Positions 1 through 64,000 of a stretch of 64,000 nt of DNA are shown one piece after another. The translations under genes and the position numbers were made by a program. Each line of letters begins with the position of its first letter. Position 1 is the stretch's first letter. A model generated the notes under the pieces. The model saw nothing but the letters and a program-made list of their open reading frames with translations, did not search any database and was not told the DNA's origin. Origin of the DNA: Cytophagaceae bacterium (GTDB lineage Bacteria; Bacteroidota; Bacteroidia; Cytophagales; UBA9547); contig JAIYAU010000026.1 in the NCBI GenBank assembly GCA_027488865.1, positions 1-64,000 of the forward strand, read 5' to 3'.

Positions 1-260
1 AATTGTTGGTGAAATGGAAAAACCCGTAGCACATCTGACAATGTGTTGGTGCTGTCGGTGGAAAGTATCAGATGCAAATGGTTGCTCATGATGCACCAGG
101 CATGCACCTGAAGCCCTTTTTTCTCTTGGCAGTACCGAAGGCTGTCAAGCACAATATCTACATATTCTTTCCGTGTGAATACATCGACCCACTCGACCAC
201 AGCAAAAGTGATGAAATGGATAACATGTTGATCCATAATCTGATAACCACCTGTTGGCAT
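1..260 (-). pseudogene. REP-associated tyrosine transposase (IS200-like Y1), 5' fragment
   Basis: Reading leftward from an ATG at 258-260, the minus strand encodes a typical RAYT N-terminus: MPTGGYQIMDQHVIHF, then EWVDVFTRKEY, then HAWCIMSNHLHLIL, which carries the HxH metal-binding motif of HUH single-strand transposases, then TLSDVLR. In the family TLSDVLR is followed by a DFKKFT-like helix and later the catalytic tyrosine. Here the frame instead runs into VFPFHQQ, encoded by a 24-bp sequence (1-24) that also occurs just upstream of the gene (276-299). The gene therefore looks broken at this repeat, although the window edge prevents certainty. RAYTs act on nearby REP palindromes, and several lie at 314-454. 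No plus-strand gene is claimed here. Confidence 0.8.
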
Positions 261-299
261 GAGGTAAAGTTAGGGAATTGTTGGTGAAATGGAAAAACC
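1..299. repeat. 24-bp direct repeat pair flanking the transposase fragment
   Basis: An identical 24-bp sequence, starting AATTGTTGGTGAAATGG, occupies 1-24 and 276-299, giving a period of 275 bp. The first copy lies inside the transposase frame exactly where the protein stops resembling its family. The second lies upstream of its start codon. This fits a tandem duplication or a recombination junction involving the 5' part of the transposase gene. Confidence 0.85.
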
Positions 300-691
300 A
301 CTGGCAGGAATCCGAGTCGGAGACTCTATAGTCATTGTATAATCCGTAGACACCCTTCGGAAGTCTACGGATAGGGGGGGATCATCCACAAATATAGTTT
401 TTATTCAAATACAAGCGGACGCTTGATACATATGAGGCACAAGCGAGACGCTTGCGCCATGGGGTGTTGACGCCAGTAAACGTTATGAAATACAGCTTGT
501 ATTTTTCACTCATGCAACAAATTTATAAAAAAATACACCATTGTTCACGTTATTGGACTGCAACTTTTGAAACTAAGTTCCTAATACGTTTTATGTCACG
601 GAAGTAAACATCCGCAACAGGATGAGTATATATAAGTAGGTATTTTGGCATCGTTTAAAAGCTTCAATTTGCCATCTGCATATTGAATGAG
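300..691. repeat. Non-coding region with REP-like hairpins
   Basis: I see no gene here. Four short palindromes are visible: GAGTC-GGA-GACTC at 314-326; TCCGTAGAC paired with GTCTACGGA at 343-371 (9-nt loop plus two bases); CAAGCG-GA-CGCTTG at 412-425; and CAAGCG-AGA-CGCTTG at 440-454. The last two share the same arms. Their position directly upstream of a RAYT fragment suggests they are the cognate REP/BIME elements of that transposase. The remaining sequence to 691 is AT-rich and shows no clear terminator for the gene ending at 692. Confidence 0.6.
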
Positions 692-1618
692 TTACAGCCA
701 CGCATCATCCTCATTTTTTCTACCAAAGATTCTTGGTTCAAATGGATACCAATATTTTTGCCACCAATTGCGTTTTTTATAAAATGGGTGAGGGCCATCG
801 ATAGTATCTTTTGGGTAATAAACCTTATCATTAAAAGCACTTTCTTTATCAGTTTTGCCTGTCCATGCAGTATGCCCATGACCTGTTTTAGGATCTATAG
901 GTGGCTCTAATGGCCGTCGGGTGGCTGTAGCTTCTTCAAGGATTTTGTCTATCTCCGCCTGAGATTTTCTTTTGGCATTGTTCTCATATACTTTGGCTAG
1001 GAAAAGTGAATCGTTTTGTTCTTTTGTGGTACAATGGTAACAACCATAGGTGTCTGAATTTAGAATGTACTTGTTTATCCTCTCATCATCCCCCTCAAAG
1101 CTACCATCTGATTTTTTGATCAGGTAGTTCTGTATAAAATTTACATGTGCCACATAGCTCAGTTCTTTGAAAGTCATAGGCGCATACATACTGTCTTGGT
1201 AAAAAACCCTCGGAATGTGCAAGCCCCCACCCGTAAGAAAATACCAACGACTGTTAATTTTGGCTCCGTAAAATTCTTCGGCATAGTCACCAACAGAATA
1301 GAAACTTCCTCTAAAAATTATTGCACCATATAATCTAGTTGTATCATGATTAAAAACAATAGCACTATCCAATAAATATTCGTCCTTATTATGAAGACTT
1401 AATTTTGAATGTCCATTTTCGTTCCAATTATCTAATGCATCATATGCTACATCATAAACATTTTTGTATTTGTGAAAATTTTGAGTCTGATATTCTGAAG
1501 CATAATCCATTGAATTTGCTCTTTGCTTAACCTCTTTACTGCAAGAAATAAGAATCATAGCAGTAAATAAAATATTACCTTCTTTGAGGTATTGCTCCTT
1601 TTTCATTTTTTTCTGCAT
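692..1618 (-). CDS. Small lipoprotein, candidate immunity protein
   Basis: A 308-aa protein with a lipoprotein signal: a short hydrophobic stretch (ILFTAMILISC) ending in the lipobox LISC. The mature protein should start at the cysteine and sit on a membrane. An alternative ATG at 1606 removes four residues. I do not recognise the family. The mature part is charged and aromatic, with a Trp/Tyr/Pro-rich C-terminus (WWQKYWYPFEPRIFG). The start lies 44 nt inside the 3' end of the 1815-aa gene, so the two are probably translationally coupled. A small lipoprotein following a long secreted protein that ends in a hydrolase domain is a common effector/immunity arrangement. That role is inference only; it could equally be an accessory surface lipoprotein. 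Confidence 0.75.
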   Translation of the reverse strand: MQKKMKKEQYLKEGNILFTAMILISCSKEVKQRANSMDYASEYQTQNFHKYKNVYDVAYDALDNWNENGHSKLSLHNKDEYLLDSAIVFNHDTTRLYGAIIFRGSFYSVGDYAEEFYGAKINSRWYFLTGGGLHIPRVFYQDSMYAPMTFKELSYVAHVNFIQNYLIKKSDGSFEGDDERINKYILNSDTYGCYHCTTKEQNDSLFLAKVYENNAKRKSQAEIDKILEEATATRRPLEPPIDPKTGHGHTAWTGKTDKESAFNDKVYYPKDTIDGPHPFYKKRNWWQKYWYPFEPRIFGRKNEDDAWL

Positions 1619-4600
1619 CTAACTTAAATATCCATTTTTCAAAATTAATTACTTTATGGCTTTCCACAAAGCCACGAGGTACTTCTGGGTCATCCTTAGG
1701 GATGTAGGCTCTGTTGTTCCCGATTCCTTTAACCGCACACTGTGGTGCTACACCATCTTTGTGCCAAACTTTCTCTTGTGTATCCGCTTCGTTTGTACCA
1801 TATTGCCAAACCACCTCAAAGTCACCCATATTTACACTGCCACTACACCCGTTCTCAGGTGCCAATATATAAAAACGGCCAAAATGTTTGCCATCTTCTT
1901 CGGCCATAAAGTCTTTTAGGTAGTCTATCATGCCTTGAGCATGTGCATAACCCATACTGTGGCAAACGATGTCTAGTCGGTCCTCTATCTTGTTTTTGGA
2001 ATTGCGTTGCACTGGTATAATTTTTTTATCTATTAATTTCATCAAGTTTTTTGCGGCCTCTTTGCCCATTTTATACCTGTCACTATATCCTTTTACGTTT
2101 GGTGAATCATCTAATTTTAAATCCTTGCAGGGTATTATTGATTCTTGCGAGCACTCTTCTTTATTTTTCAATAAATTGTATGCAGATGATGTAGGAATCG
2201 GAAAATCTAAGTCAGGGTTGCACACATCTGATGACCAGTTTTGTCTCATAAAATGGCACTGGCTGGCCCGTATATCTGATAGCAATGTTGTATTATTTTT
2301 ATAATCTACATAATGGTTGGAGGTGGTTATGTAGTTATGGCCGTTGGCAAATAGAACTATGGAAGGCAATAACCTTTCCACAAAAGGCTGGGTAATATTT
2401 CCCCAATATGCCTCACCCCTATCTACTGTAGTATTTTGGGGTGATGATAGATAAATAGATGCGTCTGGGTCATATTCCATAAATGAAGGATCTACTTTGG
2501 TTTGATAACCATTTACAAACAAGAGTAATCTATGATTATTGCGGCTCAAATAGTTTTTCATGTAGTTAATTCTATTTGCGGGAACACTAATTTGAAAATT
2601 ACCTGTTTCAAGATATCCAGTCGTCCCACTTGTAGATTTGATTATTTTCCCAATTCCGTTAGGTGATTTATCTATGATGTTATCCTTGAGCGTTATATTA
2701 ATAAAATCATAGTGGACACCATTAAAATATGCATCAGTTACATCTATTCCCGTTCTCCAACGTGCAATCTCCTCAGGATAAACAATCTTTTCAACTGTCG
2801 ATATATCATTAACATTTTTTCTTCCATAAACTTTTGGAAGTAAACCATTTTCTACTTGATTATTAACTTTTATGTTGTATAGTAGATTGAAAACATAATT
2901 GCAAGATGAGATTCGTTGTCTAGCCTCCGCATCCTTATCTCTCTCAAATATCCCCAATACCACTCCAGGATCGTGCATGATATCCCACTGGCACTTAATG
3001 AGGTCGCCGCCAGCACCATAGCTCATTAGATTTTCGACGTCTGTTTCATAACTTTTGCCTATCCAGTCGCTATTAACTAAGTGGTGCAAAGTATGAGGGC
3101 CATGGCCTAGTTCGTGCAAGACGGTCTTAGCCAAAACGGGTATGGAGGTGGTATTTCCTGCAAAAATAAATCCACCCTTCCTCCCTCTTGGCATTTTGCC
3201 ATTGAGGTCGCCACCTGCTCCTTTGCCATCTGGAGTTACAAACAAGAAAATATTATTGGTGTCTAAGCTACCTGCTTTTGTTTGATATACCTTTGCTAAA
3301 GCTTTTTCTTCCCCTGTAAAGTCGTTATCTAAAAAGCCGCTTCCTTGCACTTGTACAAATCCATCTTTGTTGGCATCCCAACTACTTTCATTGGCGATGC
3401 TCTCGTCGATGGTGATATTGTAGTTGATGCCGATCTTGTTGTAGGTTGTACGTAGTAAATTCTCCGTAGCTGTTTTAATATCATTCATCCTGGTAGAGGA
3501 AAGCAGTCGTTTATGATCCACCTTCACCAGCACCAAATTTTTAGTCACACTAGGGTATTGGGCCACCAACAATCGTCCAACAATACTGTCCTTATTTTGA
3601 GGATTGGTATAAATCACATACAAATCTTGGCCATCACCTGCTGGTCCACCCGCTAAGGTTAGCGTGTTACTAGGACTCAAGTTATATACTACGCCCTTTT
3701 TGGTCTTGAACTTTATCTTTTCTTTAACATACCCCTTGAGATCTACACTCACAACGTCCACTTGCCCAGCAACCATTGCCTTTGCTGGAACAAAATAGGT
3801 TTTGGTGCTGTTGATGACAATTTCTCGGTACTCGCGTCTTACCTTTCTAGCGTCTTTATAAATTTGCTGATACTCGTCAAAGTCGTACTTGGCGCTACTC
3901 GGATTGCTAAACGTCACTTGATTGGGACATTTCTTACAGAAGACTGTGTCACTAGCTGCTATGTCGTTTTCAAGGGTGGCGATGGTTTGCCCTCCAGCGG
4001 TAACGTTATTACCACTCACACTATAGGCAGCACCTGCGGGTGGGGTACGGATGTCACCAGTTTTTACATTACCCATCTTGGTACCACCGTCCAAGTAATT
4101 TTCAGCTTGTCCCACAGCATCTTGTCCCGCAGCAATTACATTTTTCAGATCGCCAATGGCACCTTTGGTTTGCTCCATGGCTTTGTTAAACTGATCCACC
4201 GCTGCTTGTGCCTTTGCTTGTTGATTTGGGTCTAATAAGCTTACGTTTATACTTGTTACGTTCACTTGTCCTTCTATTAGACAACGGTCACTGTTAATTT
4301 TAATATTTTTAAAAGCTACATTGGTGCGGACATGGTCGGTAACCTCGCCAGCAGATATACCTGGAATCTCAAGATCCATTTCGGCCACACCTACGCCTGT
4401 AAATGATCCTGATGCATCACTTGTCAAAGGTTCTAGCACTACGATGGAAATATCACCACTTTGAAATTTATTATTATCTACAGCAGAAGAATAATTCGTA
4501 CCTCCAGCTAAGGCCACAAGGTTGCTTGGGGCTAAGAGTGTTTTTACTGAGGAGTTACACAAATTAGGAGCTTTGCAACCGCCTGTAACAGCATCATCGG

Positions 4601-7022
4601 GTAGGGTGGTCACCGAGAGTGGCGCTGTTTTCTTACCTTGTTCGGTACCACATACGGGTTGCATGGTAAACTGGTAGGTAGTACCAGGGCTTAAATTATT
4701 AACAGTATATTGTATACTATCCCCCGATAGTAAGCCCCTTTGGGTAATGCTATCATTCGTGATTTGCTTGGTGTAAAAACTATTAATCGATTGTGATTCT
4801 TCTTTGTAGGTAATCACATAGGTTCGACCTTCGGTATGCTTCCATGCCAAGCGCACATTAGTTTTAGTCCTTACTTTGCTTTTAAGTGGGTAGTCGTAGG
4901 TACAGTCACCTGTATAACGTTGGTTCAAGTTTACTGTGGCCGTATCCGTAAAGAGACTGTATTTGCCATCAGCACATAAACAGCGTATTTTGTATTTGTA
5001 AATGGTTTGTCCATTGGGTCCCAAATCTTGTATGGTGGCTTTTCTTTGGGTGGTTGTAAAGGCTTCAAAATCTTTGGTGCCTTTGGGCGCGTAAAACAAC
5101 TGGTATTTGTCTGCATTATCACTTTTGTCCCATTCAAAATTTGCAGAGGTAGATGACTTGCCTTCGGCAGTGTACACCGCTGGGGGAAAACAATTTCCTG
5201 TGCCTTCATTAATATATTGCTTCGGGTCGTTGGGTGATTGTTTAAAGTATCCTACGGGCGTAGTTCGCTGTTGGTCGTTTTGACAGATATAGGTAATACG
5301 GTAGGCATACAACACATCGTTGGTCAAATTGGCCAAAACTTGTTGTGGAAAGCTGGAGGTGTATTCCCTCCAAGTTGCGCTCGCACCTCGCGAGTCAAGT
5401 TCGCTTTTTAGTACAATTTCTAGCTTGTAACTTTTATGCAGGCTGCTAGAGCTCCATTTAAGGGTGGTTTGAAGGCCGTTATCACTCAATTCATTGATTA
5501 AATTAAATGGTGTAGGAATGGGACATCCCCCCGCATAACCTGTACTATTAGCTGCAATGCTGTATAGTTTACCTAAGGCTAGACCACCACCAACCTTACA
5601 AAAAGCATCAAGTTTAATACTATATTTTTGGTTTCCAGTGATTGGCCTTAAGGTGTAGGTAGTTGCAGTGGCCAAATCAATAATTGTTTCTGTATCGTCG
5701 GCTGTAGGTCCGCCACGGTAACGCAATTTATAACCCGACACATTAGGCGCTGCGTCCCAGTTAAGCACCACTCCACTTGGAGTATTATCAATTCGTATAG
5801 GTTCTGGGGCATCACAGCCACTGTCAGGTATTCTAAAAGAACCACCGTATACTTCCGGCTGCCAAGCCCTGCATTTTGCACGTACTTTAAACTCATACTC
5901 CATCCCTCTTTGTAGATTGGATAAGGGAATCGTATATAGTTGTTCCGTACTTTGCTGCGTACCATTAGGAATGATCTCAATGGGTGTAAAGGCATATAAA
6001 CTCCCTAACTCCCTGTAGCTAAACTCGTATGCAGTATGGGAGGTATGTCTTTTCCATGAAAATTCCAAGTCTTCACCATTCACACTTGAAGTAATATCGG
6101 TGGGAACCAATATTTCACAATTTTCTTTGATGGTAAAAACATATACTTCCGAACGGCCATTCTGGGTAAATCGCTGAGTACTTATTTCTCCATCTTTTAT
6201 CTCATAAGCTGATATTTGCCAAGCGTAAGTATTGCCCGCAACAAAGGTGATGCTGGGCAAATCCTCAGGACTAAGTTGGTAACTTGGAAAATCAAGGTTA
6301 GATACCTCAACTTGGTTGGTTGGGTATGTTGAACCCGCAGAATTCATGGCATTATACGGGTCTACTCCAGGACTTACTTCTATCAATTTAAACTTATATT
6401 TAACTTCAATGGCTGGGTTGGCGACCACACTTCTTGGCATCCAAGAGAAAAATAAATTTTGCGCAGGAAATCCATCTTCCACGAAGATGTTATTGGCTGG
6501 CATATTCAGCAAAGGTGGTTGCAAACGCTGTGCAAAGACCGTGGCCGCAATGGTATTTAAGTTACTTACGTTAATAGTCGGGAAGTTGGCGTCATAGATT
6601 TCCAACTTCATGGTGTAGATGCCCTCGGGCAAAGTCTTGGTACTAAGGAGACTTCCTGATGTTTTTTCAAACAAAATATTGATGTTGTTTAAATCAATCA
6701 ATTTGGCTGGAGAGGCGGGTTGGCTCGTAGGTAATGTAAAATCTAAGTCAAAAGGCTGACCGTTTTTAAGCGTGATGGCAATAGGTGTACGAGTTTCAAA
6801 CACAACATCTTGGCCAGTAACTACCAGTTTAACAAGTACATTGTAATCGTCCTTTACAGGATCTAGCAGAGAAACAGAAGCTGACATGTTTCCATCTTTG
6901 GTATATTCATCCAAAAAAACAGATGGGTATTGCACCTGAAGTGTTGAACGCACAGGAAAAACCTTTTGACCAAAAACACCAAAAGAAAAAATCAGTAACA
7001 AATAAAAACAAACAAATCTCAT
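1575..7022 (-). CDS. Secreted FN3 multidomain protein with metzincin-like and alpha/beta-hydrolase domains
   Basis: An 1815-aa protein with a signal peptide (MRFVCFYLLLIFSFGVFGQ). Residues ~20-300 resemble the TANFOR-type N-terminal region of Bacteroidota surface proteins (tentative). Residues ~300-880 hold several fibronectin-III-like repeats with recurrent Cys, and ~930-985 is helical and coiled-coil-like. Residues ~1170-1380 form a putative zinc metalloprotease: HELGH at 1303-1307, a third His at 1313 and a Met-turn-like NLMSY at 1331-1335. The Gly usual at motif position 8 is His. The last ~320 residues look like an alpha/beta hydrolase, with an LLFVNGY strand, a nucleophile elbow CHSMG (Ser1689), and a C-terminal SHKV histidine. 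There is no T9SS tail. A plausible reading is a delivered enzyme or toxin with an internal protease. The lipoprotein gene overlaps its 3' end. Confidence 0.85.
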   Translation of the reverse strand: MRFVCFYLLLIFSFGVFGQKVFPVRSTLQVQYPSVFLDEYTKDGNMSASVSLLDPVKDDYNVLVKLVVTGQDVVFETRTPIAITLKNGQPFDLDFTLPTSQPASPAKLIDLNNINILFEKTSGSLLSTKTLPEGIYTMKLEIYDANFPTINVSNLNTIAATVFAQRLQPPLLNMPANNIFVEDGFPAQNLFFSWMPRSVVANPAIEVKYKFKLIEVSPGVDPYNAMNSAGSTYPTNQVEVSNLDFPSYQLSPEDLPSITFVAGNTYAWQISAYEIKDGEISTQRFTQNGRSEVYVFTIKENCEILVPTDITSSVNGEDLEFSWKRHTSHTAYEFSYRELGSLYAFTPIEIIPNGTQQSTEQLYTIPLSNLQRGMEYEFKVRAKCRAWQPEVYGGSFRIPDSGCDAPEPIRIDNTPSGVVLNWDAAPNVSGYKLRYRGGPTADDTETIIDLATATTYTLRPITGNQKYSIKLDAFCKVGGGLALGKLYSIAANSTGYAGGCPIPTPFNLINELSDNGLQTTLKWSSSSLHKSYKLEIVLKSELDSRGASATWREYTSSFPQQVLANLTNDVLYAYRITYICQNDQQRTTPVGYFKQSPNDPKQYINEGTGNCFPPAVYTAEGKSSTSANFEWDKSDNADKYQLFYAPKGTKDFEAFTTTQRKATIQDLGPNGQTIYKYKIRCLCADGKYSLFTDTATVNLNQRYTGDCTYDYPLKSKVRTKTNVRLAWKHTEGRTYVITYKEESQSINSFYTKQITNDSITQRGLLSGDSIQYTVNNLSPGTTYQFTMQPVCGTEQGKKTAPLSVTTLPDDAVTGGCKAPNLCNSSVKTLLAPSNLVALAGGTNYSSAVDNNKFQSGDISIVVLEPLTSDASGSFTGVGVAEMDLEIPGISAGEVTDHVRTNVAFKNIKINSDRCLIEGQVNVTSINVSLLDPNQQAKAQAAVDQFNKAMEQTKGAIGDLKNVIAAGQDAVGQAENYLDGGTKMGNVKTGDIRTPPAGAAYSVSGNNVTAGGQTIATLENDIAASDTVFCKKCPNQVTFSNPSSAKYDFDEYQQIYKDARKVRREYREIVINSTKTYFVPAKAMVAGQVDVVSVDLKGYVKEKIKFKTKKGVVYNLSPSNTLTLAGGPAGDGQDLYVIYTNPQNKDSIVGRLLVAQYPSVTKNLVLVKVDHKRLLSSTRMNDIKTATENLLRTTYNKIGINYNITIDESIANESSWDANKDGFVQVQGSGFLDNDFTGEEKALAKVYQTKAGSLDTNNIFLFVTPDGKGAGGDLNGKMPRGRKGGFIFAGNTTSIPVLAKTVLHELGHGPHTLHHLVNSDWIGKSYETDVENLMSYGAGGDLIKCQWDIMHDPGVVLGIFERDKDAEARQRISSCNYVFNLLYNIKVNNQVENGLLPKVYGRKNVNDISTVEKIVYPEEIARWRTGIDVTDAYFNGVHYDFINITLKDNIIDKSPNGIGKIIKSTSGTTGYLETGNFQISVPANRINYMKNYLSRNNHRLLLFVNGYQTKVDPSFMEYDPDASIYLSSPQNTTVDRGEAYWGNITQPFVERLLPSIVLFANGHNYITTSNHYVDYKNNTTLLSDIRASQCHFMRQNWSSDVCNPDLDFPIPTSSAYNLLKNKEECSQESIIPCKDLKLDDSPNVKGYSDRYKMGKEAAKNLMKLIDKKIIPVQRNSKNKIEDRLDIVCHSMGYAHAQGMIDYLKDFMAEEDGKHFGRFYILAPENGCSGSVNMGDFEVVWQYGTNEADTQEKVWHKDGVAPQCAVKGIGNNRAYIPKDDPEVPRGFVESHKVINFEKWIFKLDAEKNEKGAIPQRR

Positions 7023-7081
7023 ATCATTTTCTAGGGTTAAGCATTAGCAACACTTAACAAGTTAACAAATATTTTAAGCAC

Positions 7082-8791
7082 CTAAAATGAATAACTATAC
7101 CCAAGCGAGGTAATAAATTCACTAAATGCCTTATTATAAACACTGTATGTTGACTCCGCACGTTTGTTTCTTAACATGTATCTCAAGGATAAGTTAAGAC
7201 TTTGGTGTTTGCCAATTCTAACAGAATAAGCGTTAGATAAGGTGACAATTGTAGACACCCAATTGCTATTTTCATAGTTGTTATTAGCATTGGCCGTGAT
7301 ATTTGTTTTAAGCTTTTTCTTGTAAAGCGGAATAGTAGAATTAACGCCCAAACCCAAAAATACTGACTTTCCTGTAGCAAAACTGGCTTGCGAACCATTA
7401 AGATTGACACCTAAGCTTAGTCCAGATTTTTTCCAAGCATGTTGATACGCTGAGGCAGCATTAACATTTCCTGTGGACTGGGTATTTTTATTTTGTGTAT
7501 TGGCTGAACGTTGAAATGAAGATGAAAAATTGATATTTCGTTGGGCATAATCGGATTCGCTAATTTTATAGCCGAATCCACCGTTAAGTGAATGACTAAT
7601 TTGAACAAAATTTAGACTGTCAAATTGTTGAATTCCTGCCACTTGCAAAAATCTGGCATCAATAGGTTGAACGGTGGTAAATGCGCTAAAATTAGAGTAA
7701 GCCAAATTAAGATTTAATCGCTTAGACGGAACGTAATTGGCGTTAACAGCGCTCACCCAACGTTTCATTTCACTGGTTTTGGTTTTATTAAGATTATCTT
7801 GTTGCAAACCTACATTGCCCGAAAGGGTCAATTTCTTTTTTAACAATGAATTAGAAGACAAGTTAACCGTAACATTTTGTAAATCATTAGAAACATAATA
7901 TGCCCCTAGGGTGCGATACTCTGGATCCACGCGCTCAATGCCTACTCCAGCTGTAAGAAAATCAAATTTGTATGAAATATTGGCTTTGTATGCTCCAAAA
8001 TATTTGGTGGATTGACGTTGCTGAATTAAAAACGGTGCGTTAATGGTTTTAGATTCTGGGCTATTGATAATATCTGTGAGCAGGTCACGTGTCCATGCAG
8101 AGCGCGTCGCCTCTGCTTGAAGACTTATCTTTTTGGCCAAAACCTTAGTGAACCCAAGCCCCAACACCATGTTCTCTTGAGGTGTAACACCAGCCCTAGC
8201 AGGAGGTGTAGCAATTGAGCTAATTTTATCTCTTGCACCAAAAACGATAAGGTGTAAATTGTCACCCACCTTATTGGCCAATCCTACTTTAGCACCAGCA
8301 CCCCATCGCTCGTAGGCGGGTAGGTTACCTTGATTAGTGCTGTCGTAGGCCACTCCCTTGAGTAGTCTTCCACCCATGGCAGCCAAACTGAACTTTTTAG
8401 CCTTCCATTCTATACCTCCACCTAAAAAATTATGTCCAGCCAACGTATGTGGAGAAAAAGACATATTCCGAAACCCAGCATGAAGCGTTAAATTTTTGTA
8501 GGTTGGGCTAATTCCTACAATGTTAAAAGGCTGTCGTGAAACACTAAAATTTTGGTTACTATAATTAAACGTAACGGGAAAGGAAATACCTGCATAACTC
8601 GCAGTAAGATTACCACTTGCAATAAACGAATAAGGCGCCACCCTTGATACCCCATTAGAAAGGTAAAAGTTTTGATTGATACTGGCCCCACCTGAAATCT
8701 TAAACGCGCCCTTTTTGCCAACTTGATCAAGTTGCTGCGCGAAAAGAACATTTATAGTACCTAAGAAAAATAAAAAATAAAAAAATCTCAT
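7082..8791 (-). CDS. Outer-membrane beta-barrel protein of the giant-protein array
   Basis: A 569-aa protein with a signal peptide (MRFFYFLFFLGTINVLFAQQ) followed by many alternating hydrophobic/polar beta strands rich in Asn, Ser and aromatic residues. It ends in a strand with terminal phenylalanine (SLGYSYSF), the usual BAM recognition feature of outer-membrane barrels. I do not recognise the family. It lies 16 nt downstream of the small T9SS protein and 59 nt upstream of the 1815-aa gene, so it is very likely co-transcribed. Reasonable roles are an anchor, plug or export partner for the giant secreted proteins. A porin unrelated to them cannot be excluded. Confidence 0.8.
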   Translation of the reverse strand: MRFFYFLFFLGTINVLFAQQLDQVGKKGAFKISGGASINQNFYLSNGVSRVAPYSFIASGNLTASYAGISFPVTFNYSNQNFSVSRQPFNIVGISPTYKNLTLHAGFRNMSFSPHTLAGHNFLGGGIEWKAKKFSLAAMGGRLLKGVAYDSTNQGNLPAYERWGAGAKVGLANKVGDNLHLIVFGARDKISSIATPPARAGVTPQENMVLGLGFTKVLAKKISLQAEATRSAWTRDLLTDIINSPESKTINAPFLIQQRQSTKYFGAYKANISYKFDFLTAGVGIERVDPEYRTLGAYYVSNDLQNVTVNLSSNSLLKKKLTLSGNVGLQQDNLNKTKTSEMKRWVSAVNANYVPSKRLNLNLAYSNFSAFTTVQPIDARFLQVAGIQQFDSLNFVQISHSLNGGFGYKISESDYAQRNINFSSSFQRSANTQNKNTQSTGNVNAASAYQHAWKKSGLSLGVNLNGSQASFATGKSVFLGLGVNSTIPLYKKKLKTNITANANNNYENSNWVSTIVTLSNAYSVRIGKHQSLNLSLRYMLRNKRAESTYSVYNKAFSEFITSLGYSYSF

Positions 8792-8807
8792 TGAACTAAT
8801 TTTTAAC

Positions 8808-9866
8808 CTATTGTATTAAAATACGATTTTTAGAAACGAAACCACTTTTATAATGAACTTCCACCACCACTAGACCAAAAAAGGATGAAGAAAAAGAAGA
8901 AGCATAAAAGATCTCTTGTTGACCTAATGAATTTGTTACTATTACCTGATTAATAATTTCTTTAGTGTCAATATTAATGGTTCCATTTGAAGGATTAGGA
9001 AAAATAGAATTCATATTAACCGTATTTGCATCCTCAATGGAAGTGATTTTAGGTTGGAGGCAAAGATTTAATGTAAGATCCCCATTTGTTACATAGTTTA
9101 ATACTTTTATGAAGTATTTACTTCCTTTGGTTAAGGAAGTCAAATTGACTACGGCTTTTGCACTTGGTTCTGCTTTTGTACCAAACAGCCCATTTTCACA
9201 TGCGACCTGACTTCCTGAAAGACTGTCAATTACGGCAATGGAAAATGTTGGACTTGTTGCTTTGGTAGCAGTAAGGGTGTAGTTAGTTGCACTTGCTACA
9301 AACTTATACCAAATATCTCGATAATCTGTATCAAAACTTTTACAACTAAAAGTTCCAGCTGATTTTGTTGAATTGCTAAATACAAAGCGTTTTTCAACAC
9401 AATAATTACCATCCGTTACTAATTCGGCTGTCACCTGTTCGTCATTACCTGCACTAGTGTATAAACAGAAATTATAAATATCTGCATCTTGGTTGGTAAA
9501 GGTAATGTAGTAAGGAATATTAAGTTTATTTACCTCGTATGCAATCCCGTAAGTACTTACAACACGAGAGGTGATCACTGCAGAAGGATCATCACAGGTA
9601 ACCTCTACTTTAACTTGAGAGCCTTGACGATTTATTTCGAAACCTCTAGAGGTAGGTGTAAACCTATACCAAACACCACTTTTACGTTCATCCAGGGTAG
9701 TTTTGGTAAGATTGTACGTATATGGACTTGTTAAAGAGCCCCAAATACAATCATCAGTAATAGTTATAACGATAGCTTTAGATTTGCTATTGTTGGCATG
9801 AGGAATAGCAAATAAAAAATGGGTTACACCGACCAACAAAGCGAACGCAGCGTATTTTAATTTCAT
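8808..9866 (-). CDS. T9SS type A sorting-domain protein with two PPC-like jelly rolls
   Basis: A 352-aa secreted protein. After a signal peptide (MKLKYAAFALLVGVTHFLFA) come two related beta-sandwich repeats at residues ~30-150 and ~150-275. Each has the GVWYRF / DIWYKF pattern of pre-peptidase C-terminal (PPC-like) domains and paired cysteines. Residues ~285-352 are a T9SS type A sorting domain: IFPNPSNGTINI, then VTNSLGQ and a final basic strand ending KNRILIQ. The signal directs translocation by the Por/Gld machinery and attachment to the surface or release. It begins 8 nt after the 5266-aa gene, which points to one operon. It has no enzyme motif and is most likely structural or adhesive. 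Confidence 0.88.
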   Translation of the reverse strand: MKLKYAAFALLVGVTHFLFAIPHANNSKSKAIVITITDDCIWGSLTSPYTYNLTKTTLDERKSGVWYRFTPTSRGFEINRQGSQVKVEVTCDDPSAVITSRVVSTYGIAYEVNKLNIPYYITFTNQDADIYNFCLYTSAGNDEQVTAELVTDGNYCVEKRFVFSNSTKSAGTFSCKSFDTDYRDIWYKFVASATNYTLTATKATSPTFSIAVIDSLSGSQVACENGLFGTKAEPSAKAVVNLTSLTKGSKYFIKVLNYVTNGDLTLNLCLQPKITSIEDANTVNMNSIFPNPSNGTINIDTKEIINQVIVTNSLGQQEIFYASSFSSSFFGLVVVEVHYKSGFVSKNRILIQ

Positions 9867-9874
9867 GTTTGTTT

Positions 9875-12800
9875 TTATTTATTTATAACAATTTTTTTAG
9901 TAATGTTAGTGTATTTAGTACTTAACTGTATCATATAAACAGAAGATGGTAAGTCGACCTCCAAGTCGGATCTATATTTAGTTTTGCCACTTAATTTAAA
10001 TGATTTAAGAATTACCCCTTGTACATTATAAATAGTTAGTTCAACAGGGTCTGTATCCGCTATCTCTGCTTGAAAACGAATTTGACCATCTATAACAGGA
10101 TTGGTTAAAATGTCTAAAGTTTCTGGTTTTGGAAATAATAATGACACCACATCATCTCTTTGTATCTTTTTATCAACCACGTTCACAGATTTTGCCAAGC
10201 TGAAAAAACAACCATCCGCAAGCGACGTTTGCTTCACTTCATAAACACCCTTTTGTGGAAAAACAAGTTCTATGAATCGGCCTCTAGGATAGGTCTTACC
10301 GTCTGGCCCCACTATTGTATCCGGACTGGTTTTTATTACTGTTGTTCCCGAAGAAGTACTCCAAGTAAAAGGATTATTATTTCTATCTTGAGAAACATCT
10401 ACCACCACTAAAGTATCGCCGGTCTTAACAGAGTCTCTTAAAATAAAATCGGGCTTAAATGGCAAAGCCTTAAACATCAGCAATGCAGTATCTTGTAGGA
10501 TACATGTACCTGCTAAATTGGAAACCTCTAGGTCGATATGATACGTTGTATCTTTTATAACAATAGATGGGGTAGTAAAATTAAGAACTTTAGGGGTAGC
10601 CAAATATTTACTGGTAAGCGTCCAGTTGTATCTTAAGTTTTTACCCAAATTAGGTGTAATCACAAATCCTATAGCCGGACAAGGGTTGTAAACATCATCA
10701 ATAATACTATTGTCTTCCAAGTTGGTAAGATCACAGAAAGCGTCTTTTTCCACGGAGCGACTTAACTCTGACGATCTAAAGTTTTGACTTAATTGCGCCA
10801 CGAAATAATTAGTTCTATCAAATGTAAATGAGTTTCTATATAATGTATATTTCCATGATTTAGCATTATCAGAAGTAACTGAACCAATATATTTTAGAGA
10901 TTGCTCTTTGCCATTCCCTACAAACAAATCAATAATAGCGTTGGCATATTCGGCTGTACCTTTAATCTCCATGCTAGAAGTATCGATTACTGTAATTAGC
11001 GCATCAATAGCTGGTTCTTCTATAACCAATGTTGCGTCCACCTTATTAGATGCATCCGCCGTTCCCTTGTTTAAGTCTATTGCTTTATTTGTCGAGATAC
11101 TATAAACCGAGTTTCTGGCGATTGTGATAAAATCAGAACGCTTTACATCCACACCGTTTTCAGAAAAAGCAGTCAGTAGGTTGTTTTCTATGGTTTCATT
11201 CAATCCATCAGCAATTTCAATATTAACTACTGGTTGACTTGGGGTAGCTCCTTCCACTGTATCACCCAAGACGTTGTTTGAAATAACATTGGAATTTCCC
11301 CATTTCGAACTAATAAACGCCTCTGAGGCACCACCAATTAAATTCTCACTTAGGTTATTATTTATAGCTTTGGCATCAATATCACCTTTTATCTCTATTC
11401 CATATCCTGAGAAAGGTATTTCCGTGAGGTCGTTAAAGCCCAATTGGTTTTGAAAAATAACATTAAATTCAGCATCACCCTTAATTTTGATTAGGCTAGA
11501 GCTAGTTTGATTGTCATACGGACTAATCGCGTACATTTTGTTCTTAATTAAAACTTGTCCCGAAGCGCTATCAATCAACACCCCTATGCCCTTCAGGTTA
11601 CTCAATCTAGACTCTTTAAGGAGGTTACCAGAACCAGCCTTTCTGCTAAATTTGACTGCGATTGAATCTAAATTAGTCATTTCGGCTTCAGTAATTTCAT
11701 TGTCCGAGCTCGTGTCATCAATAATCACCCCAAAATAACTATTATCAACTTTTAACTTATTCAAAACATTCTTTTCACCACCATTGGTAACAATTGTAGC
11801 ATATTTATAGCCATTTATTTCGTTGGTATGGATGGTATTACTACTTCCACCAATAAAAATGGCTGTGTCTAATTTAGCTGCATTATCGTTTACCAACTTT
11901 AGATTATTAATGGTATTGCTGCCATTAGCCAATCGCAAGCCCGATCTTGCATTCTCTAAAGTCAAATTAAGAATTTTACTAGAATCACTACTAGGAACTA
12001 AGTCAAAGCCAAAACCCAAAGGAGCGTTCGTAAAATCAACATAAATTTGTTTATCAGGACAAAGCCCTCCAAAAATTTCTTGTGTTTTGCCGTCCATGGT
12101 GAAACCATTGTAGCTGTTAATTGGCTCTAGTGGTTCGTCCAGCACGATGCGATAAGGATCGGCCAGTCCAATATTAAAAATAACCTCCGATCTTAAATCA
12201 CACAAATTCACTTGCTCTAAAGCATCCCTTAAAGAGTTAGGTCCATCGTTATTACGATTAAGAACAAAGAATTTTTCTGTCACTGGTGGAATATGATAAA
12301 CTGTATCAGTTTCAGAGGTAGATCGGGAGGACTTGGCGGCAGTAGCAACAAAATGATACCATTTTTTGGTATCCGTATAAAGCTTTTCACGAGGAATCAC
12401 GAACTCCCATACTCCGTCGCTTCCTGCCTGAACAGTACCCCAATATTCGTTCATACTAGGTTGTAAGGAGTCACTTAAAAACACCTCAATGGTGTCGTTG
12501 GCCACGGCTGTTCCCCGAAGTGCCAGCCCTCTACGAGTATTCACAATTGTAACGGCGTGACTAACAGGGAAAAACTTAGGAGGAAGCTTGCCTTCGTTCG
12601 CAACAGTTGAGGTATTATAATTAAGATTGATGCATTTCACCAGTTTGGATGTACCAACCACAACATTCTTAGAAATTCGATTTGAATCAGATGATTCGAG
12701 ATTAAATGCGTGTTTATTTGCAACTTGAACAGAATTGCCTCTGATAAAATTGGCACGTCCATTCTTAATAAATACTGCATGGCCGTTTTTCATACTAAAG

Positions 12801-15800
12801 TTATTGTCATCTATTGTGGACCCAACAGAAGTCAATAACGATATACCATTCGCGTCGCTTTCTGACAGGAAGGTGTTTTGAATAACGGCTGCATTTGACA
12901 TGTCAAGTAAAAGCGCATCAGAGCCAACAAAACGAGCCGAAAAAATATTGTTCGATACCTGAATGGTATCTTTACAATTAGTCAACTTTAAACCAATCAA
13001 TTGTGACTCTGATGAACTACCAAATTGGTTTTTATTGATTTGTACATTTTTGTGATTTGCCACATTAACTGCTTCCTTTCTTAAATTTCTAAAAGTGTTA
13101 TTTTCAATCACCAATTTTCTGCTTACTCCATTGGCAAATAATGCATGGTTAAAGTTATCAACTGAATTGTTAACAAATTCAAACTCCTTAGCACCATTAG
13201 ACAATACAGCAACATTTCCGCCAAAGAATATTGATTTATTGATTTTAACGTTGTTGGCATCAGCATTAAGGATTATCGCATGGCCCGTTAAATCTTTCGT
13301 AATCATCGTATTAATTAATAAACTATCACATTCCACTTTCAAGGCAGATTTCCAATCTTTAATGCTAATGTTATTAATAGTGGATGACCCTAGTTTTGTA
13401 TCCAAACGCCAAGCAAGTGTGTCAGGGTTTGTGGTTTCTGTAGAAATAAAGGTTGCTTCACCGTCCCCAATTTGGTTTAACCCGTTATAGGTAAATCCAA
13501 AAGGATTAACCAAAGGTTGGAGAGATCTTTGAAGCTTAATTTCCCTGCTTCCCTCGTTAATCCTATAGTTGATTGCTACTTTAGCACTTTGTCCATTTAC
13601 ACATTTTACGGCCATTCTCAAGGAATTAGGATAAGGATAATCATTGTCGCTGGTATCAGGCAAGGCGGTCACATAACAATCTCCCAAAATGTACATATCA
13701 CTCAAAGGAGAGGTGTTAAGGCTTGGGCTAGTGGCTGTTGCAACTACATAAAAAGTGTTGGTTTCTAATAAATTAAGCACATTACCATTTTTTGTGGTAT
13801 TGGTTATCGTAATTTCATAATCTCCATTTGTATTTGCAAAAGCTGTACCTAACCAACGTCTCGCTTCTTCATATCCCCCAAAACCTGTATAGAGATGGAC
13901 AGAATCTGAAGCCTCTGCTTTACCAGTTAATTTTAGTGAACTCTTATTTGCTGAAAGTTCATGGCTAAGAATAGATGGTTTTTTCTTATTACTATTACCG
14001 TTGTTAATAAGTGAAATTGCAAAATGCTGAGGTCTTGTTCTGGTAACATCGTTTTCATAAAAAATATTATAGGCAATCAAATTATTCGCACCTTCATCAA
14101 TTACCACCCCACCATTTCGATTTCTAAAGAAGGTGTTTTCATTATTTAATTTACCAATAATGTTATTACTTGATTTTATAAGCTTAAGAGCATTGCCAAG
14201 CCCTACTACTTTTTGTAAAAATCCAGAACCCCCTATAGAATTGGAATACAGTGTATCATTTCCAGATTCATTTAATAGGATGCCACTTATTCTGTTTGAG
14301 GTGATGGAATTTGAAATTAACTTACTATTTAATAGCTGGTTAGCATCTATACCAACATCTACCTTGTTCATTCTGTTCGAATTGACATTCAAGCTTGTAC
14401 ATGTATCAATTCTAAAGGCTTTAGCTGTTGTATCAACAGTGTTAGCAGAAAAACTCGACTTTTGAGAATTCGACACTTTAATCCCGATTAACTCCGAACG
14501 GATTGTATTTACATCAACTTGGCTTGAAATACTATTATATATATTTATCCCAACCTTTATATTGGTTCTTTCTTTGACGCCAATTTGGTTTGCGAAAATT
14601 TTCGTTTTCTCAGTGCCAATTACATGAATACCTGTATTAGCCTCGACAATATTATTGTCAATTATTGTTGTTTTCTTAGTTGCTTTACTAAGTACCCCGA
14701 CAGTATTTTGAGTATGAGGCAAATTAATTTTGTTTAAATTAATCACCTGACTATCTGCAGCTGACACTATACCTACTTTTAAACTTCCATTAATTTCATT
14801 ACTAGAAATAGCAAGTCCTGGTGAGTTACAAATAATACCACTAGCTAAAAGGTTATTGCCCAAAATGGTAGTTTTGCTCAATTCGCCGAACACCGTGGTG
14901 TTGTTATATGTATGTAAGCCAACTGAACCGAACGAAGATGCTTTATTGTTGTCTACGATGAAACTTGGCACCTGAGAAAGCGTGAATACAGTATCATAAC
15001 CCGTAGCAGCCATGCTATGAATGTTAAACTCTTTACTGTTAAAGACTTTAAATCCATAGTTTTGCCCACCTGTTATATTTACAATAGGTGCGACTGAAAA
15101 ACCGGGTTGCGAAGTGCCATCAATTGTTAACTTGCTTGCCGTTATGGTTGGCAATTTAGTCGCTGTTGGAATGGATACAGCACCAGTACCAATTTCAAAA
15201 CCAATATAGTTACAAACACCAGCATTGGCATCAACAATAGATTTGCGAAGAGAAAAATCCCCATCATCGGCAGTGTTTTTAACCAAACAAACGCGCAGAT
15301 CATAGTTAATAAGGTCAGAAGCTTCGGATGTAGTACCTGTATATGTTGCTGTTCCTCTATAACTTGCGTCCCTTACTTTGTCTACAGGCATTTTTTCTTT
15401 ATACTCCCATACTCCTAGTCCATCCGTACTAACTGTAGTCACAAAAGAACTCAAATCAATCCCATTCAAAGTTCTGTAAATTTCGATCTGGTCAAAAGGA
15501 TTAGCTCTTCCTCTAACATATAATTCTCCATTGCGATAGGTGCTCCCTACTACATAAGGTTTCATTTTTCCGTCATTTGATTCATTGATTGAAGCGTAGT
15601 TGAGTTTAATGGGTTGCCCTGAGCCTGGCAATCCTGTAATAATGTTTTTACTTATTAGTACCTTCTTTGAACCTAACAAATTGACGCCCAAATTACCAAT
15701 GCCAGAGAAGTAGTTGTTCGCAACGGTACCATTAGTTACATTCTGAAGCAACAGACCAGTTTCATAACCGATAATTGAATCATTTTCAATTGAGATATTA

Positions 15801-18800
15801 TTTGAATTATTGGCCACAATTCCCTTGTGCGTGGTATTGCTTATAGCTCTTAGGGTAGTATTCTTAATTTCTAGTCCATTAGAATTTAGTATTAGAATTG
15901 CAGAATCAGCTACTTGTGCAATTCTATTGTTTAAGATTTTAGAGTTGTTTCCGTTGGTTACACTAATAGCTACACCCTGAATATTAGCGATAGAATTATC
16001 TTTATTTGTGCCAATAAAATTTTTATTAATTTCTAAAGTTGCATTGACCGATTTGATTGGATATTTGCCATTTCCAAAATAATTATCCAAAATTCGGTGC
16101 GTGCCATTAGTTACATTTACAGCCGTATTATATGCAGAAAACTGGTTATTTCTAATGACGGCCGCATTTCCAGCGTTAGATAACGGATTAGAAAACCCAT
16201 CAAAAGTCAAGTTTGCCAAAGTTAAAAAATTGGTATTCCAGCCAAACGCGGTATTGGTATTGTTTGTAGAAGCCAAGGTGACAGGGATAAGCTCTGCATC
16301 AATAGTTACTCCAAAGTTGTTGGTTATGGTAAGCCCAGATTCTAAGCCAATCACGTTTGGGGTGGTAGGTAATTGAAACACAACAGAAGCACTGGATCCA
16401 TTGGCTCCGGCACCCGCCCTATTGGCACAATCTACAGCCGTACGCAGTGAACCTTTACCTTGGTTAAGGGTATTAGTAACGTAACAGATTTGCGGGAAAT
16501 TACCTACTCTTACCACATCAGAAAGTTCTGAAGTATTACCTGAAGTGCTGGTAGCTGTTACAACCAAGTAAGCATTTGCAGAAAACACAAAACTAGTTGG
16601 TAAATTGATAAACCAATTACCATTGGCATCCGCAGTGGTCTCTACTACATAAGGTGTAGCCAATTGAGTATCTATTATGTCACTTCTAAAGAGTTGAATT
16701 CTATCGTTAGCGCCTGCTTTGCCTGCAACAGTAGCAACAGTACCTGCAAAGGAGCTTGATAAATCAAAAGGTTTAGTTTTTAGAAAATTACCTTGGTTTA
16801 GAAGTTTAATGGCATAAACGGAACTTTCAAAGGTATTGTACAAAAGACTGTTTGATACGCCTTTGTTTACAGCCAAACCAATTGTTCTTGCATTAACAAT
16901 TCTATTACCAGCATTCACAAGACCTATAGTATTGTTCGACCCTGTGACCACCATGGCAGTATCTACAAAAAACGTATTGGTACCTACCTCATTGCAATTA
17001 ATACAATTTCCTGAAACGGTATTACGGCTACCAATTACATTGATTGGTTTTATGGCCTTAACCAAATTATTGTTTTGAATAGAAGTATAATTACCATCTA
17101 CTTGTAAAGCTGTCTTAAAATTAACCAAAGACAAATTGCCAATACTCACCCCGTTTGACTTCACAGTAAATCCTGTAAATAAATTAGATCCTTTTACCCA
17201 AATTATAGGGTCTAGGCCAGTATTTGGACCATTAATTTTAACAGGTACATTCAAATCTCTAATTTGTGACAATAACCTGATAGTATCTGGTGTGGTAATG
17301 TTAAAATTTACTACTAAACATCTTCCAGTGTGAGCAGAATCTACCGCTGCGCGAAGAGAGTTTTGCCCTGCATCATTGGTGTTGGTTACTGTACAAATAC
17401 AATTAAAACAGCCAATCATTTGAGGTGAGGATAATTCCGAGGTGTTGGGTGACATGGTAGTAGCCGTGTTTACATAATAATTTTTGGTGGCTGGGTTGAA
17501 ATAGGTTCCCTCACTTACAGACAATTCCCATAAACCAGAGGCATCTGCTTTAGCTGACCCCAAAAACGCAATAGCTTGTTGACCAGAATTATTGTTATAA
17601 AACACTTCTACACTATCATTTGGTACACTTTGCCCAGTAAGTACTACGCCTCCAGCAGTTCGGCGATAAGTGGTAACATTAGCAGGAAGTTTTGAAAGGT
17701 TTCCCGGTTGGCTTGTACCCAAATTCAGTTGAATGGCCTTAACAGCCAAATTGCTGTTGGTTATTATATTCCTAGAAATCTTATTTCCATTTCTTAATAC
17801 ATTAATACCACCTTGCAAATTGTTTATAATAGTATTACCCCGAACTGTACTCAATCCCCTTATAGCAACTCCATAAGCAAGATTATTATTTATTGTATTT
17901 CTTAAAATAGTGGCTGTGTCTGCTTCAATGGTAACTCCCCCAAGCTGGTTTGGAACGCTTGAATTGGTCTTGGTTACCCCAATAAAATTGTCAATTACCG
18001 AGGTAAACGCTGCCGAACTGTATACACCATGTAATGTAGAATTCCCAACTGTATTTCTTTTAATCAAGCTACCAACCGCATTACCCGAAACAAAAATCCC
18101 GTTTTGCGAATTGCTCTGATTATTACCTAGCTTATCTACGCCAACAAAATTAGAATCTATTATATTAGACTTACTACGTAAATCAATTCTAATCGCATTC
18201 TTCTGCGATTTTCCTATTGAATTACCTTTTACTTCATTATTAGAAGATGAAGTAAGAATTAACAAACCTTCTTCTAAAGTATTTAAGATTTGATTGTTAT
18301 AAATCTTATTTTGACTAGAATTACTGTAAACACCTATCCCGACTTGAGCCGAGGAAATAATGTTATTTCTAATTTCACCACTACGGCTGTTTGATTCTAA
18401 TGTTATTGCATTACCTGTAGAAGAAATGGTGTTATTGATAACTTTATTGTTGGTAGTATTTTGTTTTATTGTAATGGCACTTTGCTCATTTTCTTCTATG
18501 ATGTTATTATCAATGAGTGTGTTATCTACAAGGTCATTTAGCAAGATACTGTTTTCAAACTTTTTAAAAGTTAAACCAGTTACAAGACTGGCATCCACAT
18601 TATTTGCAAAAACCAACGCGTTTTTCTTATATAATGTTCCGTCCAAAACAATTGCAAAATTTCCCTTGCCGCTTTGCGAAAATCCGTCAATCTCAACTGT
18701 TTCATTTATTAACGGCAACGCTGTTATTGGACTTATTATAAAGGGTGCAGTTGGTATAGCGAATTTGATTTTATCAAATCCAGGCTTCCTATTAGCACAA

Positions 18801-21800
18801 TTAATTGCTTCACGTAAAGAACCATCGCCAATATCATTGGTATTTGTTACAAAACAAGGACAATCCAAAGAAGTAATCCTCATTGTATCAGAATTGCCTA
18901 CACAACCCTTATCGGTAGTAACCGATAAATTGTATTTCCCTGTTTCCCTTGGATACAACAAGGTATTGGCAGCTCCATAAGGTTTGCCATTCAATTTCCA
19001 CTGATAAAATGGGTAATTTTTTAAAGCTTCAAAGTCAACCTTCTCATTTCCACATCTTTCATAAACACCATAGGTAAAAAAGCTCAGATCTGGGGAAGGA
19101 TTTTCAACCACAGTTTTAGTTGCAGAGGCGGTACAACCATTCGCAGTATTAGTTGCAGTTACCGTATAACTTCCCCCTAGAGAAATGGTTATTGACGCGC
19201 TTGTTTGTTGTGTATTCCATTTAATGTTAGTGCCAACACTACTTGTGAGGATGATATTATTGCCTGAACAAAACTGATCTGCTCCAGAAATAGTAGGTTT
19301 CGTTGGAGCTGCTTTAACGTCAAGTACATAAGCTGCTGATTTAGCTGTACATCCTAATAAATTATTTGTTCCCTTGCTTATGGCTGTAAGCACATAACTT
19401 CCGGCATCTGCTAACAATACGTTAGCCAGAGAAATATTTGGACCAGTATTGCTAATTGCCTGATTGTTTTTGGTCCAAGAAAATGTAAAATCATTAGCGG
19501 ATAAGGTGGAACCTACAGACGTTGCTGTTCCTTCACATATATTATTGATACCACTGAGCGTGACCACAATATTATTTGCCACATTTGGCCTAATATTATC
19601 TGAGGTAATGGTACATCCTGAAGAAACATCTTTAATAGTTAACTTGTAATCTGCACTGGAGGTTAAATTAACCAATTGATATTTTGGCCTAGTAGAATCT
19701 GGTAACAATTGGTTATCTCTTGACCATATAAATCTTCTACCACCCGTTATACTCACGTTACTGTTGATGGTCACACTATCATTAAAACAAATAGCTGATT
19801 TAGTGAGCGTTAAACTTGGCTTTTCCGGTTTCGAATTTACCAAAAGGCTGTAGGTTGGCAAATTGACCACACAACCATCATCCTTCTTTTTAACAGTTAC
19901 TATGTAATTCCCAGCATCAAGGCTACTTAATGAAGAAATAGATAATTCAGGATTTGTATTGGCTAAAGTGGTGCTATTTTGTTTCCAAGTAAGGCTGTAT
20001 ATACTGGGATCTATTCCTGTTCTTAATGTTATCGGGTCTCCTTCACATAATTTGGCATTGGCTACAACTGTATTTGATAGGGCAAACTCTTTCACTTCAA
20101 CCTCCTTGGTAGTTATGGCACATATCGGATTTTGATAGGTAACCTTATAAACCCCAGCCGTTGTTACTGTAAGCGTCTGAGAGGCATCGGACAATAATAC
20201 ATTATTTTTTCTCCATTGATAGGTGGTTCCTGAAGGGGAGGTTAAAACAACATTTTTACCATTACACAAGAGTGTACTTCCTGCTACATTTAATTCACCC
20301 AAGGCGATTGGAGTAAATGTTTGGACTTGCTTTGAAACACTAGCCTGACAGTTGTACAAATCAGTAATTTGCAAACTCACGTTTTGAAATCCAGCGGTTT
20401 TATATTGTTGGCTTGGGTCCTTTAAAGCAGAGGTATTTCCATTTCCAAAGTTCCAAAGGTACTTGGCGTCGGTAGTAGCAACAATAGAACTATTATTAAA
20501 GGAATACACATCATTGGTACAAGCAGGATTTACTACTGCAAAATTCACATTAGGTCTTGCTGTAATATTGACCACGTTTACTGCCTCACTTTCACATATT
20601 TGTTTTGAAATATTATCTTCTGAAACAATTTTCAACTTTACGTTGTAACTGCCAATATTTGTAAAAATGTGGGAAGCATCACGTAGGCTGGAAGTACCTG
20701 ATTTTTTGTTTCCATCACCAAAATCCCACTCCCAAGATTTAATGGTGTAGCCAGGAATGTTTACAGAGTAGTCTTTAAAAACGGCATTGTTGTTAGTACA
20801 TGATGGCGATTCAAGTTTAAAAATTGCAATGGCAGGAACATTTACCTTTGTAGCAACAACTTGACAGCCTCTAATAAGGGTAATTTGATAAGGGCCAACG
20901 TCAGAATAAACCTTTGAACCAGGTTCTGTTTCTGAAGAAGTAGTGCCATCTCCAAAACTCCAAGTAAATCCACTTGTTGAAGCAGAAGTATTATCTATTA
21001 CAAAAGGCTGACAACCTGTATTAGATACACTAAAACTTACTGGCGGGTCAAGGCAAGGATTTCCACCGCCACCACCGCCGCCGCCACCAGTACAGCTTTG
21101 TACAAAAACTGAAAAATCATTTGAAGTTTCTTCACAACCTTGGTTGGTGGTTTTAATTTTAAACCTTGTTGTAGCGATTACGCTTGCATCAACACTTACT
21201 GCTGCTACAGACTGGGTCTCATTTAACGGTACATCATTTTTGTACCATTGATAAGTATAACCATTTCCTTCAAAAGTCTTTAAAGTTAGGTTAACTGTAC
21301 CTGCTCCAACACAATACCCGTTGGCATCGTCTGTTAATACTTTTACTTTTGGTAGAGGTATTTGTTTGATATACTTTGATCCCAAAGCTTGGCAACCATT
21401 TTGGTCGGTTACTTTTACTTTATACAAGCCTTCAGTATTTATTACAGGGCTCGAGCTAGTAGAAAAAATTGAATTATTCCCCTCAATTGTCCATTCATAA
21501 GCATTAAATGGAGTTGAAGTACCCAACGTATAGTTTCTTGTGCCACATATAGTACCATCGTTTACTTGAGGATTAGGAAGTGGATTTACCAAAACAGGAA
21601 TATTAATGACCTGATTGCCATATCGTTGATAAGCCACTGAAACCGTGTAATTACCTGCTATACCTCCCCATTCTACAATAATACCGTTAGCTACTTCTCC
21701 CACCTTGGTACCGCCGCCCGAAATAGACCAAACCACATTTTTTGTTAATTGATCAGTATCATAGGTATAGGTTACTCGTGTATTCAAACAAGGGCTACCA

Positions 21801-24800
21801 TTGCTAGTTATGCTAGTGGCTAGGCTAGGGGCCTTTTTTGCTTCCAAAACCACAGGGACACCCAAACAAGGATTACCAGCAGCTTTAGCATTTACAGTAA
21901 TGGTAAAAGGGCCAGTTCCATTCCATGTTATCGAGATAGTGTTACCAGTTTTACTTGATGTGCTTGCTCCGGTTGTCGTAAATGTATAATTAAGATTGAG
22001 CGGATTGGTAACAGTATAAGTATATGTGCCCGTACCAGTAGGATCTATTGTAGTTTCTCCAGTTATACTCAAACTCGTAACCGAGGCCTCCACTAAAATA
22101 TTTTTTTGTACAGTTACAATTTTACCCTTTCGTTCAATATTAGCAGTAACTGTTTGTATACCTGGGGTGTTAAATGAAACCGTATAGACATTATTAACTG
22201 CACTACCTTGTGTGTTACTTACCCAGCTATAATTAGTGGAATTGTTAGGATCAATATTTCCAGTAATCGTAATTGGCTCTGTAATACAAATTGTATCCAA
22301 ACCGCTCAATTTAAAGACATAAGCTGTATCTATAGTTTTTTCAAATAATGCGGAACTACAGTTATTTGAGGTAGCTGTAAGTCGAATTTTGTAAGGATAA
22401 TTATTAAAAATAATCGTTGCCTGATTACTTTGAGCCGCGTTCACAAAACCACCTTCCACATTCCAAGAAAGATTGGCTGTGCTTGGAGTTACAGATGCGG
22501 TATAGGTGTAGGGTGTATTTTTAAGCACCTCCTGTTCACCAGAAATAGCTGTTATGGTGGGCAATTTTATCACCTCTACTTTAAAAGTATCGGCCAAATT
22601 ACAAAAGTTGTTGACATCAAGTGCCAAAGCAGAAACATTGTATTTTCCAGCTATATTTCCCCATTTTACTTGAGGAAAGGTTAAAGTATCTACGGTATTT
22701 GGCGACTGTACATTCCAAAAGAACCTACCTGACAAGCTGGTACTAAAACTACTATTGGCTGATTCACAAACAGTGGAATTTCCAGAAACTGTAAATTTAG
22801 GGCGCAAGAATACCTTAAAGGAATCTGTTCTTCCGCAATCCAATACTTCGTTATAGGTAGTTAAATATACCTTGCCTACGGTATCATTACTATTATTTGA
22901 CCAGTTAATGGCTACCTCAAATAAGTTGTAACCCCTATTGGTAGAAGAAATTATACCATTTTTTACCCTCCATGTATAGATAGTACCAGGGGTTTCATTT
23001 TCAACCTGTGTTTTGTATACCGCTGTTGCGCCTAAACATACCTTGGCAGGACCCTTTAATGAAAAATTTACTGGCACAATTGGAATTTCTATTTCCACAG
23101 GCTGTTCACAGAAGCTGCCTCCACAGGCCGTAGCCAATAGGGTAACCTTTCCATTTCCTAATTTACCATCTCCCCAAAGAACACTAATAGTTTTTGTATT
23201 TAACCCACTTGTTATAGTACCCCCTTGTACCTGCCAGGCCAAATTGGTACAAGCTGCATCAGTAGTAAAAGTAGATGTTTGCCCTGGACAAACTACTGTT
23301 GGGTAGGTTATGCTAGGAGAAAAAGAGGGTTTGATAGTAATAGTTTTGGTGGTAGTTGCCGAAGCTCCACAAATATTGGTGGCTTTTAAAGTTATCGTAT
23401 AAATTCCTGCTACTGGATACTTATAAGTTGGTGCTATTTCATTGGAAGTATTTCCATCTCCAAAATTCCATTCAAATTTTGTGTTTTCAAACGGGGTCGT
23501 ATTGTTTACAAAAGTAATGACCTCATTTTTACAAGCTTCAAGCGGTGATGCAAAACTTACCGTAGGTGGTGAACTAGCGGCCGCTGGATCTTGTGGAAAC
23601 TCATAAGCACCCATATCTACTGTACCTGCGAAAATGCGTTGTTTACCATCTAAGTCAATTAAGGATTCTACCGATTGATTAGAACCTTTATTGATTAAGG
23701 GTGAACTACACGATAGGCGTAAGTTTCCATTTTCTTCATCTATAAACTGAGGGTCAAGGTCTAGATTGCCTTTGCCAGGATAGCCCCCTTGGATGTTGGA
23801 ATATGTGAGGTCATGATCATTTGGTGTAAATAAGTTACCTGTATTATTCCATAAAATACAGTTGGAGGCCTTTATTGAGTTATAACCAAATGGCCCCCCA
23901 TTACTTATAAGAAATGAATTTTCAGATATTTTATGGTTAACCATAGTACACGAATTGAGACTAACTGTACTAAAACCATACGAGGCTATAGGAAAATTAC
24001 CCTCATTTGCTTCAAATAAACAATTGGTAAATTGACGAACTCCTCCTTGTCCAGAAAAAACACCACCGTTATTTATTGCCTTATTATGGCTAAAAACAGT
24101 ATTAATTATATTATGGTTGCTACCATTACCGTAAATCGCTCCCCCATCCACCCCTGCAAAAGAATTTTTAAAAACTGATCCATTAATATTAATATCACCA
24201 AAGCCATGAATAGATCCTCCATATCGAATAGACATGTTATTTTCAAAATTACAATTTGATATATTAATTGGATTTAAGTAAAAAATTGCTCCACCTCCAC
24301 TACCAGTATTAATGCCACTACTATCTACATTATTAACAAATTTTGAATTATTTAAAATTGTGGTTATTGGTGGCTGTGTTTGGGAGTTAGCGTAAATAGC
24401 ACCACCTCCAACATATGAAATATTACGATCAAAAGAACAATTTTCAACCTCCATCCCTCCTAAAGAGGTAATCACACCACCACCAGTATTAAAAAAAATT
24501 GCTTTATAAACATTGCCAACAAAACTGCTTTCTTTAATTCTAAATTTAGAAGGGGAATAATTAAACAAACAAGAGGAATATCTGTCGCTTTTATTATTTT
24601 CAAACTTACAATCAGTTATTTCTGACAAATCACTAGCCCCACCAAAAATGGTAGAGCCATCTGAAATTACGTTATTTAAGAAACTACTACCAATTATTTG
24701 CAAAGACTTGGTTGTACTAGGACTGGTTTGAATGAAATAACCTGCTCTATTATCCGCAACCTCCACATTTTTAATAAGTGCACTTTCTTTAGCATTATTC

Positions 24801-25675
24801 AAAACAATTTGAGAACCAACAATATTCCCTTTAAACTCACAATCAATAATTTCTAAGTTATTACAATTCAAAATTAAAAGATATCCTGCCTCATTTTCCA
24901 TAAATTGGCAATTCTTAAAACTAGCCATCTCATATTCCCCTTGTAAAACTAAATATCCCTTATTTCTTAAAAAATTACATGAACTAAAGTAACAACTTGT
25001 ATTACCTCCTGGTAATAAAGTACCACCTGTATTATCCCTGAAAGTCACATTAGTAAAAGTACCCTTTGATTCTCCATCATTTATATCAGAATCATAAAGA
25101 TTACTTACCCCTGAAGTATTGTAAATTGCTGTATTGCTTACCGATACTTCAAAATTATTTCCAGCAGGGTAAATAGGATTTTGGCCATCATAAATTTTAC
25201 AATTGTTTATAATCCACTTAAAATTAGCTGACGGCCTTTGCTCAATAGAATCATAAGCGTATAAGCCATTTGCAAAGTTGGTTAGCTCTAGTCCATCGAT
25301 TTCAAAGGTTAAATTGTCGAAAGTGGTAAATATTGGGATATTATTTCCGTTAACAACAGTATTATTTAATTCCAAATCCCTGCTAAAAACACTGTTTTCG
25401 TTGCCGGCAAATCCACCATATATTTTAAGACTATGTTTTATGTTCATCACCATGAGTCCAGCGCTAGGACTATTTGCTGTGAAATATGTTCCCTTAGCAA
25501 CCCATAGCTCATCATTGGCGCTAGACATTTTAATAGCAGTGTAGAGCTCCTTGTATGGTGTACTCCATGAGGTTCCATCGCCATTTGTTCCTGTAAACGA
25601 ATTGTTCACATAAATCACCTTCCCAAACAAAAACGTGGGCAGGAGAAAGAGCAATAAATATTTTATGGTTTTCAT
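9875..25675 (-). CDS. Giant 5266-aa T9SS-secreted beta-helix/PKD adhesin-like protein
   Basis: The signal peptide (MKTIKYLLLFLLPTFLFGK) is followed by a right-handed beta-helix (residues ~25-690) ending in INKGSN...VDMGAYE, the closing signature of choice-of-anchor-Q/polymorphic beta-helix domains. Residues ~700-2250 hold PKD domains (WNFGDGNTS, WSFGDGTTS, WEWDFGDGN, WNFGNGNTS) and Ig-like repeats, split by a nine-glycine tract near residue 1530. Residues ~2270-4990 contain six beta-helix modules, each opened by a CSLREA-type motif: SLREAINCAN, SLRAAVDSAH, SLRTAVDCAN, SLRKSIVDAN, SLRMAVKCVN and SLRDALEQVN, at about residues 2272, 2757, 3063, 3458, 3998 and 4471. The final ~75 residues are a T9SS type A tail (LTIYNVQGVILKSF ... 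KKIVINK). No catalytic motif is evident. A filament-like surface adhesin or delivery stalk is the likeliest role. Confidence 0.92.
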   Translation of the reverse strand: MKTIKYLLLFLLPTFLFGKVIYVNNSFTGTNGDGTSWSTPYKELYTAIKMSSANDELWVAKGTYFTANSPSAGLMVMNIKHSLKIYGGFAGNENSVFSRDLELNNTVVNGNNIPIFTTFDNLTFEIDGLELTNFANGLYAYDSIEQRPSANFKWIINNCKIYDGQNPIYPAGNNFEVSVSNTAIYNTSGVSNLYDSDINDGESKGTFTNVTFRDNTGGTLLPGGNTSCYFSSCNFLRNKGYLVLQGEYEMASFKNCQFMENEAGYLLILNCNNLEIIDCEFKGNIVGSQIVLNNAKESALIKNVEVADNRAGYFIQTSPSTTKSLQIIGSSFLNNVISDGSTIFGGASDLSEITDCKFENNKSDRYSSCLFNYSPSKFRIKESSFVGNVYKAIFFNTGGGVITSLGGMEVENCSFDRNISYVGGGAIYANSQTQPPITTILNNSKFVNNVDSSGINTGSGGGAIFYLNPINISNCNFENNMSIRYGGSIHGFGDININGSVFKNSFAGVDGGAIYGNGSNHNIINTVFSHNKAINNGGVFSGQGGVRQFTNCLFEANEGNFPIASYGFSTVSLNSCTMVNHKISENSFLISNGGPFGYNSIKASNCILWNNTGNLFTPNDHDLTYSNIQGGYPGKGNLDLDPQFIDEENGNLRLSCSSPLINKGSNQSVESLIDLDGKQRIFAGTVDMGAYEFPQDPAAASSPPTVSFASPLEACKNEVITFVNNTTPFENTKFEWNFGDGNTSNEIAPTYKYPVAGIYTITLKATNICGASATTTKTITIKPSFSPSITYPTVVCPGQTSTFTTDAACTNLAWQVQGGTITSGLNTKTISVLWGDGKLGNGKVTLLATACGGSFCEQPVEIEIPIVPVNFSLKGPAKVCLGATAVYKTQVENETPGTIYTWRVKNGIISSTNRGYNLFEVAINWSNNSNDTVGKVYLTTYNEVLDCGRTDSFKVFLRPKFTVSGNSTVCESANSSFSTSLSGRFFWNVQSPNTVDTLTFPQVKWGNIAGKYNVSALALDVNNFCNLADTFKVEVIKLPTITAISGEQEVLKNTPYTYTASVTPSTANLSWNVEGGFVNAAQSNQATIIFNNYPYKIRLTATSNNCSSALFEKTIDTAYVFKLSGLDTICITEPITITGNIDPNNSTNYSWVSNTQGSAVNNVYTVSFNTPGIQTVTANIERKGKIVTVQKNILVEASVTSLSITGETTIDPTGTGTYTYTVTNPLNLNYTFTTTGASTSSKTGNTISITWNGTGPFTITVNAKAAGNPCLGVPVVLEAKKAPSLATSITSNGSPCLNTRVTYTYDTDQLTKNVVWSISGGGTKVGEVANGIIVEWGGIAGNYTVSVAYQRYGNQVINIPVLVNPLPNPQVNDGTICGTRNYTLGTSTPFNAYEWTIEGNNSIFSTSSSPVINTEGLYKVKVTDQNGCQALGSKYIKQIPLPKVKVLTDDANGYCVGAGTVNLTLKTFEGNGYTYQWYKNDVPLNETQSVAAVSVDASVIATTRFKIKTTNQGCEETSNDFSVFVQSCTGGGGGGGGGNPCLDPPVSFSVSNTGCQPFVIDNTSASTSGFTWSFGDGTTSSETEPGSKVYSDVGPYQITLIRGCQVVATKVNVPAIAIFKLESPSCTNNNAVFKDYSVNIPGYTIKSWEWDFGDGNKKSGTSSLRDASHIFTNIGSYNVKLKIVSEDNISKQICESEAVNVVNITARPNVNFAVVNPACTNDVYSFNNSSIVATTDAKYLWNFGNGNTSALKDPSQQYKTAGFQNVSLQITDLYNCQASVSKQVQTFTPIALGELNVAGSTLLCNGKNVVLTSPSGTTYQWRKNNVLLSDASQTLTVTTAGVYKVTYQNPICAITTKEVEVKEFALSNTVVANAKLCEGDPITLRTGIDPSIYSLTWKQNSTTLANTNPELSISSLSSLDAGNYIVTVKKKDDGCVVNLPTYSLLVNSKPEKPSLTLTKSAICFNDSVTINSNVSITGGRRFIWSRDNQLLPDSTRPKYQLVNLTSSADYKLTIKDVSSGCTITSDNIRPNVANNIVVTLSGINNICEGTATSVGSTLSANDFTFSWTKNNQAISNTGPNISLANVLLADAGSYVLTAISKGTNNLLGCTAKSAAYVLDVKAAPTKPTISGADQFCSGNNIILTSSVGTNIKWNTQQTSASITISLGGSYTVTATNTANGCTASATKTVVENPSPDLSFFTYGVYERCGNEKVDFEALKNYPFYQWKLNGKPYGAANTLLYPRETGKYNLSVTTDKGCVGNSDTMRITSLDCPCFVTNTNDIGDGSLREAINCANRKPGFDKIKFAIPTAPFIISPITALPLINETVEIDGFSQSGKGNFAIVLDGTLYKKNALVFANNVDASLVTGLTFKKFENSILLNDLVDNTLIDNNIIEENEQSAITIKQNTTNNKVINNTISSTGNAITLESNSRSGEIRNNIISSAQVGIGVYSNSSQNKIYNNQILNTLEEGLLILTSSSNNEVKGNSIGKSQKNAIRIDLRSKSNIIDSNFVGVDKLGNNQSNSQNGIFVSGNAVGSLIKRNTVGNSTLHGVYSSAAFTSVIDNFIGVTKTNSSVPNQLGGVTIEADTATILRNTINNNLAYGVAIRGLSTVRGNTIINNLQGGINVLRNGNKISRNIITNSNLAVKAIQLNLGTSQPGNLSKLPANVTTYRRTAGGVVLTGQSVPNDSVEVFYNNNSGQQAIAFLGSAKADASGLWELSVSEGTYFNPATKNYYVNTATTMSPNTSELSSPQMIGCFNCICTVTNTNDAGQNSLRAAVDSAHTGRCLVVNFNITTPDTIRLLSQIRDLNVPVKINGPNTGLDPIIWVKGSNLFTGFTVKSNGVSIGNLSLVNFKTALQVDGNYTSIQNNNLVKAIKPINVIGSRNTVSGNCINCNEVGTNTFFVDTAMVVTGSNNTIGLVNAGNRIVNARTIGLAVNKGVSNSLLYNTFESSVYAIKLLNQGNFLKTKPFDLSSSFAGTVATVAGKAGANDRIQLFRSDIIDTQLATPYVVETTADANGNWFINLPTSFVFSANAYLVVTATSTSGNTSELSDVVRVGNFPQICYVTNTLNQGKGSLRTAVDCANRAGAGANGSSASVVFQLPTTPNVIGLESGLTITNNFGVTIDAELIPVTLASTNNTNTAFGWNTNFLTLANLTFDGFSNPLSNAGNAAVIRNNQFSAYNTAVNVTNGTHRILDNYFGNGKYPIKSVNATLEINKNFIGTNKDNSIANIQGVAISVTNGNNSKILNNRIAQVADSAILILNSNGLEIKNTTLRAISNTTHKGIVANNSNNISIENDSIIGYETGLLLQNVTNGTVANNYFSGIGNLGVNLLGSKKVLISKNIITGLPGSGQPIKLNYASINESNDGKMKPYVVGSTYRNGELYVRGRANPFDQIEIYRTLNGIDLSSFVTTVSTDGLGVWEYKEKMPVDKVRDASYRGTATYTGTTSEASDLINYDLRVCLVKNTADDGDFSLRKSIVDANAGVCNYIGFEIGTGAVSIPTATKLPTITASKLTIDGTSQPGFSVAPIVNITGGQNYGFKVFNSKEFNIHSMAATGYDTVFTLSQVPSFIVDNNKASSFGSVGLHTYNNTTVFGELSKTTILGNNLLASGIICNSPGLAISSNEINGSLKVGIVSAADSQVINLNKINLPHTQNTVGVLSKATKKTTIIDNNIVEANTGIHVIGTEKTKIFANQIGVKERTNIKVGINIYNSISSQVDVNTIRSELIGIKVSNSQKSSFSANTVDTTAKAFRIDTCTSLNVNSNRMNKVDVGIDANQLLNSKLISNSITSNRISGILLNESGNDTLYSNSIGGSGFLQKVVGLGNALKLIKSSNNIIGKLNNENTFFRNRNGGVVIDEGANNLIAYNIFYENDVTRTRPQHFAISLINNGNSNKKKPSILSHELSANKSSLKLTGKAEASDSVHLYTGFGGYEEARRWLGTAFANTNGDYEITITNTTKNGNVLNLLETNTFYVVATATSPSLNTSPLSDMYILGDCYVTALPDTSDNDYPYPNSLRMAVKCVNGQSAKVAINYRINEGSREIKLQRSLQPLVNPFGFTYNGLNQIGDGEATFISTETTNPDTLAWRLDTKLGSSTINNISIKDWKSALKVECDSLLINTMITKDLTGHAIILNADANNVKINKSIFFGGNVAVLSNGAKEFEFVNNSVDNFNHALFANGVSRKLVIENNTFRNLRKEAVNVANHKNVQINKNQFGSSSESQLIGLKLTNCKDTIQVSNNIFSARFVGSDALLLDMSNAAVIQNTFLSESDANGISLLTSVGSTIDDNNFSMKNGHAVFIKNGRANFIRGNSVQVANKHAFNLESSDSNRISKNVVVGTSKLVKCINLNYNTSTVANEGKLPPKFFPVSHAVTIVNTRRGLALRGTAVANDTIEVFLSDSLQPSMNEYWGTVQAGSDGVWEFVIPREKLYTDTKKWYHFVATAAKSSRSTSETDTVYHIPPVTEKFFVLNRNNDGPNSLRDALEQVNLCDLRSEVIFNIGLADPYRIVLDEPLEPINSYNGFTMDGKTQEIFGGLCPDKQIYVDFTNAPLGFGFDLVPSSDSSKILNLTLENARSGLRLANGSNTINNLKLVNDNAAKLDTAIFIGGSSNTIHTNEINGYKYATIVTNGGEKNVLNKLKVDNSYFGVIIDDTSSDNEITEAEMTNLDSIAVKFSRKAGSGNLLKESRLSNLKGIGVLIDSASGQVLIKNKMYAISPYDNQTSSSLIKIKGDAEFNVIFQNQLGFNDLTEIPFSGYGIEIKGDIDAKAINNNLSENLIGGASEAFISSKWGNSNVISNNVLGDTVEGATPSQPVVNIEIADGLNETIENNLLTAFSENGVDVKRSDFITIARNSVYSISTNKAIDLNKGTADASNKVDATLVIEEPAIDALITVIDTSSMEIKGTAEYANAIIDLFVGNGKEQSLKYIGSVTSDNAKSWKYTLYRNSFTFDRTNYFVAQLSQNFRSSELSRSVEKDAFCDLTNLEDNSIIDDVYNPCPAIGFVITPNLGKNLRYNWTLTSKYLATPKVLNFTTPSIVIKDTTYHIDLEVSNLAGTCILQDTALLMFKALPFKPDFILRDSVKTGDTLVVVDVSQDRNNNPFTWSTSSGTTVIKTSPDTIVGPDGKTYPRGRFIELVFPQKGVYEVKQTSLADGCFFSLAKSVNVVDKKIQRDDVVSLLFPKPETLDILTNPVIDGQIRFQAEIADTDPVELTIYNVQGVILKSFKLSGKTKYRSDLEVDLPSSVYMIQLSTKYTNITKKIVINK
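21062..21088 (-). repeat. Nine-glycine GGN codon tract inside the giant gene
   Basis: Nine consecutive glycine codons, mostly GGC and GGT, encode a G9 run between CT and NPC at about residues 1529-1537 of the 5266-aa protein. It separates two blocks of Ig/PKD domains and should act as a flexible linker. Trinucleotide tracts can change length without breaking the frame. Confidence 0.9.
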
Positions 25676-25690
25676 AAATGTATTTTTAAC

Positions 25691-27733
25691 CTAGTATTTT
25701 ACATTAATTTTTTCACTCAAGTAAGATCTCCTATCGTCAAAATAGGTAGCTTGTACTTGGTAAGTATATTCTGTTTTGGGCGTAAGTGTTTTGTCGTAAA
25801 ACTCGCGCATCTCACCTCCCACAAAGTCGTAGCTTTCCAATACAGCGTTGTTTTTGGAGCGCATAATCCTAAAGCTTTTAGCACGGCCATTAAACTCCCA
25901 CGTGAGCTTAATCATTTGGTTGGGTCTACTAGATATCACTTGTAGGTTTTTTACCGCTTCTGGCACGAACTTGTCCATTTGCTGTACTGCCAGTACTTTG
26001 TCCGAATATTTCCTCAAGCCTGTGGAATCAATGGCTAATAGTCTATACTGATAGTTCAAGCCCGTTTTGGTGAGGGTATCTCGGTAGGTTTCGATTTTCA
26101 AGCTATCACCACTATAATTGGCTATCAATTGAAAGTCAAAGTCCAAAGGCGATTTTCGTTGTAACTGTACTTGATAAAGGTCTTGGTCTTTGCCATGTTT
26201 CCATTCCAAATTAATGCCCTTTTTATCTACTGTGTAGTCGGTAAAATAAGGTGCAATGGGTGCAAGTTTGTCTGGAATTTTTACACATAAATAAGGCGGA
26301 AATTGAGAAGGGTTAAAATGCATGTCTATGGAGGATGCCGTATAATAAACCTTCTTGTCACTTAAATTTTTGGGAATGGTATCAATAAATATGGTGTCCT
26401 GTATATGCCCAGGGGTCATCCTCACCGGCTCATGGCGTACATTGTACGTTTTAAAAACCCGATAACCCAAAAAATCATCCTCTTTATTCAATTTCCACTT
26501 GATTTTAACAATGCCGTTGGTATCACAAACACCAGAAATAAAAACTGGCATGGCCGGAGGAACTGAATCAATAAGGTAGACTCCTTTCATAATTGAAAAC
26601 AATGAATCTCCCCCTTGGCCAATAGCACATATGCGGTAATAATTGCTGGTACCAATATTTTTTTTGTCCTTATAGATAAAAGTATTTTTTGATAATAAGG
26701 TTGGTGTAATGTTTCTGTATTCTCCTTCGGCGGTTCTCGATTTGTATATGGCATAGCCTTGTACATAAGGTTGATCTCTAAAATCCATCTCCCACTTTAT
26801 TTCTATCTCGGTTTTATTTATGGCCATGCCTTGAACGATCTTTGGCAAGGATTCTAAGTACCTCGTAGATTTGACTGGGTAAATTTTACTAGGTTCACTT
26901 TCCTTCTCAAACATATTTACAGAAGTGACCTTGTAATAGTAGATTTTATTATACTCTGGTACCGAATCTTGGTAAAACACGGTATTTTTATCTTTGCTGG
27001 AAGTAAAATTTGATATTGGTTTTTGGTTTAGCTTCTGATAATTTCCATTTTGTGCGTTTGCGCGATAGATATTGTAATAAATTGAGCCCACGTGCGTATC
27101 AGAAAACCACCTTAAGGTCACTGCCTTTTGTTTTTGTGTATGGTCAAGATTATAAGGTTTAAAAATGGCTGGTTTCTTCTTTAGGTTGATGGCATTTACC
27201 CCAATCTCTTCCATATTACTAATTTGTTGTAAGCTATAATAATAGGTTTTGGTAATATCTGCACTCTTATCTTCCCAATAATAACCAAGAGCCTCTGCTA
27301 ATTTATTGTTGGTCAACAAACCAAAAACCGTAATGGCGAAAATATAGTCATCATTATCTGATTTATTATAATTTCTTTCTTTGCCTTTTTTCTCTAATTG
27401 TTCTTTGGTAGCATAGCCAAATAAAGTTGCATTTCTGAAGGTTGAATCTAGCGCAGCCAATTCGCCTTTAGATCTTGGCTTTATTGGCAATTGATTCAAT
27501 TTGATTTTCTCTTTCAGAAGGGCTTTTCCGCTTGCGTCAACCCCAACTTCGCTTCTGTATAAATTAAAGCCTGCTGTAAAGTTGACTAAAAAGCTCTTTG
27601 CCGTAGTTGGCAGCCATTTCACCATCACCTTGCCATTATTGGGAAACACCACCAAAGCAGTGCTGTCTTTTGCTTTTTGGGCAAAGGCATTAAAAAATAA
27701 AAAACATGTTAAAAAAGCAACCCAATATTTCAT
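25691..27733 (-). CDS. Secreted fibronectin type III repeat protein
   Basis: About 680 aa. I place the start at the ATG at 27733, which gives a clean signal peptide (MKYWVAFLTCFLFFNAFAQ). The only upstream in-frame start is a TTG at 27748. From about residue 195 onward there are five or six FN3-like modules with recurring patterns such as YYYKVTSVNMFEKESEPS, SNYYRICAIGQGGDSLFS and YTYQVQATYFDDRRS. The N-terminal ~190 residues are a distinct region with a Lys/Glu-rich helix (ATKEQLEKKGKERNY). There is no sorting domain, lipobox or enzyme motif. It follows the 1508-aa gene with almost no gap and precedes the giant gene by 15 nt. A structural or scaffold role in the same surface assembly is inferred. 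Confidence 0.88.
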   Translation of the reverse strand: MKYWVAFLTCFLFFNAFAQKAKDSTALVVFPNNGKVMVKWLPTTAKSFLVNFTAGFNLYRSEVGVDASGKALLKEKIKLNQLPIKPRSKGELAALDSTFRNATLFGYATKEQLEKKGKERNYNKSDNDDYIFAITVFGLLTNNKLAEALGYYWEDKSADITKTYYYSLQQISNMEEIGVNAINLKKKPAIFKPYNLDHTQKQKAVTLRWFSDTHVGSIYYNIYRANAQNGNYQKLNQKPISNFTSSKDKNTVFYQDSVPEYNKIYYYKVTSVNMFEKESEPSKIYPVKSTRYLESLPKIVQGMAINKTEIEIKWEMDFRDQPYVQGYAIYKSRTAEGEYRNITPTLLSKNTFIYKDKKNIGTSNYYRICAIGQGGDSLFSIMKGVYLIDSVPPAMPVFISGVCDTNGIVKIKWKLNKEDDFLGYRVFKTYNVRHEPVRMTPGHIQDTIFIDTIPKNLSDKKVYYTASSIDMHFNPSQFPPYLCVKIPDKLAPIAPYFTDYTVDKKGINLEWKHGKDQDLYQVQLQRKSPLDFDFQLIANYSGDSLKIETYRDTLTKTGLNYQYRLLAIDSTGLRKYSDKVLAVQQMDKFVPEAVKNLQVISSRPNQMIKLTWEFNGRAKSFRIMRSKNNAVLESYDFVGGEMREFYDKTLTPKTEYTYQVQATYFDDRRSYLSEKINVKY

Positions 27734-27749
27734 TTTTGTATATAACAAA

Positions 27750-30700
27750 TTAATCTAAAACAAAACTTACACTTGATGTTGGCACACTTTCCCCTGGTAT
27801 AAAATATCCCAATCTATAGTTGATATCGTGTCTTTCCGTTCTCTGATCGACAAGCATTTGTAGGTATTCTGCCACTGGAATGTTGTTACCTAGTAACATT
27901 TTTGCGTCCACAATTACACCATCTGCGGTAGGTACCAGTTTAAAGTCATTTTCTTGAACAGTTTTGATTGTTCCGTCAATAGTATAATTAACAGGTCGAA
28001 CTAACGGATCAAATTCCGCACCATTGGTAACGTATTTTTTAACCTCCCCGTCCATAAAGCCTTCTTTGGTCAATACTTCCTTTTTAAAACTTAGGGTTTG
28101 TGTAACTACTGGAGGGTTAAAAGTTTCTAAAACGTTATTCATCAAAGAAATCTTTTGAGCAAAAGTGGCAAACTTACTCGTAGCAAATTCAAATTCCACC
28201 ATTTTTGAAGTAAGATTTAGATTTTGATAACCAATTACGGTATTTTCAGTCTTATTTTCTATTGAGTCGGTTCTGCTTTGTATTGGCACGCGCACGATTC
28301 TAAAGGTATAGTTTTTACCCAATGCTAACTTGGTGTTTGGTATTTCATAGGTAATATTTTTAGCCCCTAAGCTAGCATTTATTACAACACTTCTATTAGC
28401 AGCAATCACCTTGCCTCCTTCTACTATCTGAAGCTCAAATTGCTCTGTAGAAAGTTTTTGTAATGCCTTTTGTGGAATCGTTCCTAATTTAATAAAACCA
28501 CGGCTACTTTCTCCTTTATAATAATTTTGCATACTTACCAAAGGATATGATAGTTGAATATTACTTTTTTCAATAAAGGTAGGTTCATAATTAGTCGTAT
28601 ACACTAAGTTCACTTTTTCAAACTTAGTCGGATCGCCTACAACCGCATTATTTGTTACATTGCGAATTTCTATCGTAAATTCTACACTAATCTCGGTGTT
28701 CTCTGGTAAAACCTGTTTAGGAGATAAAGTAAGTACGGTGTTACCCGCAGACCAAAGTGGTGTGTACTGTATGTTTGTTGGTGTACCAGCTTTCAGGTAA
28801 GTCAACTTTAGCTTGGATAGGTCAATTGTTGGCTTACACTCCAAATTACCACCACCAGATTCGTTTGGCATCTTAAATATGTAAGTATTAATCCCTTTAA
28901 GAAAATAAAGTGAAATTGGTTTAGTTACCTGCACTTTTGTCTCTTGATTGGCTGGGATGGAATAATTAAACATTTTAATAACCTTATCATCTTCGTTACT
29001 TTCACATTGGTCCCCAAAAGTAACTGACAGATTAAAATCGAAACTTTTACTTACCGAAGTTATTCCTAGGTCAACAGAAACTGATCCACTAAAGCCAACC
29101 GACCCTTTTAGATAAGTTGGTTTGGGGAGTTGTGCAAAAACCACCGCATCTAATTGAAGTGACAAACTCACCCCAATGCCAAATACACTTGCGCCCCCAT
29201 CTAAATATCCCAATAAAAAGGCCTGACCTGTGGCATACCAATTTTCAAAGCCACGCACACCTACACCACTACAATATACTGGAATTTTAGTTTTTGACAT
29301 TAGAATATCAAAACCTGCTTCTACTCCTGCATCCAACCATGCTCGTCCAATGCCAAAATCTTTCTCAAAACGTTTGCCAATAGCTAACCGCACGCCAAAT
29401 GACATTCCAAAACCTCCATCTAATAAACTTTCGTCTACATCAAACCCGGGTCGGTTTTGGAGTCTTGCAGGCAATGGCCTAAAGCTAGGAGAAGGTAAAG
29501 CACCAACGCATAAATAAGATTCTATCCTTGCCAAACTGAAAATCTCGATGGCATTGGGGCTCATTGGCTTACCCATATAGATATACCATTTTGACGGAGA
29601 AAAATACACATTTATATCTCCCGCTTTATGCGTTCTTTTGTCCTTTACTCCTTCGGCTATAGGTGGGAAATTTATGTAAACTCCAAAGTCACCAATGAAT
29701 ATTTTCTCATCTACTCGGTACATAATGAACCATGTGAGTCCTACTTTGTACTTTGCTAATTCACTTAGGCCTTGTGATGAACCAGTAGCCTTTTCTGGCT
29801 CAGTGCCTGTTTGGTCTGCTGGGAGTTTATCAGCAGCAGTAGTTTTAAAACCGGGTGGTTTAAATACTCCAACATATCCCCAACAAGCCACCATGGCTAT
29901 TCCTCCACCTTTGTTGAACTCAATGGAAAAAGTAACGTTGCCAGTAAAAACGGCATCGTTTGGCATAGAAGATATGGACAATCCGGCCATAATACCCAAA
30001 CTGATGTTTGGATTTGGCATATACACGTTACCTGATGCGGTTTTACATTCCACCTTAGATTTACAAACATTGGTATCAGATGGTGAGGCCCCATATACAA
30101 GTTTCATTTGTTGGTAAATTCCTCCATTAAAGCCTGTTAACCCTACCCCAGTAAAAAATGGTATTCCTGGAGCAAAATTAACCGCTGCATCTACAAACCA
30201 GTACCTATACGCGGCCTGTGTATCGGCTGAATCAGCATTTGGTGGAGGGGTGGTAGGCAGCGCGTCTGGTGCATTCCCGGGGTTTTTTGTTAAAATGGAT
30301 TCGTAGGGCGTGTTACTAACTTTATAACAATTTGTTCCACCAGTTTTACCAAAAATAGCTGCTGCTTTTATGGTTATTTTATCTAATATGGAAATGGAAA
30401 GATTACCACAATAGCCTTTACCCCAAAGTGGATCATCTTTAAATATTGATAATGAACCTTCTAGGCTAAATGATCCATTTTTAAGACTTATATCTATGCG
30501 ATTGATTTCGGCATAACTTAGCTTCCATCTATTATCTTTAACATCTTTATCGGCCCATACTGTAAAAACAGTGCTCCCTGTAAATCCATTTCCTGCGCTA
30601 CTGCCACTGGACTTGCTTAGTTTTACCCGAACACCAATGGTAACACCAACTTTGGCAGGATCTTTTAAGTCTAAATCTACTTGGAAAATACTAATGGGTA

Positions 30701-32276
30701 GCTTGGCCAAACTACCACCAGATTGACTAAGGCCAAAGGCATCACAAGAAAGCATTTGTCCTCTTGTAGCAAACTTTAGGTTAGTAAAATTAAACACAAA
30801 TGTTCCGAATCCTCCTTCACTACCCACAGATCCCTTTTCCGCTTTTTGTGCATCGTCACTTTGAGGTACAGAAGATGGGGTTCCTGTGGTACTGGCTGAC
30901 GCATTATCAGTTTTGGCTTCGCTCTTAGATTTGGTAGAAGCTGCTAGGGTAAATTGCCCAGAGAGTGTTACAGCCGGGTAAAATGCCTTATTTTCGTAGA
31001 CAAAATCAAACCCAGCATGGCTTAATTCTAGATAACTTGGTCCAAATGATACTGCTTTAAACCCCTTCTTAAATTTTAGATTTATTCCGCCTTGTAACGT
31101 TGAAACATCTGTATTGGAATTATAGCTATAAACAACGCGATACTTTAAAGCATCTACCGTTTTGGCCACTGGAAAAGACACCATACCTGCCAAACCTGCC
31201 TTGGTAATTGAACTACATTCCAAATTGAGTATTAACGTGTCAATGGACATTTTAATACCCTTGTTGTTGCTTTTGTTTATATCTAAAACGTTGGTGGTGG
31301 TGGAGTTAAAGGTAAGTCCGTTTTGATCTACAATTAATTCTTTCATCGACACCATGATGGTATCTGAGGCCTTGTCACCTTTTATCCCTTGAGGAATAAT
31401 AACCTTAGTACTTGGCACATATAATCCTTGCCAACTGGCGGCTGAGGAGTAGGTTCCCTTATAAGAATCTAGGTTTGTATACCAAGCAGGAAGTTTTACA
31501 TTAGGCGCCTCCCTTATTTCGCTCATGTCAAGGGTAAGACTTGGTATAATTACCTTGACACCTTTGATGGCTGTAAACTCCAAAGTAGGAATGTTGTTAA
31601 AGTTTACAATAAAGTTAGATATCCTGTCTGCTTGTACATAAAATTTAAGATCTAATGAGTCTCCTTTAGATGTAGTGGCGGCCGTTGGTGAATCATCCTT
31701 TGATACTTTTGCAACTTTGGGAGAAAGTGTTAAGTTACCATTAAGCATCAAATCTTTAAATCCCTTACAGTCAAAGGTAACAAACGTGGAATCTGTGGCC
31801 TTAGAACCTAGACCATTAAATTTTACATTATATCCATTTCCAAATTTAGCATTGAAATCCTTTAATAAGTAGAGTCTATTATCACCACTAAACCCATTAC
31901 CAGAAAAAGGAACTTTATCAGCATAAAAATAGAGTGCCTGATTATTATCCACTGCAATTTTCATTGAAACTTGGGCTGTGACGCCTTGTGGGGTGAGTGC
32001 AATACCGTGAATATAGATGGCATACTTTCTGTCTTGGCCGGCTGGCAAAAGTCCTATCGGAAACGTCAATGATTTACCATCCAACAAGGTTTTAAAGCCT
32101 CCATCCTTTGCCTGTACCGCCTGAGAAACGGCATCAATTTCAGCCACTTTTTGCTCTGCTTGATTAACAATTGTGCTAATATTTGAAAGAACTTTGTTGG
32201 CATCATTCAATACCCTTTGTTGCGCAAAACAAGTCGAAGCATACAAAGAGAATATTAAAAAAATTCTAAAAATCAC
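27750..32276 (-). CDS. Very large secreted beta-rich protein, first gene of the array
   Basis: A 1508-aa protein that starts with GTG; there is no in-frame ATG near the signal peptide (IFRIFLIFSLYASTCFAQQ). A short helical segment (~20-60) precedes long stretches of predicted beta strands in which many segments resemble repeated amphipathic sheets (GQFTLAAS, LSISILDKITIKAAAIF, SVGFSGSVSVDLGI). Proline- and Ser/Thr-rich linkers lie at residues ~455-485 and ~665-690. The last ~400 residues resemble Ig/FN3-like domains. No catalytic motif, sorting tail or lipobox is visible and I do not recognise the family. As the promoter-proximal gene of the seven-gene array it is likely a core structural component. 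Confidence 0.85.
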   Translation of the reverse strand: MIFRIFLIFSLYASTCFAQQRVLNDANKVLSNISTIVNQAEQKVAEIDAVSQAVQAKDGGFKTLLDGKSLTFPIGLLPAGQDRKYAIYIHGIALTPQGVTAQVSMKIAVDNNQALYFYADKVPFSGNGFSGDNRLYLLKDFNAKFGNGYNVKFNGLGSKATDSTFVTFDCKGFKDLMLNGNLTLSPKVAKVSKDDSPTAATTSKGDSLDLKFYVQADRISNFIVNFNNIPTLEFTAIKGVKVIIPSLTLDMSEIREAPNVKLPAWYTNLDSYKGTYSSAASWQGLYVPSTKVIIPQGIKGDKASDTIMVSMKELIVDQNGLTFNSTTTNVLDINKSNNKGIKMSIDTLILNLECSSITKAGLAGMVSFPVAKTVDALKYRVVYSYNSNTDVSTLQGGINLKFKKGFKAVSFGPSYLELSHAGFDFVYENKAFYPAVTLSGQFTLAASTKSKSEAKTDNASASTTGTPSSVPQSDDAQKAEKGSVGSEGGFGTFVFNFTNLKFATRGQMLSCDAFGLSQSGGSLAKLPISIFQVDLDLKDPAKVGVTIGVRVKLSKSSGSSAGNGFTGSTVFTVWADKDVKDNRWKLSYAEINRIDISLKNGSFSLEGSLSIFKDDPLWGKGYCGNLSISILDKITIKAAAIFGKTGGTNCYKVSNTPYESILTKNPGNAPDALPTTPPPNADSADTQAAYRYWFVDAAVNFAPGIPFFTGVGLTGFNGGIYQQMKLVYGASPSDTNVCKSKVECKTASGNVYMPNPNISLGIMAGLSISSMPNDAVFTGNVTFSIEFNKGGGIAMVACWGYVGVFKPPGFKTTAADKLPADQTGTEPEKATGSSQGLSELAKYKVGLTWFIMYRVDEKIFIGDFGVYINFPPIAEGVKDKRTHKAGDINVYFSPSKWYIYMGKPMSPNAIEIFSLARIESYLCVGALPSPSFRPLPARLQNRPGFDVDESLLDGGFGMSFGVRLAIGKRFEKDFGIGRAWLDAGVEAGFDILMSKTKIPVYCSGVGVRGFENWYATGQAFLLGYLDGGASVFGIGVSLSLQLDAVVFAQLPKPTYLKGSVGFSGSVSVDLGITSVSKSFDFNLSVTFGDQCESNEDDKVIKMFNYSIPANQETKVQVTKPISLYFLKGINTYIFKMPNESGGGNLECKPTIDLSKLKLTYLKAGTPTNIQYTPLWSAGNTVLTLSPKQVLPENTEISVEFTIEIRNVTNNAVVGDPTKFEKVNLVYTTNYEPTFIEKSNIQLSYPLVSMQNYYKGESSRGFIKLGTIPQKALQKLSTEQFELQIVEGGKVIAANRSVVINASLGAKNITYEIPNTKLALGKNYTFRIVRVPIQSRTDSIENKTENTVIGYQNLNLTSKMVEFEFATSKFATFAQKISLMNNVLETFNPPVVTQTLSFKKEVLTKEGFMDGEVKKYVTNGAEFDPLVRPVNYTIDGTIKTVQENDFKLVPTADGVIVDAKMLLGNNIPVAEYLQMLVDQRTERHDINYRLGYFIPGESVPTSSVSFVLD

Positions 32277-33069
32277 AAAAATAAATTTTAAGAGTAAGAG
32301 GTTTAAAAATCAAATCTATAAATGTTTGGTATAATTAAAAAATATTTGGTTAATTAAAAATTATTGCAAAGTGCTGATAATAGCACCACTTATATTCTTT
32401 AACCGTTCATATTGAAATCAACAAACCCCAATGGTTTAGCGCAAATGAAGAATAATTAATCTCCTGTTACAATGACAACCATGTGAAATACGTATCATAT
32501 AAATAACAAAACCAATTTTATTCAATACTTTGATAAAGGTCGAACTACTTAATTCGTTTATCCATTTAATAGTTTCATTTTTTCAAATAGACTAATCTTC
32601 TTCCAAGTTATTTCTACTTACGTTGTAAGATGCTAATAACGAATGGTTCAGGTTTGCCCCGTAAAAAAAATTATAGAATATTTAATAATATAAAAGCCTC
32701 CTATTGCTGAAGTTTTTGGATAGCAATTTTTAATTTGTCAACACTGCAAACGCCCCCTGAACAATAAATGCAGGGGTAGCTTTTTTGGGAGTTCTCGAAA
32801 AGTTCAATATAACGAATTTATGTTTTTGCGGAAATAGCTATTTATTTACAATGTACTTTACTCGAGTTCAGGATATTTCAATCAATAAACAATTGCTATT
32901 TTGGTCAATGATCTAAATCCTGAGCTTAACATTCATAATTACTGATAAGGGTTGCAAACGCCATTCGCACTAGGCATAATTGTAAAATGCGCCAGTATAT
33001 GAGTTTTAATAAGGAAATAGTATATAAGAGTCTATGGCAAAGTAATTGAGTCCAATTTTTAAAGCACCT
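32277..33069. other. 793-bp intergenic region upstream of the giant-protein array
   Basis: AT-rich with no credible gene. On the minus strand 32311-32318 reads TAGATTTG, matching the Bacteroidota -7 element TAnnTTTG about 35 nt before the GTG start of the 1508-aa gene. I find no matching -33 TTG at the right spacing, so this promoter is weakly supported. Two hairpins lie further out: ATTGCT/AGCAAT at 32703-32727, followed by T-rich DNA, and CCCCTG/CAGGGG at 32754-32776 with six T at 32781-32786. Both look like terminators only for plus-strand transcription, which has no gene here. Confidence 0.5.
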
Positions 33070-34881
33070 TTACTTTACTAAAAATATGGTATTCGCCAAG
33101 GCTGCATTACCATGAGCATCATATCCATATACAAATAACCGATATGGACCAGGGGCATCAGGCACTTCAAACTCTAGTGTATTGCCTTTTTGGCTTAACA
33201 ATAGATCAGGCATAGGAAGCGGTGCTTCTTCAAAATCTCCGCCTGCTTTTTTGTTGGTACTTTCTGGCATAATTTGCCATTCATATCGTATTGCCTCGTT
33301 TTCTAGGTCTGCTATGTCAGAAGTAGCTTTGGCCGTGGTACCTGCTAATAATTCAATATTTTGGTACGCCGTTTTGCCATTAATCAAAATATTTTTAAGC
33401 GTTGGTGCTCTATTGGTAGGATATTTACCTGACCATGAATACTGTAATTCGTCAATCACCTCTGTTTCAGTGCCATCCTCAAGAAATAATCCGTACCAAG
33501 TAGGCGTTGTTTCTTGTTTATAGCCCCATAAAAATGTATAAGAACCAATACATCTAGAAGAATCATTTTTTATAATTTGGTATCTTTCTTTATATATTTT
33601 GGCCTTCTCTGCGCTAGTTTGTTCTATCGGCACGTCAAACGAGGTTTTAGCTATTTCCCAATGGCCAGTAGGACCCCACTCGGTGACAATATAGGGTTTT
33701 AGCCAATTGCGTGCAGTGAAACCAGCAGCTACTTTGTCCACATCACCATATGTATTAACGCCATAAATATCTATATCTGGACATCTTTCTTGTATAAGTC
33801 GTATTTCGGCAGTGTCCAAGCCTGCTGTTACTGTGCTTGTTGGGTGATTAGGGTCAATTTCATGAATCATTTTGGCAATATCTTGAATGGCAAACCAAAC
33901 GTTGGTATTGGTGTAAAACAGATCTACCTCATTGCCAATTCCCCACAATAATAAAGCTGGATGATCTTTATATTTTTGTACAATTTTTTTAAACTTCAAG
34001 AGCTGTGACTTTACCATTTCTGGATTATTATAATTAAAGCCATGGCGCTCATGTTGCGCCCATAGTCCAAACATAACCGTCAACCCATTGGCATAGGCAC
34101 TATCCAATACTTGTTGGGCATTCTCGTCACTCCATGTTCGTATTGAATTTGCGCCATATTCTTTGGCTCGTTTCATATAAACCTGCCCACCTACTCCTTT
34201 AATAAAGTAAGGCTTGTTTTCTCTAAAAATTGCTTGCTTGCCATTATATATCCCAACAGTTGTTTTAATTGGTTGCAGGGTTATTGTTTGTTTTGGGCTT
34301 TCTTGAATCTCCTTTGTTTTAGATTTTCTTATTTTTCTTTCAAAATAAATTTCATCTAGATAAATGGTAGTAGCTTTAGTAAAATTAACATAAAAAAGGC
34401 TGTTAACAGATTCAAGCTGCACATCGCCAACATAAAAAGTGTATTTTTTCCATTCAGGAGTTAGTTGTAGTTCGCGTTCGGCATATCCATCTTCGCCTCC
34501 TTCGCCAAAACCTATTTCGGCAGTTGTAAATTTATCAGCTCTAGCGTAAAAACTATATTTGACGTACCCCTTCAATTGAGCAAAAGCGGACTCATCTCTT
34601 TCTGTACATTGCGCTCTCCATTTACCAGCAGCTAAAAGGTGCATACCAGCCCATTGCTCTGTGCCATCCGCCGAAAATTTAAGACAGTATTCTCCTTCAA
34701 ATGGATTTAAATTACACAACTCCACCGTTTGAATACTTTTTCCGTCGTTACTACCCATGTAGCCAGAAGGCACGCCATTTACAAATTGGTCGTTATAAAT
34801 ATAAAAACGACTTTCTTCTTGGGCGGTAAGTTGCTGTGCAAAAAGCAAACAAAAACATAGGAGAGATGCAATTTTTGGCAT
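33070..34881 (-). CDS. Secreted clan GH-A glycoside hydrolase (GH2/GH5-like TIM barrel)
   Basis: About 603 aa from the ATG at 34881, which gives a proper signal peptide (MPKIASLLCFCLLFAQQLTAQ). A longer reading to 34956 would start beyond a terminator hairpin and has a poor N-terminus. Residues ~25-180 form a beta-sandwich, carbohydrate-binding-like domain (YFYVGDVQ-type strands, IYLDEIYFERK). Residues ~205-480 form the catalytic barrel: YGANSIRTWSDEN, then WGIGNEV with the probable acid/base Glu near 318, and VTEWGPTGHW with the probable nucleophile Glu near 401. A C-terminal Ig/PKD-like domain follows (~500-603). The enzyme should act outside the cytoplasm on a beta-glycan. The substrate cannot be read from the sequence. 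Confidence 0.85.
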   Translation of the reverse strand: MPKIASLLCFCLLFAQQLTAQEESRFYIYNDQFVNGVPSGYMGSNDGKSIQTVELCNLNPFEGEYCLKFSADGTEQWAGMHLLAAGKWRAQCTERDESAFAQLKGYVKYSFYARADKFTTAEIGFGEGGEDGYAERELQLTPEWKKYTFYVGDVQLESVNSLFYVNFTKATTIYLDEIYFERKIRKSKTKEIQESPKQTITLQPIKTTVGIYNGKQAIFRENKPYFIKGVGGQVYMKRAKEYGANSIRTWSDENAQQVLDSAYANGLTVMFGLWAQHERHGFNYNNPEMVKSQLLKFKKIVQKYKDHPALLLWGIGNEVDLFYTNTNVWFAIQDIAKMIHEIDPNHPTSTVTAGLDTAEIRLIQERCPDIDIYGVNTYGDVDKVAAGFTARNWLKPYIVTEWGPTGHWEIAKTSFDVPIEQTSAEKAKIYKERYQIIKNDSSRCIGSYTFLWGYKQETTPTWYGLFLEDGTETEVIDELQYSWSGKYPTNRAPTLKNILINGKTAYQNIELLAGTTAKATSDIADLENEAIRYEWQIMPESTNKKAGGDFEEAPLPMPDLLLSQKGNTLEFEVPDAPGPYRLFVYGYDAHGNAALANTIFLVK

Positions 34882-34921
34882 ATAATAACTTAAGATGGAT
34901 GATTTTAAGGAAAGAAAATAA

Positions 34922-34949
34922 CACCAGGCATAAATGTTTATGCCTGGTG
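34922..34949 (-). terminator. Rho-independent terminator after the T9SS carbohydrate-binding-like gene
   Basis: A perfect 13-bp stem (CACCAGGCATAAA / TTTATGCCTGGTG) with a 2-nt nominal loop sits 10 nt past the stop codon of the 275-aa gene on the minus strand. It is followed by TTATTTTCTTT in that direction. It separates this gene from the glycoside hydrolase gene downstream, which would need read-through or its own promoter. Confidence 0.85.
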
Positions 34950-34959
34950 GGTTCAAATT

Positions 34960-35787
34960 TTATTTGTTCACGATCAAAGGTTGCACTTTTACATTTTTGC
35001 CATCCACTACAAGGGAAACAAAATAGATACCTTCGTTTAATTGTGAAACATCAAGCTGGCCTTTGTACATGCCTGACATAACTTTGTTATCAAAGAAAGC
35101 CACCACTTTTCCAGTTGCATCTATTAACGTAGCCTTAGCCGTACCAACTACTGGCATGTTAAGCGTTACCAATCCATTTGCCGGATTTGGTGTCATGGCA
35201 TTAATAAATGTGTTGTTGTCATTTTCAATGCTTGAAACCGTTTCGATTCTCAGGTCATCAAAAAAGAATTCATTTGAACTTCCAAATCCTTCAATTGCAA
35301 AAAAGATAGTAAGAACATTCACAGAACCATTTGCTAAACTTCCAATGTTAACGTTTGGTGCAAATGTTAGTTCTTCCCATTGGAAGCTAGAACCTCCTTT
35401 TGTGGTTCTTACATCATATTCGCTGTTATATTCTGTAGTACCAGTAGCATTAAGTTTAATTAAAACACGTATCCCAGCATCAGCATTAGTCGCAAGGTTC
35501 ATTTTAAGCTTTTTGGTACCGTTTTTTAACCCAGCCACATCCTCTGACGAAAGATTGTTTGTTAAGGTATATTGAATATTATCATATGCATCGTTAGGAA
35601 ATCTTTTAGAATAACCACATTTAGCCGAGCTACTACCTTCAGGTGGTGTGGCAGCTGTATTAAAAGCTGAAGCGTCTCCCCCTTGATAGGTAAAGCTACC
35701 TGTTGAAACTCCATCGAAATTTTCGATTTGGGCGTTCAAACTAAGTGCCATAAATGCTGTTGCAATTGTTAGTAATACTTTTTTCAT
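34960..35787 (-). CDS. T9SS-secreted carbohydrate-binding-like protein
   Basis: A 275-aa protein with a signal peptide (MKKVLLTIATAFMALSLNAQ). Residues ~20-185 form a beta-sandwich resembling carbohydrate-binding modules: IENFDGVSTGSFTYQGG at the start, strands around QWEELTFAPNVNIG, and FFFDDLRIE at the end. Residues ~200-275 are a T9SS type A sorting domain (TPNPANGLVTLNM, LIDATGKVV, a final VQPLIVNK). No catalytic residues are apparent. The fold parallels the N-terminal domain of the neighbouring glycoside hydrolase, so it may bind the same glycan at the cell surface. It lies 47 nt downstream of the lipoprotein gene and has a strong terminator after it, so it may be the last gene of the main transcript. 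Confidence 0.88.
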   Translation of the reverse strand: MKKVLLTIATAFMALSLNAQIENFDGVSTGSFTYQGGDASAFNTAATPPEGSSSAKCGYSKRFPNDAYDNIQYTLTNNLSSEDVAGLKNGTKKLKMNLATNADAGIRVLIKLNATGTTEYNSEYDVRTTKGGSSFQWEELTFAPNVNIGSLANGSVNVLTIFFAIEGFGSSNEFFFDDLRIETVSSIENDNNTFINAMTPNPANGLVTLNMPVVGTAKATLIDATGKVVAFFDNKVMSGMYKGQLDVSQLNEGIYFVSLVVDGKNVKVQPLIVNK

Positions 35788-35834
35788 GATTGTGAAATTT
35801 AGTTGTGGATAAAGGATTTAGAATTAATAAAATC

Positions 35835-36830
35835 TTACGGTTGAAAAGGTTTCCCGGTTGTAAATATCATATAGTCAAATGCATAAGCTGCCTTTCCCTT
35901 TACAGCCGTTGTTAAATGAATAAAACTAACGATACCAATTTTGTCTGGTTCTTGCTTTTTATTGCCGGTTGCAGAGGCATTGTCAATGGTTGTTTCACTG
36001 TACTTAATGCTAACCACCTTCCAACCTACCCAGTCTACTGTTACACTTTTAGCATAAACATCCTCTGTTTTATTATCTGTTATTTTGTTGTTATTTTCGT
36101 CCTCACCAAATTGAATTTTCAAAATTGAAGGTTTGTTAAATCCGTAAACAAGTAGATTAAAATACAATTCTGATGGAGCCTTAGTCGATGTTTTAAACAC
36201 AGTATCGCTGGATATGACATCTTTAGCTTCTATTCCCAACTGTCCAAGGTATGTATCTCCGTTTTTGTCATAGCCTTGCATAAGAAAATATTGTTTGCCA
36301 TAAGGAGCTTTTAAAGGAGCACTTTCTACCCTGATCGTGTCACCATCTGAGGAATAGTCTATAAAAAACCCGGGATTGTTGGTTTCGAAATCGGCAATTA
36401 CAAGCCCTTGGTCTACTGGTTTCACTGTTTTAATAAAAACGGTATCTTTAATGAGTACTCCCTCATCCTCTACTGTAAAGGTGGCCTCACAATTCTCAGA
36501 TTTAAAAACTGGAATAAATGTAGTGGAGCCGTTCCAAACACTATTATTAAAATCAATAACTTTAGAGCTACCAACTATTTCTTTTACCGCGCCAGATTGT
36601 AAGCCTTTGATTGTGATTTTCCAATCTGCACTACGATTAAATTTTGCAGTAAAATGGTTTGCTTGGGTGTTATTAAAACTAAATGTATCTGCACTTGCCT
36701 TAAATCCTTCAACCAAGTTAAAAGGACCATAGAATTCTGTTACCAATGGGCCATCCACCTCTTTTGGTTTTTTACAAGCCCAAAAGCCCAAAATGATTGC
36801 TATTAACCAAATATTTTTCATAAGTCTCAT
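35835..36830 (-). CDS. Surface lipoprotein, possibly glycan-binding
   Basis: A 331-aa lipoprotein. The signal ends in the lipobox GFWAC followed by KK (MKNIWLIAIILGFWACKK). The start may be the ATG at 36830 or the internal one at 36821. The mature protein is beta-rich, with an Ig-like N-terminal half (residues ~30-145, ending DTVFIKTVKP) and a C-terminal half (~150-331) that looks like a jelly-roll binding module (LYFNLLVYGF, VDWVGWKVVSIKYSE, ending AYAFDYMIFTT). There is no enzyme motif. It sits between a porin-like barrel (14 nt upstream) and the T9SS protein, suggesting a surface binding component of a polysaccharide system, playing the part that SusD/SusE-type proteins play elsewhere. It is not a SusD homologue by sequence. 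Confidence 0.8.
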   Translation of the reverse strand: MRLMKNIWLIAIILGFWACKKPKEVDGPLVTEFYGPFNLVEGFKASADTFSFNNTQANHFTAKFNRSADWKITIKGLQSGAVKEIVGSSKVIDFNNSVWNGSTTFIPVFKSENCEATFTVEDEGVLIKDTVFIKTVKPVDQGLVIADFETNNPGFFIDYSSDGDTIRVESAPLKAPYGKQYFLMQGYDKNGDTYLGQLGIEAKDVISSDTVFKTSTKAPSELYFNLLVYGFNKPSILKIQFGEDENNNKITDNKTEDVYAKSVTVDWVGWKVVSIKYSETTIDNASATGNKKQEPDKIGIVSFIHLTTAVKGKAAYAFDYMIFTTGKPFQP

Positions 36831-36844
36831 TTTAATATAACCTG

Positions 36845-38623
36845 TTAATAAATTAAATTGAAAAGAATAAACGATTGATTGATTTTATAATCCTTTCCAA
36901 AATCATCCACTTTGACGTAGTGATGCTGTAAAGCCACAAATATGTTTTTGGTGAATTTATATTTCAATCCAATGGCCAATATAGTCTCTTTATGGTCGTC
37001 CTTAAGTAAGGTAAAGTTTTCTATTTGGTTATATCCACTTCTTACTGGAATGTACTCTTTGCCCTTTGCTTTAATAGTTTTAATACCCAATAAAATCTCG
37101 GTATTTTTGAGTATTTCGGCATCTACCCCTGCATCTATAATATTGGATAAATAATCCACAGAAGTGATGGTGTCGCCATTACGGCTTGCCTTGTCCATTC
37201 CAAAACCAAGACTTAACTTAAAAACTCTTGTAGATTCTAATATCTTATCTATGTTTACATTTGCACCTGTTTTTATAAGCTGGTAGTTTTTAGCTTCTAA
37301 TGCACCTTCACCTTTAATATTACTTAGAAAATTAGCTTGTAAAAAAGCATCAACTATTTCACTTTTGTGTTTGTAGTTTATATTGAATACTGCACCTTGT
37401 CTATTTGGTGTAGCATCTCCATATGCTAAAGTATTGGCATATCTTGGATTATAGTTCATTAAACGTTGACTAAGATTTCTATTATAGAGTCTGGTATCTC
37501 TAGATAAATCCCACAAGTTTGTTTCTCTGGTAGCAAAGTCATTGCCAATAGTAGGGAAAAGACTTGCAGATTGGTTAAAATTAATTCGTTTAGATTGTGC
37601 ACCAGCACTAAAAAAGTCACTTGAAACAGACCTAAATGAGGCGGAAGCGACCAAGCCAATTTTTTTGAGGTCAATACTTGCACCTACCTCCATCATTCCA
37701 CCTTGTTTTAAATTTACTGGTACGGTGGTATTTATATATTCCAAAGTTGATTGGCCAAATTCCGTAAATAACTTTGCTTCAATTTTATCAGTTTGCAACT
37801 TTGTACTACCAGTAACTGTAAAAACAGGATTTCTAAAAGTACTAGGTTCGCTAGAAGTTTTGGCCACTTCAAATGTGTTGGCATAGTTAAGCCCTAGGGT
37901 CAAAAATTTACTTTGGTCAATAGTAGTCGAAACTCCATTAATGAGCATTTCTGGTGCAGATGATGCTACTTTAATTCTAGCAATGTAGGCTTGAGAATTC
38001 CATTTTTGAATGATATTTTTAATGCTAAATGCAAAATCTGTTTGTGCGCCTTGTACACGCCACTCATTGTTTTTGTTATAAAAATTCTCATAATAGACCA
38101 CATCTCTTAACATGGACAGCGCAGTGGACTCATTTACTCTACCTTCTTCATCATAGTTCCAAAGGGTATACCGAGATTGTTTTAGGTCAATATCACCGAT
38201 TTTATAGTTAATTTTTTTAGCAATAGCCCCTTTTACAAATAGCTGCCTTACGTTAACGGTTGCTCCAGAACCATAAAAACCACCAAATTCATTTTTTGCC
38301 CTAAAAATCAGGTTGATTTGAGTGTTGGCGTTAGGCTTAACATTAAGGCCAACATCTATTAATGTATTGCCAGAATTTGCCTGTTTGGCATTAGAAGTGT
38401 CAGAATCTAGAGCTTTGCCAGAAAGCTGTGTTTGCTGAAGTACTGCTCTACCAAGCCCAAAAAAGGCCACCTTATTATTGCCTTGTTGCGCAAATAATTT
38501 TGAGTTAATTACAAACGCCGCAGCCAATAACAATATTAGATACTTGGATTTGGTACTTTTTACCAAAAACTTGAGTAAACTCTTCAATGAATAACAGTTT
38601 TTATGCATGAGTATACAATTCAT
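36845..38623 (-). CDS. Porin-like outer-membrane beta-barrel protein (592 aa)
   Basis: The N-terminus has a long charged region and a hydrophobic core ending KLFAQQ, an unusually long signal peptide. A second ATG (MHKNC) is an equally good start. The remainder is a succession of amphipathic strands typical of 16- to 18-stranded barrels (IDVGLNVKPNANTQINLIFRAK, MMEVGASIDLKKIGLVASASF), and the last strand ends in an aromatic residue (NLIY). I cannot assign a family. It lies 14 nt upstream of the lipoprotein gene and 52 nt downstream of another barrel gene. A role in passive uptake of oligosaccharides is inferred from context. Confidence 0.78.
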   Translation of the reverse strand: MNCILMHKNCYSLKSLLKFLVKSTKSKYLILLLAAAFVINSKLFAQQGNNKVAFFGLGRAVLQQTQLSGKALDSDTSNAKQANSGNTLIDVGLNVKPNANTQINLIFRAKNEFGGFYGSGATVNVRQLFVKGAIAKKINYKIGDIDLKQSRYTLWNYDEEGRVNESTALSMLRDVVYYENFYNKNNEWRVQGAQTDFAFSIKNIIQKWNSQAYIARIKVASSAPEMLINGVSTTIDQSKFLTLGLNYANTFEVAKTSSEPSTFRNPVFTVTGSTKLQTDKIEAKLFTEFGQSTLEYINTTVPVNLKQGGMMEVGASIDLKKIGLVASASFRSVSSDFFSAGAQSKRINFNQSASLFPTIGNDFATRETNLWDLSRDTRLYNRNLSQRLMNYNPRYANTLAYGDATPNRQGAVFNINYKHKSEIVDAFLQANFLSNIKGEGALEAKNYQLIKTGANVNIDKILESTRVFKLSLGFGMDKASRNGDTITSVDYLSNIIDAGVDAEILKNTEILLGIKTIKAKGKEYIPVRSGYNQIENFTLLKDDHKETILAIGLKYKFTKNIFVALQHHYVKVDDFGKDYKINQSFILFNLIY

Positions 38624-38675
38624 TAAGTTAATTTCTTTTGATTTTTAATAATTTCTTTCAACAAAACAGCTAATA

Positions 38676-40625
38676 CTAGTCAAAGAATATCTTTAACTCA
38701 ATTGTAGCTTCGTGACCATCATAATTATCATTTCTAAAATATTTATCGTCATGATAAAACCAACGTTGTCTTAGATATAGACCTATATTATTACCAAGAT
38801 CAATATCCAGTCCAAGGCCAACTCCCTGCCCTCGTTGTCGTCTGGGTTTATAAGAAGAAGAAGGATTGCTAGATTCTAAAGTATTAACATCTCCTTTAGT
38901 TGTGAGGTCTCCACCATAAATTCGCTCTAAACCGTAGTATAAACACATCGTTAATTTGGGCATTACCTGATAATAAGCCTCAAACTCATTATAAAATGCC
39001 CTCACATAAGCTGAATTGTCAAATACTGCAATAGGAGAAAACTTATTCTGTACAGAGTTAAAAGAACCCAAGTAATATACGTGTAAACTTTTTCCTAACA
39101 ACTCGGTCCTATATTTTGCCTGAAGATCCATATTGTTAAAATACTTGATATTGGCAGCTTCTCCATTGGCAAGTGTATCACTAATTGTTTCTTGTTCATA
39201 ATATCCTCTAAATAATGACGAAACGTTATTATATGCTCCAAAAGTAGGTGGCATCCAAGAAAAATTATAGTATCTCGAAAACGCCAATCCGTTTATTCTA
39301 TGTGAGAAAGACACCTTTTTTCCAGAACGCTGAAGCTCTGATGCAAAACTGTTTCCCAAGGCTATTTTTAAATCACCCACTTTAAATTCTGTATTCAATT
39401 CTAACCCTTGTCTGTTGTTGGCATATTGACCCATATCGAGCATAGGACTTGCCGAAGGGAATAATGATCCTCCAGCATTACCCTTATAGCCTTGATTCAA
39501 CTCTTGTATGGTGGTATTAATGAACGATGAGTTGATATTAGCAACGGTGGCACCTATATGATACACACTCAACTCAATGGGTATTAAGGTATAAGCAGCT
39601 GGTGTTTTTACCTTAAAGTTAATGGCTGGACTTATTCCTTTATTATAAGTAGGACTATTATATTGTCCTATGGCAAATTCTCCCCAAAATTTAACCTGAT
39701 TAAATTCTAAGTTGTATTCAAACGAATGGATTTGGTTTTTGCCAGTTGACCTTGTATTAAGGCTATCTATTAATGTGTAGGTATTAAATGTATTCAAACT
39801 AATTTGACCATATTTGGTATTTTTGATTAATCTTGCTCCATAAGAAATGTTGGGGTTATTTACAGTTCTAAAACTTGCAGCACCTCCATTATTTATTGTT
39901 TTGCCATACACAGTTGAGAAAGACCAATTTTTGGGTAAGTTAAACCCTTCTAGAATAAGGCCCTGGAAAGCTTGTCGACCCCATCTTATATCTTGTAAGA
40001 TTTGACCATCAGCATAAAATTTGCGATACTTTCCGTTGCCTCTTTTGGTTGGCTCCCAAGGGTTTCTGTCAAACACACTAAATCTACCATAAGGGTTTTG
40101 AAAAACCGCCAAGGTAAATGGGGTCATACTGTGCCAAATAATTCCTCCGGATTGTAAGGAAAAATCACCCTTGTTTGTCTTGATAGTGGCGGCCACAGAA
40201 GCACCTAAGTTTAGGGATATAGAATCTCCATCAACTGGTGTTTGTCCAACTCCTTTATAACTTGTAAAAACGTAAAGGTTGGTACCAAAAAATACTCTCT
40301 CATGAGGGTTGCCAGACAAATTTAGTAGAACCGTTGGTTCTCTGTAATTCTCACCTACAGAAATCAACCGGTCTGGCTGTCCTACAGTCTTAATATATGG
40401 TCTATTCCAATAGTTGTGATAACCAATAAATCGATAATAACCACCTATTTTAAAATTAGCCTTTGAAGGCAATTGCAAATTGGGTATATTAAAAAACGAG
40501 ATAAACGGCCTTCTTGTAGTATCACTGTCCAGATTTTGCGCATGAGACAAAATGGAATTCAGGCAAACCAAACAAAGGAGGGTTTGGAATAATAATTTTT
40601 TAATGTTTTGAATTAAATTTCTCAA
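38676..40625 (-). CDS. Porin-like outer-membrane beta-barrel protein (649 aa)
   Basis: A 649-aa protein with a signal peptide (LLFQTLLCLVCLNSILSHAQ). The start codon is TTG, since no ATG is available before the signal peptide and a stop lies upstream in frame. After a short linker come repeated aromatic-rich strands (FKIGGYYRFIGYHNYW, YGQISLNTFNTYTLID, KLTMCLYYGLERIYGG) and a last strand ending KIFFD. It is first in the five-gene minus-strand locus. No TonB box or plug domain is visible, so it is not a SusC-type receptor. The family is not recognised. Confidence 0.78.
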   Translation of the reverse strand: MRNLIQNIKKLLFQTLLCLVCLNSILSHAQNLDSDTTRRPFISFFNIPNLQLPSKANFKIGGYYRFIGYHNYWNRPYIKTVGQPDRLISVGENYREPTVLLNLSGNPHERVFFGTNLYVFTSYKGVGQTPVDGDSISLNLGASVAATIKTNKGDFSLQSGGIIWHSMTPFTLAVFQNPYGRFSVFDRNPWEPTKRGNGKYRKFYADGQILQDIRWGRQAFQGLILEGFNLPKNWSFSTVYGKTINNGGAASFRTVNNPNISYGARLIKNTKYGQISLNTFNTYTLIDSLNTRSTGKNQIHSFEYNLEFNQVKFWGEFAIGQYNSPTYNKGISPAINFKVKTPAAYTLIPIELSVYHIGATVANINSSFINTTIQELNQGYKGNAGGSLFPSASPMLDMGQYANNRQGLELNTEFKVGDLKIALGNSFASELQRSGKKVSFSHRINGLAFSRYYNFSWMPPTFGAYNNVSSLFRGYYEQETISDTLANGEAANIKYFNNMDLQAKYRTELLGKSLHVYYLGSFNSVQNKFSPIAVFDNSAYVRAFYNEFEAYYQVMPKLTMCLYYGLERIYGGDLTTKGDVNTLESSNPSSSYKPRRQRGQGVGLGLDIDLGNNIGLYLRQRWFYHDDKYFRNDNYDGHEATIELKIFFD

Positions 40626-41142
40626 GTTCTTAAACAGGATTATTCACAGATTACTTTGCAAATTTCTGATAAATAATAATACAATCCAAACTATTCTGTA
40701 AAATAATTTTTTGTATATTATTGAATATCAATTATTTAACGCATTTCTTTTACATGTAACTGGCACTCCAATATTTAGTGATAAATATGGATATAATTGA
40801 AATTTAGGTGGTTTTGATTTAATGCCACATAAACGTATTTTCGTTTAAGAAACATTTAAATTTTTTTTAAATACTACGTTGAACATTTTAAAATGGTTAA
40901 AAAAGAGAAGAGCAAATTGTGCCTTGAGAATGGTAAATTTTAAATGGTTAATAGTGAAAGGGGATAATAAATGGAACCATTATTAGAATTATAGTTCTTT
41001 ATGTGAATTGGAGCATTATCACATTATCAGGCTTTACCTGTATGGATGGATCTCTTGGAATTACTTTTATCAAAATTTAAAATGATGTTTTAAATTGCGA
41101 ATTTCAAAAATGTAAATCCTGTTTAAGGGACTAAAATAAAAT
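40626..41142. other. Intergenic region between two divergent operons
   Basis: About 515 bp, very AT-rich, between the outer-membrane protein gene (leftward) and the cobalamin operon (rightward). I find no open frame with protein-like composition, no RNA gene and no convincing hairpin-plus-T-tract. It probably holds the promoter of the leftward polysaccharide locus, but I see no good TTG-N19-21-TAnnTTTG match for that strand. Confidence 0.6.
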
Positions 41143-41175
41143 TTTGAAACATTAAAAAAATTCCTTTTACCTTTG
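41143..41175 (+). promoter_or_regulatory. Bacteroidota-type promoter of the cobalamin operon
   Basis: TTTG at 41143-41146 (-33) and TACCTTTG at 41168-41175 (-7, consensus TAnnTTTG) are separated by 21 nt, close to the known spacing for the Bacteroidota primary sigma factor. Transcription should start near 41180, immediately upstream of the riboswitch. Confidence 0.7.
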
Positions 41176-41184
41176 TGTTGCATT

Positions 41185-41356
41185 TTGGTTCTTTTATCCA
41201 TTTACATTGGAATAAAGATTAAAAGGGAATCGTGTTAGAATCACGAGCTGTTCCCGCAACTGTAAGCTCTTCCGTTTTTTACGGAAAGTGCAATCATCAA
41301 ACCACTCAATTTATTGGGGAAGGTAGCACGTGAGTAAGTCAGGAGACCTGCCTTTA
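41185..41356 (+). ncRNA. Cobalamin (adenosylcobalamin) riboswitch
   Basis: The conserved class features appear in order: GGGAA then GTTAGAATCACGAGCTGTTCCCGCAACTGTAA (positions about 41227-41267), GGGGAAGGTAGCACGTGAGTAAGT around 41317-41339, and the B12 box AAGTCAGGAGACCTGCC at 41336-41352. Downstream, AAATGCTT (41367-41374) can pair with AAGCCATTT (41383-41391, one bulge), a possible expression platform. It lies in the leader of the TonB-dependent receptor gene and should switch the whole btuB-btuG-cobU-cobT-cobS operon off when cobalamin is abundant. Confidence 0.95.
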
Positions 41357-41470
41357 TGTATAAATTAAATGCTTCGGGAAGAAAGCCATTTAAAATGAAG
41401 AAGGTTTGTTTGTCCTTTTAGTTTTACCTGTTTCCTGTTGGCATTAAACCGCCCTGTTAGGGTTTTGTTT

Positions 41471-43396
41471 ATGCTAATGAATGTTACGTTTTGGTTAAGA
41501 GCATTTTTATGCTTAGAAATTTCTATTGTCTTTGCACAAAGAACTGAAGGAGGCGCTACCCATCTTCTGAAGGAGGTGACGGTGTCTAGTCGTTTAGATA
41601 ATTTTGCCACTGGGACCAAAATTATTGAAATTGACTCGTTGCTTATTTTGCAACATGGCAATAATTCTTTAGCAGATTTATTGAGCGCACAAAGCCAAGT
41701 CTTTGTAAAAAGTTATGGTATTGCAGGGCTTTCAACTCCTTCTATTAGAGGTACTAATTCAAGCCAAACTGCCATATTGTGGAACGGCTTTAATTTAAGC
41801 AGTCCTATGAATGGTGGTTCGGACTTAGCATTGATTCCAACAAATTTTGTAAATAATATCAAACTTCAATTTGGCGGAGCTGGTGCGCTGTGGGGTAGTG
41901 GTGCCGTAGGTGGAGCCATCCACCTAAATAATACACCTCAATTTGACAAGGGTTTTTGGATACAAACATCCAGCAGTGTCGGTAGTTTTGCAGATAGACA
42001 ATTTAATGCGGACGTAGGGTTAAGTAAAAAAAGAGCAGTATCGATTACAAAACTTTTTTTTCATGAAGCCCAAAATGATTTTCCATTTATCAATTCATCA
42101 AAAAAGGGTAAGCCAGTAGAATATTTGCAAAATGCGGCATTGTCTCAAAAGGGATTTTTACAAGAAGTTTATTTTCAGTTAGGTAACTATCAAAAACTGA
42201 ATATAAGGCTTTGGCTTCAAAAAAATGATAGAAATATTCCAGCAAGTATGAGTGCCTCCACAAGCAAGGCCATGCAAATAGATGAGGTTTTACGAGGTAC
42301 CGCAGAATGGCAACATAATCAAGGTAAATTTTCGTGTTTTGTACGAAGTGCTTATTTTGAGGAACTACTAAAATTTGATGATCCTCAAATAAGCTTAGTG
42401 TCTCAAAGTAAAACAAAGGCGGTAATTAACGAGGCAGAGGTTAAAATGCAATTAACCCCTCATATGTTTTTTAACTTAGGCGTTAATAATACTTATAATC
42501 AAGCAGTTACCAAAAATTACCATTATAATCCTACTCAAAACCGAACAGCATTCTTTAGCTCTTGGAGCATAAAAAACCGAACATCCCGATTTAAGACGGT
42601 GGTTTCAGTACGCAAAGAGTTTGTTTCTAATAATGAAAGTCCGTTTACTGCATCGGTAGGCATAGAGGCTGCGCTATATAAGTCAATAAAATTAAGAGGA
42701 TCTGCCTCAAAAAATTACCGACTTCCAACATTTAATGACCTTTACTGGACTCAGGGAGGAAATCCAAATTTGAAAGCAGAAAATGGTTATAATCAAGAGA
42801 TTGGGATCAATTATGTCTATTGCAAAAATAAGTTGGGTCTCGAAGCAAGCCTTACATACTTCCAAAGCAATATTAACAATTGGATTATGTGGACACCTGA
42901 CAATAAAGGTATATGGTCGCCAGAAAATCTTTTAAGGGTATGGTCAAGGGGTGTAGAAACCGATTACAAAATTTATGGACAAGTGAAAAACATTAAAATT
43001 GATTTTGTTGCCCATTATCAATTTATAAGAACCACAAACATTGCCACAGACACCAAAGAAAAGTCAATAATTGGCAAACAGTTAATGTATACCCCACTTC
43101 ATAAAACCAATACCAACCTAGGATTAGAATATAGAAGAGTTCGAATATCAGGAAGTTATAATCATGTTGGTGAAAGATATACTTCTAGCGACAATAGTAG
43201 CTCGTTATGGCCGTACTATTTTGTAAATCTAGAAATTAGTAAATCAATCACTTTGGCATGTTATACCCTAAAAATGTACTTACAGGCCAATAACATCACT
43301 AATCAAAATTATCAAATCATTCAGAACTATCCCATCGCAGGGAGAAGCATTCAAATAGGACTAATTATAAATTTTAATAAACCAAATAAAAAGTAA
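41471..43396 (+). CDS. btuB: TonB-dependent vitamin B12 receptor (BtuB-like)
   Basis: About 641 aa from the ATG at 41471 (MLMNVTFWLRAFLCLEISIVFAQ is the signal peptide; the longer frame uses a TTG at 41438). The mature N-terminus has a TonB-box-like segment (LLKEVTVSS), followed by a plug domain with VKSYGIAGLSTPSIRGTNSSQTAILWNGF and LQFGGAGALWGSGAVGGAIHL. The remaining ~480 residues form the 22-strand barrel, including the TonB-receptor pattern YRLPTFNDLYWTQGGNPNLK. A C-terminal aromatic strand is present but followed by a short polar tail. The riboswitch upstream and the btuG-like and cob genes downstream make cobalamin or cobinamide the substrate. Energy comes from TonB-ExbBD, which is not in this window. 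Confidence 0.92.
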   Translation: MLMNVTFWLRAFLCLEISIVFAQRTEGGATHLLKEVTVSSRLDNFATGTKIIEIDSLLILQHGNNSLADLLSAQSQVFVKSYGIAGLSTPSIRGTNSSQTAILWNGFNLSSPMNGGSDLALIPTNFVNNIKLQFGGAGALWGSGAVGGAIHLNNTPQFDKGFWIQTSSSVGSFADRQFNADVGLSKKRAVSITKLFFHEAQNDFPFINSSKKGKPVEYLQNAALSQKGFLQEVYFQLGNYQKLNIRLWLQKNDRNIPASMSASTSKAMQIDEVLRGTAEWQHNQGKFSCFVRSAYFEELLKFDDPQISLVSQSKTKAVINEAEVKMQLTPHMFFNLGVNNTYNQAVTKNYHYNPTQNRTAFFSSWSIKNRTSRFKTVVSVRKEFVSNNESPFTASVGIEAALYKSIKLRGSASKNYRLPTFNDLYWTQGGNPNLKAENGYNQEIGINYVYCKNKLGLEASLTYFQSNINNWIMWTPDNKGIWSPENLLRVWSRGVETDYKIYGQVKNIKIDFVAHYQFIRTTNIATDTKEKSIIGKQLMYTPLHKTNTNLGLEYRRVRISGSYNHVGERYTSSDNSSSLWPYYFVNLEISKSITLACYTLKMYLQANNITNQNYQIIQNYPIAGRSIQIGLIINFNKPNKK

Positions 43397-43397
43397 A

Positions 43398-44471
43398 ATG
43401 AAAAATAGGCAAAAGAACTTTGTTTTGATAGTTGGGATGGTAGTATTATCCTTTTTGTACTCTTGTACAAAAAACAAAGGAGCAGAACCAGTTAAAGGAT
43501 ACTACCCTGATGGAGCTTTTATTATAAATGAGGGCCCCTATGGTACAGGTGTAGGAACAATAAGCCATTTTGATAAAATTACGAAGGTAACTACCAATAA
43601 CATTTTTGAAAAAGAAAATGGCTTCTCTTTGGGAAACATTGTACAGTCCATGTATATCCACAATGGCAAGGCTTACATTGTAGTAAATAATGCAAACAAA
43701 ATAGAAGTTGCAAAAGATACAACTTTTAAATCTTTAACTACGGTTTCGGGTTTAAACCAGCCTCGCTATTTTCTTCCGGTATCAAGTAATAAAGCTTATA
43801 TTACAGAATGGGGTGCCGACGGATTGACAGGCGCAATAAAGGTATTTGACTTAAATTCCAACACCATTACTTCTTCCATTGCCACTGGCAAAGGAGCAGA
43901 AAATATGCTAAAAGTTGGTGATTATGTTTATGTAACATGCAAAGGAGGACTGGGTAATGATGAGGTAATTAATGTAATTGACATTGTTACGAATTCGGTA
44001 GTGAAAACCATAACTGTAGGGGCTAACCCTGCCAATATTGTACAAGATGTAAATGGTAAAATATGGGTATTATGTAGTGGAAAATACAAAAGCGACTATA
44101 GTGAGCTAGAAAAAACAGGAAGTTTGATTAAAATAGATCCAGTAACGAACACCATTGAGTTGACACTAGCTTTCACTTCGAAATTTTCACAACCAGCGGG
44201 TCTATCTATTAACAAAGCCAAAGACAAGTTATTTTATAATTATGACGGTAAAGTTTATTCACATGAAATTTCAGCTAACTCATTAAGCGCAACAGGCGTC
44301 ATCAATAGAAGTTTTTACGGTTTGGGAATAGATCCAGGCTCAGATATAATTTATGGAGCAGATGCAGGAAATTTTTCAAGTTCGGGAAAAGTAATTCGTT
44401 ATCAATCCAACGGCACAGTAATAGATAGCATGAACGTGGGGATAATCCCAAATGGGTTCTTTTTTAAATAA
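43398..44471 (+). CDS. btuG: BtuG-like surface beta-propeller lipoprotein
   Basis: A 357-aa protein with a lipobox (LYSC) after a hydrophobic segment (FVLIVGMVVLSFLYSC). It is built of repeated YVTN/YncE-like blades, with motifs such as IYVVNNANKIEV-type strands, DEVINVIDIVTNSVVKTITVGANPANI and GSLIKIDPVTNTIELTL. This fits a seven-bladed propeller of the DUF5074 kind. In Bacteroides the BtuG lipoprotein has this fold, binds B12 very tightly on the cell surface and caps BtuB. Here the gene starts 1 nt after the stop of the BtuB-like receptor, matching that partnership. The gene symbol rests on fold and position. Confidence 0.85.
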   Translation: MKNRQKNFVLIVGMVVLSFLYSCTKNKGAEPVKGYYPDGAFIINEGPYGTGVGTISHFDKITKVTTNNIFEKENGFSLGNIVQSMYIHNGKAYIVVNNANKIEVAKDTTFKSLTTVSGLNQPRYFLPVSSNKAYITEWGADGLTGAIKVFDLNSNTITSSIATGKGAENMLKVGDYVYVTCKGGLGNDEVINVIDIVTNSVVKTITVGANPANIVQDVNGKIWVLCSGKYKSDYSELEKTGSLIKIDPVTNTIELTLAFTSKFSQPAGLSINKAKDKLFYNYDGKVYSHEISANSLSATGVINRSFYGLGIDPGSDIIYGADAGNFSSSGKVIRYQSNGTVIDSMNVGIIPNGFFFK

Positions 44472-44538
44472 GTAAGGATACCAAGAGGTAAATTAAATAT
44501 TAGGTAAACATTTCTAAGTCTAAAAAATTGGAATTAAA

Positions 44539-45045
44539 ATGATATACTACATCACAGGTGGCGAACGCTCAGGCAAAAGTACGTATGCCCAACAATTGGC
44601 TTTAACACTTGCGACAAATCCTATATACATAGCCACTGCCAGAAATTGGGATAAAGATTTTGAAAAGAGAATTCTTCGGCATCAACAACAAAGGGACGAC
44701 CAATGGACTAACTATGAGGAAGAAAAAGATATTGATACCTTGGACATCACAAACCGAGTGGCTGTGATTGACTGTGTTACCCTTTGGCTCACCAATTTTT
44801 ATGTTGATACTAATTACAACATCGATGAATCATTACGCCAAGCTAAGAATGTTTTTGATAGACTTTGTGGTATCGATGCTACGCTTATAATAATCTCAAA
44901 TGAGATCGGAATGGGTGTACATGCCAACACCGAATCAGCAAGAAAATTTGTGGAGTTACAAGGATGGATGAATCAATATATTGCCGCAAAATCAAACAAA
45001 GCAATTTTGATGATTTCGGGAATTCCAGTGCACATAAAAGTTTAA
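44539..45045 (+). CDS. cobU: Adenosylcobinamide kinase / adenosylcobinamide-phosphate guanylyltransferase
   Basis: A 168-aa protein, the usual length for CobU. The P-loop GGERSGKS lies at residues 7-14. It is followed by IYIATA, by the histidine-containing segment RILRHQQQR that carries the guanylylated His in the family, by VAVIDCVTLWLTN, and by IISNEIGMGV. The C-terminal MISGIPVHIK matches the family ending. The enzyme phosphorylates adenosylcobinamide and converts it to AdoCbi-GDP, the first steps of cobinamide salvage. It is followed after 3 nt by cobT. Confidence 0.95.
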   Translation: MIYYITGGERSGKSTYAQQLALTLATNPIYIATARNWDKDFEKRILRHQQQRDDQWTNYEEEKDIDTLDITNRVAVIDCVTLWLTNFYVDTNYNIDESLRQAKNVFDRLCGIDATLIIISNEIGMGVHANTESARKFVELQGWMNQYIAAKSNKAILMISGIPVHIKV

Positions 45046-45048
45046 TTT

Positions 45049-46066
45049 ATGACATTATTAAAACAAGCAGCAATACAGCATAAAATTAATCTTAAAACCA
45101 AGCCATTAGGTGCATTAGGTAAGCTAGAAGGGTTAGCACTACAAATTTGCAAAATACAAAATTCGCTTGAGCCAGTTTTGAGTTCGCCTACAATCTTTGT
45201 GTTAGCTGGAGATCACGGAATAGCCAAAAGCGGTGTAAGTGCCTACCCTCAAGAGGTTACATGGCAAATGGTATATAACTTTTTAGGTAATGGCGCTGCC
45301 ATAAATGTGTTTGCAAAACAACATGGTATTTCACTTCATATTGTGGATACTGGTGTAAACAAGGATTTTGATAACCACCCGGCTTTGATACATTTAAAAG
45401 TTGGATTTGGCACAAAAAACTTTTTGAATGAAGAAGCTATGACCAAGCAAGAGCTTGAAATGTGTTTTGCAAATGGCAAGAAGATTGTTCAAGACCTTAA
45501 AAAATCCAGTGACTGTAATGTTGTAGGTTTTGGAGAAATGGGAATCGGAAATACATCATCCGCTGCACTAATTATGCATTGTATTACCAAAATCCCACTT
45601 GACCGCTGCATAGGTAAAGGTACAGGATTAGACGATGCCCAGCTCGAATCTAAAAAAGGTATTTTGTTAGAAGCCATACAACTTCACAAAAAAAGATATG
45701 AGTTCACCCTTGATGGTTTTACAAACATTCGGCGGCTTTGAGATAGCCACCATGACCGCTGCCATGATAGAAAGTTTTACACAAAACATGATAATTTTAG
45801 TAGATGGATTTATAGCTACTACGGCTTTGCTTGTTGCGTCAAAAATAGAACCTAATATTGTCGAGAATGCTATTTTTTGTCATCGATCCGACGAGAAAGG
45901 TCATCCACTGCTATTGGATTACCTCGGAGCAAATCCAATATTAGACTTGGGAATGAGATTGGGAGAAGGTACAGGATGTGCTATAGCTTACCCAATAATA
46001 CAAAGTGCTGTAAATTTTATTAATCAAATGGCCAGTTTTGCAAGTGCTGGTATTACCAATAAATAG
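45049..46066 (+). pseudogene. cobT: Nicotinate-nucleotide--DMB phosphoribosyltransferase, split by a frameshift
   Basis: Two overlapping frames together make one CobT of ~339 aa. Frame one (45049-45741) has KPLGALGKLEGLA, VLAGDHGIAKSGVSAYPQEVT and VVGFGEMGIGNTSSAA, then leaves the family after LHKK and stops. Frame two carries on from about 45695 (PLMVLQTFGGFEIATMTAAM) to 46066, including VVDGFIAT-like and GMRLGEGTG, which contains the catalytic glutamate. The shift lies at an A7 run (45688-45694); six A would restore LHKKDMSSPLMVLQ in one frame. Without correction the first product lacks the catalytic region. Explanations are a true mutation, an assembly error, or slippage on A7. The enzyme makes alpha-ribazole phosphate for the lower ligand of cobalamin. 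Confidence 0.88.
45688..45694 (+). other. A7 homopolymer at the cobT frame break
   Basis: Seven consecutive adenines after the CAC of LHKK. Removing one base joins the two cobT frames cleanly. Runs of this length are known places for both sequencing indels and polymerase slippage. Confidence 0.8.
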
Positions 46067-46084
46067 GCTTTCTAATCATACACA

Positions 46085-46759
46085 ATGAATCGAGAAATAA
46101 GAATATTTTTTACTGCCTTAATGTTCTATACGCGTATTCCCTGCCCTTCATTCACTGATCACAATCCTGATTATATCAATAAAGCCACTCGGTATTTTAC
46201 CTTAATTGGTTGGATTGTTGGTATGATTTGTTTTGGTACATATTGGCTAAGTACATACTTATTTGATAATATGACTTCTGTAATCCTATCTGTTTTGGCT
46301 GGGGTAATTACCACAGGGGCGTTTCATGAAGATGGATTAGCAGATGTATATGACGGATTCGGCGGAGGTTGGACCAAAGAAAAAATTTTACTCATCATGA
46401 AAGATAGTCGTGTGGGAGTTTATGGTGTAATCGCATTAATTTTCTCATTTGCCCTCAAGATTTATTGTTTAAACAGTCTGCTTATTCTCACCAATGGGTT
46501 GCCTTGGTATGTGTTAGGATTATTTTTTATAAACTATCATTCTTTGGCAAGGCTTTCAGCAGCATCTATTATTTTTACCTCTCAATATGCACGTGAAGAT
46601 GAGAGCAGTAAAGCAAAACCTCTCGCAAAATCTCATAGTTATAAGGAAATAGTGGGTGCTTGCTTCTTTGGACTATTCCCCTTGGCTCTGTTATATTATA
46701 ATAAATGGCAGTTTGTATTCGTAAGCCTTCCGCTCTTAGTACTTTGTATTTATATATAA
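46085..46759 (+). pseudogene. cobS: Cobalamin 5'-phosphate synthase, C-terminally truncated at the prophage end
   Basis: A 224-aa membrane protein with FFTALMFYTRIPCP at the start, the catalytic motif HEDGLADVYDGFGGG (about residues 79-93), MKDSRVGVYG, and several transmembrane helices. CobS joins AdoCbi-GDP and alpha-ribazole (phosphate) to form the vitamin. The family normally runs about 25 residues longer, with a conserved GGYTGD segment near the end. Here the protein stops after LLVLCIYI, and the DNA from about 46745 to 46768 changes into the terminal repeats of a transposable prophage. I infer that insertion cut off the last helix. The rest of cobS should be found beyond the far end of the prophage. 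Confidence 0.85.
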
Positions 46760-46810
46760 TCGGAAATTTCAAACGTACATTTTTTGAAAATTCAAATGTA
46801 CATTTTTTTA
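46745..46810. repeat. Prophage end with paired transposase-binding-type repeats
   Basis: Two near-identical direct repeats, TTCAAACGTACATTTTTT (46768-46785) and TTCAAATGTACATTTTTT (46791-46808), differ at one base and are spaced 23 bp start to start, about two helical turns. Mu-type phages have such repeated transposase sites at each end. The cobS frame is lost just before them. A TGTATT at 46745, similar to the TG that begins Mu ends, is a candidate terminus. The exact junction lies between 46745 and 46767. Confidence 0.65.
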
Positions 46811-46819
46811 GTAAATGTT

Positions 46820-46850
46820 AAGAGGTTTTAATCAATCTTTAAAACCTCTT
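46820..46850 (-). terminator. Hairpin at the end of the prophage late operon
   Basis: A perfect 12-bp inverted repeat (AAGAGGTTTTAA at 46820-46831, TTAAAACCTCTT at 46839-46850) with a 7-nt loop lies 8 nt beyond the stop codon of the methylase gene. The sequence after it in the minus direction (AACATTTAC) is only moderately T-rich, so it may rely on the stem alone. Confidence 0.5.
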
Positions 46851-46858
46851 TAAACATG

Positions 46859-47650
46859 CTACAAATCGTAATTATATGTAAACACTTCTGTCTTGTCTTT
46901 GCCTCTGGTTTTGCTTGCAGATATCTTAAGTGTAACTGATTCTGTTTTCCAATTATTCTTAAGTGTATATTCTTGCAATGCTTCTGAAGGATAAGAACTT
47001 AAAAGAAACTTTCCCTCAATCTTGCTTAACAATTCTAACAACTCAATAAAATCATTTAATGTATATCCACCATAATGACCCATGTCAGAGTTATAATATG
47101 GAGGGTCTACATAAAAAAAAGCATCTTTACAATCTCTGCTTTTGATTACTTGTAAGGCTTCATTGCATTCAATGTCGGTCAAATCAAGCCTTTTGGTTAG
47201 GTTTTTGCAAAACTGAATCTTTTTATTGTGTATTTTTTTAGTACAAGAGCTTCCTGCTTTCTCGTAACCATACCCTGCAAACATTTTACTAGCAAAGCTC
47301 ATATTGCATTGTACCCAGACTGCCCATGCTACCTTAACATCGTTAAAATGTTCGCTGTTTTTTAGCACAAATTGTGATTCTCTGTGTATCCTCCTGCTTG
47401 ATGGAGTTTGTAAAATCAAATGCCTTAAAATTGGAAAATCGGTTTTTAAAACTTTATAAAAAGTAACAATGTGACCGTTTAAATCATTGATTACCTCAAG
47501 CTCGCTCTTAGGCTTTGAGAAAAATACAGCTGCTCCACCTATAAACGGTTCGCAGTATAATCTATGTGCTGGTATCATCTTTATGACACGTGAGGCAAGC
47601 GTTTGCTTGCCTCCATAGTAAGAAATGGGAGTTTTAATTGTTTTTTTCAT
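46859..47650 (-). CDS. Dam-type D12 class N6-adenine DNA methyltransferase
   Basis: A 263-aa enzyme. The N-terminus PISYYGGKQTLASRVIKMIP and the AdoMet-binding EPFIGGAAVFF (residues 34-44) are typical of the D12 class, as is the catalytic DPPY at 182-185. It transfers a methyl group from S-adenosylmethionine to adenine in a short target, often GATC-like; the target cannot be read here. It is the outermost gene next to the prophage terminus, the place where Mu carries its DNA-modification gene mom. That suggests it protects phage DNA from host restriction. No partner restriction enzyme gene is adjacent. Confidence 0.92.
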   Translation of the reverse strand: MKKTIKTPISYYGGKQTLASRVIKMIPAHRLYCEPFIGGAAVFFSKPKSELEVINDLNGHIVTFYKVLKTDFPILRHLILQTPSSRRIHRESQFVLKNSEHFNDVKVAWAVWVQCNMSFASKMFAGYGYEKAGSSCTKKIHNKKIQFCKNLTKRLDLTDIECNEALQVIKSRDCKDAFFYVDPPYYNSDMGHYGGYTLNDFIELLELLSKIEGKFLLSSYPSEALQEYTLKNNWKTESVTLKISASKTRGKDKTEVFTYNYDL

Positions 47651-47681
47651 TATTATTAGGTTGTATTATTTATAATTTAAG

Positions 47682-48533
47682 TTAAACAAAGTTTATAGCA
47701 AAAGTACAAGTTACTTTTTCGTTAGTTACAAAAGTAGGCTCCCATCCATTGTTATTTAATATGACAACTACAGTGTTGGTTTCTAAATACACTTCAGGTA
47801 AGGTCAATGTATTAAGTGCGCCTCCTCCTCCTGGTACAACTCTATAATTTTGACCAACCCCGAATTGAAAGCCAAAATTATCATCTTTTGGACGATACTT
47901 AGGTTTTAAAAGCATGTTTAAAGTGATTGAGTTAGGAGTTGTTATTCCTCCTGCATCTGAGTCTACATTAACTGTTACTTTACCAGAGATTTGTATTACT
48001 CCATTTTTTTTAACCGCGGATAATCTAAGTAAGTCTATTGAAACTCCTGCTACTAAATTTATATCACAAATATTATTAGAGGCTTCATTTGATTGCTCAA
48101 TATAGTCACGTTGTAAATCATACACCACATCATTCCATACTCCAATTTCATTGCCAGTAGCATCGTCAGGCATCAAGACAATGGTTTTATCCCTCAGCCA
48201 AGACTTAACTGCATTGTCCGTAAAAGTCTTTAGTCCTGGTGATGTTATTATATAGAAACAACCTCGGTTTGCAGTGTTAAAGACAGCAGCAGTAATTTGA
48301 TAAATTTCTCCATTATAAAAAATAGAGCCAGAAGTACAGGTATAATCATTACCATCCTTTGTGGTAACGCATCCATGCAGCGCATAGATGGTATCCTCTA
48401 CATATCCCTCGATCAATGACTTAGCCAAAGAAGAGCCAATCTCCTTCGACATGTTATTGAGATGCTCAAAAGTAGCTTTATCTCCCAAAGCAGCCGAATT
48501 GGCTGCAATCGAACTAGTGTTTAAATCTTTCAT
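47682..48533 (-). CDS. Phage tail-fibre/appendage protein
   Basis: A 283-aa protein last in the structural gene run before the methylase. The N-terminus (SSIAANSAALGDKATFEHLNNMSKEIGSSLAKSLIEGYVED) is helical. The middle has the SGSIFYNGEIYQITAA pattern seen in Bacteroidota phage fibre proteins. The C-terminus is beta-rich with a Gly loop (VVPGGGGALNTLTLPEVYL). Its start overlaps the stop of the upstream gene by 4 nt (ATGA). By position it should be a distal tail component that contacts the host surface, or a fibre accessory protein. I cannot name a family. Confidence 0.7.
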   Translation of the reverse strand: MKDLNTSSIAANSAALGDKATFEHLNNMSKEIGSSLAKSLIEGYVEDTIYALHGCVTTKDGNDYTCTSGSIFYNGEIYQITAAVFNTANRGCFYIITSPGLKTFTDNAVKSWLRDKTIVLMPDDATGNEIGVWNDVVYDLQRDYIEQSNEASNNICDINLVAGVSIDLLRLSAVKKNGVIQISGKVTVNVDSDAGGITTPNSITLNMLLKPKYRPKDDNFGFQFGVGQNYRVVPGGGGALNTLTLPEVYLETNTVVVILNNNGWEPTFVTNEKVTCTFAINFV

Positions 48534-49195
48534 ATGTATGCTTGTATTTTATATTTAGTTCCGTACAATCTGTGTTGGTTTATTAGCGATCTTAATTGAT
48601 CTCTCTTGGCACTTGTATCTATCTGAGACAATTTATATTTTACTACAAAATCTGCGTCTTCAGCAAACCAGCTTTCGCCTATGTATGACTTTTGCTCTAG
48701 TTCCAATTCAGCTATCTCGCTGCTTTCCGATTCGTTTTCTCCAATTCGGAAAAAATAATCTTGGGTGTCAAGTTCCTCTATGTAAATGTCCGATTTGCCG
48801 TCTACTGGCTGCCTGAAGCTAGTGCCAAACCACCTGTTTAAAAGGTATTCAAAGATTAAAATCTGACTTGAATAATGTACACGCTCCTTTGCTCCTCTCC
48901 AATCGTTTAAAACCAAGAAGTATTTTTCAGGATTTGTAAAGGGAGTTTCATTCTCTAAGGTATCAGCCAATGTTTCATAAATTTTATTATCAAATCTTAC
49001 CTTCACACCCCTTAAGATTGCATCACCATTATATACTGGGATACTGGCATCCCCAGCTACATAAATCATGAGAACATCATTAAGCCATTGCAGTGGCTTT
49101 AACAAACTTGTAAGCCAAGCAATTCTTTTAGGCTTCCGCTTAAGTGGAGGCAAAAGCCTTTTAAGTTGTATAATGAAATCTATGTTATAATTCAT
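48530..49195 (-). CDS. Phage baseplate/tail protein of the Mu gp48 position
   Basis: A 221-aa protein. It begins with IDFIIQLKRLLPPLKRKPKRIAWLTSLLKPLQWLND, a pattern I associate with the protein encoded after baseplate protein J in Bacteroidota Mu-like prophages. The rest is mixed, with WRGAKERVHYSSQILIFEYLLNRWFG and a charged C-terminus. It overlaps the J-like gene upstream by 11 nt and the fibre gene downstream by 4 nt. It probably connects baseplate wedge and fibre. The assignment rests mostly on gene order. Confidence 0.65.
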   Translation of the reverse strand: MNYNIDFIIQLKRLLPPLKRKPKRIAWLTSLLKPLQWLNDVLMIYVAGDASIPVYNGDAILRGVKVRFDNKIYETLADTLENETPFTNPEKYFLVLNDWRGAKERVHYSSQILIFEYLLNRWFGTSFRQPVDGKSDIYIEELDTQDYFFRIGENESESSEIAELELEQKSYIGESWFAEDADFVVKYKLSQIDTSAKRDQLRSLINQHRLYGTKYKIQAYI

Positions 49196-50057
49196 TCGGC
49201 TCGTAGGTTATTGAAGATTCAATCGTTTGTCCAACTGTGTCTTCAAGTATAAAATAACCTGAGAAAGCAGGATAATTAAAATTATTGACACCTGTGGCCA
49301 AATTGTAGAATTTGGTGCGACTTGCGAATGCCGTGGAGCTTGAACGCCCGGCCATCTCAGTGCAATTAAAATCAATCACACCTTCAGTATTTTTTATGAC
49401 TGCGATAATGTCGGTGTAGGTAGCCTTTCCTCCAAAATTTTGCTGTTGGCTTAAAGTAGCGCAGTAGTTTTGCAATGCTAATTTTACTGAAGCTTTTATA
49501 TTTATAAATTGCCCATCATATTTTAGTAGACCTGCAACAAACAATCTATCAGGGTCATAAGAGTAGGCTATGATTTTTGTGCCTGCAAAGTGCATCCCCA
49601 AGTCTAAATAACTTTGCAGTGCAGCAAGCTCCTGACTTGTCAGCTTCTCAGGAACGGTTAAGCCTTTGGCAGTTTTTAACTCTACCAGTTTAGTAGCCCT
49701 CTCGACCAAGGCACATCTGGTAATGATTTTGTAATCTTTGTTTTCTGACTCATACAACACGGTGAAATTATCAGTTGATAAGTAAAACACCTGCAAAACA
49801 TCTGCATTGTATTGAAAATTGAAAACTTGAGCGATCAGCCAATTGGGAGAACCAACACCAGCTTTGGCAATTTTACCATCAATTTCGGTGGTGAAAAAAT
49901 CAAACATTTTTTCATGCATCCAAATGCAAGTGGCCGTGATTCTTGCCCACAATATGTATATACTTACAGATATTGGGCTGTTAAGCTGCGCAAGAACAGT
50001 TTGATTGTTCTTTTCCTCTATTATCTGAGCGTATATTTGTGATATTGATCTAGCCAC
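49185..50057 (-). CDS. Baseplate J-like wedge protein
   Basis: A 290-aa protein that starts at a GTG (no near ATG). The N-terminal ARSISQIYAQIIEEKNNQTVLAQLNSPISVSIYILWARITATCIWMHEKMFDFF resembles the opening of the Bacteroidota version of baseplate protein J/Mu gp47. The central part has the repeated NIKASVKLALQNYCATL / TYTDIIAVIKNTEGVIDF layout of J-type C-terminal domains. It should form the wedge ring of the contractile baseplate. A 27-nt gap separates it from a small gene upstream, and it overlaps the next gene by 11 nt. Confidence 0.7.
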   Translation of the reverse strand: MARSISQIYAQIIEEKNNQTVLAQLNSPISVSIYILWARITATCIWMHEKMFDFFTTEIDGKIAKAGVGSPNWLIAQVFNFQYNADVLQVFYLSTDNFTVLYESENKDYKIITRCALVERATKLVELKTAKGLTVPEKLTSQELAALQSYLDLGMHFAGTKIIAYSYDPDRLFVAGLLKYDGQFINIKASVKLALQNYCATLSQQQNFGGKATYTDIIAVIKNTEGVIDFNCTEMAGRSSSTAFASRTKFYNLATGVNNFNYPAFSGYFILEDTVGQTIESSITYEPNEL

Positions 50058-50083
50058 TTGATTTAAAATTTAATGTGTGTTAA

Positions 50084-50392
50084 TTAATTAAAGCCTTTGT
50101 TGTCGTCAACAAATTTGATCAACTCCTCAATCACTTGGTCACGAGGTTGGGTTGCAAACTTGTCATCCCATTGCTTAAAATCCAGCGCAGCGGTTTGATT
50201 AGGATTAGCTTGGCCTAATGGCAAACGAACCATTTGACCGAAACCTTTGATTTGGTTGCCTTCTTTGTCATGGCCTGTTACAGCCAGTAAAACAGTTGCA
50301 CGTTTTTGCGTTACTGAGTACTCTTGGAAACCTGCGAATGTCACATTACGAGTGACTCCCGTAACGTTTGGTATGTTTGAAATTGTTGTCAT
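50084..50392 (-). CDS. Small conserved phage structural protein
   Basis: A 102-aa protein lying between the fibre module and the baseplate J-like gene. It begins MTTISNIPNVTGVTRNVTFAGFQEYSVTQKRATVLLAV and contains a beta-hairpin-rich N-terminal half and a helical C-terminal half (DFKQWDDKFATQPRDQVIEELIKFVDDN). I do not recognise it. Composition and location point to a minor tail or baseplate component. Confidence 0.65.
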   Translation of the reverse strand: MTTISNIPNVTGVTRNVTFAGFQEYSVTQKRATVLLAVTGHDKEGNQIKGFGQMVRLPLGQANPNQTAALDFKQWDDKFATQPRDQVIEELIKFVDDNKGFN

Positions 50393-50416
50393 GTTTATTT
50401 ATTTAAGTTTACTCGT

Positions 50417-50701
50417 TTATAGAGATTTTATTTTTTCGTAAAGAGGTACAATTGAATTTATAATTTTATTTTCTTTTGATAGATAGTCCATTAACATGTT
50501 CATATATATACATTCATTTAAATTGAAATTTAATTCAATTTGGTCGTTGGGTGAATTTGTCTTGGCCTTAATTATTTTTTGTGTTATTGCCATTTTGCTT
50601 TTTATGTTACCATATGAGTCTGGCACAGAATCTATACTTTTAATAATAATATCAATTTGTTGTAGCTCCTCATTGGTAAAAACTATTTCTATTGTTTTCA
50701 T
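50417..50701 (-). CDS. Small phage protein of unknown function
   Basis: A 94-aa, Ile/Asn/Lys-rich, mostly helical protein (MKTIEIVFTNEELQQIDIIIKSIDSVPDSYG...). Its ATG overlaps the stop of the 469-aa fibre gene by 4 nt (ATGA), which supports translation. It has no signal peptide or membrane segment. Function unknown; it could be a fibre chaperone given its position directly after the fibre gene. Confidence 0.6.
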   Translation of the reverse strand: MKTIEIVFTNEELQQIDIIIKSIDSVPDSYGNIKSKMAITQKIIKAKTNSPNDQIELNFNLNECIYMNMLMDYLSKENKIINSIVPLYEKIKSL

Positions 50702-52107
50702 GACTCTAATTTTATTGTATAAACTGTATCGTTGTTTTTAAATTTTAGACCAGTCTGCGAATTGTCTTGTCTCCACAAACATCCATTGGGAATTAAACTT
50801 GTATTACCAGGGTTGCTAGTTAAGTCAAACCAAATTGGTATAACGTTATTACTTCCTCCAAGTGGCTGACCAAAATGTACAGAAGCATATCCTAAAACTC
50901 CTGTATTATCATATCCAAAATACACGTCTTGTACTACTGATAATCTGTTAATGCTTGTTCTTGATTTAGATAAAAAAAGCGTTCCGCCTCCAGAAATTGA
51001 AAAATTACCTGTACTTGAAACAGATGGTGATCCTGATGTATTTAATCTCAAGAAATCACTAGCATCTGCTTTTGCATTTAAAGCAGTTTGAAGTCCAGAA
51101 ATATTGCTAATACTATGAGAATGTGAGCTATTTGCTTTTGCATCTAAAGCAGATTGAAGTCCAGAAATGTCGCCAATACTATGAGTATGTGCGCTATTTG
51201 CTTTGGAGTCTAAAGCAGATTGAAGACCAGTAATATTACTAATGCTATGTGAATGTGAGCTATTTGCTTTACCATCTAAAGCAGATTGCAAATCACTTAA
51301 CCCTACGGCCACATAATCCTCAACCCATGACTTATTTATAAGGCTAAACTCAGTAAAATTTGCACTTAAATCTTGATTATATTTTAGACCTTCAAAACTA
51401 GAAGATTGTGAATAAATAGATATGTCATCAGGACTAATTTGAAAGCCCGTGTACTGAAACCCCTCCCTTATTGATAAACCTTCATCAGCCCTGATATAAG
51501 CAACGCTCTCATAGACATTGTCCCAAAACGTGACACCAACTCCTGTTTCAAATTCAATATTACCTGTCACACGCTGACCAGAATCGACACTAGTCCCTCT
51601 TCTAGAGACAACATATCTTGCAGGCACTAAAGAAGCTCCATCTGGTTCATCTGCAATTGCATCGTCCCAATTTGCATCAAACATTGTAATGCCTCTAAAA
51701 TTATTATTATTGCTTCTTAATTGAACATAATTACCATATATTTCAAAACCTGAATCGTAAACACCTTCCTTTAGATGAAATCCATCAAAACCGTGCAAAT
51801 AATTATATACTCCATTAGGACTGTCATAAAAGAAAAGTCTCACAAAATCATCTCCATCGTTTTCTTTAAATAAAAGAGAGCCACTAATAGCGCGAGGATC
51901 AATATCATTAGGGTCAACATTAACAACGTTTCCAGTATATTTTATATAGCTATTCTCTATCTCATTTAATAATGAAGACAAATCTATGTATTCTATAATA
52001 GATGCTAATTCTACCTTTCTTGTGCCTGCTGCTTGCTCAATTATAAACAAGTCATTGTCTTGCAATGCAGATGCAACTGGTAATTCTGGTATTTTTTTCT
52101 TAGCCAT
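50698..52107 (-). CDS. Tail-fibre protein with tandem H-x-H repeats
   Basis: A 469-aa protein. The N-terminus (MAKKKIPELPVASALQDNDLFIIEQ) is the usual start of Bacteroidota prophage tail fibres. Residues ~270-350 hold three and a half 22-residue repeats of the form LQSALDxKANSSHSHSISNI, whose HSH/HTH motifs resemble metal-binding or knob repeats of trimeric fibres. The C-terminal ~110 residues are a beta-rich tip domain (DVYFGYDNTGVLGYASVHF ... CLWRQDNSQTGLKF). It should be the main host-recognition fibre. It sits directly after the LysM-like baseplate gene. Confidence 0.8.
   Translation of the reverse strand: MAKKKIPELPVASALQDNDLFIIEQAAGTRKVELASIIEYIDLSSLLNEIENSYIKYTGNVVNVDPNDIDPRAISGSLLFKENDGDDFVRLFFYDSPNGVYNYLHGFDGFHLKEGVYDSGFEIYGNYVQLRSNNNNFRGITMFDANWDDAIADEPDGASLVPARYVVSRRGTSVDSGQRVTGNIEFETGVGVTFWDNVYESVAYIRADEGLSIREGFQYTGFQISPDDISIYSQSSSFEGLKYNQDLSANFTEFSLINKSWVEDYVAVGLSDLQSALDGKANSSHSHSISNITGLQSALDSKANSAHTHSIGDISGLQSALDAKANSSHSHSISNISGLQTALNAKADASDFLRLNTSGSPSVSSTGNFSISGGGTLFLSKSRTSINRLSVVQDVYFGYDNTGVLGYASVHFGQPLGGSNNVIPIWFDLTSNPGNTSLIPNGCLWRQDNSQTGLKFKNNDTVYTIKLES
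51070..51291 (-). repeat. 66-bp tandem repeats inside the tail-fibre gene
   Basis: Three full 66-bp units (51226-51291, 51160-51225, 51094-51159) and a partial fourth encode the 22-residue LQSALD-KANSSHSHSISN repeats. Unit boundaries were set from the leucine codons at 51291 and 51225. Near-identical DNA could allow unit number to vary by recombination. Confidence 0.85.
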
Positions 52108-52627
52108 TTATTTCTAGATTTTCTTCTAAGTTTGTTACTATAAAATCTCCTAATTCAGTTAATAAGAAGGAATCAATTTGTTCTTTCTCATTATGCGTAT
52201 TAACCCTCTTTTTATTCTTTTTAAAGTAGGTTTTAAAAGGGTTTAAAACACTGTTTTGATTTATGTTCAATTCCTGACCAGCTTTTAAAAACCCATTTAC
52301 ATCAACTATTTCATTGTTAATAAGCAAATCAAAAAAGGCTTCTACATCACCATACTCCTGAATGGTAACATCAAACAAGCTTTGGCCATCTGCCACAATC
52401 AACTTAGTATTGTCGATTACCTGTACAGCAGCTATCTCAGTTTTAAATTTACTTACTACCTTTTTTGATGAATCAATCAAAAACGATTGACTTCCATCAA
52501 TGTCAGCGTTGATATCATTTATGCCATTGTCTACCAATAAATCAAAAAAAGCCTCCATGTCACCGTATTGAGAAACGGTGACATCAATCAAAGATTGACC
52601 AGGACTATTTTTAAAATTATTCAACAT
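52100..52627 (-). CDS. LysM-like duplicated tail protein
   Basis: About 175 aa from the ATG at 52627 (a TTG lies one codon upstream). It consists of two homologous modules of ~80 residues: GQSLIDVTVSQYGDMEAFFDLLVDNGINDINADI and GQSLFDVTIQEYGDVEAFFDLLINNEIVDVNGFL. These look like LysM-type folds, in which the first strand, QYGD helix and second strand order is conserved. LysM-like domains occur in baseplate linker proteins of contractile tails, such as the gp53 family. An internal duplication is clear. It overlaps the gp25-like gene by 11 nt. Confidence 0.7.
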   Translation of the reverse strand: MLNNFKNSPGQSLIDVTVSQYGDMEAFFDLLVDNGINDINADIDGSQSFLIDSSKKVVSKFKTEIAAVQVIDNTKLIVADGQSLFDVTIQEYGDVEAFFDLLINNEIVDVNGFLKAGQELNINQNSVLNPFKTYFKKNKKRVNTHNEKEQIDSFLLTELGDFIVTNLEENLEING

Positions 52628-52922
52628 CAAATGTTAAGTTTTTTATACCTTGATTTAAATCAAGGTTACTAATTTTCATGCCTTCCATTTCTTCAATCTG
52701 TGTTCGCAGTTCGCGCTCAAACTGGTCTTCCAATCCTGCATCAGGAGCATTTAAATACCTTACAACTCCAAGCCCAGTCAAAGGACTATGTTTGTAATCC
52801 CCAGGCATTGCTTCCATAATGTCTTGGCAATGCTGCTGGGTTGATTCTCCAAATTGAAAATCACCGTTTTCAATTAGGTCATCTCCTTCATCATCTTGCA
52901 AAATGTCGTTACGAATTGCCAT
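52617..52922 (-). CDS. Baseplate wedge protein, gp25/W-like (Mu gp46 position)
   Basis: A 101-aa protein. It opens MAIRNDILQDDEGDDLIENGDFQFGESTQQHCQDIMEAMPGDYKHSPLTGLGV, a form typical of the small gp25-like wedge protein in Bacteroidota Mu-like prophages. It then has an amphipathic helix (EDQFERELRTQIEEMEGM) and ends ISNLDLNQGIKNLTFDVE. Its position between the spike gene and other baseplate genes supports the call. It overlaps both neighbours by about 11-14 nt. Confidence 0.72.
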   Translation of the reverse strand: MAIRNDILQDDEGDDLIENGDFQFGESTQQHCQDIMEAMPGDYKHSPLTGLGVVRYLNAPDAGLEDQFERELRTQIEEMEGMKISNLDLNQGIKNLTFDVE

Positions 52923-53457
52923 GCTTTACACTTGTGTTTTCAATTTGTGCTCTTGCAGTATTTGCGCCAAACGCACCAACAACAAAAGAAGGTGGTGAAG
53001 TTTGAGTTCCTGTCTCTGAGTGTGTATGTAGGTTGTAAAATTGTACCAAGTCTCTTAATTTTTCTTCAATCAAATTCAATTGATTGGTTAACTCTGGCAC
53101 CTTTACCAACCCTCCAAACCCATCTCCATTTAATTTTATTAAGCTCCCATTTACCAGCACATCCCCTTGAGCTTTTACCACCACCTTGGCAACCTCACTT
53201 ACTGAAGCAATAAAACATTGATCTTTAAGATCATTGATAAAACCTAATAGGACAACACTTTCAAGCTTTGGCACAAATAAACTTTTAGTATTTTTATTGG
53301 CTATGGTAGCTGTTAATCTTGCTATTAACATCATTTTGTTATCATTAAGCTCTACCTCACAAGTTTCCTTTTCTTCATCAACACTTTTGACAGTGGCAGT
53401 CTTAAAGGCTGTTACGAGGTGTTTTTTTACAAGCTCCCAAACCAGTTCCTCTATCAT
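52909..53457 (-). CDS. Baseplate spike protein, gpV/Mu gp45-like
   Basis: A 182-aa protein. Residues ~1-90 form an OB-fold-like beta domain (CEVELNDNKMMLIARL, FVPKLESVVLLGFINDLKDQCFIA). Residues ~90-120 form a short beta-prism repeat (VVVKAQGDVLVNGSLIKLNG). The C-terminal portion contains FYNLHTHSETGTQTSPP, a HxH-type metal site often found near the spike apex. It should be the trimeric membrane-piercing tip. It overlaps the hub gene by 4 nt. Confidence 0.75.
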   Translation of the reverse strand: MIEELVWELVKKHLVTAFKTATVKSVDEEKETCEVELNDNKMMLIARLTATIANKNTKSLFVPKLESVVLLGFINDLKDQCFIASVSEVAKVVVKAQGDVLVNGSLIKLNGDGFGGLVKVPELTNQLNLIEEKLRDLVQFYNLHTHSETGTQTSPPSFVVGAFGANTARAQIENTSVKHGNS

Positions 53458-54425
53458 AGTTTTCTACCAATGGTACAAATACGCCTAAAGCCTTGTTTTC
53501 CAAATACCACCTCAATGGCATCAATTAAGTACTTGCCTTTGCGCTCAGGGAACAGATTGTCACGCAGGGTTACAGAATCCCCTTCGTGTAGAAATGGCTG
53601 CCCAAAGCCTGTAACTGTTCCTGCGTACCCATGATAATTAAATCGCTTTAATTCTTGTTGAGCATACACCTTTAGTTCACTTTCGTTTAACTCAGAGAAA
53701 TTGAGCGTTCTTATATCACCTTCAGCATCTTGGCTAGGAATCCAAACGGTCAAAACTTTGCCATCAGGCAAATGGGAGATGGCTTTAACTTTTAACTTAT
53801 TGTCATCAGCAGTTTTGTATTCCAGTTGATTTTCAGCTACGTTTTTCTGAAAGTCATATACATAATTAGTAGTGGATGGTACAAGATCAAACGGAAAGCC
53901 ACTATAAAGAACTTTCCCTTTAAAAAAGAAAGTAAGGCCATAAGACCTTTTTATTTCTGCGAGTACTTGCGCTGCACTTACATCGTTGCCAATTTGAAAG
54001 CTGCCAAGGTTAATATTTTCATCTGTATAGATTACTTCATAACCTGAACACACATAACTTACCACATCTTTTAAGGTAGCTTTTGCCCAGCTTTTTGGAT
54101 TTAGTACCCTTTTTTTAAGTTGGTACATTTCATCCTCACACTGCAATACAATCGGTATACTCAAATCTAAGCTTCTTACATAGCCTGTAAATTCGGTTTG
54201 GTTGTCACCATCATAACCAAGTTGAATCGCTACCCGATCGCCTCGCTTTAACCTGTCAGACACATTAGTAGTCTGATCTGGAAACTTGAGTGATTTAGGT
54301 AGCTCAATCGTAGCTGTAGAAGTCATCTCATTGATCGACCGCCTTACAACCACCTCTGAAACAGCATCCTTAAAAATGATGTTGGCAATACTTATATATG
54401 AGCTTAATACAAACATCCAGATCAT
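53454..54425 (-). CDS. Baseplate hub protein (gpD/Mu gp44-like)
   Basis: A 323-aa protein. It includes LKRGDRVAIQLGYDGDNQTEFTGYVRSLDLSIPIVLQCEDEMYQLKKRVL, the VgrG/gp27-like beta-barrel pattern of hub proteins, and ends FGQPFLHEGDSVTLRDNLFPERKGKYLIDAIEVVFGKQGFRRICTIGRKL. The hub joins the spike to the tail tube. It is flanked by a DUF6046-like gene upstream and the spike gene downstream, as in other contractile phages. Its start overlaps the upstream stop by 4 nt. Confidence 0.78.
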   Translation of the reverse strand: MIWMFVLSSYISIANIIFKDAVSEVVVRRSINEMTSTATIELPKSLKFPDQTTNVSDRLKRGDRVAIQLGYDGDNQTEFTGYVRSLDLSIPIVLQCEDEMYQLKKRVLNPKSWAKATLKDVVSYVCSGYEVIYTDENINLGSFQIGNDVSAAQVLAEIKRSYGLTFFFKGKVLYSGFPFDLVPSTTNYVYDFQKNVAENQLEYKTADDNKLKVKAISHLPDGKVLTVWIPSQDAEGDIRTLNFSELNESELKVYAQQELKRFNYHGYAGTVTGFGQPFLHEGDSVTLRDNLFPERKGKYLIDAIEVVFGKQGFRRICTIGRKL

Positions 54426-55075
54426 TGATTTTCTAAAATTATGAGTTCAATAGCCTTATGACTTCTTAATGTAAGTGTAAATGGTTGTGTGTCTTCATAT
54501 CCCTCTAGTTTTGGAACTGAAAGCCCTTTTACAACTACTTCTTTAATGCCATATAAATTGCATAGTCTGCTGTCAATTTTTAGCCTTGCATTTTCCTTAA
54601 AAGCCCTGTATAGTTCTTTAAGCTGCTCTTCAGGATAAATGCCCGTTCCATCAAAAAGCAAACCCACTAGATTTAATTCAACAGGACTGCTACCAATGTA
54701 CTCAACAACTTCGTCACCTCCCTGAAGAGGCGTTTCTAAAATGTTCTTACCAAAATCAAAGTTTAGCAAAGGGTCATTTGGAAACGTGTAATTAACCCCA
54801 TCTTCAAATCCTGAAAGGGTGATAGTGTCAAAGTAAAATCCGCCATAAGGATTTCTGCGTTTCTTTTTTGGGTCAGTTTTAAAAGCTTCACCTTTGTACT
54901 TTCTTAAAGGTGAATTGTTGATAGCTTGGTTTATGACCTCAGCAGTAAGAGCCTTACCAGCTTTTTGGCCTGCTTCTTTTACAACATTAATACCACCAAA
55001 TTTACTATTAGATGCCCCATTGCTTAACAAGGCATCTAACCGTTTATTTAGTTCTATTTTATACTTGTCCGCCAA
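54422..55075 (-). CDS. DUF6046-like tail/baseplate protein
   Basis: A 217-aa protein that appears to use a TTG start at 55075, since a stop lies upstream in frame with no ATG between. The basic N-terminal region (~1-75) ends in KKKRRNPYGGFYFD. The rest is beta-rich, with FEDGVNYTFPNDPLLNF, VELNLVGLLFDGTGIYPEEQLKELYRAF and a C-terminal FTLTLRSHKAIELIIL. It resembles the family named DUF6046 in Bacteroidota Mu-like phages, probably the counterpart of Mu gp43. The trans-frame chaperone extension ends inside its first codons. A tape-measure gene would normally precede it and is missing. Confidence 0.68.
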   Translation of the reverse strand: MADKYKIELNKRLDALLSNGASNSKFGGINVVKEAGQKAGKALTAEVINQAINNSPLRKYKGEAFKTDPKKKRRNPYGGFYFDTITLSGFEDGVNYTFPNDPLLNFDFGKNILETPLQGGDEVVEYIGSSPVELNLVGLLFDGTGIYPEEQLKELYRAFKENARLKIDSRLCNLYGIKEVVVKGLSVPKLEGYEDTQPFTLTLRSHKAIELIILENQ

Positions 55076-55588
55076 TCTTAATGAATCCTTTATCCGCTAG
55101 AAATTGTACTTGTCTCCACTTTAAACACCACTCTTCTAATGGTAAATTTTCTGGAAACGGAATGTGCAAGAAATGAGTAATTAAAGCGTTGTGTTCGTTT
55201 ATCCAACCTATATCAGTTGGATACTCCGCTAAAAATTTACTAACTCGGCCTCCACCCCTGAAATCCAGATTTCAACAATTTTGCTACCAGCAGCAAGCGT
55301 TAAAGCTGAGTCTTCTTTTATTTCATTGTCACCATCCACCCAGCAATGTTTTACCAATATATCGCATAGCTTATGCATGTTTTTTTCTAAGAATGGCATA
55401 GCCAGACTCAATACTTTCGGGGAAGGTTTTTCAAAGATTCCTACAAACACTCTGTCTTTTACCTTCTCGTGTTTTACAGAGATTGCTTCAGCATTTGGCA
55501 ATCCTAGTACATCCCTACCTTTTGCTTCTATCACCCTTTTCATGTCATCCAATGACATGTTTTTAGGGGTTTTAATATCTTTTGACAT
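55059..55588 (-). CDS. Tail assembly chaperone with -1 frameshift extension
   Basis: The zero frame (55588 to 55229) encodes 119 aa, MSKDIKTPKNMSLDDMKRVIEAKG... ending VEAELVNF. The last codons read GTA AAT TTT TAG, containing the canonical slippery heptamer A AAT TTT (55238-55232) immediately before the stop. Shifting by -1 opens a further ~57 codons, starting LAEYPTDIGWINEHNALIT and continuing with WCLKWRQVQFLADKGFI, to a TAA at 55059-55061. Contractile and siphophage tails commonly make two chaperone forms this way (as in P2 E/E' and lambda G/GT), which help the tube assemble on the tape measure. It lies after the tube gene, as expected. Confidence 0.85.
55232..55238 (-). promoter_or_regulatory. 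-1 ribosomal frameshift slippery site
   Basis: On the minus strand A AAT TTT matches the X XXY YYZ consensus (AAA, TTT, T) in the correct frame. It is followed directly by the zero-frame stop TAG. I did not check for a stimulatory downstream pseudoknot. Confidence 0.8.
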
Positions 55589-55612
55589 ATCTTTTAACCT
55601 TTTAAAAGGCTT

Positions 55613-56038
55613 TTAAACATTTACAACATTGTATTTAATCCCAAGTACTAATAATTCTAGATCACTGGCTAAGTCCATCCCTTCAACGTTTCTTCTTAAT
55701 CCTGTAAACTTGCAGGTTATGACATCGTTGAGAATTCCATTGTCTTCGTTGAGGAAAGTGACGATAATGTTAAATGGCTTGATTTTTTTAATATCACCAT
55801 CAATACCTTCAATAGATTGAAGGTTTTTAATCTCATCCATCCCTAATGTATAGGTGCCAAAGTAAGTTTTCTTACCTTCTGAATAGCCAATGACCTCATT
55901 AGAACCTCCATGATTAACTTGGTTTTCTTGCGTGTCACCATATTCTATTTTTTTCCAGTTAGTGACTATAGCTCCGAGCATGGTTATCTCAGCGTCACCC
56001 TGGTCATACATTTTTCTATTTGCATTTACAACGCTCAT
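55613..56038 (-). CDS. Phage tail tube protein
   Basis: A 141-aa protein with the layout of contractile tail tube subunits: MSVVNANRKMYDQGDAEITMLGAIVTNWKKIEYGD at the start, a TYFGTYTLGMDEIKNLQ segment, and long beta strands ending DLELLVLGIKYNVVNV. It lies 2 nt after the sheath gene and before the chaperone gene, the standard order. It should polymerise into the rigid inner tube. Confidence 0.75.
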   Translation of the reverse strand: MSVVNANRKMYDQGDAEITMLGAIVTNWKKIEYGDTQENQVNHGGSNEVIGYSEGKKTYFGTYTLGMDEIKNLQSIEGIDGDIKKIKPFNIIVTFLNEDNGILNDVITCKFTGLRRNVEGMDLASDLELLVLGIKYNVVNV

Positions 56039-56040
56039 TA

Positions 56041-57669
56041 CTATGCTATTTTAGTGGTTAAACCAAAGTTTACTTTTATTATATCTGCAATGCCATAAGG
56101 CACGATTCGAAGCGCACAATTAAGAGCTTGTGGAGAATTGAACAAATCACTGTCAGGATCAACATACAGATTTTGGCCACTTACCTCATCGCTCATTGCT
56201 TCAGTAATAGCACTTTCGCCAAGTGTCTTAAAGGCTATCAATGTTCCTTGTGGTAGCTTGCCAGTGGTTGGGTTAACTACTTGCGGAGATTTTACCTTTG
56301 GTATCAACTTAGCATACACAAGCCTTATAGACTTATCCGCTGTGCGACCTAGATAAATTCTGCTTTCAATCACAAATGTTTCACCACCTTCAGAGAATGT
56401 TAATATTTTGTTGCCTTCTCCATTTCTTGACAACTTGGCACATGTCCAATCGTTATTCCAAAAAATGCCATCTACATTAGCATATCTTTGAGGGAATACA
56501 TAGCCGTTTTGGTCAAGTATTTCCCAATCTTCTTTAACAGAATCAATGGTTTGGTGATTGCTTAAGCCTGCATTGAGCCAAGCCCCTTCAGCTACACTTT
56601 GAAGCTGTCCAATCTCTACCCATGCGACTGATTCGTTTACCTTCCTTGCTGCCACATCACCTAGTAATGTACCTATGGCTGCGTGTTTATAATATAGTGG
56701 CAACTCTTCAGCTTTGTTCCAATCTTGGCCAATGCACAAAGTGACATTTTTAGCGTCTACATTGCCCGGGAGATTGTGTAAGTCTTGTGAAGTACTTACT
56801 GGATTTGTAAAGGCTTTGCCCTCACATATGATTTGGCATGGCATCGCCTGAGCAAAAGCCCAATCATACAATGCCTGTGCTTTCGCAATAGCATTAAAGC
56901 TATCAGCAGCCATTTGATTTACCAAAGCAGGAGAATAGCCTACGCCATTTTCAAACTGAGTAATATTGTAATCAATGTCACCTGTGGTATCAACTGAAAG
57001 TCCTTGATCATTTAGTTGATCTCCATATCCCCTTGGTGCAGATAGCAAAACATTAGAGGTAGCTCCAGCAGCTGTAAAACCGTGTAAAGAGGTGCCTTCG
57101 TTTATAATAGCTCTTAGTGCACCAGCCATTAAAGCAGGAGTTGTAACATCTGCTGTTTTGATTAAGCTAGCCAAAAGTAAAGTCGTTGCACCAGTTGCAA
57201 TACTTATAGTGATCTTGTCTCCATCTTCACCGATTTCAATGATTTCTATATTTCCTCCTGTTGCTGTTTCTTCATCAGGATTAAAACCAAAAGAAATTTG
57301 CTTGATTTCGCTTTTTGCGTCAATCAAGGTTTTCTTGGAATATACAAGGTCTACATCCTCAATCATTTGTACCAAGGTTACACCCATTGGCACAATCATA
57401 AGGAATAACTTTGTACCTGGTCTATTTCTTGTTTTTCTGTAAAACTCTTTAATGTGATAAAATACCAGTACCGCGTTGCTTTTGTCATACTCGGCAGTAA
57501 TACCAAGAGCTTTTGCATCACGCTCGCTGCGCAGGGTATACACCTGCCCTGTGTTCAATTTGCCTGATACGGCAAAACCATTCAAAATAAGCGCACTAGT
57601 GCTATCAGCACTTGTGCTTACTCCGCTTGGAGGGGTGTTTTTTTGGAAAAGTATGCCTTTAGTTGACAT
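56041..57669 (-). CDS. Contractile tail sheath protein (DUF2586-like)
   Basis: A 542-aa protein of the sheath family found in Mu-like phages of Bacteroidota (DUF2586 type). The N-terminus MSTKGILFQKNTPPSGVSTSADSTSALILNGF and the YHIKEFYRKTRNRPGTKLFLMIVP segment are characteristic. The C-terminal ~120 residues, from SEGGETFVIESRIYLGRTADKSIRLVYAKLIPK to IADIIKVNFGLTTKIA, form the interlocking domain. It contracts to drive the tube through the host envelope. Its presence makes the tail contractile (myovirus morphology). Confidence 0.88.
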   Translation of the reverse strand: MSTKGILFQKNTPPSGVSTSADSTSALILNGFAVSGKLNTGQVYTLRSERDAKALGITAEYDKSNAVLVFYHIKEFYRKTRNRPGTKLFLMIVPMGVTLVQMIEDVDLVYSKKTLIDAKSEIKQISFGFNPDEETATGGNIEIIEIGEDGDKITISIATGATTLLLASLIKTADVTTPALMAGALRAIINEGTSLHGFTAAGATSNVLLSAPRGYGDQLNDQGLSVDTTGDIDYNITQFENGVGYSPALVNQMAADSFNAIAKAQALYDWAFAQAMPCQIICEGKAFTNPVSTSQDLHNLPGNVDAKNVTLCIGQDWNKAEELPLYYKHAAIGTLLGDVAARKVNESVAWVEIGQLQSVAEGAWLNAGLSNHQTIDSVKEDWEILDQNGYVFPQRYANVDGIFWNNDWTCAKLSRNGEGNKILTFSEGGETFVIESRIYLGRTADKSIRLVYAKLIPKVKSPQVVNPTTGKLPQGTLIAFKTLGESAITEAMSDEVSGQNLYVDPDSDLFNSPQALNCALRIVPYGIADIIKVNFGLTTKIA

Positions 57670-57753
57670 TGAGACCTTTTTTAAGTTTTTAAAGTATGTA
57701 AATAAAGCGTTTTATAGCCCCCTTTTTATGTTAATTAAGTGAGGCTATTTGGT

Positions 57754-58101
57754 TTATTCTTGAGCGTTTCCGCTTGCATTTTCAGTACTGGCAGCTGTGT
57801 TTTCAGATGCCGTTTCAGTCTTATCCGTTTCTGTGGCTTTACCTTTTTTGGTGGTTTTTGCCTTATCTCCTTCGGTTTCGGTTTTACCTTTGCCCTGAGG
57901 ATCATTCTCAACAGGTTCAGCAAGCTCTTCGCTGGTGACTTCCCTGTATCTATCCTTGTTTTGGTTTACCGACAACCTTACAAGGTTTTCAGAGGTAAAC
58001 AATTCTTTCAAATCATTTACAAATACCTTGGTATCGTTGTAGGTCTTTTTTAGCTCGATTGCTGCTTCTTTAAGTTCTTTTGAAAGTGTAAGTGCGTCCA
58101 T
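57754..58101 (-). CDS. Small charged phage protein with low-complexity tail
   Basis: About 115 aa from the ATG at 58101 (MDALTLSKELKEAAIELKKTYNDTKVFVNDLKELFTSENLVRLSVN). A longer frame starting inside the preceding gene is less likely. The N-terminal half is helical. The C-terminal half is disordered and built of Lys/Glu/Thr/Ala (KTETEGDKAKTTKKGKATETDKTETASENT). It lies just before the sheath gene. I cannot assign a role; a neck, connector or scaffold-like part is possible. Confidence 0.65.
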   Translation of the reverse strand: MDALTLSKELKEAAIELKKTYNDTKVFVNDLKELFTSENLVRLSVNQNKDRYREVTSEELAEPVENDPQGKGKTETEGDKAKTTKKGKATETDKTETASENTAASTENASGNAQE

Positions 58102-58106
58102 GTTTT

Positions 58107-58748
58107 TTAAAACAGTTTTAAACGTGTTGATACTAATAGTAAAATAATGAATACTGCCTCCGCAATCGCAACTGTAATGAGCCATTGCGGTGTTTTCTCC
58201 ACGACCTCCCTTGTATTGGAGAGCCGTTCAATTTCTTTTTGCTGTGTGGTGATCAATTGATCCTGCGTTAGACAAAGCGTGTTAAGGTTTCCAGTGCTAT
58301 CTAGCTGATAAATCAGCCTTGTTTCACCTTTTCTATAAATCACCTTAGGTGAATGCCCCATAGCTTTTAAAGCTCTTAAAGCCACTAAAAGACTATCCAT
58401 ATTTAATTGAGTCTTTACTGTGTCTCCTTTAACAAAAACAGGCACTTCCTTAATGGTTATAGTCTCTTTAACAGAAACAGGAGGCTTAGTACAAAACGTC
58501 ATTAGTAAGAAGCAAAACAGAAACCCAATACAAGCAGCCATGCCCCCTTTACTGTCTGGAGGATTTGGCGATACAAGCAAAATCGATGCAATGATTAAAG
58601 CAGGATAAGCCCTTTCCCAGTCCCAGTTAATTGCAGGATGATAAACACAAACAAATGTGGCTATTGCTATGATTGAACCTATGAGGGTTGTTATCCAACC
58701 ATGTTTAATGTTTTTAAGAAGCTGAAGCAAAGTTTCCATTTTATTCAA
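58107..58748 (-). CDS. Multi-pass membrane protein of the lysis module
   Basis: A 213-aa protein. Four hydrophobic segments are visible: IGSIIAIATFVCVY (near 20-33), YPALIIASILLVS, MAACIGFLFCFLLMTF and the C-terminal WLITVAIAEAVFIILLLVS. Between the third and fourth lies a periplasm-type loop with a helical stretch (NMDSLLVALRALKAMG, CLTQDQLITTQQKEIERLSN). Its start overlaps the muramidase stop by 8 nt. Membrane helix plus long coiled loop, next to holin and endolysin, makes a spanin- or antiholin-like role plausible, not shown. Confidence 0.65.
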   Translation of the reverse strand: MNKMETLLQLLKNIKHGWITTLIGSIIAIATFVCVYHPAINWDWERAYPALIIASILLVSPNPPDSKGGMAACIGFLFCFLLMTFCTKPPVSVKETITIKEVPVFVKGDTVKTQLNMDSLLVALRALKAMGHSPKVIYRKGETRLIYQLDSTGNLNTLCLTQDQLITTQQKEIERLSNTREVVEKTPQWLITVAIAEAVFIILLLVSTRLKLF

Positions 58749-59286
58749 TTTTTATGGCTTTGGCTTTTTCATAAGCCAAAGCAAGTTTAGTGTCGTAATC
58801 ATTTTTCTTGTAACCAGGACCATTATACAATCTTGCGAAAGTTGCCCAGTCTTTTGTTTTTAGGGCATTGATCATCTTAGGTTGTTTCTTAATGAAAGAA
58901 ACCATTCCTTGAAGTTGCCAATACTCACTAAGTTCAAAAGCATTCACCATGTCGGTAACGGTTTTGTACCCAGCCAATTCATGGTTAAATCCCATGATCT
59001 GACCAAGTCCCCAGCTCGTAGCCTCTAAAGCCTCTACCTTGTTTATGGCAGCAGCTTCTTTAAAGGCAGCCCACTCTTTAGATTGAGATTCAACCCCGTT
59101 TATGATTCTCTTGCCAGTTGCTTTTTGGAAGACATGCGGTTCGAACTGTAAAAGAATAAGCCCCGTTTTTCTGTCAAACCCTGTTCCAGAGGTCTCTATT
59201 AAGATCACCGCTTTAAGTAGCGCAAACTCAATAAATGAATCTTTGGCAACTTGTGCTATGTCGGAGTTACTCAGGTATTTGTTCAT
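58741..59286 (-). CDS. Endolysin, N-acetylmuramidase of the DUF3380 family
   Basis: A 181-aa protein spanning one muramidase domain. It contains AVILIETSGTG with a probable catalytic Glu near 31, LILLQFEPHVFQKATG, ATSWGLGQIMGFNHELAGY and DWATFARLYNGPGYKKNDYDTKLALAY, the signature blocks of this family. It cleaves the glycan backbone of peptidoglycan at host lysis. No signal peptide is present, so export depends on the holin encoded upstream, whose 3' end it overlaps by 20 nt. Confidence 0.93.
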   Translation of the reverse strand: MNKYLSNSDIAQVAKDSFIEFALLKAVILIETSGTGFDRKTGLILLQFEPHVFQKATGKRIINGVESQSKEWAAFKEAAAINKVEALEATSWGLGQIMGFNHELAGYKTVTDMVNAFELSEYWQLQGMVSFIKKQPKMINALKTKDWATFARLYNGPGYKKNDYDTKLALAYEKAKAIKIE

Positions 59287-59515
59287 CTGGTTTGATTAGT
59301 TTAATTATCCATTTACAAACTAGCGCACCAAAGAACCCAGCCATACCCGTTAGAAAGGCTATCACAATTGCATGAAGATCGTCTTGCACGTCAATCTTGT
59401 GAGTAATCATTGCATAAAAACCGCTTGCAATACCCGAGGCAGTGCCAGCAGCCTCCCCAGCATGTTTTTTTAAGGCAATTAGTATGTAAATCAAATATGT
59501 AATTAGCGTATGCAT
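59267..59515 (-). CDS. Holin-like small membrane protein
   Basis: An 82-aa protein with two hydrophobic segments, LITYLIYILIAL at the N-terminus and AIVIAFLTGMAGFFGALVCKWII nearer the C-terminus, separated by a Gly/Ala-rich stretch and a charged loop (HKIDVQDD). It ends in a short charged tail. Size, topology and position directly before the muramidase gene point to the holin that permeabilises the inner membrane. A 69-nt gap separates it from the capsid gene. Confidence 0.75.
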   Translation of the reverse strand: MHTLITYLIYILIALKKHAGEAAGTASGIASGFYAMITHKIDVQDDLHAIVIAFLTGMAGFFGALVCKWIIKLIKPDEQIPE

Positions 59516-59584
59516 CGATTTTTCAGTTTAGCCCCCTACGGCTTACAAAGCTTTCAGGGGCTTGGGAGGGAGTTGTATTTTTAA

Positions 59585-60730
59585 TTAGGCAGCAGCAGCT
59601 GAATAAACCGCTCCAATACATTTGTCACGCATTGAGAGTGCAGTGTAGAATTGTTCAAATCCTAACTCCTCTGCGCGATTTTCAGTATTGATATCTTTCT
59701 CTTTGTAAAACATATCCAATGTACCTGTTGCGTGCATTACCTCGCCTTGGCAATAGAATAGCGAACTTACCGTGTCAGTTGTTGGGGCAGCAGCTGCGCC
59801 AAATGACTTCTTAGCGCCAGTCGACTTGTTATAAGTAGCAGTACCAGAGTACACGTAAATATCCCAGCCATACAAGTTCAATGGTACACCATTTTGTATG
59901 TTCATAAATGCTTTGAAGAGGCTGATATCTTGAACTGCCAAGTCTGCTACATGGTTAGGGTGTAAAACACAAACACGGCCTTCTTTACTCCATTTTTTAG
60001 TATCAAAAGCGTTTTGCATCCCTATAAGAATTTCAATGGTAAAACGTTTGAAAGGAGTTGCTCCACCATCACTCGCCCCAGTTGTGGGTATCACAATTTT
60101 ATTAGTACCATCTGCTGAAGGTGCCCAAGCGTGAGCTGTCACATCAGTTTGCTTTTCTCTTAAGCTGTTTCTATGTTCCTGAACGATTGCATTCACTGCC
60201 GAGAATGAATATTGTTTTTGTTTAAAACCTCTTACTCTTGTATTTTCAGTTTCAAACTTCTTTAATGGTAAGGTCAAGGCTTGTGGATCAAACTCAACCG
60301 TTGTAATTGGATAAGTGTTGTTATCAATTAGTACGTTTGGAGCTGCCCCATATTCAGCAAGGTTAATGACGTTATTATTTACCTCGCTAGACAAATCGAC
60401 CGACCGAGTAATAAAATCAGATGATCGCCAAAAATTTGTAAGTAATACATCAAGCCATACTTCTTTAAGTACTCCTGCCATTGCTAGATTATTTCGATAG
60501 CCAATAGGAGTAGACCATTTGTATAAAATAATGGGTACAAAAACAAAGAAAGCAAAAACGGTTATTGATACATTTACGCTGATAAGAGCAAATGCGCTAG
60601 AAAACAACATACCTGAAGCGGTGTTGAATAAAAGGGCGGAGAAATTAAAACGTTTTGCCGCTATTTCCTGCTTTTCAAAAGCAAAGAAACAGGTGAAAAA
60701 CAGGAGCAAACTTTGAATTATTTTTTTCAT
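59585..60730 (-). CDS. Major capsid protein with an N-terminal hydrophobic leader
   Basis: A 381-aa protein with a clear ATG (MKKIIQSLLL). Residues ~1-83 are hydrophobic and include two membrane-like segments (IIQSLLLFFTCFFAF and LFSSAFALISVNVSITVFAFFVFVPIILY). From Met84 (MAGVLKEVWLDVLLTNFWRSSDFITRSVD) it has the pattern of an HK97-type major capsid protein of Bacteroidota Mu-like phages, through WSKEGRVCVLHPNHVADL and LYGWDIYVYSG to the C-terminus FYTALSMRDKCIGAVYSAAAA. The gene may also be read from 60481. The leader could be a cleaved delta-domain or membrane targeting segment removed by the upstream protease. Membrane leaders are not usual for capsid proteins. Confidence 0.82.
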   Translation of the reverse strand: MKKIIQSLLLFFTCFFAFEKQEIAAKRFNFSALLFNTASGMLFSSAFALISVNVSITVFAFFVFVPIILYKWSTPIGYRNNLAMAGVLKEVWLDVLLTNFWRSSDFITRSVDLSSEVNNNVINLAEYGAAPNVLIDNNTYPITTVEFDPQALTLPLKKFETENTRVRGFKQKQYSFSAVNAIVQEHRNSLREKQTDVTAHAWAPSADGTNKIVIPTTGASDGGATPFKRFTIEILIGMQNAFDTKKWSKEGRVCVLHPNHVADLAVQDISLFKAFMNIQNGVPLNLYGWDIYVYSGTATYNKSTGAKKSFGAAAAPTTDTVSSLFYCQGEVMHATGTLDMFYKEKDINTENRAEELGFEQFYTALSMRDKCIGAVYSAAAA

Positions 60731-60801
60731 TTTAAAACGATTTTATAGTGTGTTAAAGTGTGTGCTTATTACTTGCTTTATGTTATTTAAAATACTTTGA
60801 A

Positions 60802-61929
60802 CTAGCCTTTCATGTCAGGCTCAACGCCAAATTGGCTTTTATACAAGGCTATGAATTGCGCAGGATTCTCTTTTTCCATTTTCTCCAAACCTTTAGGGTC
60901 TTTTTTGGACATCTCCATAAATGACATAGTCACTGGAGCTGTAAGGGTTGCACCTGCTTGAGCGATAATCTGCGTTGGAGTAAGAGTGGTTACTGCAACC
61001 TTGCCTTGAATCTTAGCAATAGCTGCTCTGCCATTTTCCAAGTCGTTTTCCAACAAGGCGGTAAAAACTGGTCTTTCAGCTTCAGTAAATTTCTCTGCTT
61101 TGATAGCAGCTGTGATTTCGCTTTCAATAGCTGCTTTGCGCTCTGCTTTGATACTTGACTCCGCTTGTATTAGCTTTGCTTGTAATTGCGCATTTTCATT
61201 TTTTAAACTTTGTAATGCAGCTGTAATTTCTGCATCAGTTGCATCCGCTTTTAATCCAAGCAGCGCAATCAAGAGGTCTTTATTCATTTTGTTTTTATTT
61301 TGGTGAGAAAGTTGCTTTTCAAATCTTGACACAATTTCGGCTGTGGCCACACCGTTAAGGTCATTATCATTAATAGCTGCTATGGCAGCCTGAATCTCAT
61401 CGCATAGGCCAGCAGCTTTAGCTTCTACAGCAGTAAACCAAGTGTCTTTTTTATCTGCCATCCAAGCGTCGATTACCTTGTCTGGCTGGTTGGTTTTGGC
61501 TTTGTAGATCGCTTTCATGTCCGCAGTAAGCTTGTCCATTTGTTCAGCTGTGGCACGTAAGTCATTTGCAGTACCAGCCACACGACCTTGAGGCGCATGA
61601 ATCATAATTCTTGCGTTGGTAGCCATTACACACTTTTTACCACCAAGCGCAAGGATGCTTGCCATGCTTGCTGCTATTCCATCCACATAAGTAGTGATGT
61701 ATCTATCGCTGCGCTTCATGGCATCGTACATAGCCAGCCCTTCAAACACATCTCCTCCATCGCTATTAATGCGAACCTCTATGTTTTTAATCATAGGAGA
61801 TAGATTATTGAGATCACTGATAAACTTGGCTGCGTTGATCGCTTCCTTATCGCTTGAGATGATGCCATAACATTGTATGACCGCTGTGGTGGCATTGAGG
61901 GCGAATATGGTGTACCAAGGTTTTATCAT
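60802..61929 (-). CDS. ClpP-like prohead protease fused to a scaffold-like C-terminus
   Basis: A 375-aa protein. Residues ~10-185 form a ClpP-family serine protease: IEVRINSDGGDVFEGLAMYDAM, the nucleophile in GIAASMAS (Ser88), and His111 in IMIHAPQGRVAGT. The C-terminal half (~215-350) is helical, alanine- and lysine-rich with coiled-coil character (LQSLKNENAQLQAKLIQAESSIKAERKA), like a scaffolding domain released during head maturation. It lies 71 nt upstream of the capsid gene, as expected. This is the first gene of the leftward late operon. Confidence 0.88.
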   Translation of the reverse strand: MIKPWYTIFALNATTAVIQCYGIISSDKEAINAAKFISDLNNLSPMIKNIEVRINSDGGDVFEGLAMYDAMKRSDRYITTYVDGIAASMASILALGGKKCVMATNARIMIHAPQGRVAGTANDLRATAEQMDKLTADMKAIYKAKTNQPDKVIDAWMADKKDTWFTAVEAKAAGLCDEIQAAIAAINDNDLNGVATAEIVSRFEKQLSHQNKNKMNKDLLIALLGLKADATDAEITAALQSLKNENAQLQAKLIQAESSIKAERKAAIESEITAAIKAEKFTEAERPVFTALLENDLENGRAAIAKIQGKVAVTTLTPTQIIAQAGATLTAPVTMSFMEMSKKDPKGLEKMEKENPAQFIALYKSQFGVEPDMKG

Positions 61930-62099
61930 GTGTGTTTTCTGTGCGATTACATGACAAATGTGGGGGGCTTTTTAAAGGTTTAAAAATGGTTATTACGCTT
62001 ATTCCGTGATTTCAAGGGCTTATTACGCCAATAGCGGAATAGGTGCAAACACGATTATTTAAAGGTTTAAAAACACCCGTTTTTTGTAAGAAAAAAGGA
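61930..62099. promoter_or_regulatory. Divergent control region between capsid and terminase operons
   Basis: 170 bp between the protease gene (leftward) and the small terminase gene (rightward). A perfect 16-bp direct repeat TTTAAAGGTTTAAAAA lies at 61971-61986 and 62058-62073. Between the copies are two TTATTACGC direct repeats (61990-61998 and 62020-62028) and an inverted pair, ATTCCG near 62001 and CGGAAT at 62035-62040. This symmetry suggests operators for divergent phage promoters. No standard TAnnTTTG element is evident, so an activator or phage-specific factor may be used. Confidence 0.5.
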
Positions 62100-62546
62100 A
62101 TGTCTAACAACAAGAGGGAGCTGAAAAATTTAGCAGAGGGATTGTACCTGTACTCTGACATGTCACAAAAAGACATTGCAGCTATGTTGAATGTCACCGA
62201 AAAAACCATCACCGATTGGAAACAGGAAGGCGAATGGGAGGAGATCAAAGCTGCGTATGGAATTACCCGTGACAAGATCATAGCCAACTACTACAGGCAG
62301 ACCTTTGAAATCCAAGAAAAAGCAAGGGACGAAAAGAGAACCTTGACAAGTGGCGAAACTGATCAGTTGGTTAAAATTGCCAATTGTATTGAGAAGCTTG
62401 ACAAGAGCATAACAATGCATGACCGTGTGCAAGTGTTTATGGACTTTAATAACTGGCTGGTTACCATTGATACCGAACTTGCTAAAACACTTAGCTTAAA
62501 GCAACAATCCTATTTAAAGTTTCTGGTTAAACTACGAGGTAAATAA
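62100..62546 (+). CDS. Terminase small subunit
   Basis: About 148 aa from the ATG at 62100. A GTG at 62043 would add 19 residues but lies inside the direct-repeat control region. The protein starts MSNNKRELKNLAEGLYLYSDMSQKDIAAMLNVTEKTITDWKQEGEWEEIK, a helix-turn-helix DNA-binding domain typical of small terminases of Mu-like phages. A helical oligomerisation part and a C-terminal tail (QQSYLKFLVKLRGK) follow. It should recognise phage DNA for packaging. The stop overlaps the next start by one base (TAATG). Confidence 0.82.
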   Translation: MSNNKRELKNLAEGLYLYSDMSQKDIAAMLNVTEKTITDWKQEGEWEEIKAAYGITRDKIIANYYRQTFEIQEKARDEKRTLTSGETDQLVKIANCIEKLDKSITMHDRVQVFMDFNNWLVTIDTELAKTLSLKQQSYLKFLVKLRGK

Positions 62547-64000
62547 TGAAGCTAAGCGATATCAAAGAGCTGAAGGATTTTGATTTGCACGTACAACAGG
62601 TGCAAGAGGCTACTTCTGTAGTTAGCAATGAAAGCCCTGTTGATAAAGAAAAGCGCATAGCTGAGCTTAAAAAGGATTATGCAAAATTCTTTACCTATTA
62701 CCTGCCTCATTATTGCACCAATGAGCGCACGAAAGAATTGACACCACCTGCAAAGTTTCATGTAAAGGCTGCACATCAGTTAGCAAGTAGCAATATCATT
62801 GAAATAATCCTTAACTGGTTTAGAGGGGCAGCAAAGTCAACACATGCTGATATAGGATTCCCGCTGTTCCTTTGGGTATTGGGAGAATTGAGGTGTATGG
62901 TCCTAGTTGGGCAAAATGCTACAAAAGCAAAATTGCTATTGAGCGCACTCAAAGCAGAATTTCAAGGAAACCAAAGGCTGAAAGCAGATTTTGGAGACCA
63001 AGTAAATTTTGGCAATTGGGGAGAAGGTGAATTTGTTCTACGTGACAATACAGCCTTTTTTTCGCTTGGCTTAGGCGAATCTCCACGGGGGATTAGAAAC
63101 AGGCAAAACAGGCCTGACTATATAGTTTGTGATGACATTGACACCAAGGAAATGTCTAAGAACCCATCACGCACAAAAGAAACAGCTGATTGGGTACTTG
63201 AGGACTTAATGGGTTGTTATGGAACATTTGCAGAAAGGTTTGTTTTGGCCAATAACCGCATCGCCAAAACGACCATATTAGGCCATTTAAAAACTAAGCT
63301 AAAGAATTGCATTTACTCTCGGGTTGTTGCTTTCACTGGCAATTTTAAAAGCTCTTGGCCTGAACGTTTCTCAAGCGATTATTGGAGGAGGAAGTACAAC
63401 AAGTCTACAAAGAGAGCCTTTCACCGTGAGTACTTGGATGACATTATTGAGGAAGGTACCATATTCCAAGAGAAATGGATAAAGTATGACAAAGTACCAA
63501 AGCTTCAAGAAATGGACGCCATTGTTACTTATTGTGATCCATCGTGGAAAGATAAGAAAAGCAATGACTTTAAGGCCATTCGTATGTGGGGCAAAAAGGG
63601 CAAGATGCTTTATTTGCTTAAAAGCTTTGTGCGCCAATGCTCTATTAAACTTATGGTGCAATGGTGGTATGACCTCTATGATGAATTACCCGAAGATGTA
63701 GTAGTAGAGCATAAAATGGAAGCTTCTTTCATGCAGGATACCATCTTGGATGAGTTTACTGAAGAGGGAGAGTCTAGAGGCTATCAATTACCTATTACGG
63801 GTGACTTTCGCAAAAAGCCTGACAAAGAGCAGCGTATTGAGGGTATGTCCCCATTTTATGAACGGGGTTTTGCAGTCTGGGATGAACGCTTAAAGAATGA
63901 CCCAGATACTGAAGAGGGCAAAGAGCAATTGATTGCTTTCGAAAAAGGCTCAAATGCTCCTGATGATGCTCCAGATGCTGACGAGGGGGCAATAAACATT
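62546..64000 (+). CDS. Terminase large subunit (runs off the window)
   Basis: At least 485 codons with no stop before the window edge. The ATPase domain has a Walker-A-like WFRGAAKSTHA, in which Gly-Ala-Ala-Lys-Ser-Thr replaces GxGKS/T, and a Walker B strand YIVCDDID with its acidic pair. TLGHL-type motor motifs follow around ANNRIAKTTILGHL. The C-terminal RNase H-like nuclease shows acids in VTYCDPSWKDKKSNDF, then VEHKMEASF, and DDAPDADEGA near the edge, so little is missing. It pumps DNA into the prohead and, in Mu-like phages, cuts host-flanked DNA headful by headful. It runs rightward, opposite to the capsid and tail genes. Confidence 0.9.
   Translation, partial: MKLSDIKELKDFDLHVQQVQEATSVVSNESPVDKEKRIAELKKDYAKFFTYYLPHYCTNERTKELTPPAKFHVKAAHQLASSNIIEIILNWFRGAAKSTHADIGFPLFLWVLGELRCMVLVGQNATKAKLLLSALKAEFQGNQRLKADFGDQVNFGNWGEGEFVLRDNTAFFSLGLGESPRGIRNRQNRPDYIVCDDIDTKEMSKNPSRTKETADWVLEDLMGCYGTFAERFVLANNRIAKTTILGHLKTKLKNCIYSRVVAFTGNFKSSWPERFSSDYWRRKYNKSTKRAFHREYLDDIIEEGTIFQEKWIKYDKVPKLQEMDAIVTYCDPSWKDKKSNDFKAIRMWGKKGKMLYLLKSFVRQCSIKLMVQWWYDLYDELPEDVVVEHKMEASFMQDTILDEFTEEGESRGYQLPITGDFRKKPDKEQRIEGMSPFYERGFAVWDERLKNDPDTEEGKEQLIAFEKGSNAPDDAPDADEGAINI

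Follow-up and report, generated by a model that had tools for sequence, protein, structure and literature searches.

A Mu-like prophage with its tape-measure gene in the portal operon, apart from the tail assembly chaperone

In the transposable Escherichia phage Mu (NC_000929), whose portal, minor head protein, G, sheath, tube, chaperone and hub genes all lie on one strand, sheath and tube are followed by the chaperone gp41 and, directly after it, by the tape measure gp42, then gp43 and the hub. Two Mu-like phages of the Winoviridae, Winogradskyella phage Peternella_1 (NC_062754; tail 105.8 nm, PMC8776804) and Flavobacterium phage fF4 (MN850656), have divergent late operons, two in Peternella_1. 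Peternella_1 encodes its tape-measure protein (669 aa) in the classical slot, between the chaperone and the DUF6046/hub genes, and the tape measure of pippi8-1 is in the classical order as well. In fF4 the tape-measure gene (12078-14078, minus strand) lies between MuF-like and gpG-like genes, and the chaperone (23388-23732) is beside DUF6046 (23916), both on the opposite, plus strand. The 2020 fF4 paper (PMC7761591) describes a cultured phage that is released spontaneously and has a contractile tail of ~95 nm, and it already remarks that the tape-measure position varies, so the basic fact of the split is in print; the portions considered here do not treat it as a parting of tape measure and chaperones. 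Beyond that paper, we found nothing in the literature on gene order in Mu-like Bacteroidetes phages.

We analysed a window of 64,000 bases (bases 1-64,000 of a contig of 218,495 bases), and also annotated the contig past 64,000. The window ends within a prophage flanked at both junctions by TTATATA (46750-46756 and contig 83461-83467). The prophage interrupts cobS, a cobalamin gene within the cob operon, and the C-terminal end of cobS resumes after the right-junction TTATATA. The shared core of the Winoviridae (Clp protease, capsid, neck protein, sheath and phage protein D) was found in full, using models whose seeds came from the prophage and from fF4, Peternella_1 and pippi8-1. The prophage is complete-looking, Mu-like and contractile-tailed, of the Winoviridae kind. 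The following features lie in the window:

46757..64000, no strand: the window's part of the Mu-like prophage, inside the broken cobS; the prophage continues to ~83460
56041..57669, minus: tail sheath, 542 aa (Pfam DUF2586, 3e-30; phrog_907 tail sheath, 4e-22)
55613..56038, minus: tail tube, 141 aa (phrog_4579 tail protein, 3e-14; place after the sheath)
55229..55588, minus: tail assembly chaperone, 0-frame product, 119 aa (position between tube and tape-measure slot as in Mu gp41)
55059..55238, minus: chaperone extension by putative -1 frameshift (AAATTTT heptamer at 55238-55232; frame closes at 55059)
54422..55075, minus: DUF6046 baseplate/hub protein, 217 aa, TTG start at 55075 (Pfam DUF6046, 1e-25; phrog_5233 baseplate hub, 5e-11)
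53454..54425, minus: baseplate hub, phage D-like, 323 aa (phrog_4930, 2e-70)

The tail genes on the minus strand thus run sheath, tube, chaperone, DUF6046, hub, and the initial annotation was right that this cluster has no tape-measure gene. The chaperone is homologous to the genes in the same place in Peternella_1, fF4 and pippi8-1, and matches phrog_19076, a family of unknown function (4e-11). Its reading frame ends ...GTA AAT TTT TAG, with the slippery heptamer A-AAT-TTT directly before the TAG; this heptamer is weaker than the A-AAA-AAG type found in many relatives. The extension frame was open for 58 codons in only 31 of 5,000 shuffles of the same bases. The putative -1 product would be 176 aa long, and its end at 55059 overlaps the frame of the directly adjoining DUF6046 gene by 17 nt. 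Since the extension runs into the DUF6046 frame, there is no space for a further gene, as had also been claimed. No tape-measure gene was found between chaperone and DUF6046 or, in agreement with the initial annotation, in the rest of the prophage sequence that the window covers: in the left operon there, just two ORFs exceed 450 aa, encoding the 542-aa sheath and a fibre-like protein of 469 aa, and the left-operon genes scanned against PHROGs and NCBIfam gave no match to a tape-measure family. The window lacks the gene only because it ends at 64,000.

Two other features of this operon were noted. The sheath is ~100-150 aa longer than those of the surveyed relatives (mostly 390-440 aa), which suggests an inserted domain. 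Between the capsid and sheath genes, where fF4 has only one 101-aa gene, lies a lysis-like cassette (window 57754-59515) with a small membrane protein, a Muramidase-family enzyme (5e-49) and an Rz-like membrane protein.

From the end of the window onwards, the rightward operon and the right part of the prophage contain:

62546-64072, plus, past the window end: large terminase, first gene of the rightward operon (36 and 32% identity to the fF4 and Peternella_1 terminases)
64074-64625, rightward operon: DUF1320-like
64678-66012, rightward operon: portal
66005-67345, rightward operon, before the tape measure: MuF-like minor head gene (TIGR01641, 2e-10)
67450-69153 (= L001:7450-9153), plus: tape-measure protein, 567 aa (Pfam TMP_3, TIGR02675, phrog_2335)
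69157-69687, rightward operon, after the tape measure: gpG/Phage_tail_S (Phage_tail_S, 4e-11; phrog_26, 4e-19)
69684-70265, rightward operon: tail-completion-like
78895-79866, leftward: ATPase-partner-like ORF, 323 aa
79935-82100, leftward: DDE transposase-like ORF, 721 aa
82401-83276, rightward: helix-turn-helix regulator, in the repressor's place at the end

The last three assignments come from inspecting the sequence and from positions that correspond to those in fF4. Beyond the tail-completion-like gene, leftward genes extend up to the ATPase-like and transposase-like ORFs, and the rightward regulator follows. Scanning the rightward operon for promoters gave 22, against 22.2 expected by chance.

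The initial annotation had offered three explanations for the gap, namely that the tape measure had moved to the rightward operon, had been replaced by a different length-control mechanism, or had been lost cleanly, and had proposed a search beyond 64000 for a helical protein of >500 aa with membrane segments. A tape-measure protein of 567 aa is there, and of the three explanations only the move holds for this prophage; the finding of the gene disproves the other two. The tape-measure gene lies in the head/portal operon, 3.4 kb past the window end and 12 kb from the chaperone, on the opposite strand, and so does not follow the chaperones. Its 567-aa product matches Pfam TMP_3 (4e-31, 108.5 bits; cut-off 41), TIGR02675 (5e-18, 65.1 bits; cut-off 21.35) and phrog_2335, tail length tape measure (4e-48); no other protein of the genome matches TMP_3. 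Its model is almost entirely helical (mean pLDDT 47, low outside residues ~100-245, the TMP_3 domain), and a Kyte-Doolittle scan gave a single weakly hydrophobic stretch, 401-419. Summed helix propensity, a simple measure, did not set the tape measure apart from the prophage's other proteins. The phage records nearest to it by tape-measure similarity belong to other phage groups and share only the TMP domain, at ~25% identity. The tape measure is present, in the portal operon, neither lost nor replaced. Taken by itself, the window, which has no such gene, would fit a prophage that had lost its ruler and was a defective remnant or made tails of uncontrolled length; given an intact 567-aa gene in the same prophage, with intact neighbours on the same strand and the other late genes also intact, we regard loss as extremely improbable.

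We surveyed relatives by DUF6046 searches of Bacteroidota genomes and terminase searches of genome and viral contigs, reading gene order locus by locus. Because the tape measures of most relatives fall below Pfam TMP_3, home-made profiles seeded from four phages were used. Among 54 loci with both slots readable, 44 had a tape measure in the classical slot alone, where it separates chaperone from DUF6046; nine had it in the portal operon alone, with the chaperone adjoining DUF6046; none had it in both, and one (L111) in neither. L111 is in genome G102, where several modules are alike and may be degenerate. The tail side is cut off in L146, the tenth relocated locus. The exclusion of one slot by the other gives a Fisher p of 2e-9, which overstates independence because some rows of the survey are near-copies. 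Relocated tape measures scanned from six loci match PHROG tape-measure families. The comparison with related phages that had been proposed bears out the gap, which is common to the nine loci with the gene only in the portal operon, fF4 and the prophage itself among them. The initial annotation had named two findings that would count against it, a tape measure at another place in the prophage or one in this slot in close relatives, and both occur (67450-69153 here; 44 of 54 loci); its description of the cluster stands, and its readings of replacement or loss do not.

With MuF and gpG as neighbours, the 67450 gene departs from the textbook position, which might suggest that it belongs to something else and that tail length is controlled in another way. 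Following the tail assembly chaperones is a usual, not a defining, trait of tape-measure proteins, and one that fF4 lacks as well although its contractile tail works. The product matches TMP_3, TIGR02675 and tape-measure families of PHROGs, is the genome's sole TMP_3 match and is homologous to classical-slot tape measures, and the slots exclude each other in relatives; a different mechanism is accordingly very unlikely. We are nearly certain of the preferred reading, namely that this Mu-like prophage of the Winoviridae kind carries its tape measure in a second, divergent late operon (terminase, DUF1320, portal, MuF, tape measure, gpG, tail completion), where it most likely is a normal ruler.

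The chaperone is kept in the relocated state, usually with its frameshift extension. It was present in all nine relocated loci that have the tail side, and in eight of the nine scored a slippery heptamer is followed by a -1 extension 51-72 codons long. These extensions end -33 to +19 nt from the DUF6046 start, so the slot has closed scarlessly, and the extension persists with no tape measure next to it. Equivalent extensions are also found in most canonical loci.

The survey brought up several other arrangements. In genomes G102 and G047 (9-10 Mb; L103, L104, L110, L111), there are five to seven DUF6046 matches in head-tail modules with protease, capsid, sheath, tube, a chaperone of 206-227 aa, DUF6046 and then a gene of 352-398 aa that reads like a cytosine methylase. 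No tape measure was found in either slot of these modules, which are decayed copies or a third arrangement. The classical slot of L095 is filled by a 367-aa gene (L095:8563-9663) without a PHROG match, which may be a short, diverged tape measure. In several Bacteroidales Mu-like loci (L150, L156, L161, L178, L181, L183, L198) a phage D-like hub gene (317-320 aa) lies between terminase and portal in the rightward operon; tail genes other than the tape measure therefore also switch operon. L115-L119 have a trio of chaperone-like gene, DUF6046 and 433-aa hub without a sheath match; its neighbours in L119 are fibre-like genes (~1,040-1,060 aa) and a divergent protein of 1,313 aa that carries an M23 peptidase domain. 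Many Prevotella-type Mu-like loci (L135, L140, L163, L165 and similar) have the gpG/tail-completion pair turned round with respect to MuF.

Classical-slot and portal-operon tape measures are homologous for the greater part of their length (hhalign probability 99.9, E 1e-30, 582 columns). The prophage's own is closest to classical-slot tape measures of other phages (L005, 39.9% over 376 aa), that of L121 is most like that of L014, and that of L146 most like that of L180, both L014 and L180 being classical. Thus one protein family fills both places, and slot and sequence have been reshuffled. The classical order is probably ancestral, because Mu keeps it. The number of moves was addressed with trees, all quick, built with simple models and containing long branches. 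In the combined tree, eight relocated phages, the prophage and fF4 included, form one clade (support 100), with L121 and L146 apart; three slot changes are needed, at least two of them forced by starred branches. The head-gene tree rejects a single clade of the ten relocated loci (p-AU 0.0003), but not once L121 and L146 are left out (0.28). These results would fit more than one relocation, with L121, and perhaps L146, having moved separately from the prophage/fF4 clade. On the other hand, the tail-gene tree, in which the same eight form a clade (100), does not reject a single clade of all nine relocated phages (p-AU 0.58), exchange of head modules could explain the head-gene tree, and L121 is a long branch in trees of this simple kind. 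We give repeated relocation slightly less than an even chance; the trees would fit either two or more moves or a single move followed by head-module exchange. With similar reserve, it is possible that in Bacteroidota Mu-like phages the tape measure has changed between the two divergent late operons on two or more occasions, singly in every case and with the frameshifting chaperone staying in place, which would make the near-universal chaperone-tape measure neighbourhood dispensable for assembly.

As to how the split would work, the tape measure would be made from the rightward late mRNA, and the chaperone and its frameshift product from the leftward one. The simplest mechanism would have both chaperone products bind the tape measure in trans. 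The tape measure would then be wound between the hub and the growing tube, setting tail length. The ratios in fF4 (666 aa for 95 nm) and Peternella (669 aa for 105.8 nm) predict 81-90 nm for 567 aa, so that the prophage's tail, if functional, may be ~80-90 nm long.

Annotators expect a tape measure immediately behind the chaperone pair; in this phage lineage the portal operon is the place to look, and a tail cluster without one is no sign that the tail is defective or lacks a ruler. The natural split also offers a way to find out whether tail chaperones must be produced beside, or together with, the tape measure.

Among described phages, Mu has the same late genes as the prophage, but on one strand, and Peternella_1 shares the Mu-like character, the two divergent late operons and the gene families, but, like pippi8-1, not the place of the tape measure. 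Only fF4, likewise Mu-like and contractile-tailed, shares the split in full, in a different host and with a tape measure of 666 aa versus 567 aa in the prophage (23% identity in the alignment made). The arrangement described here is a further case of the one already published for fF4, unusual in the place of its tape measure and otherwise largely ordinary.
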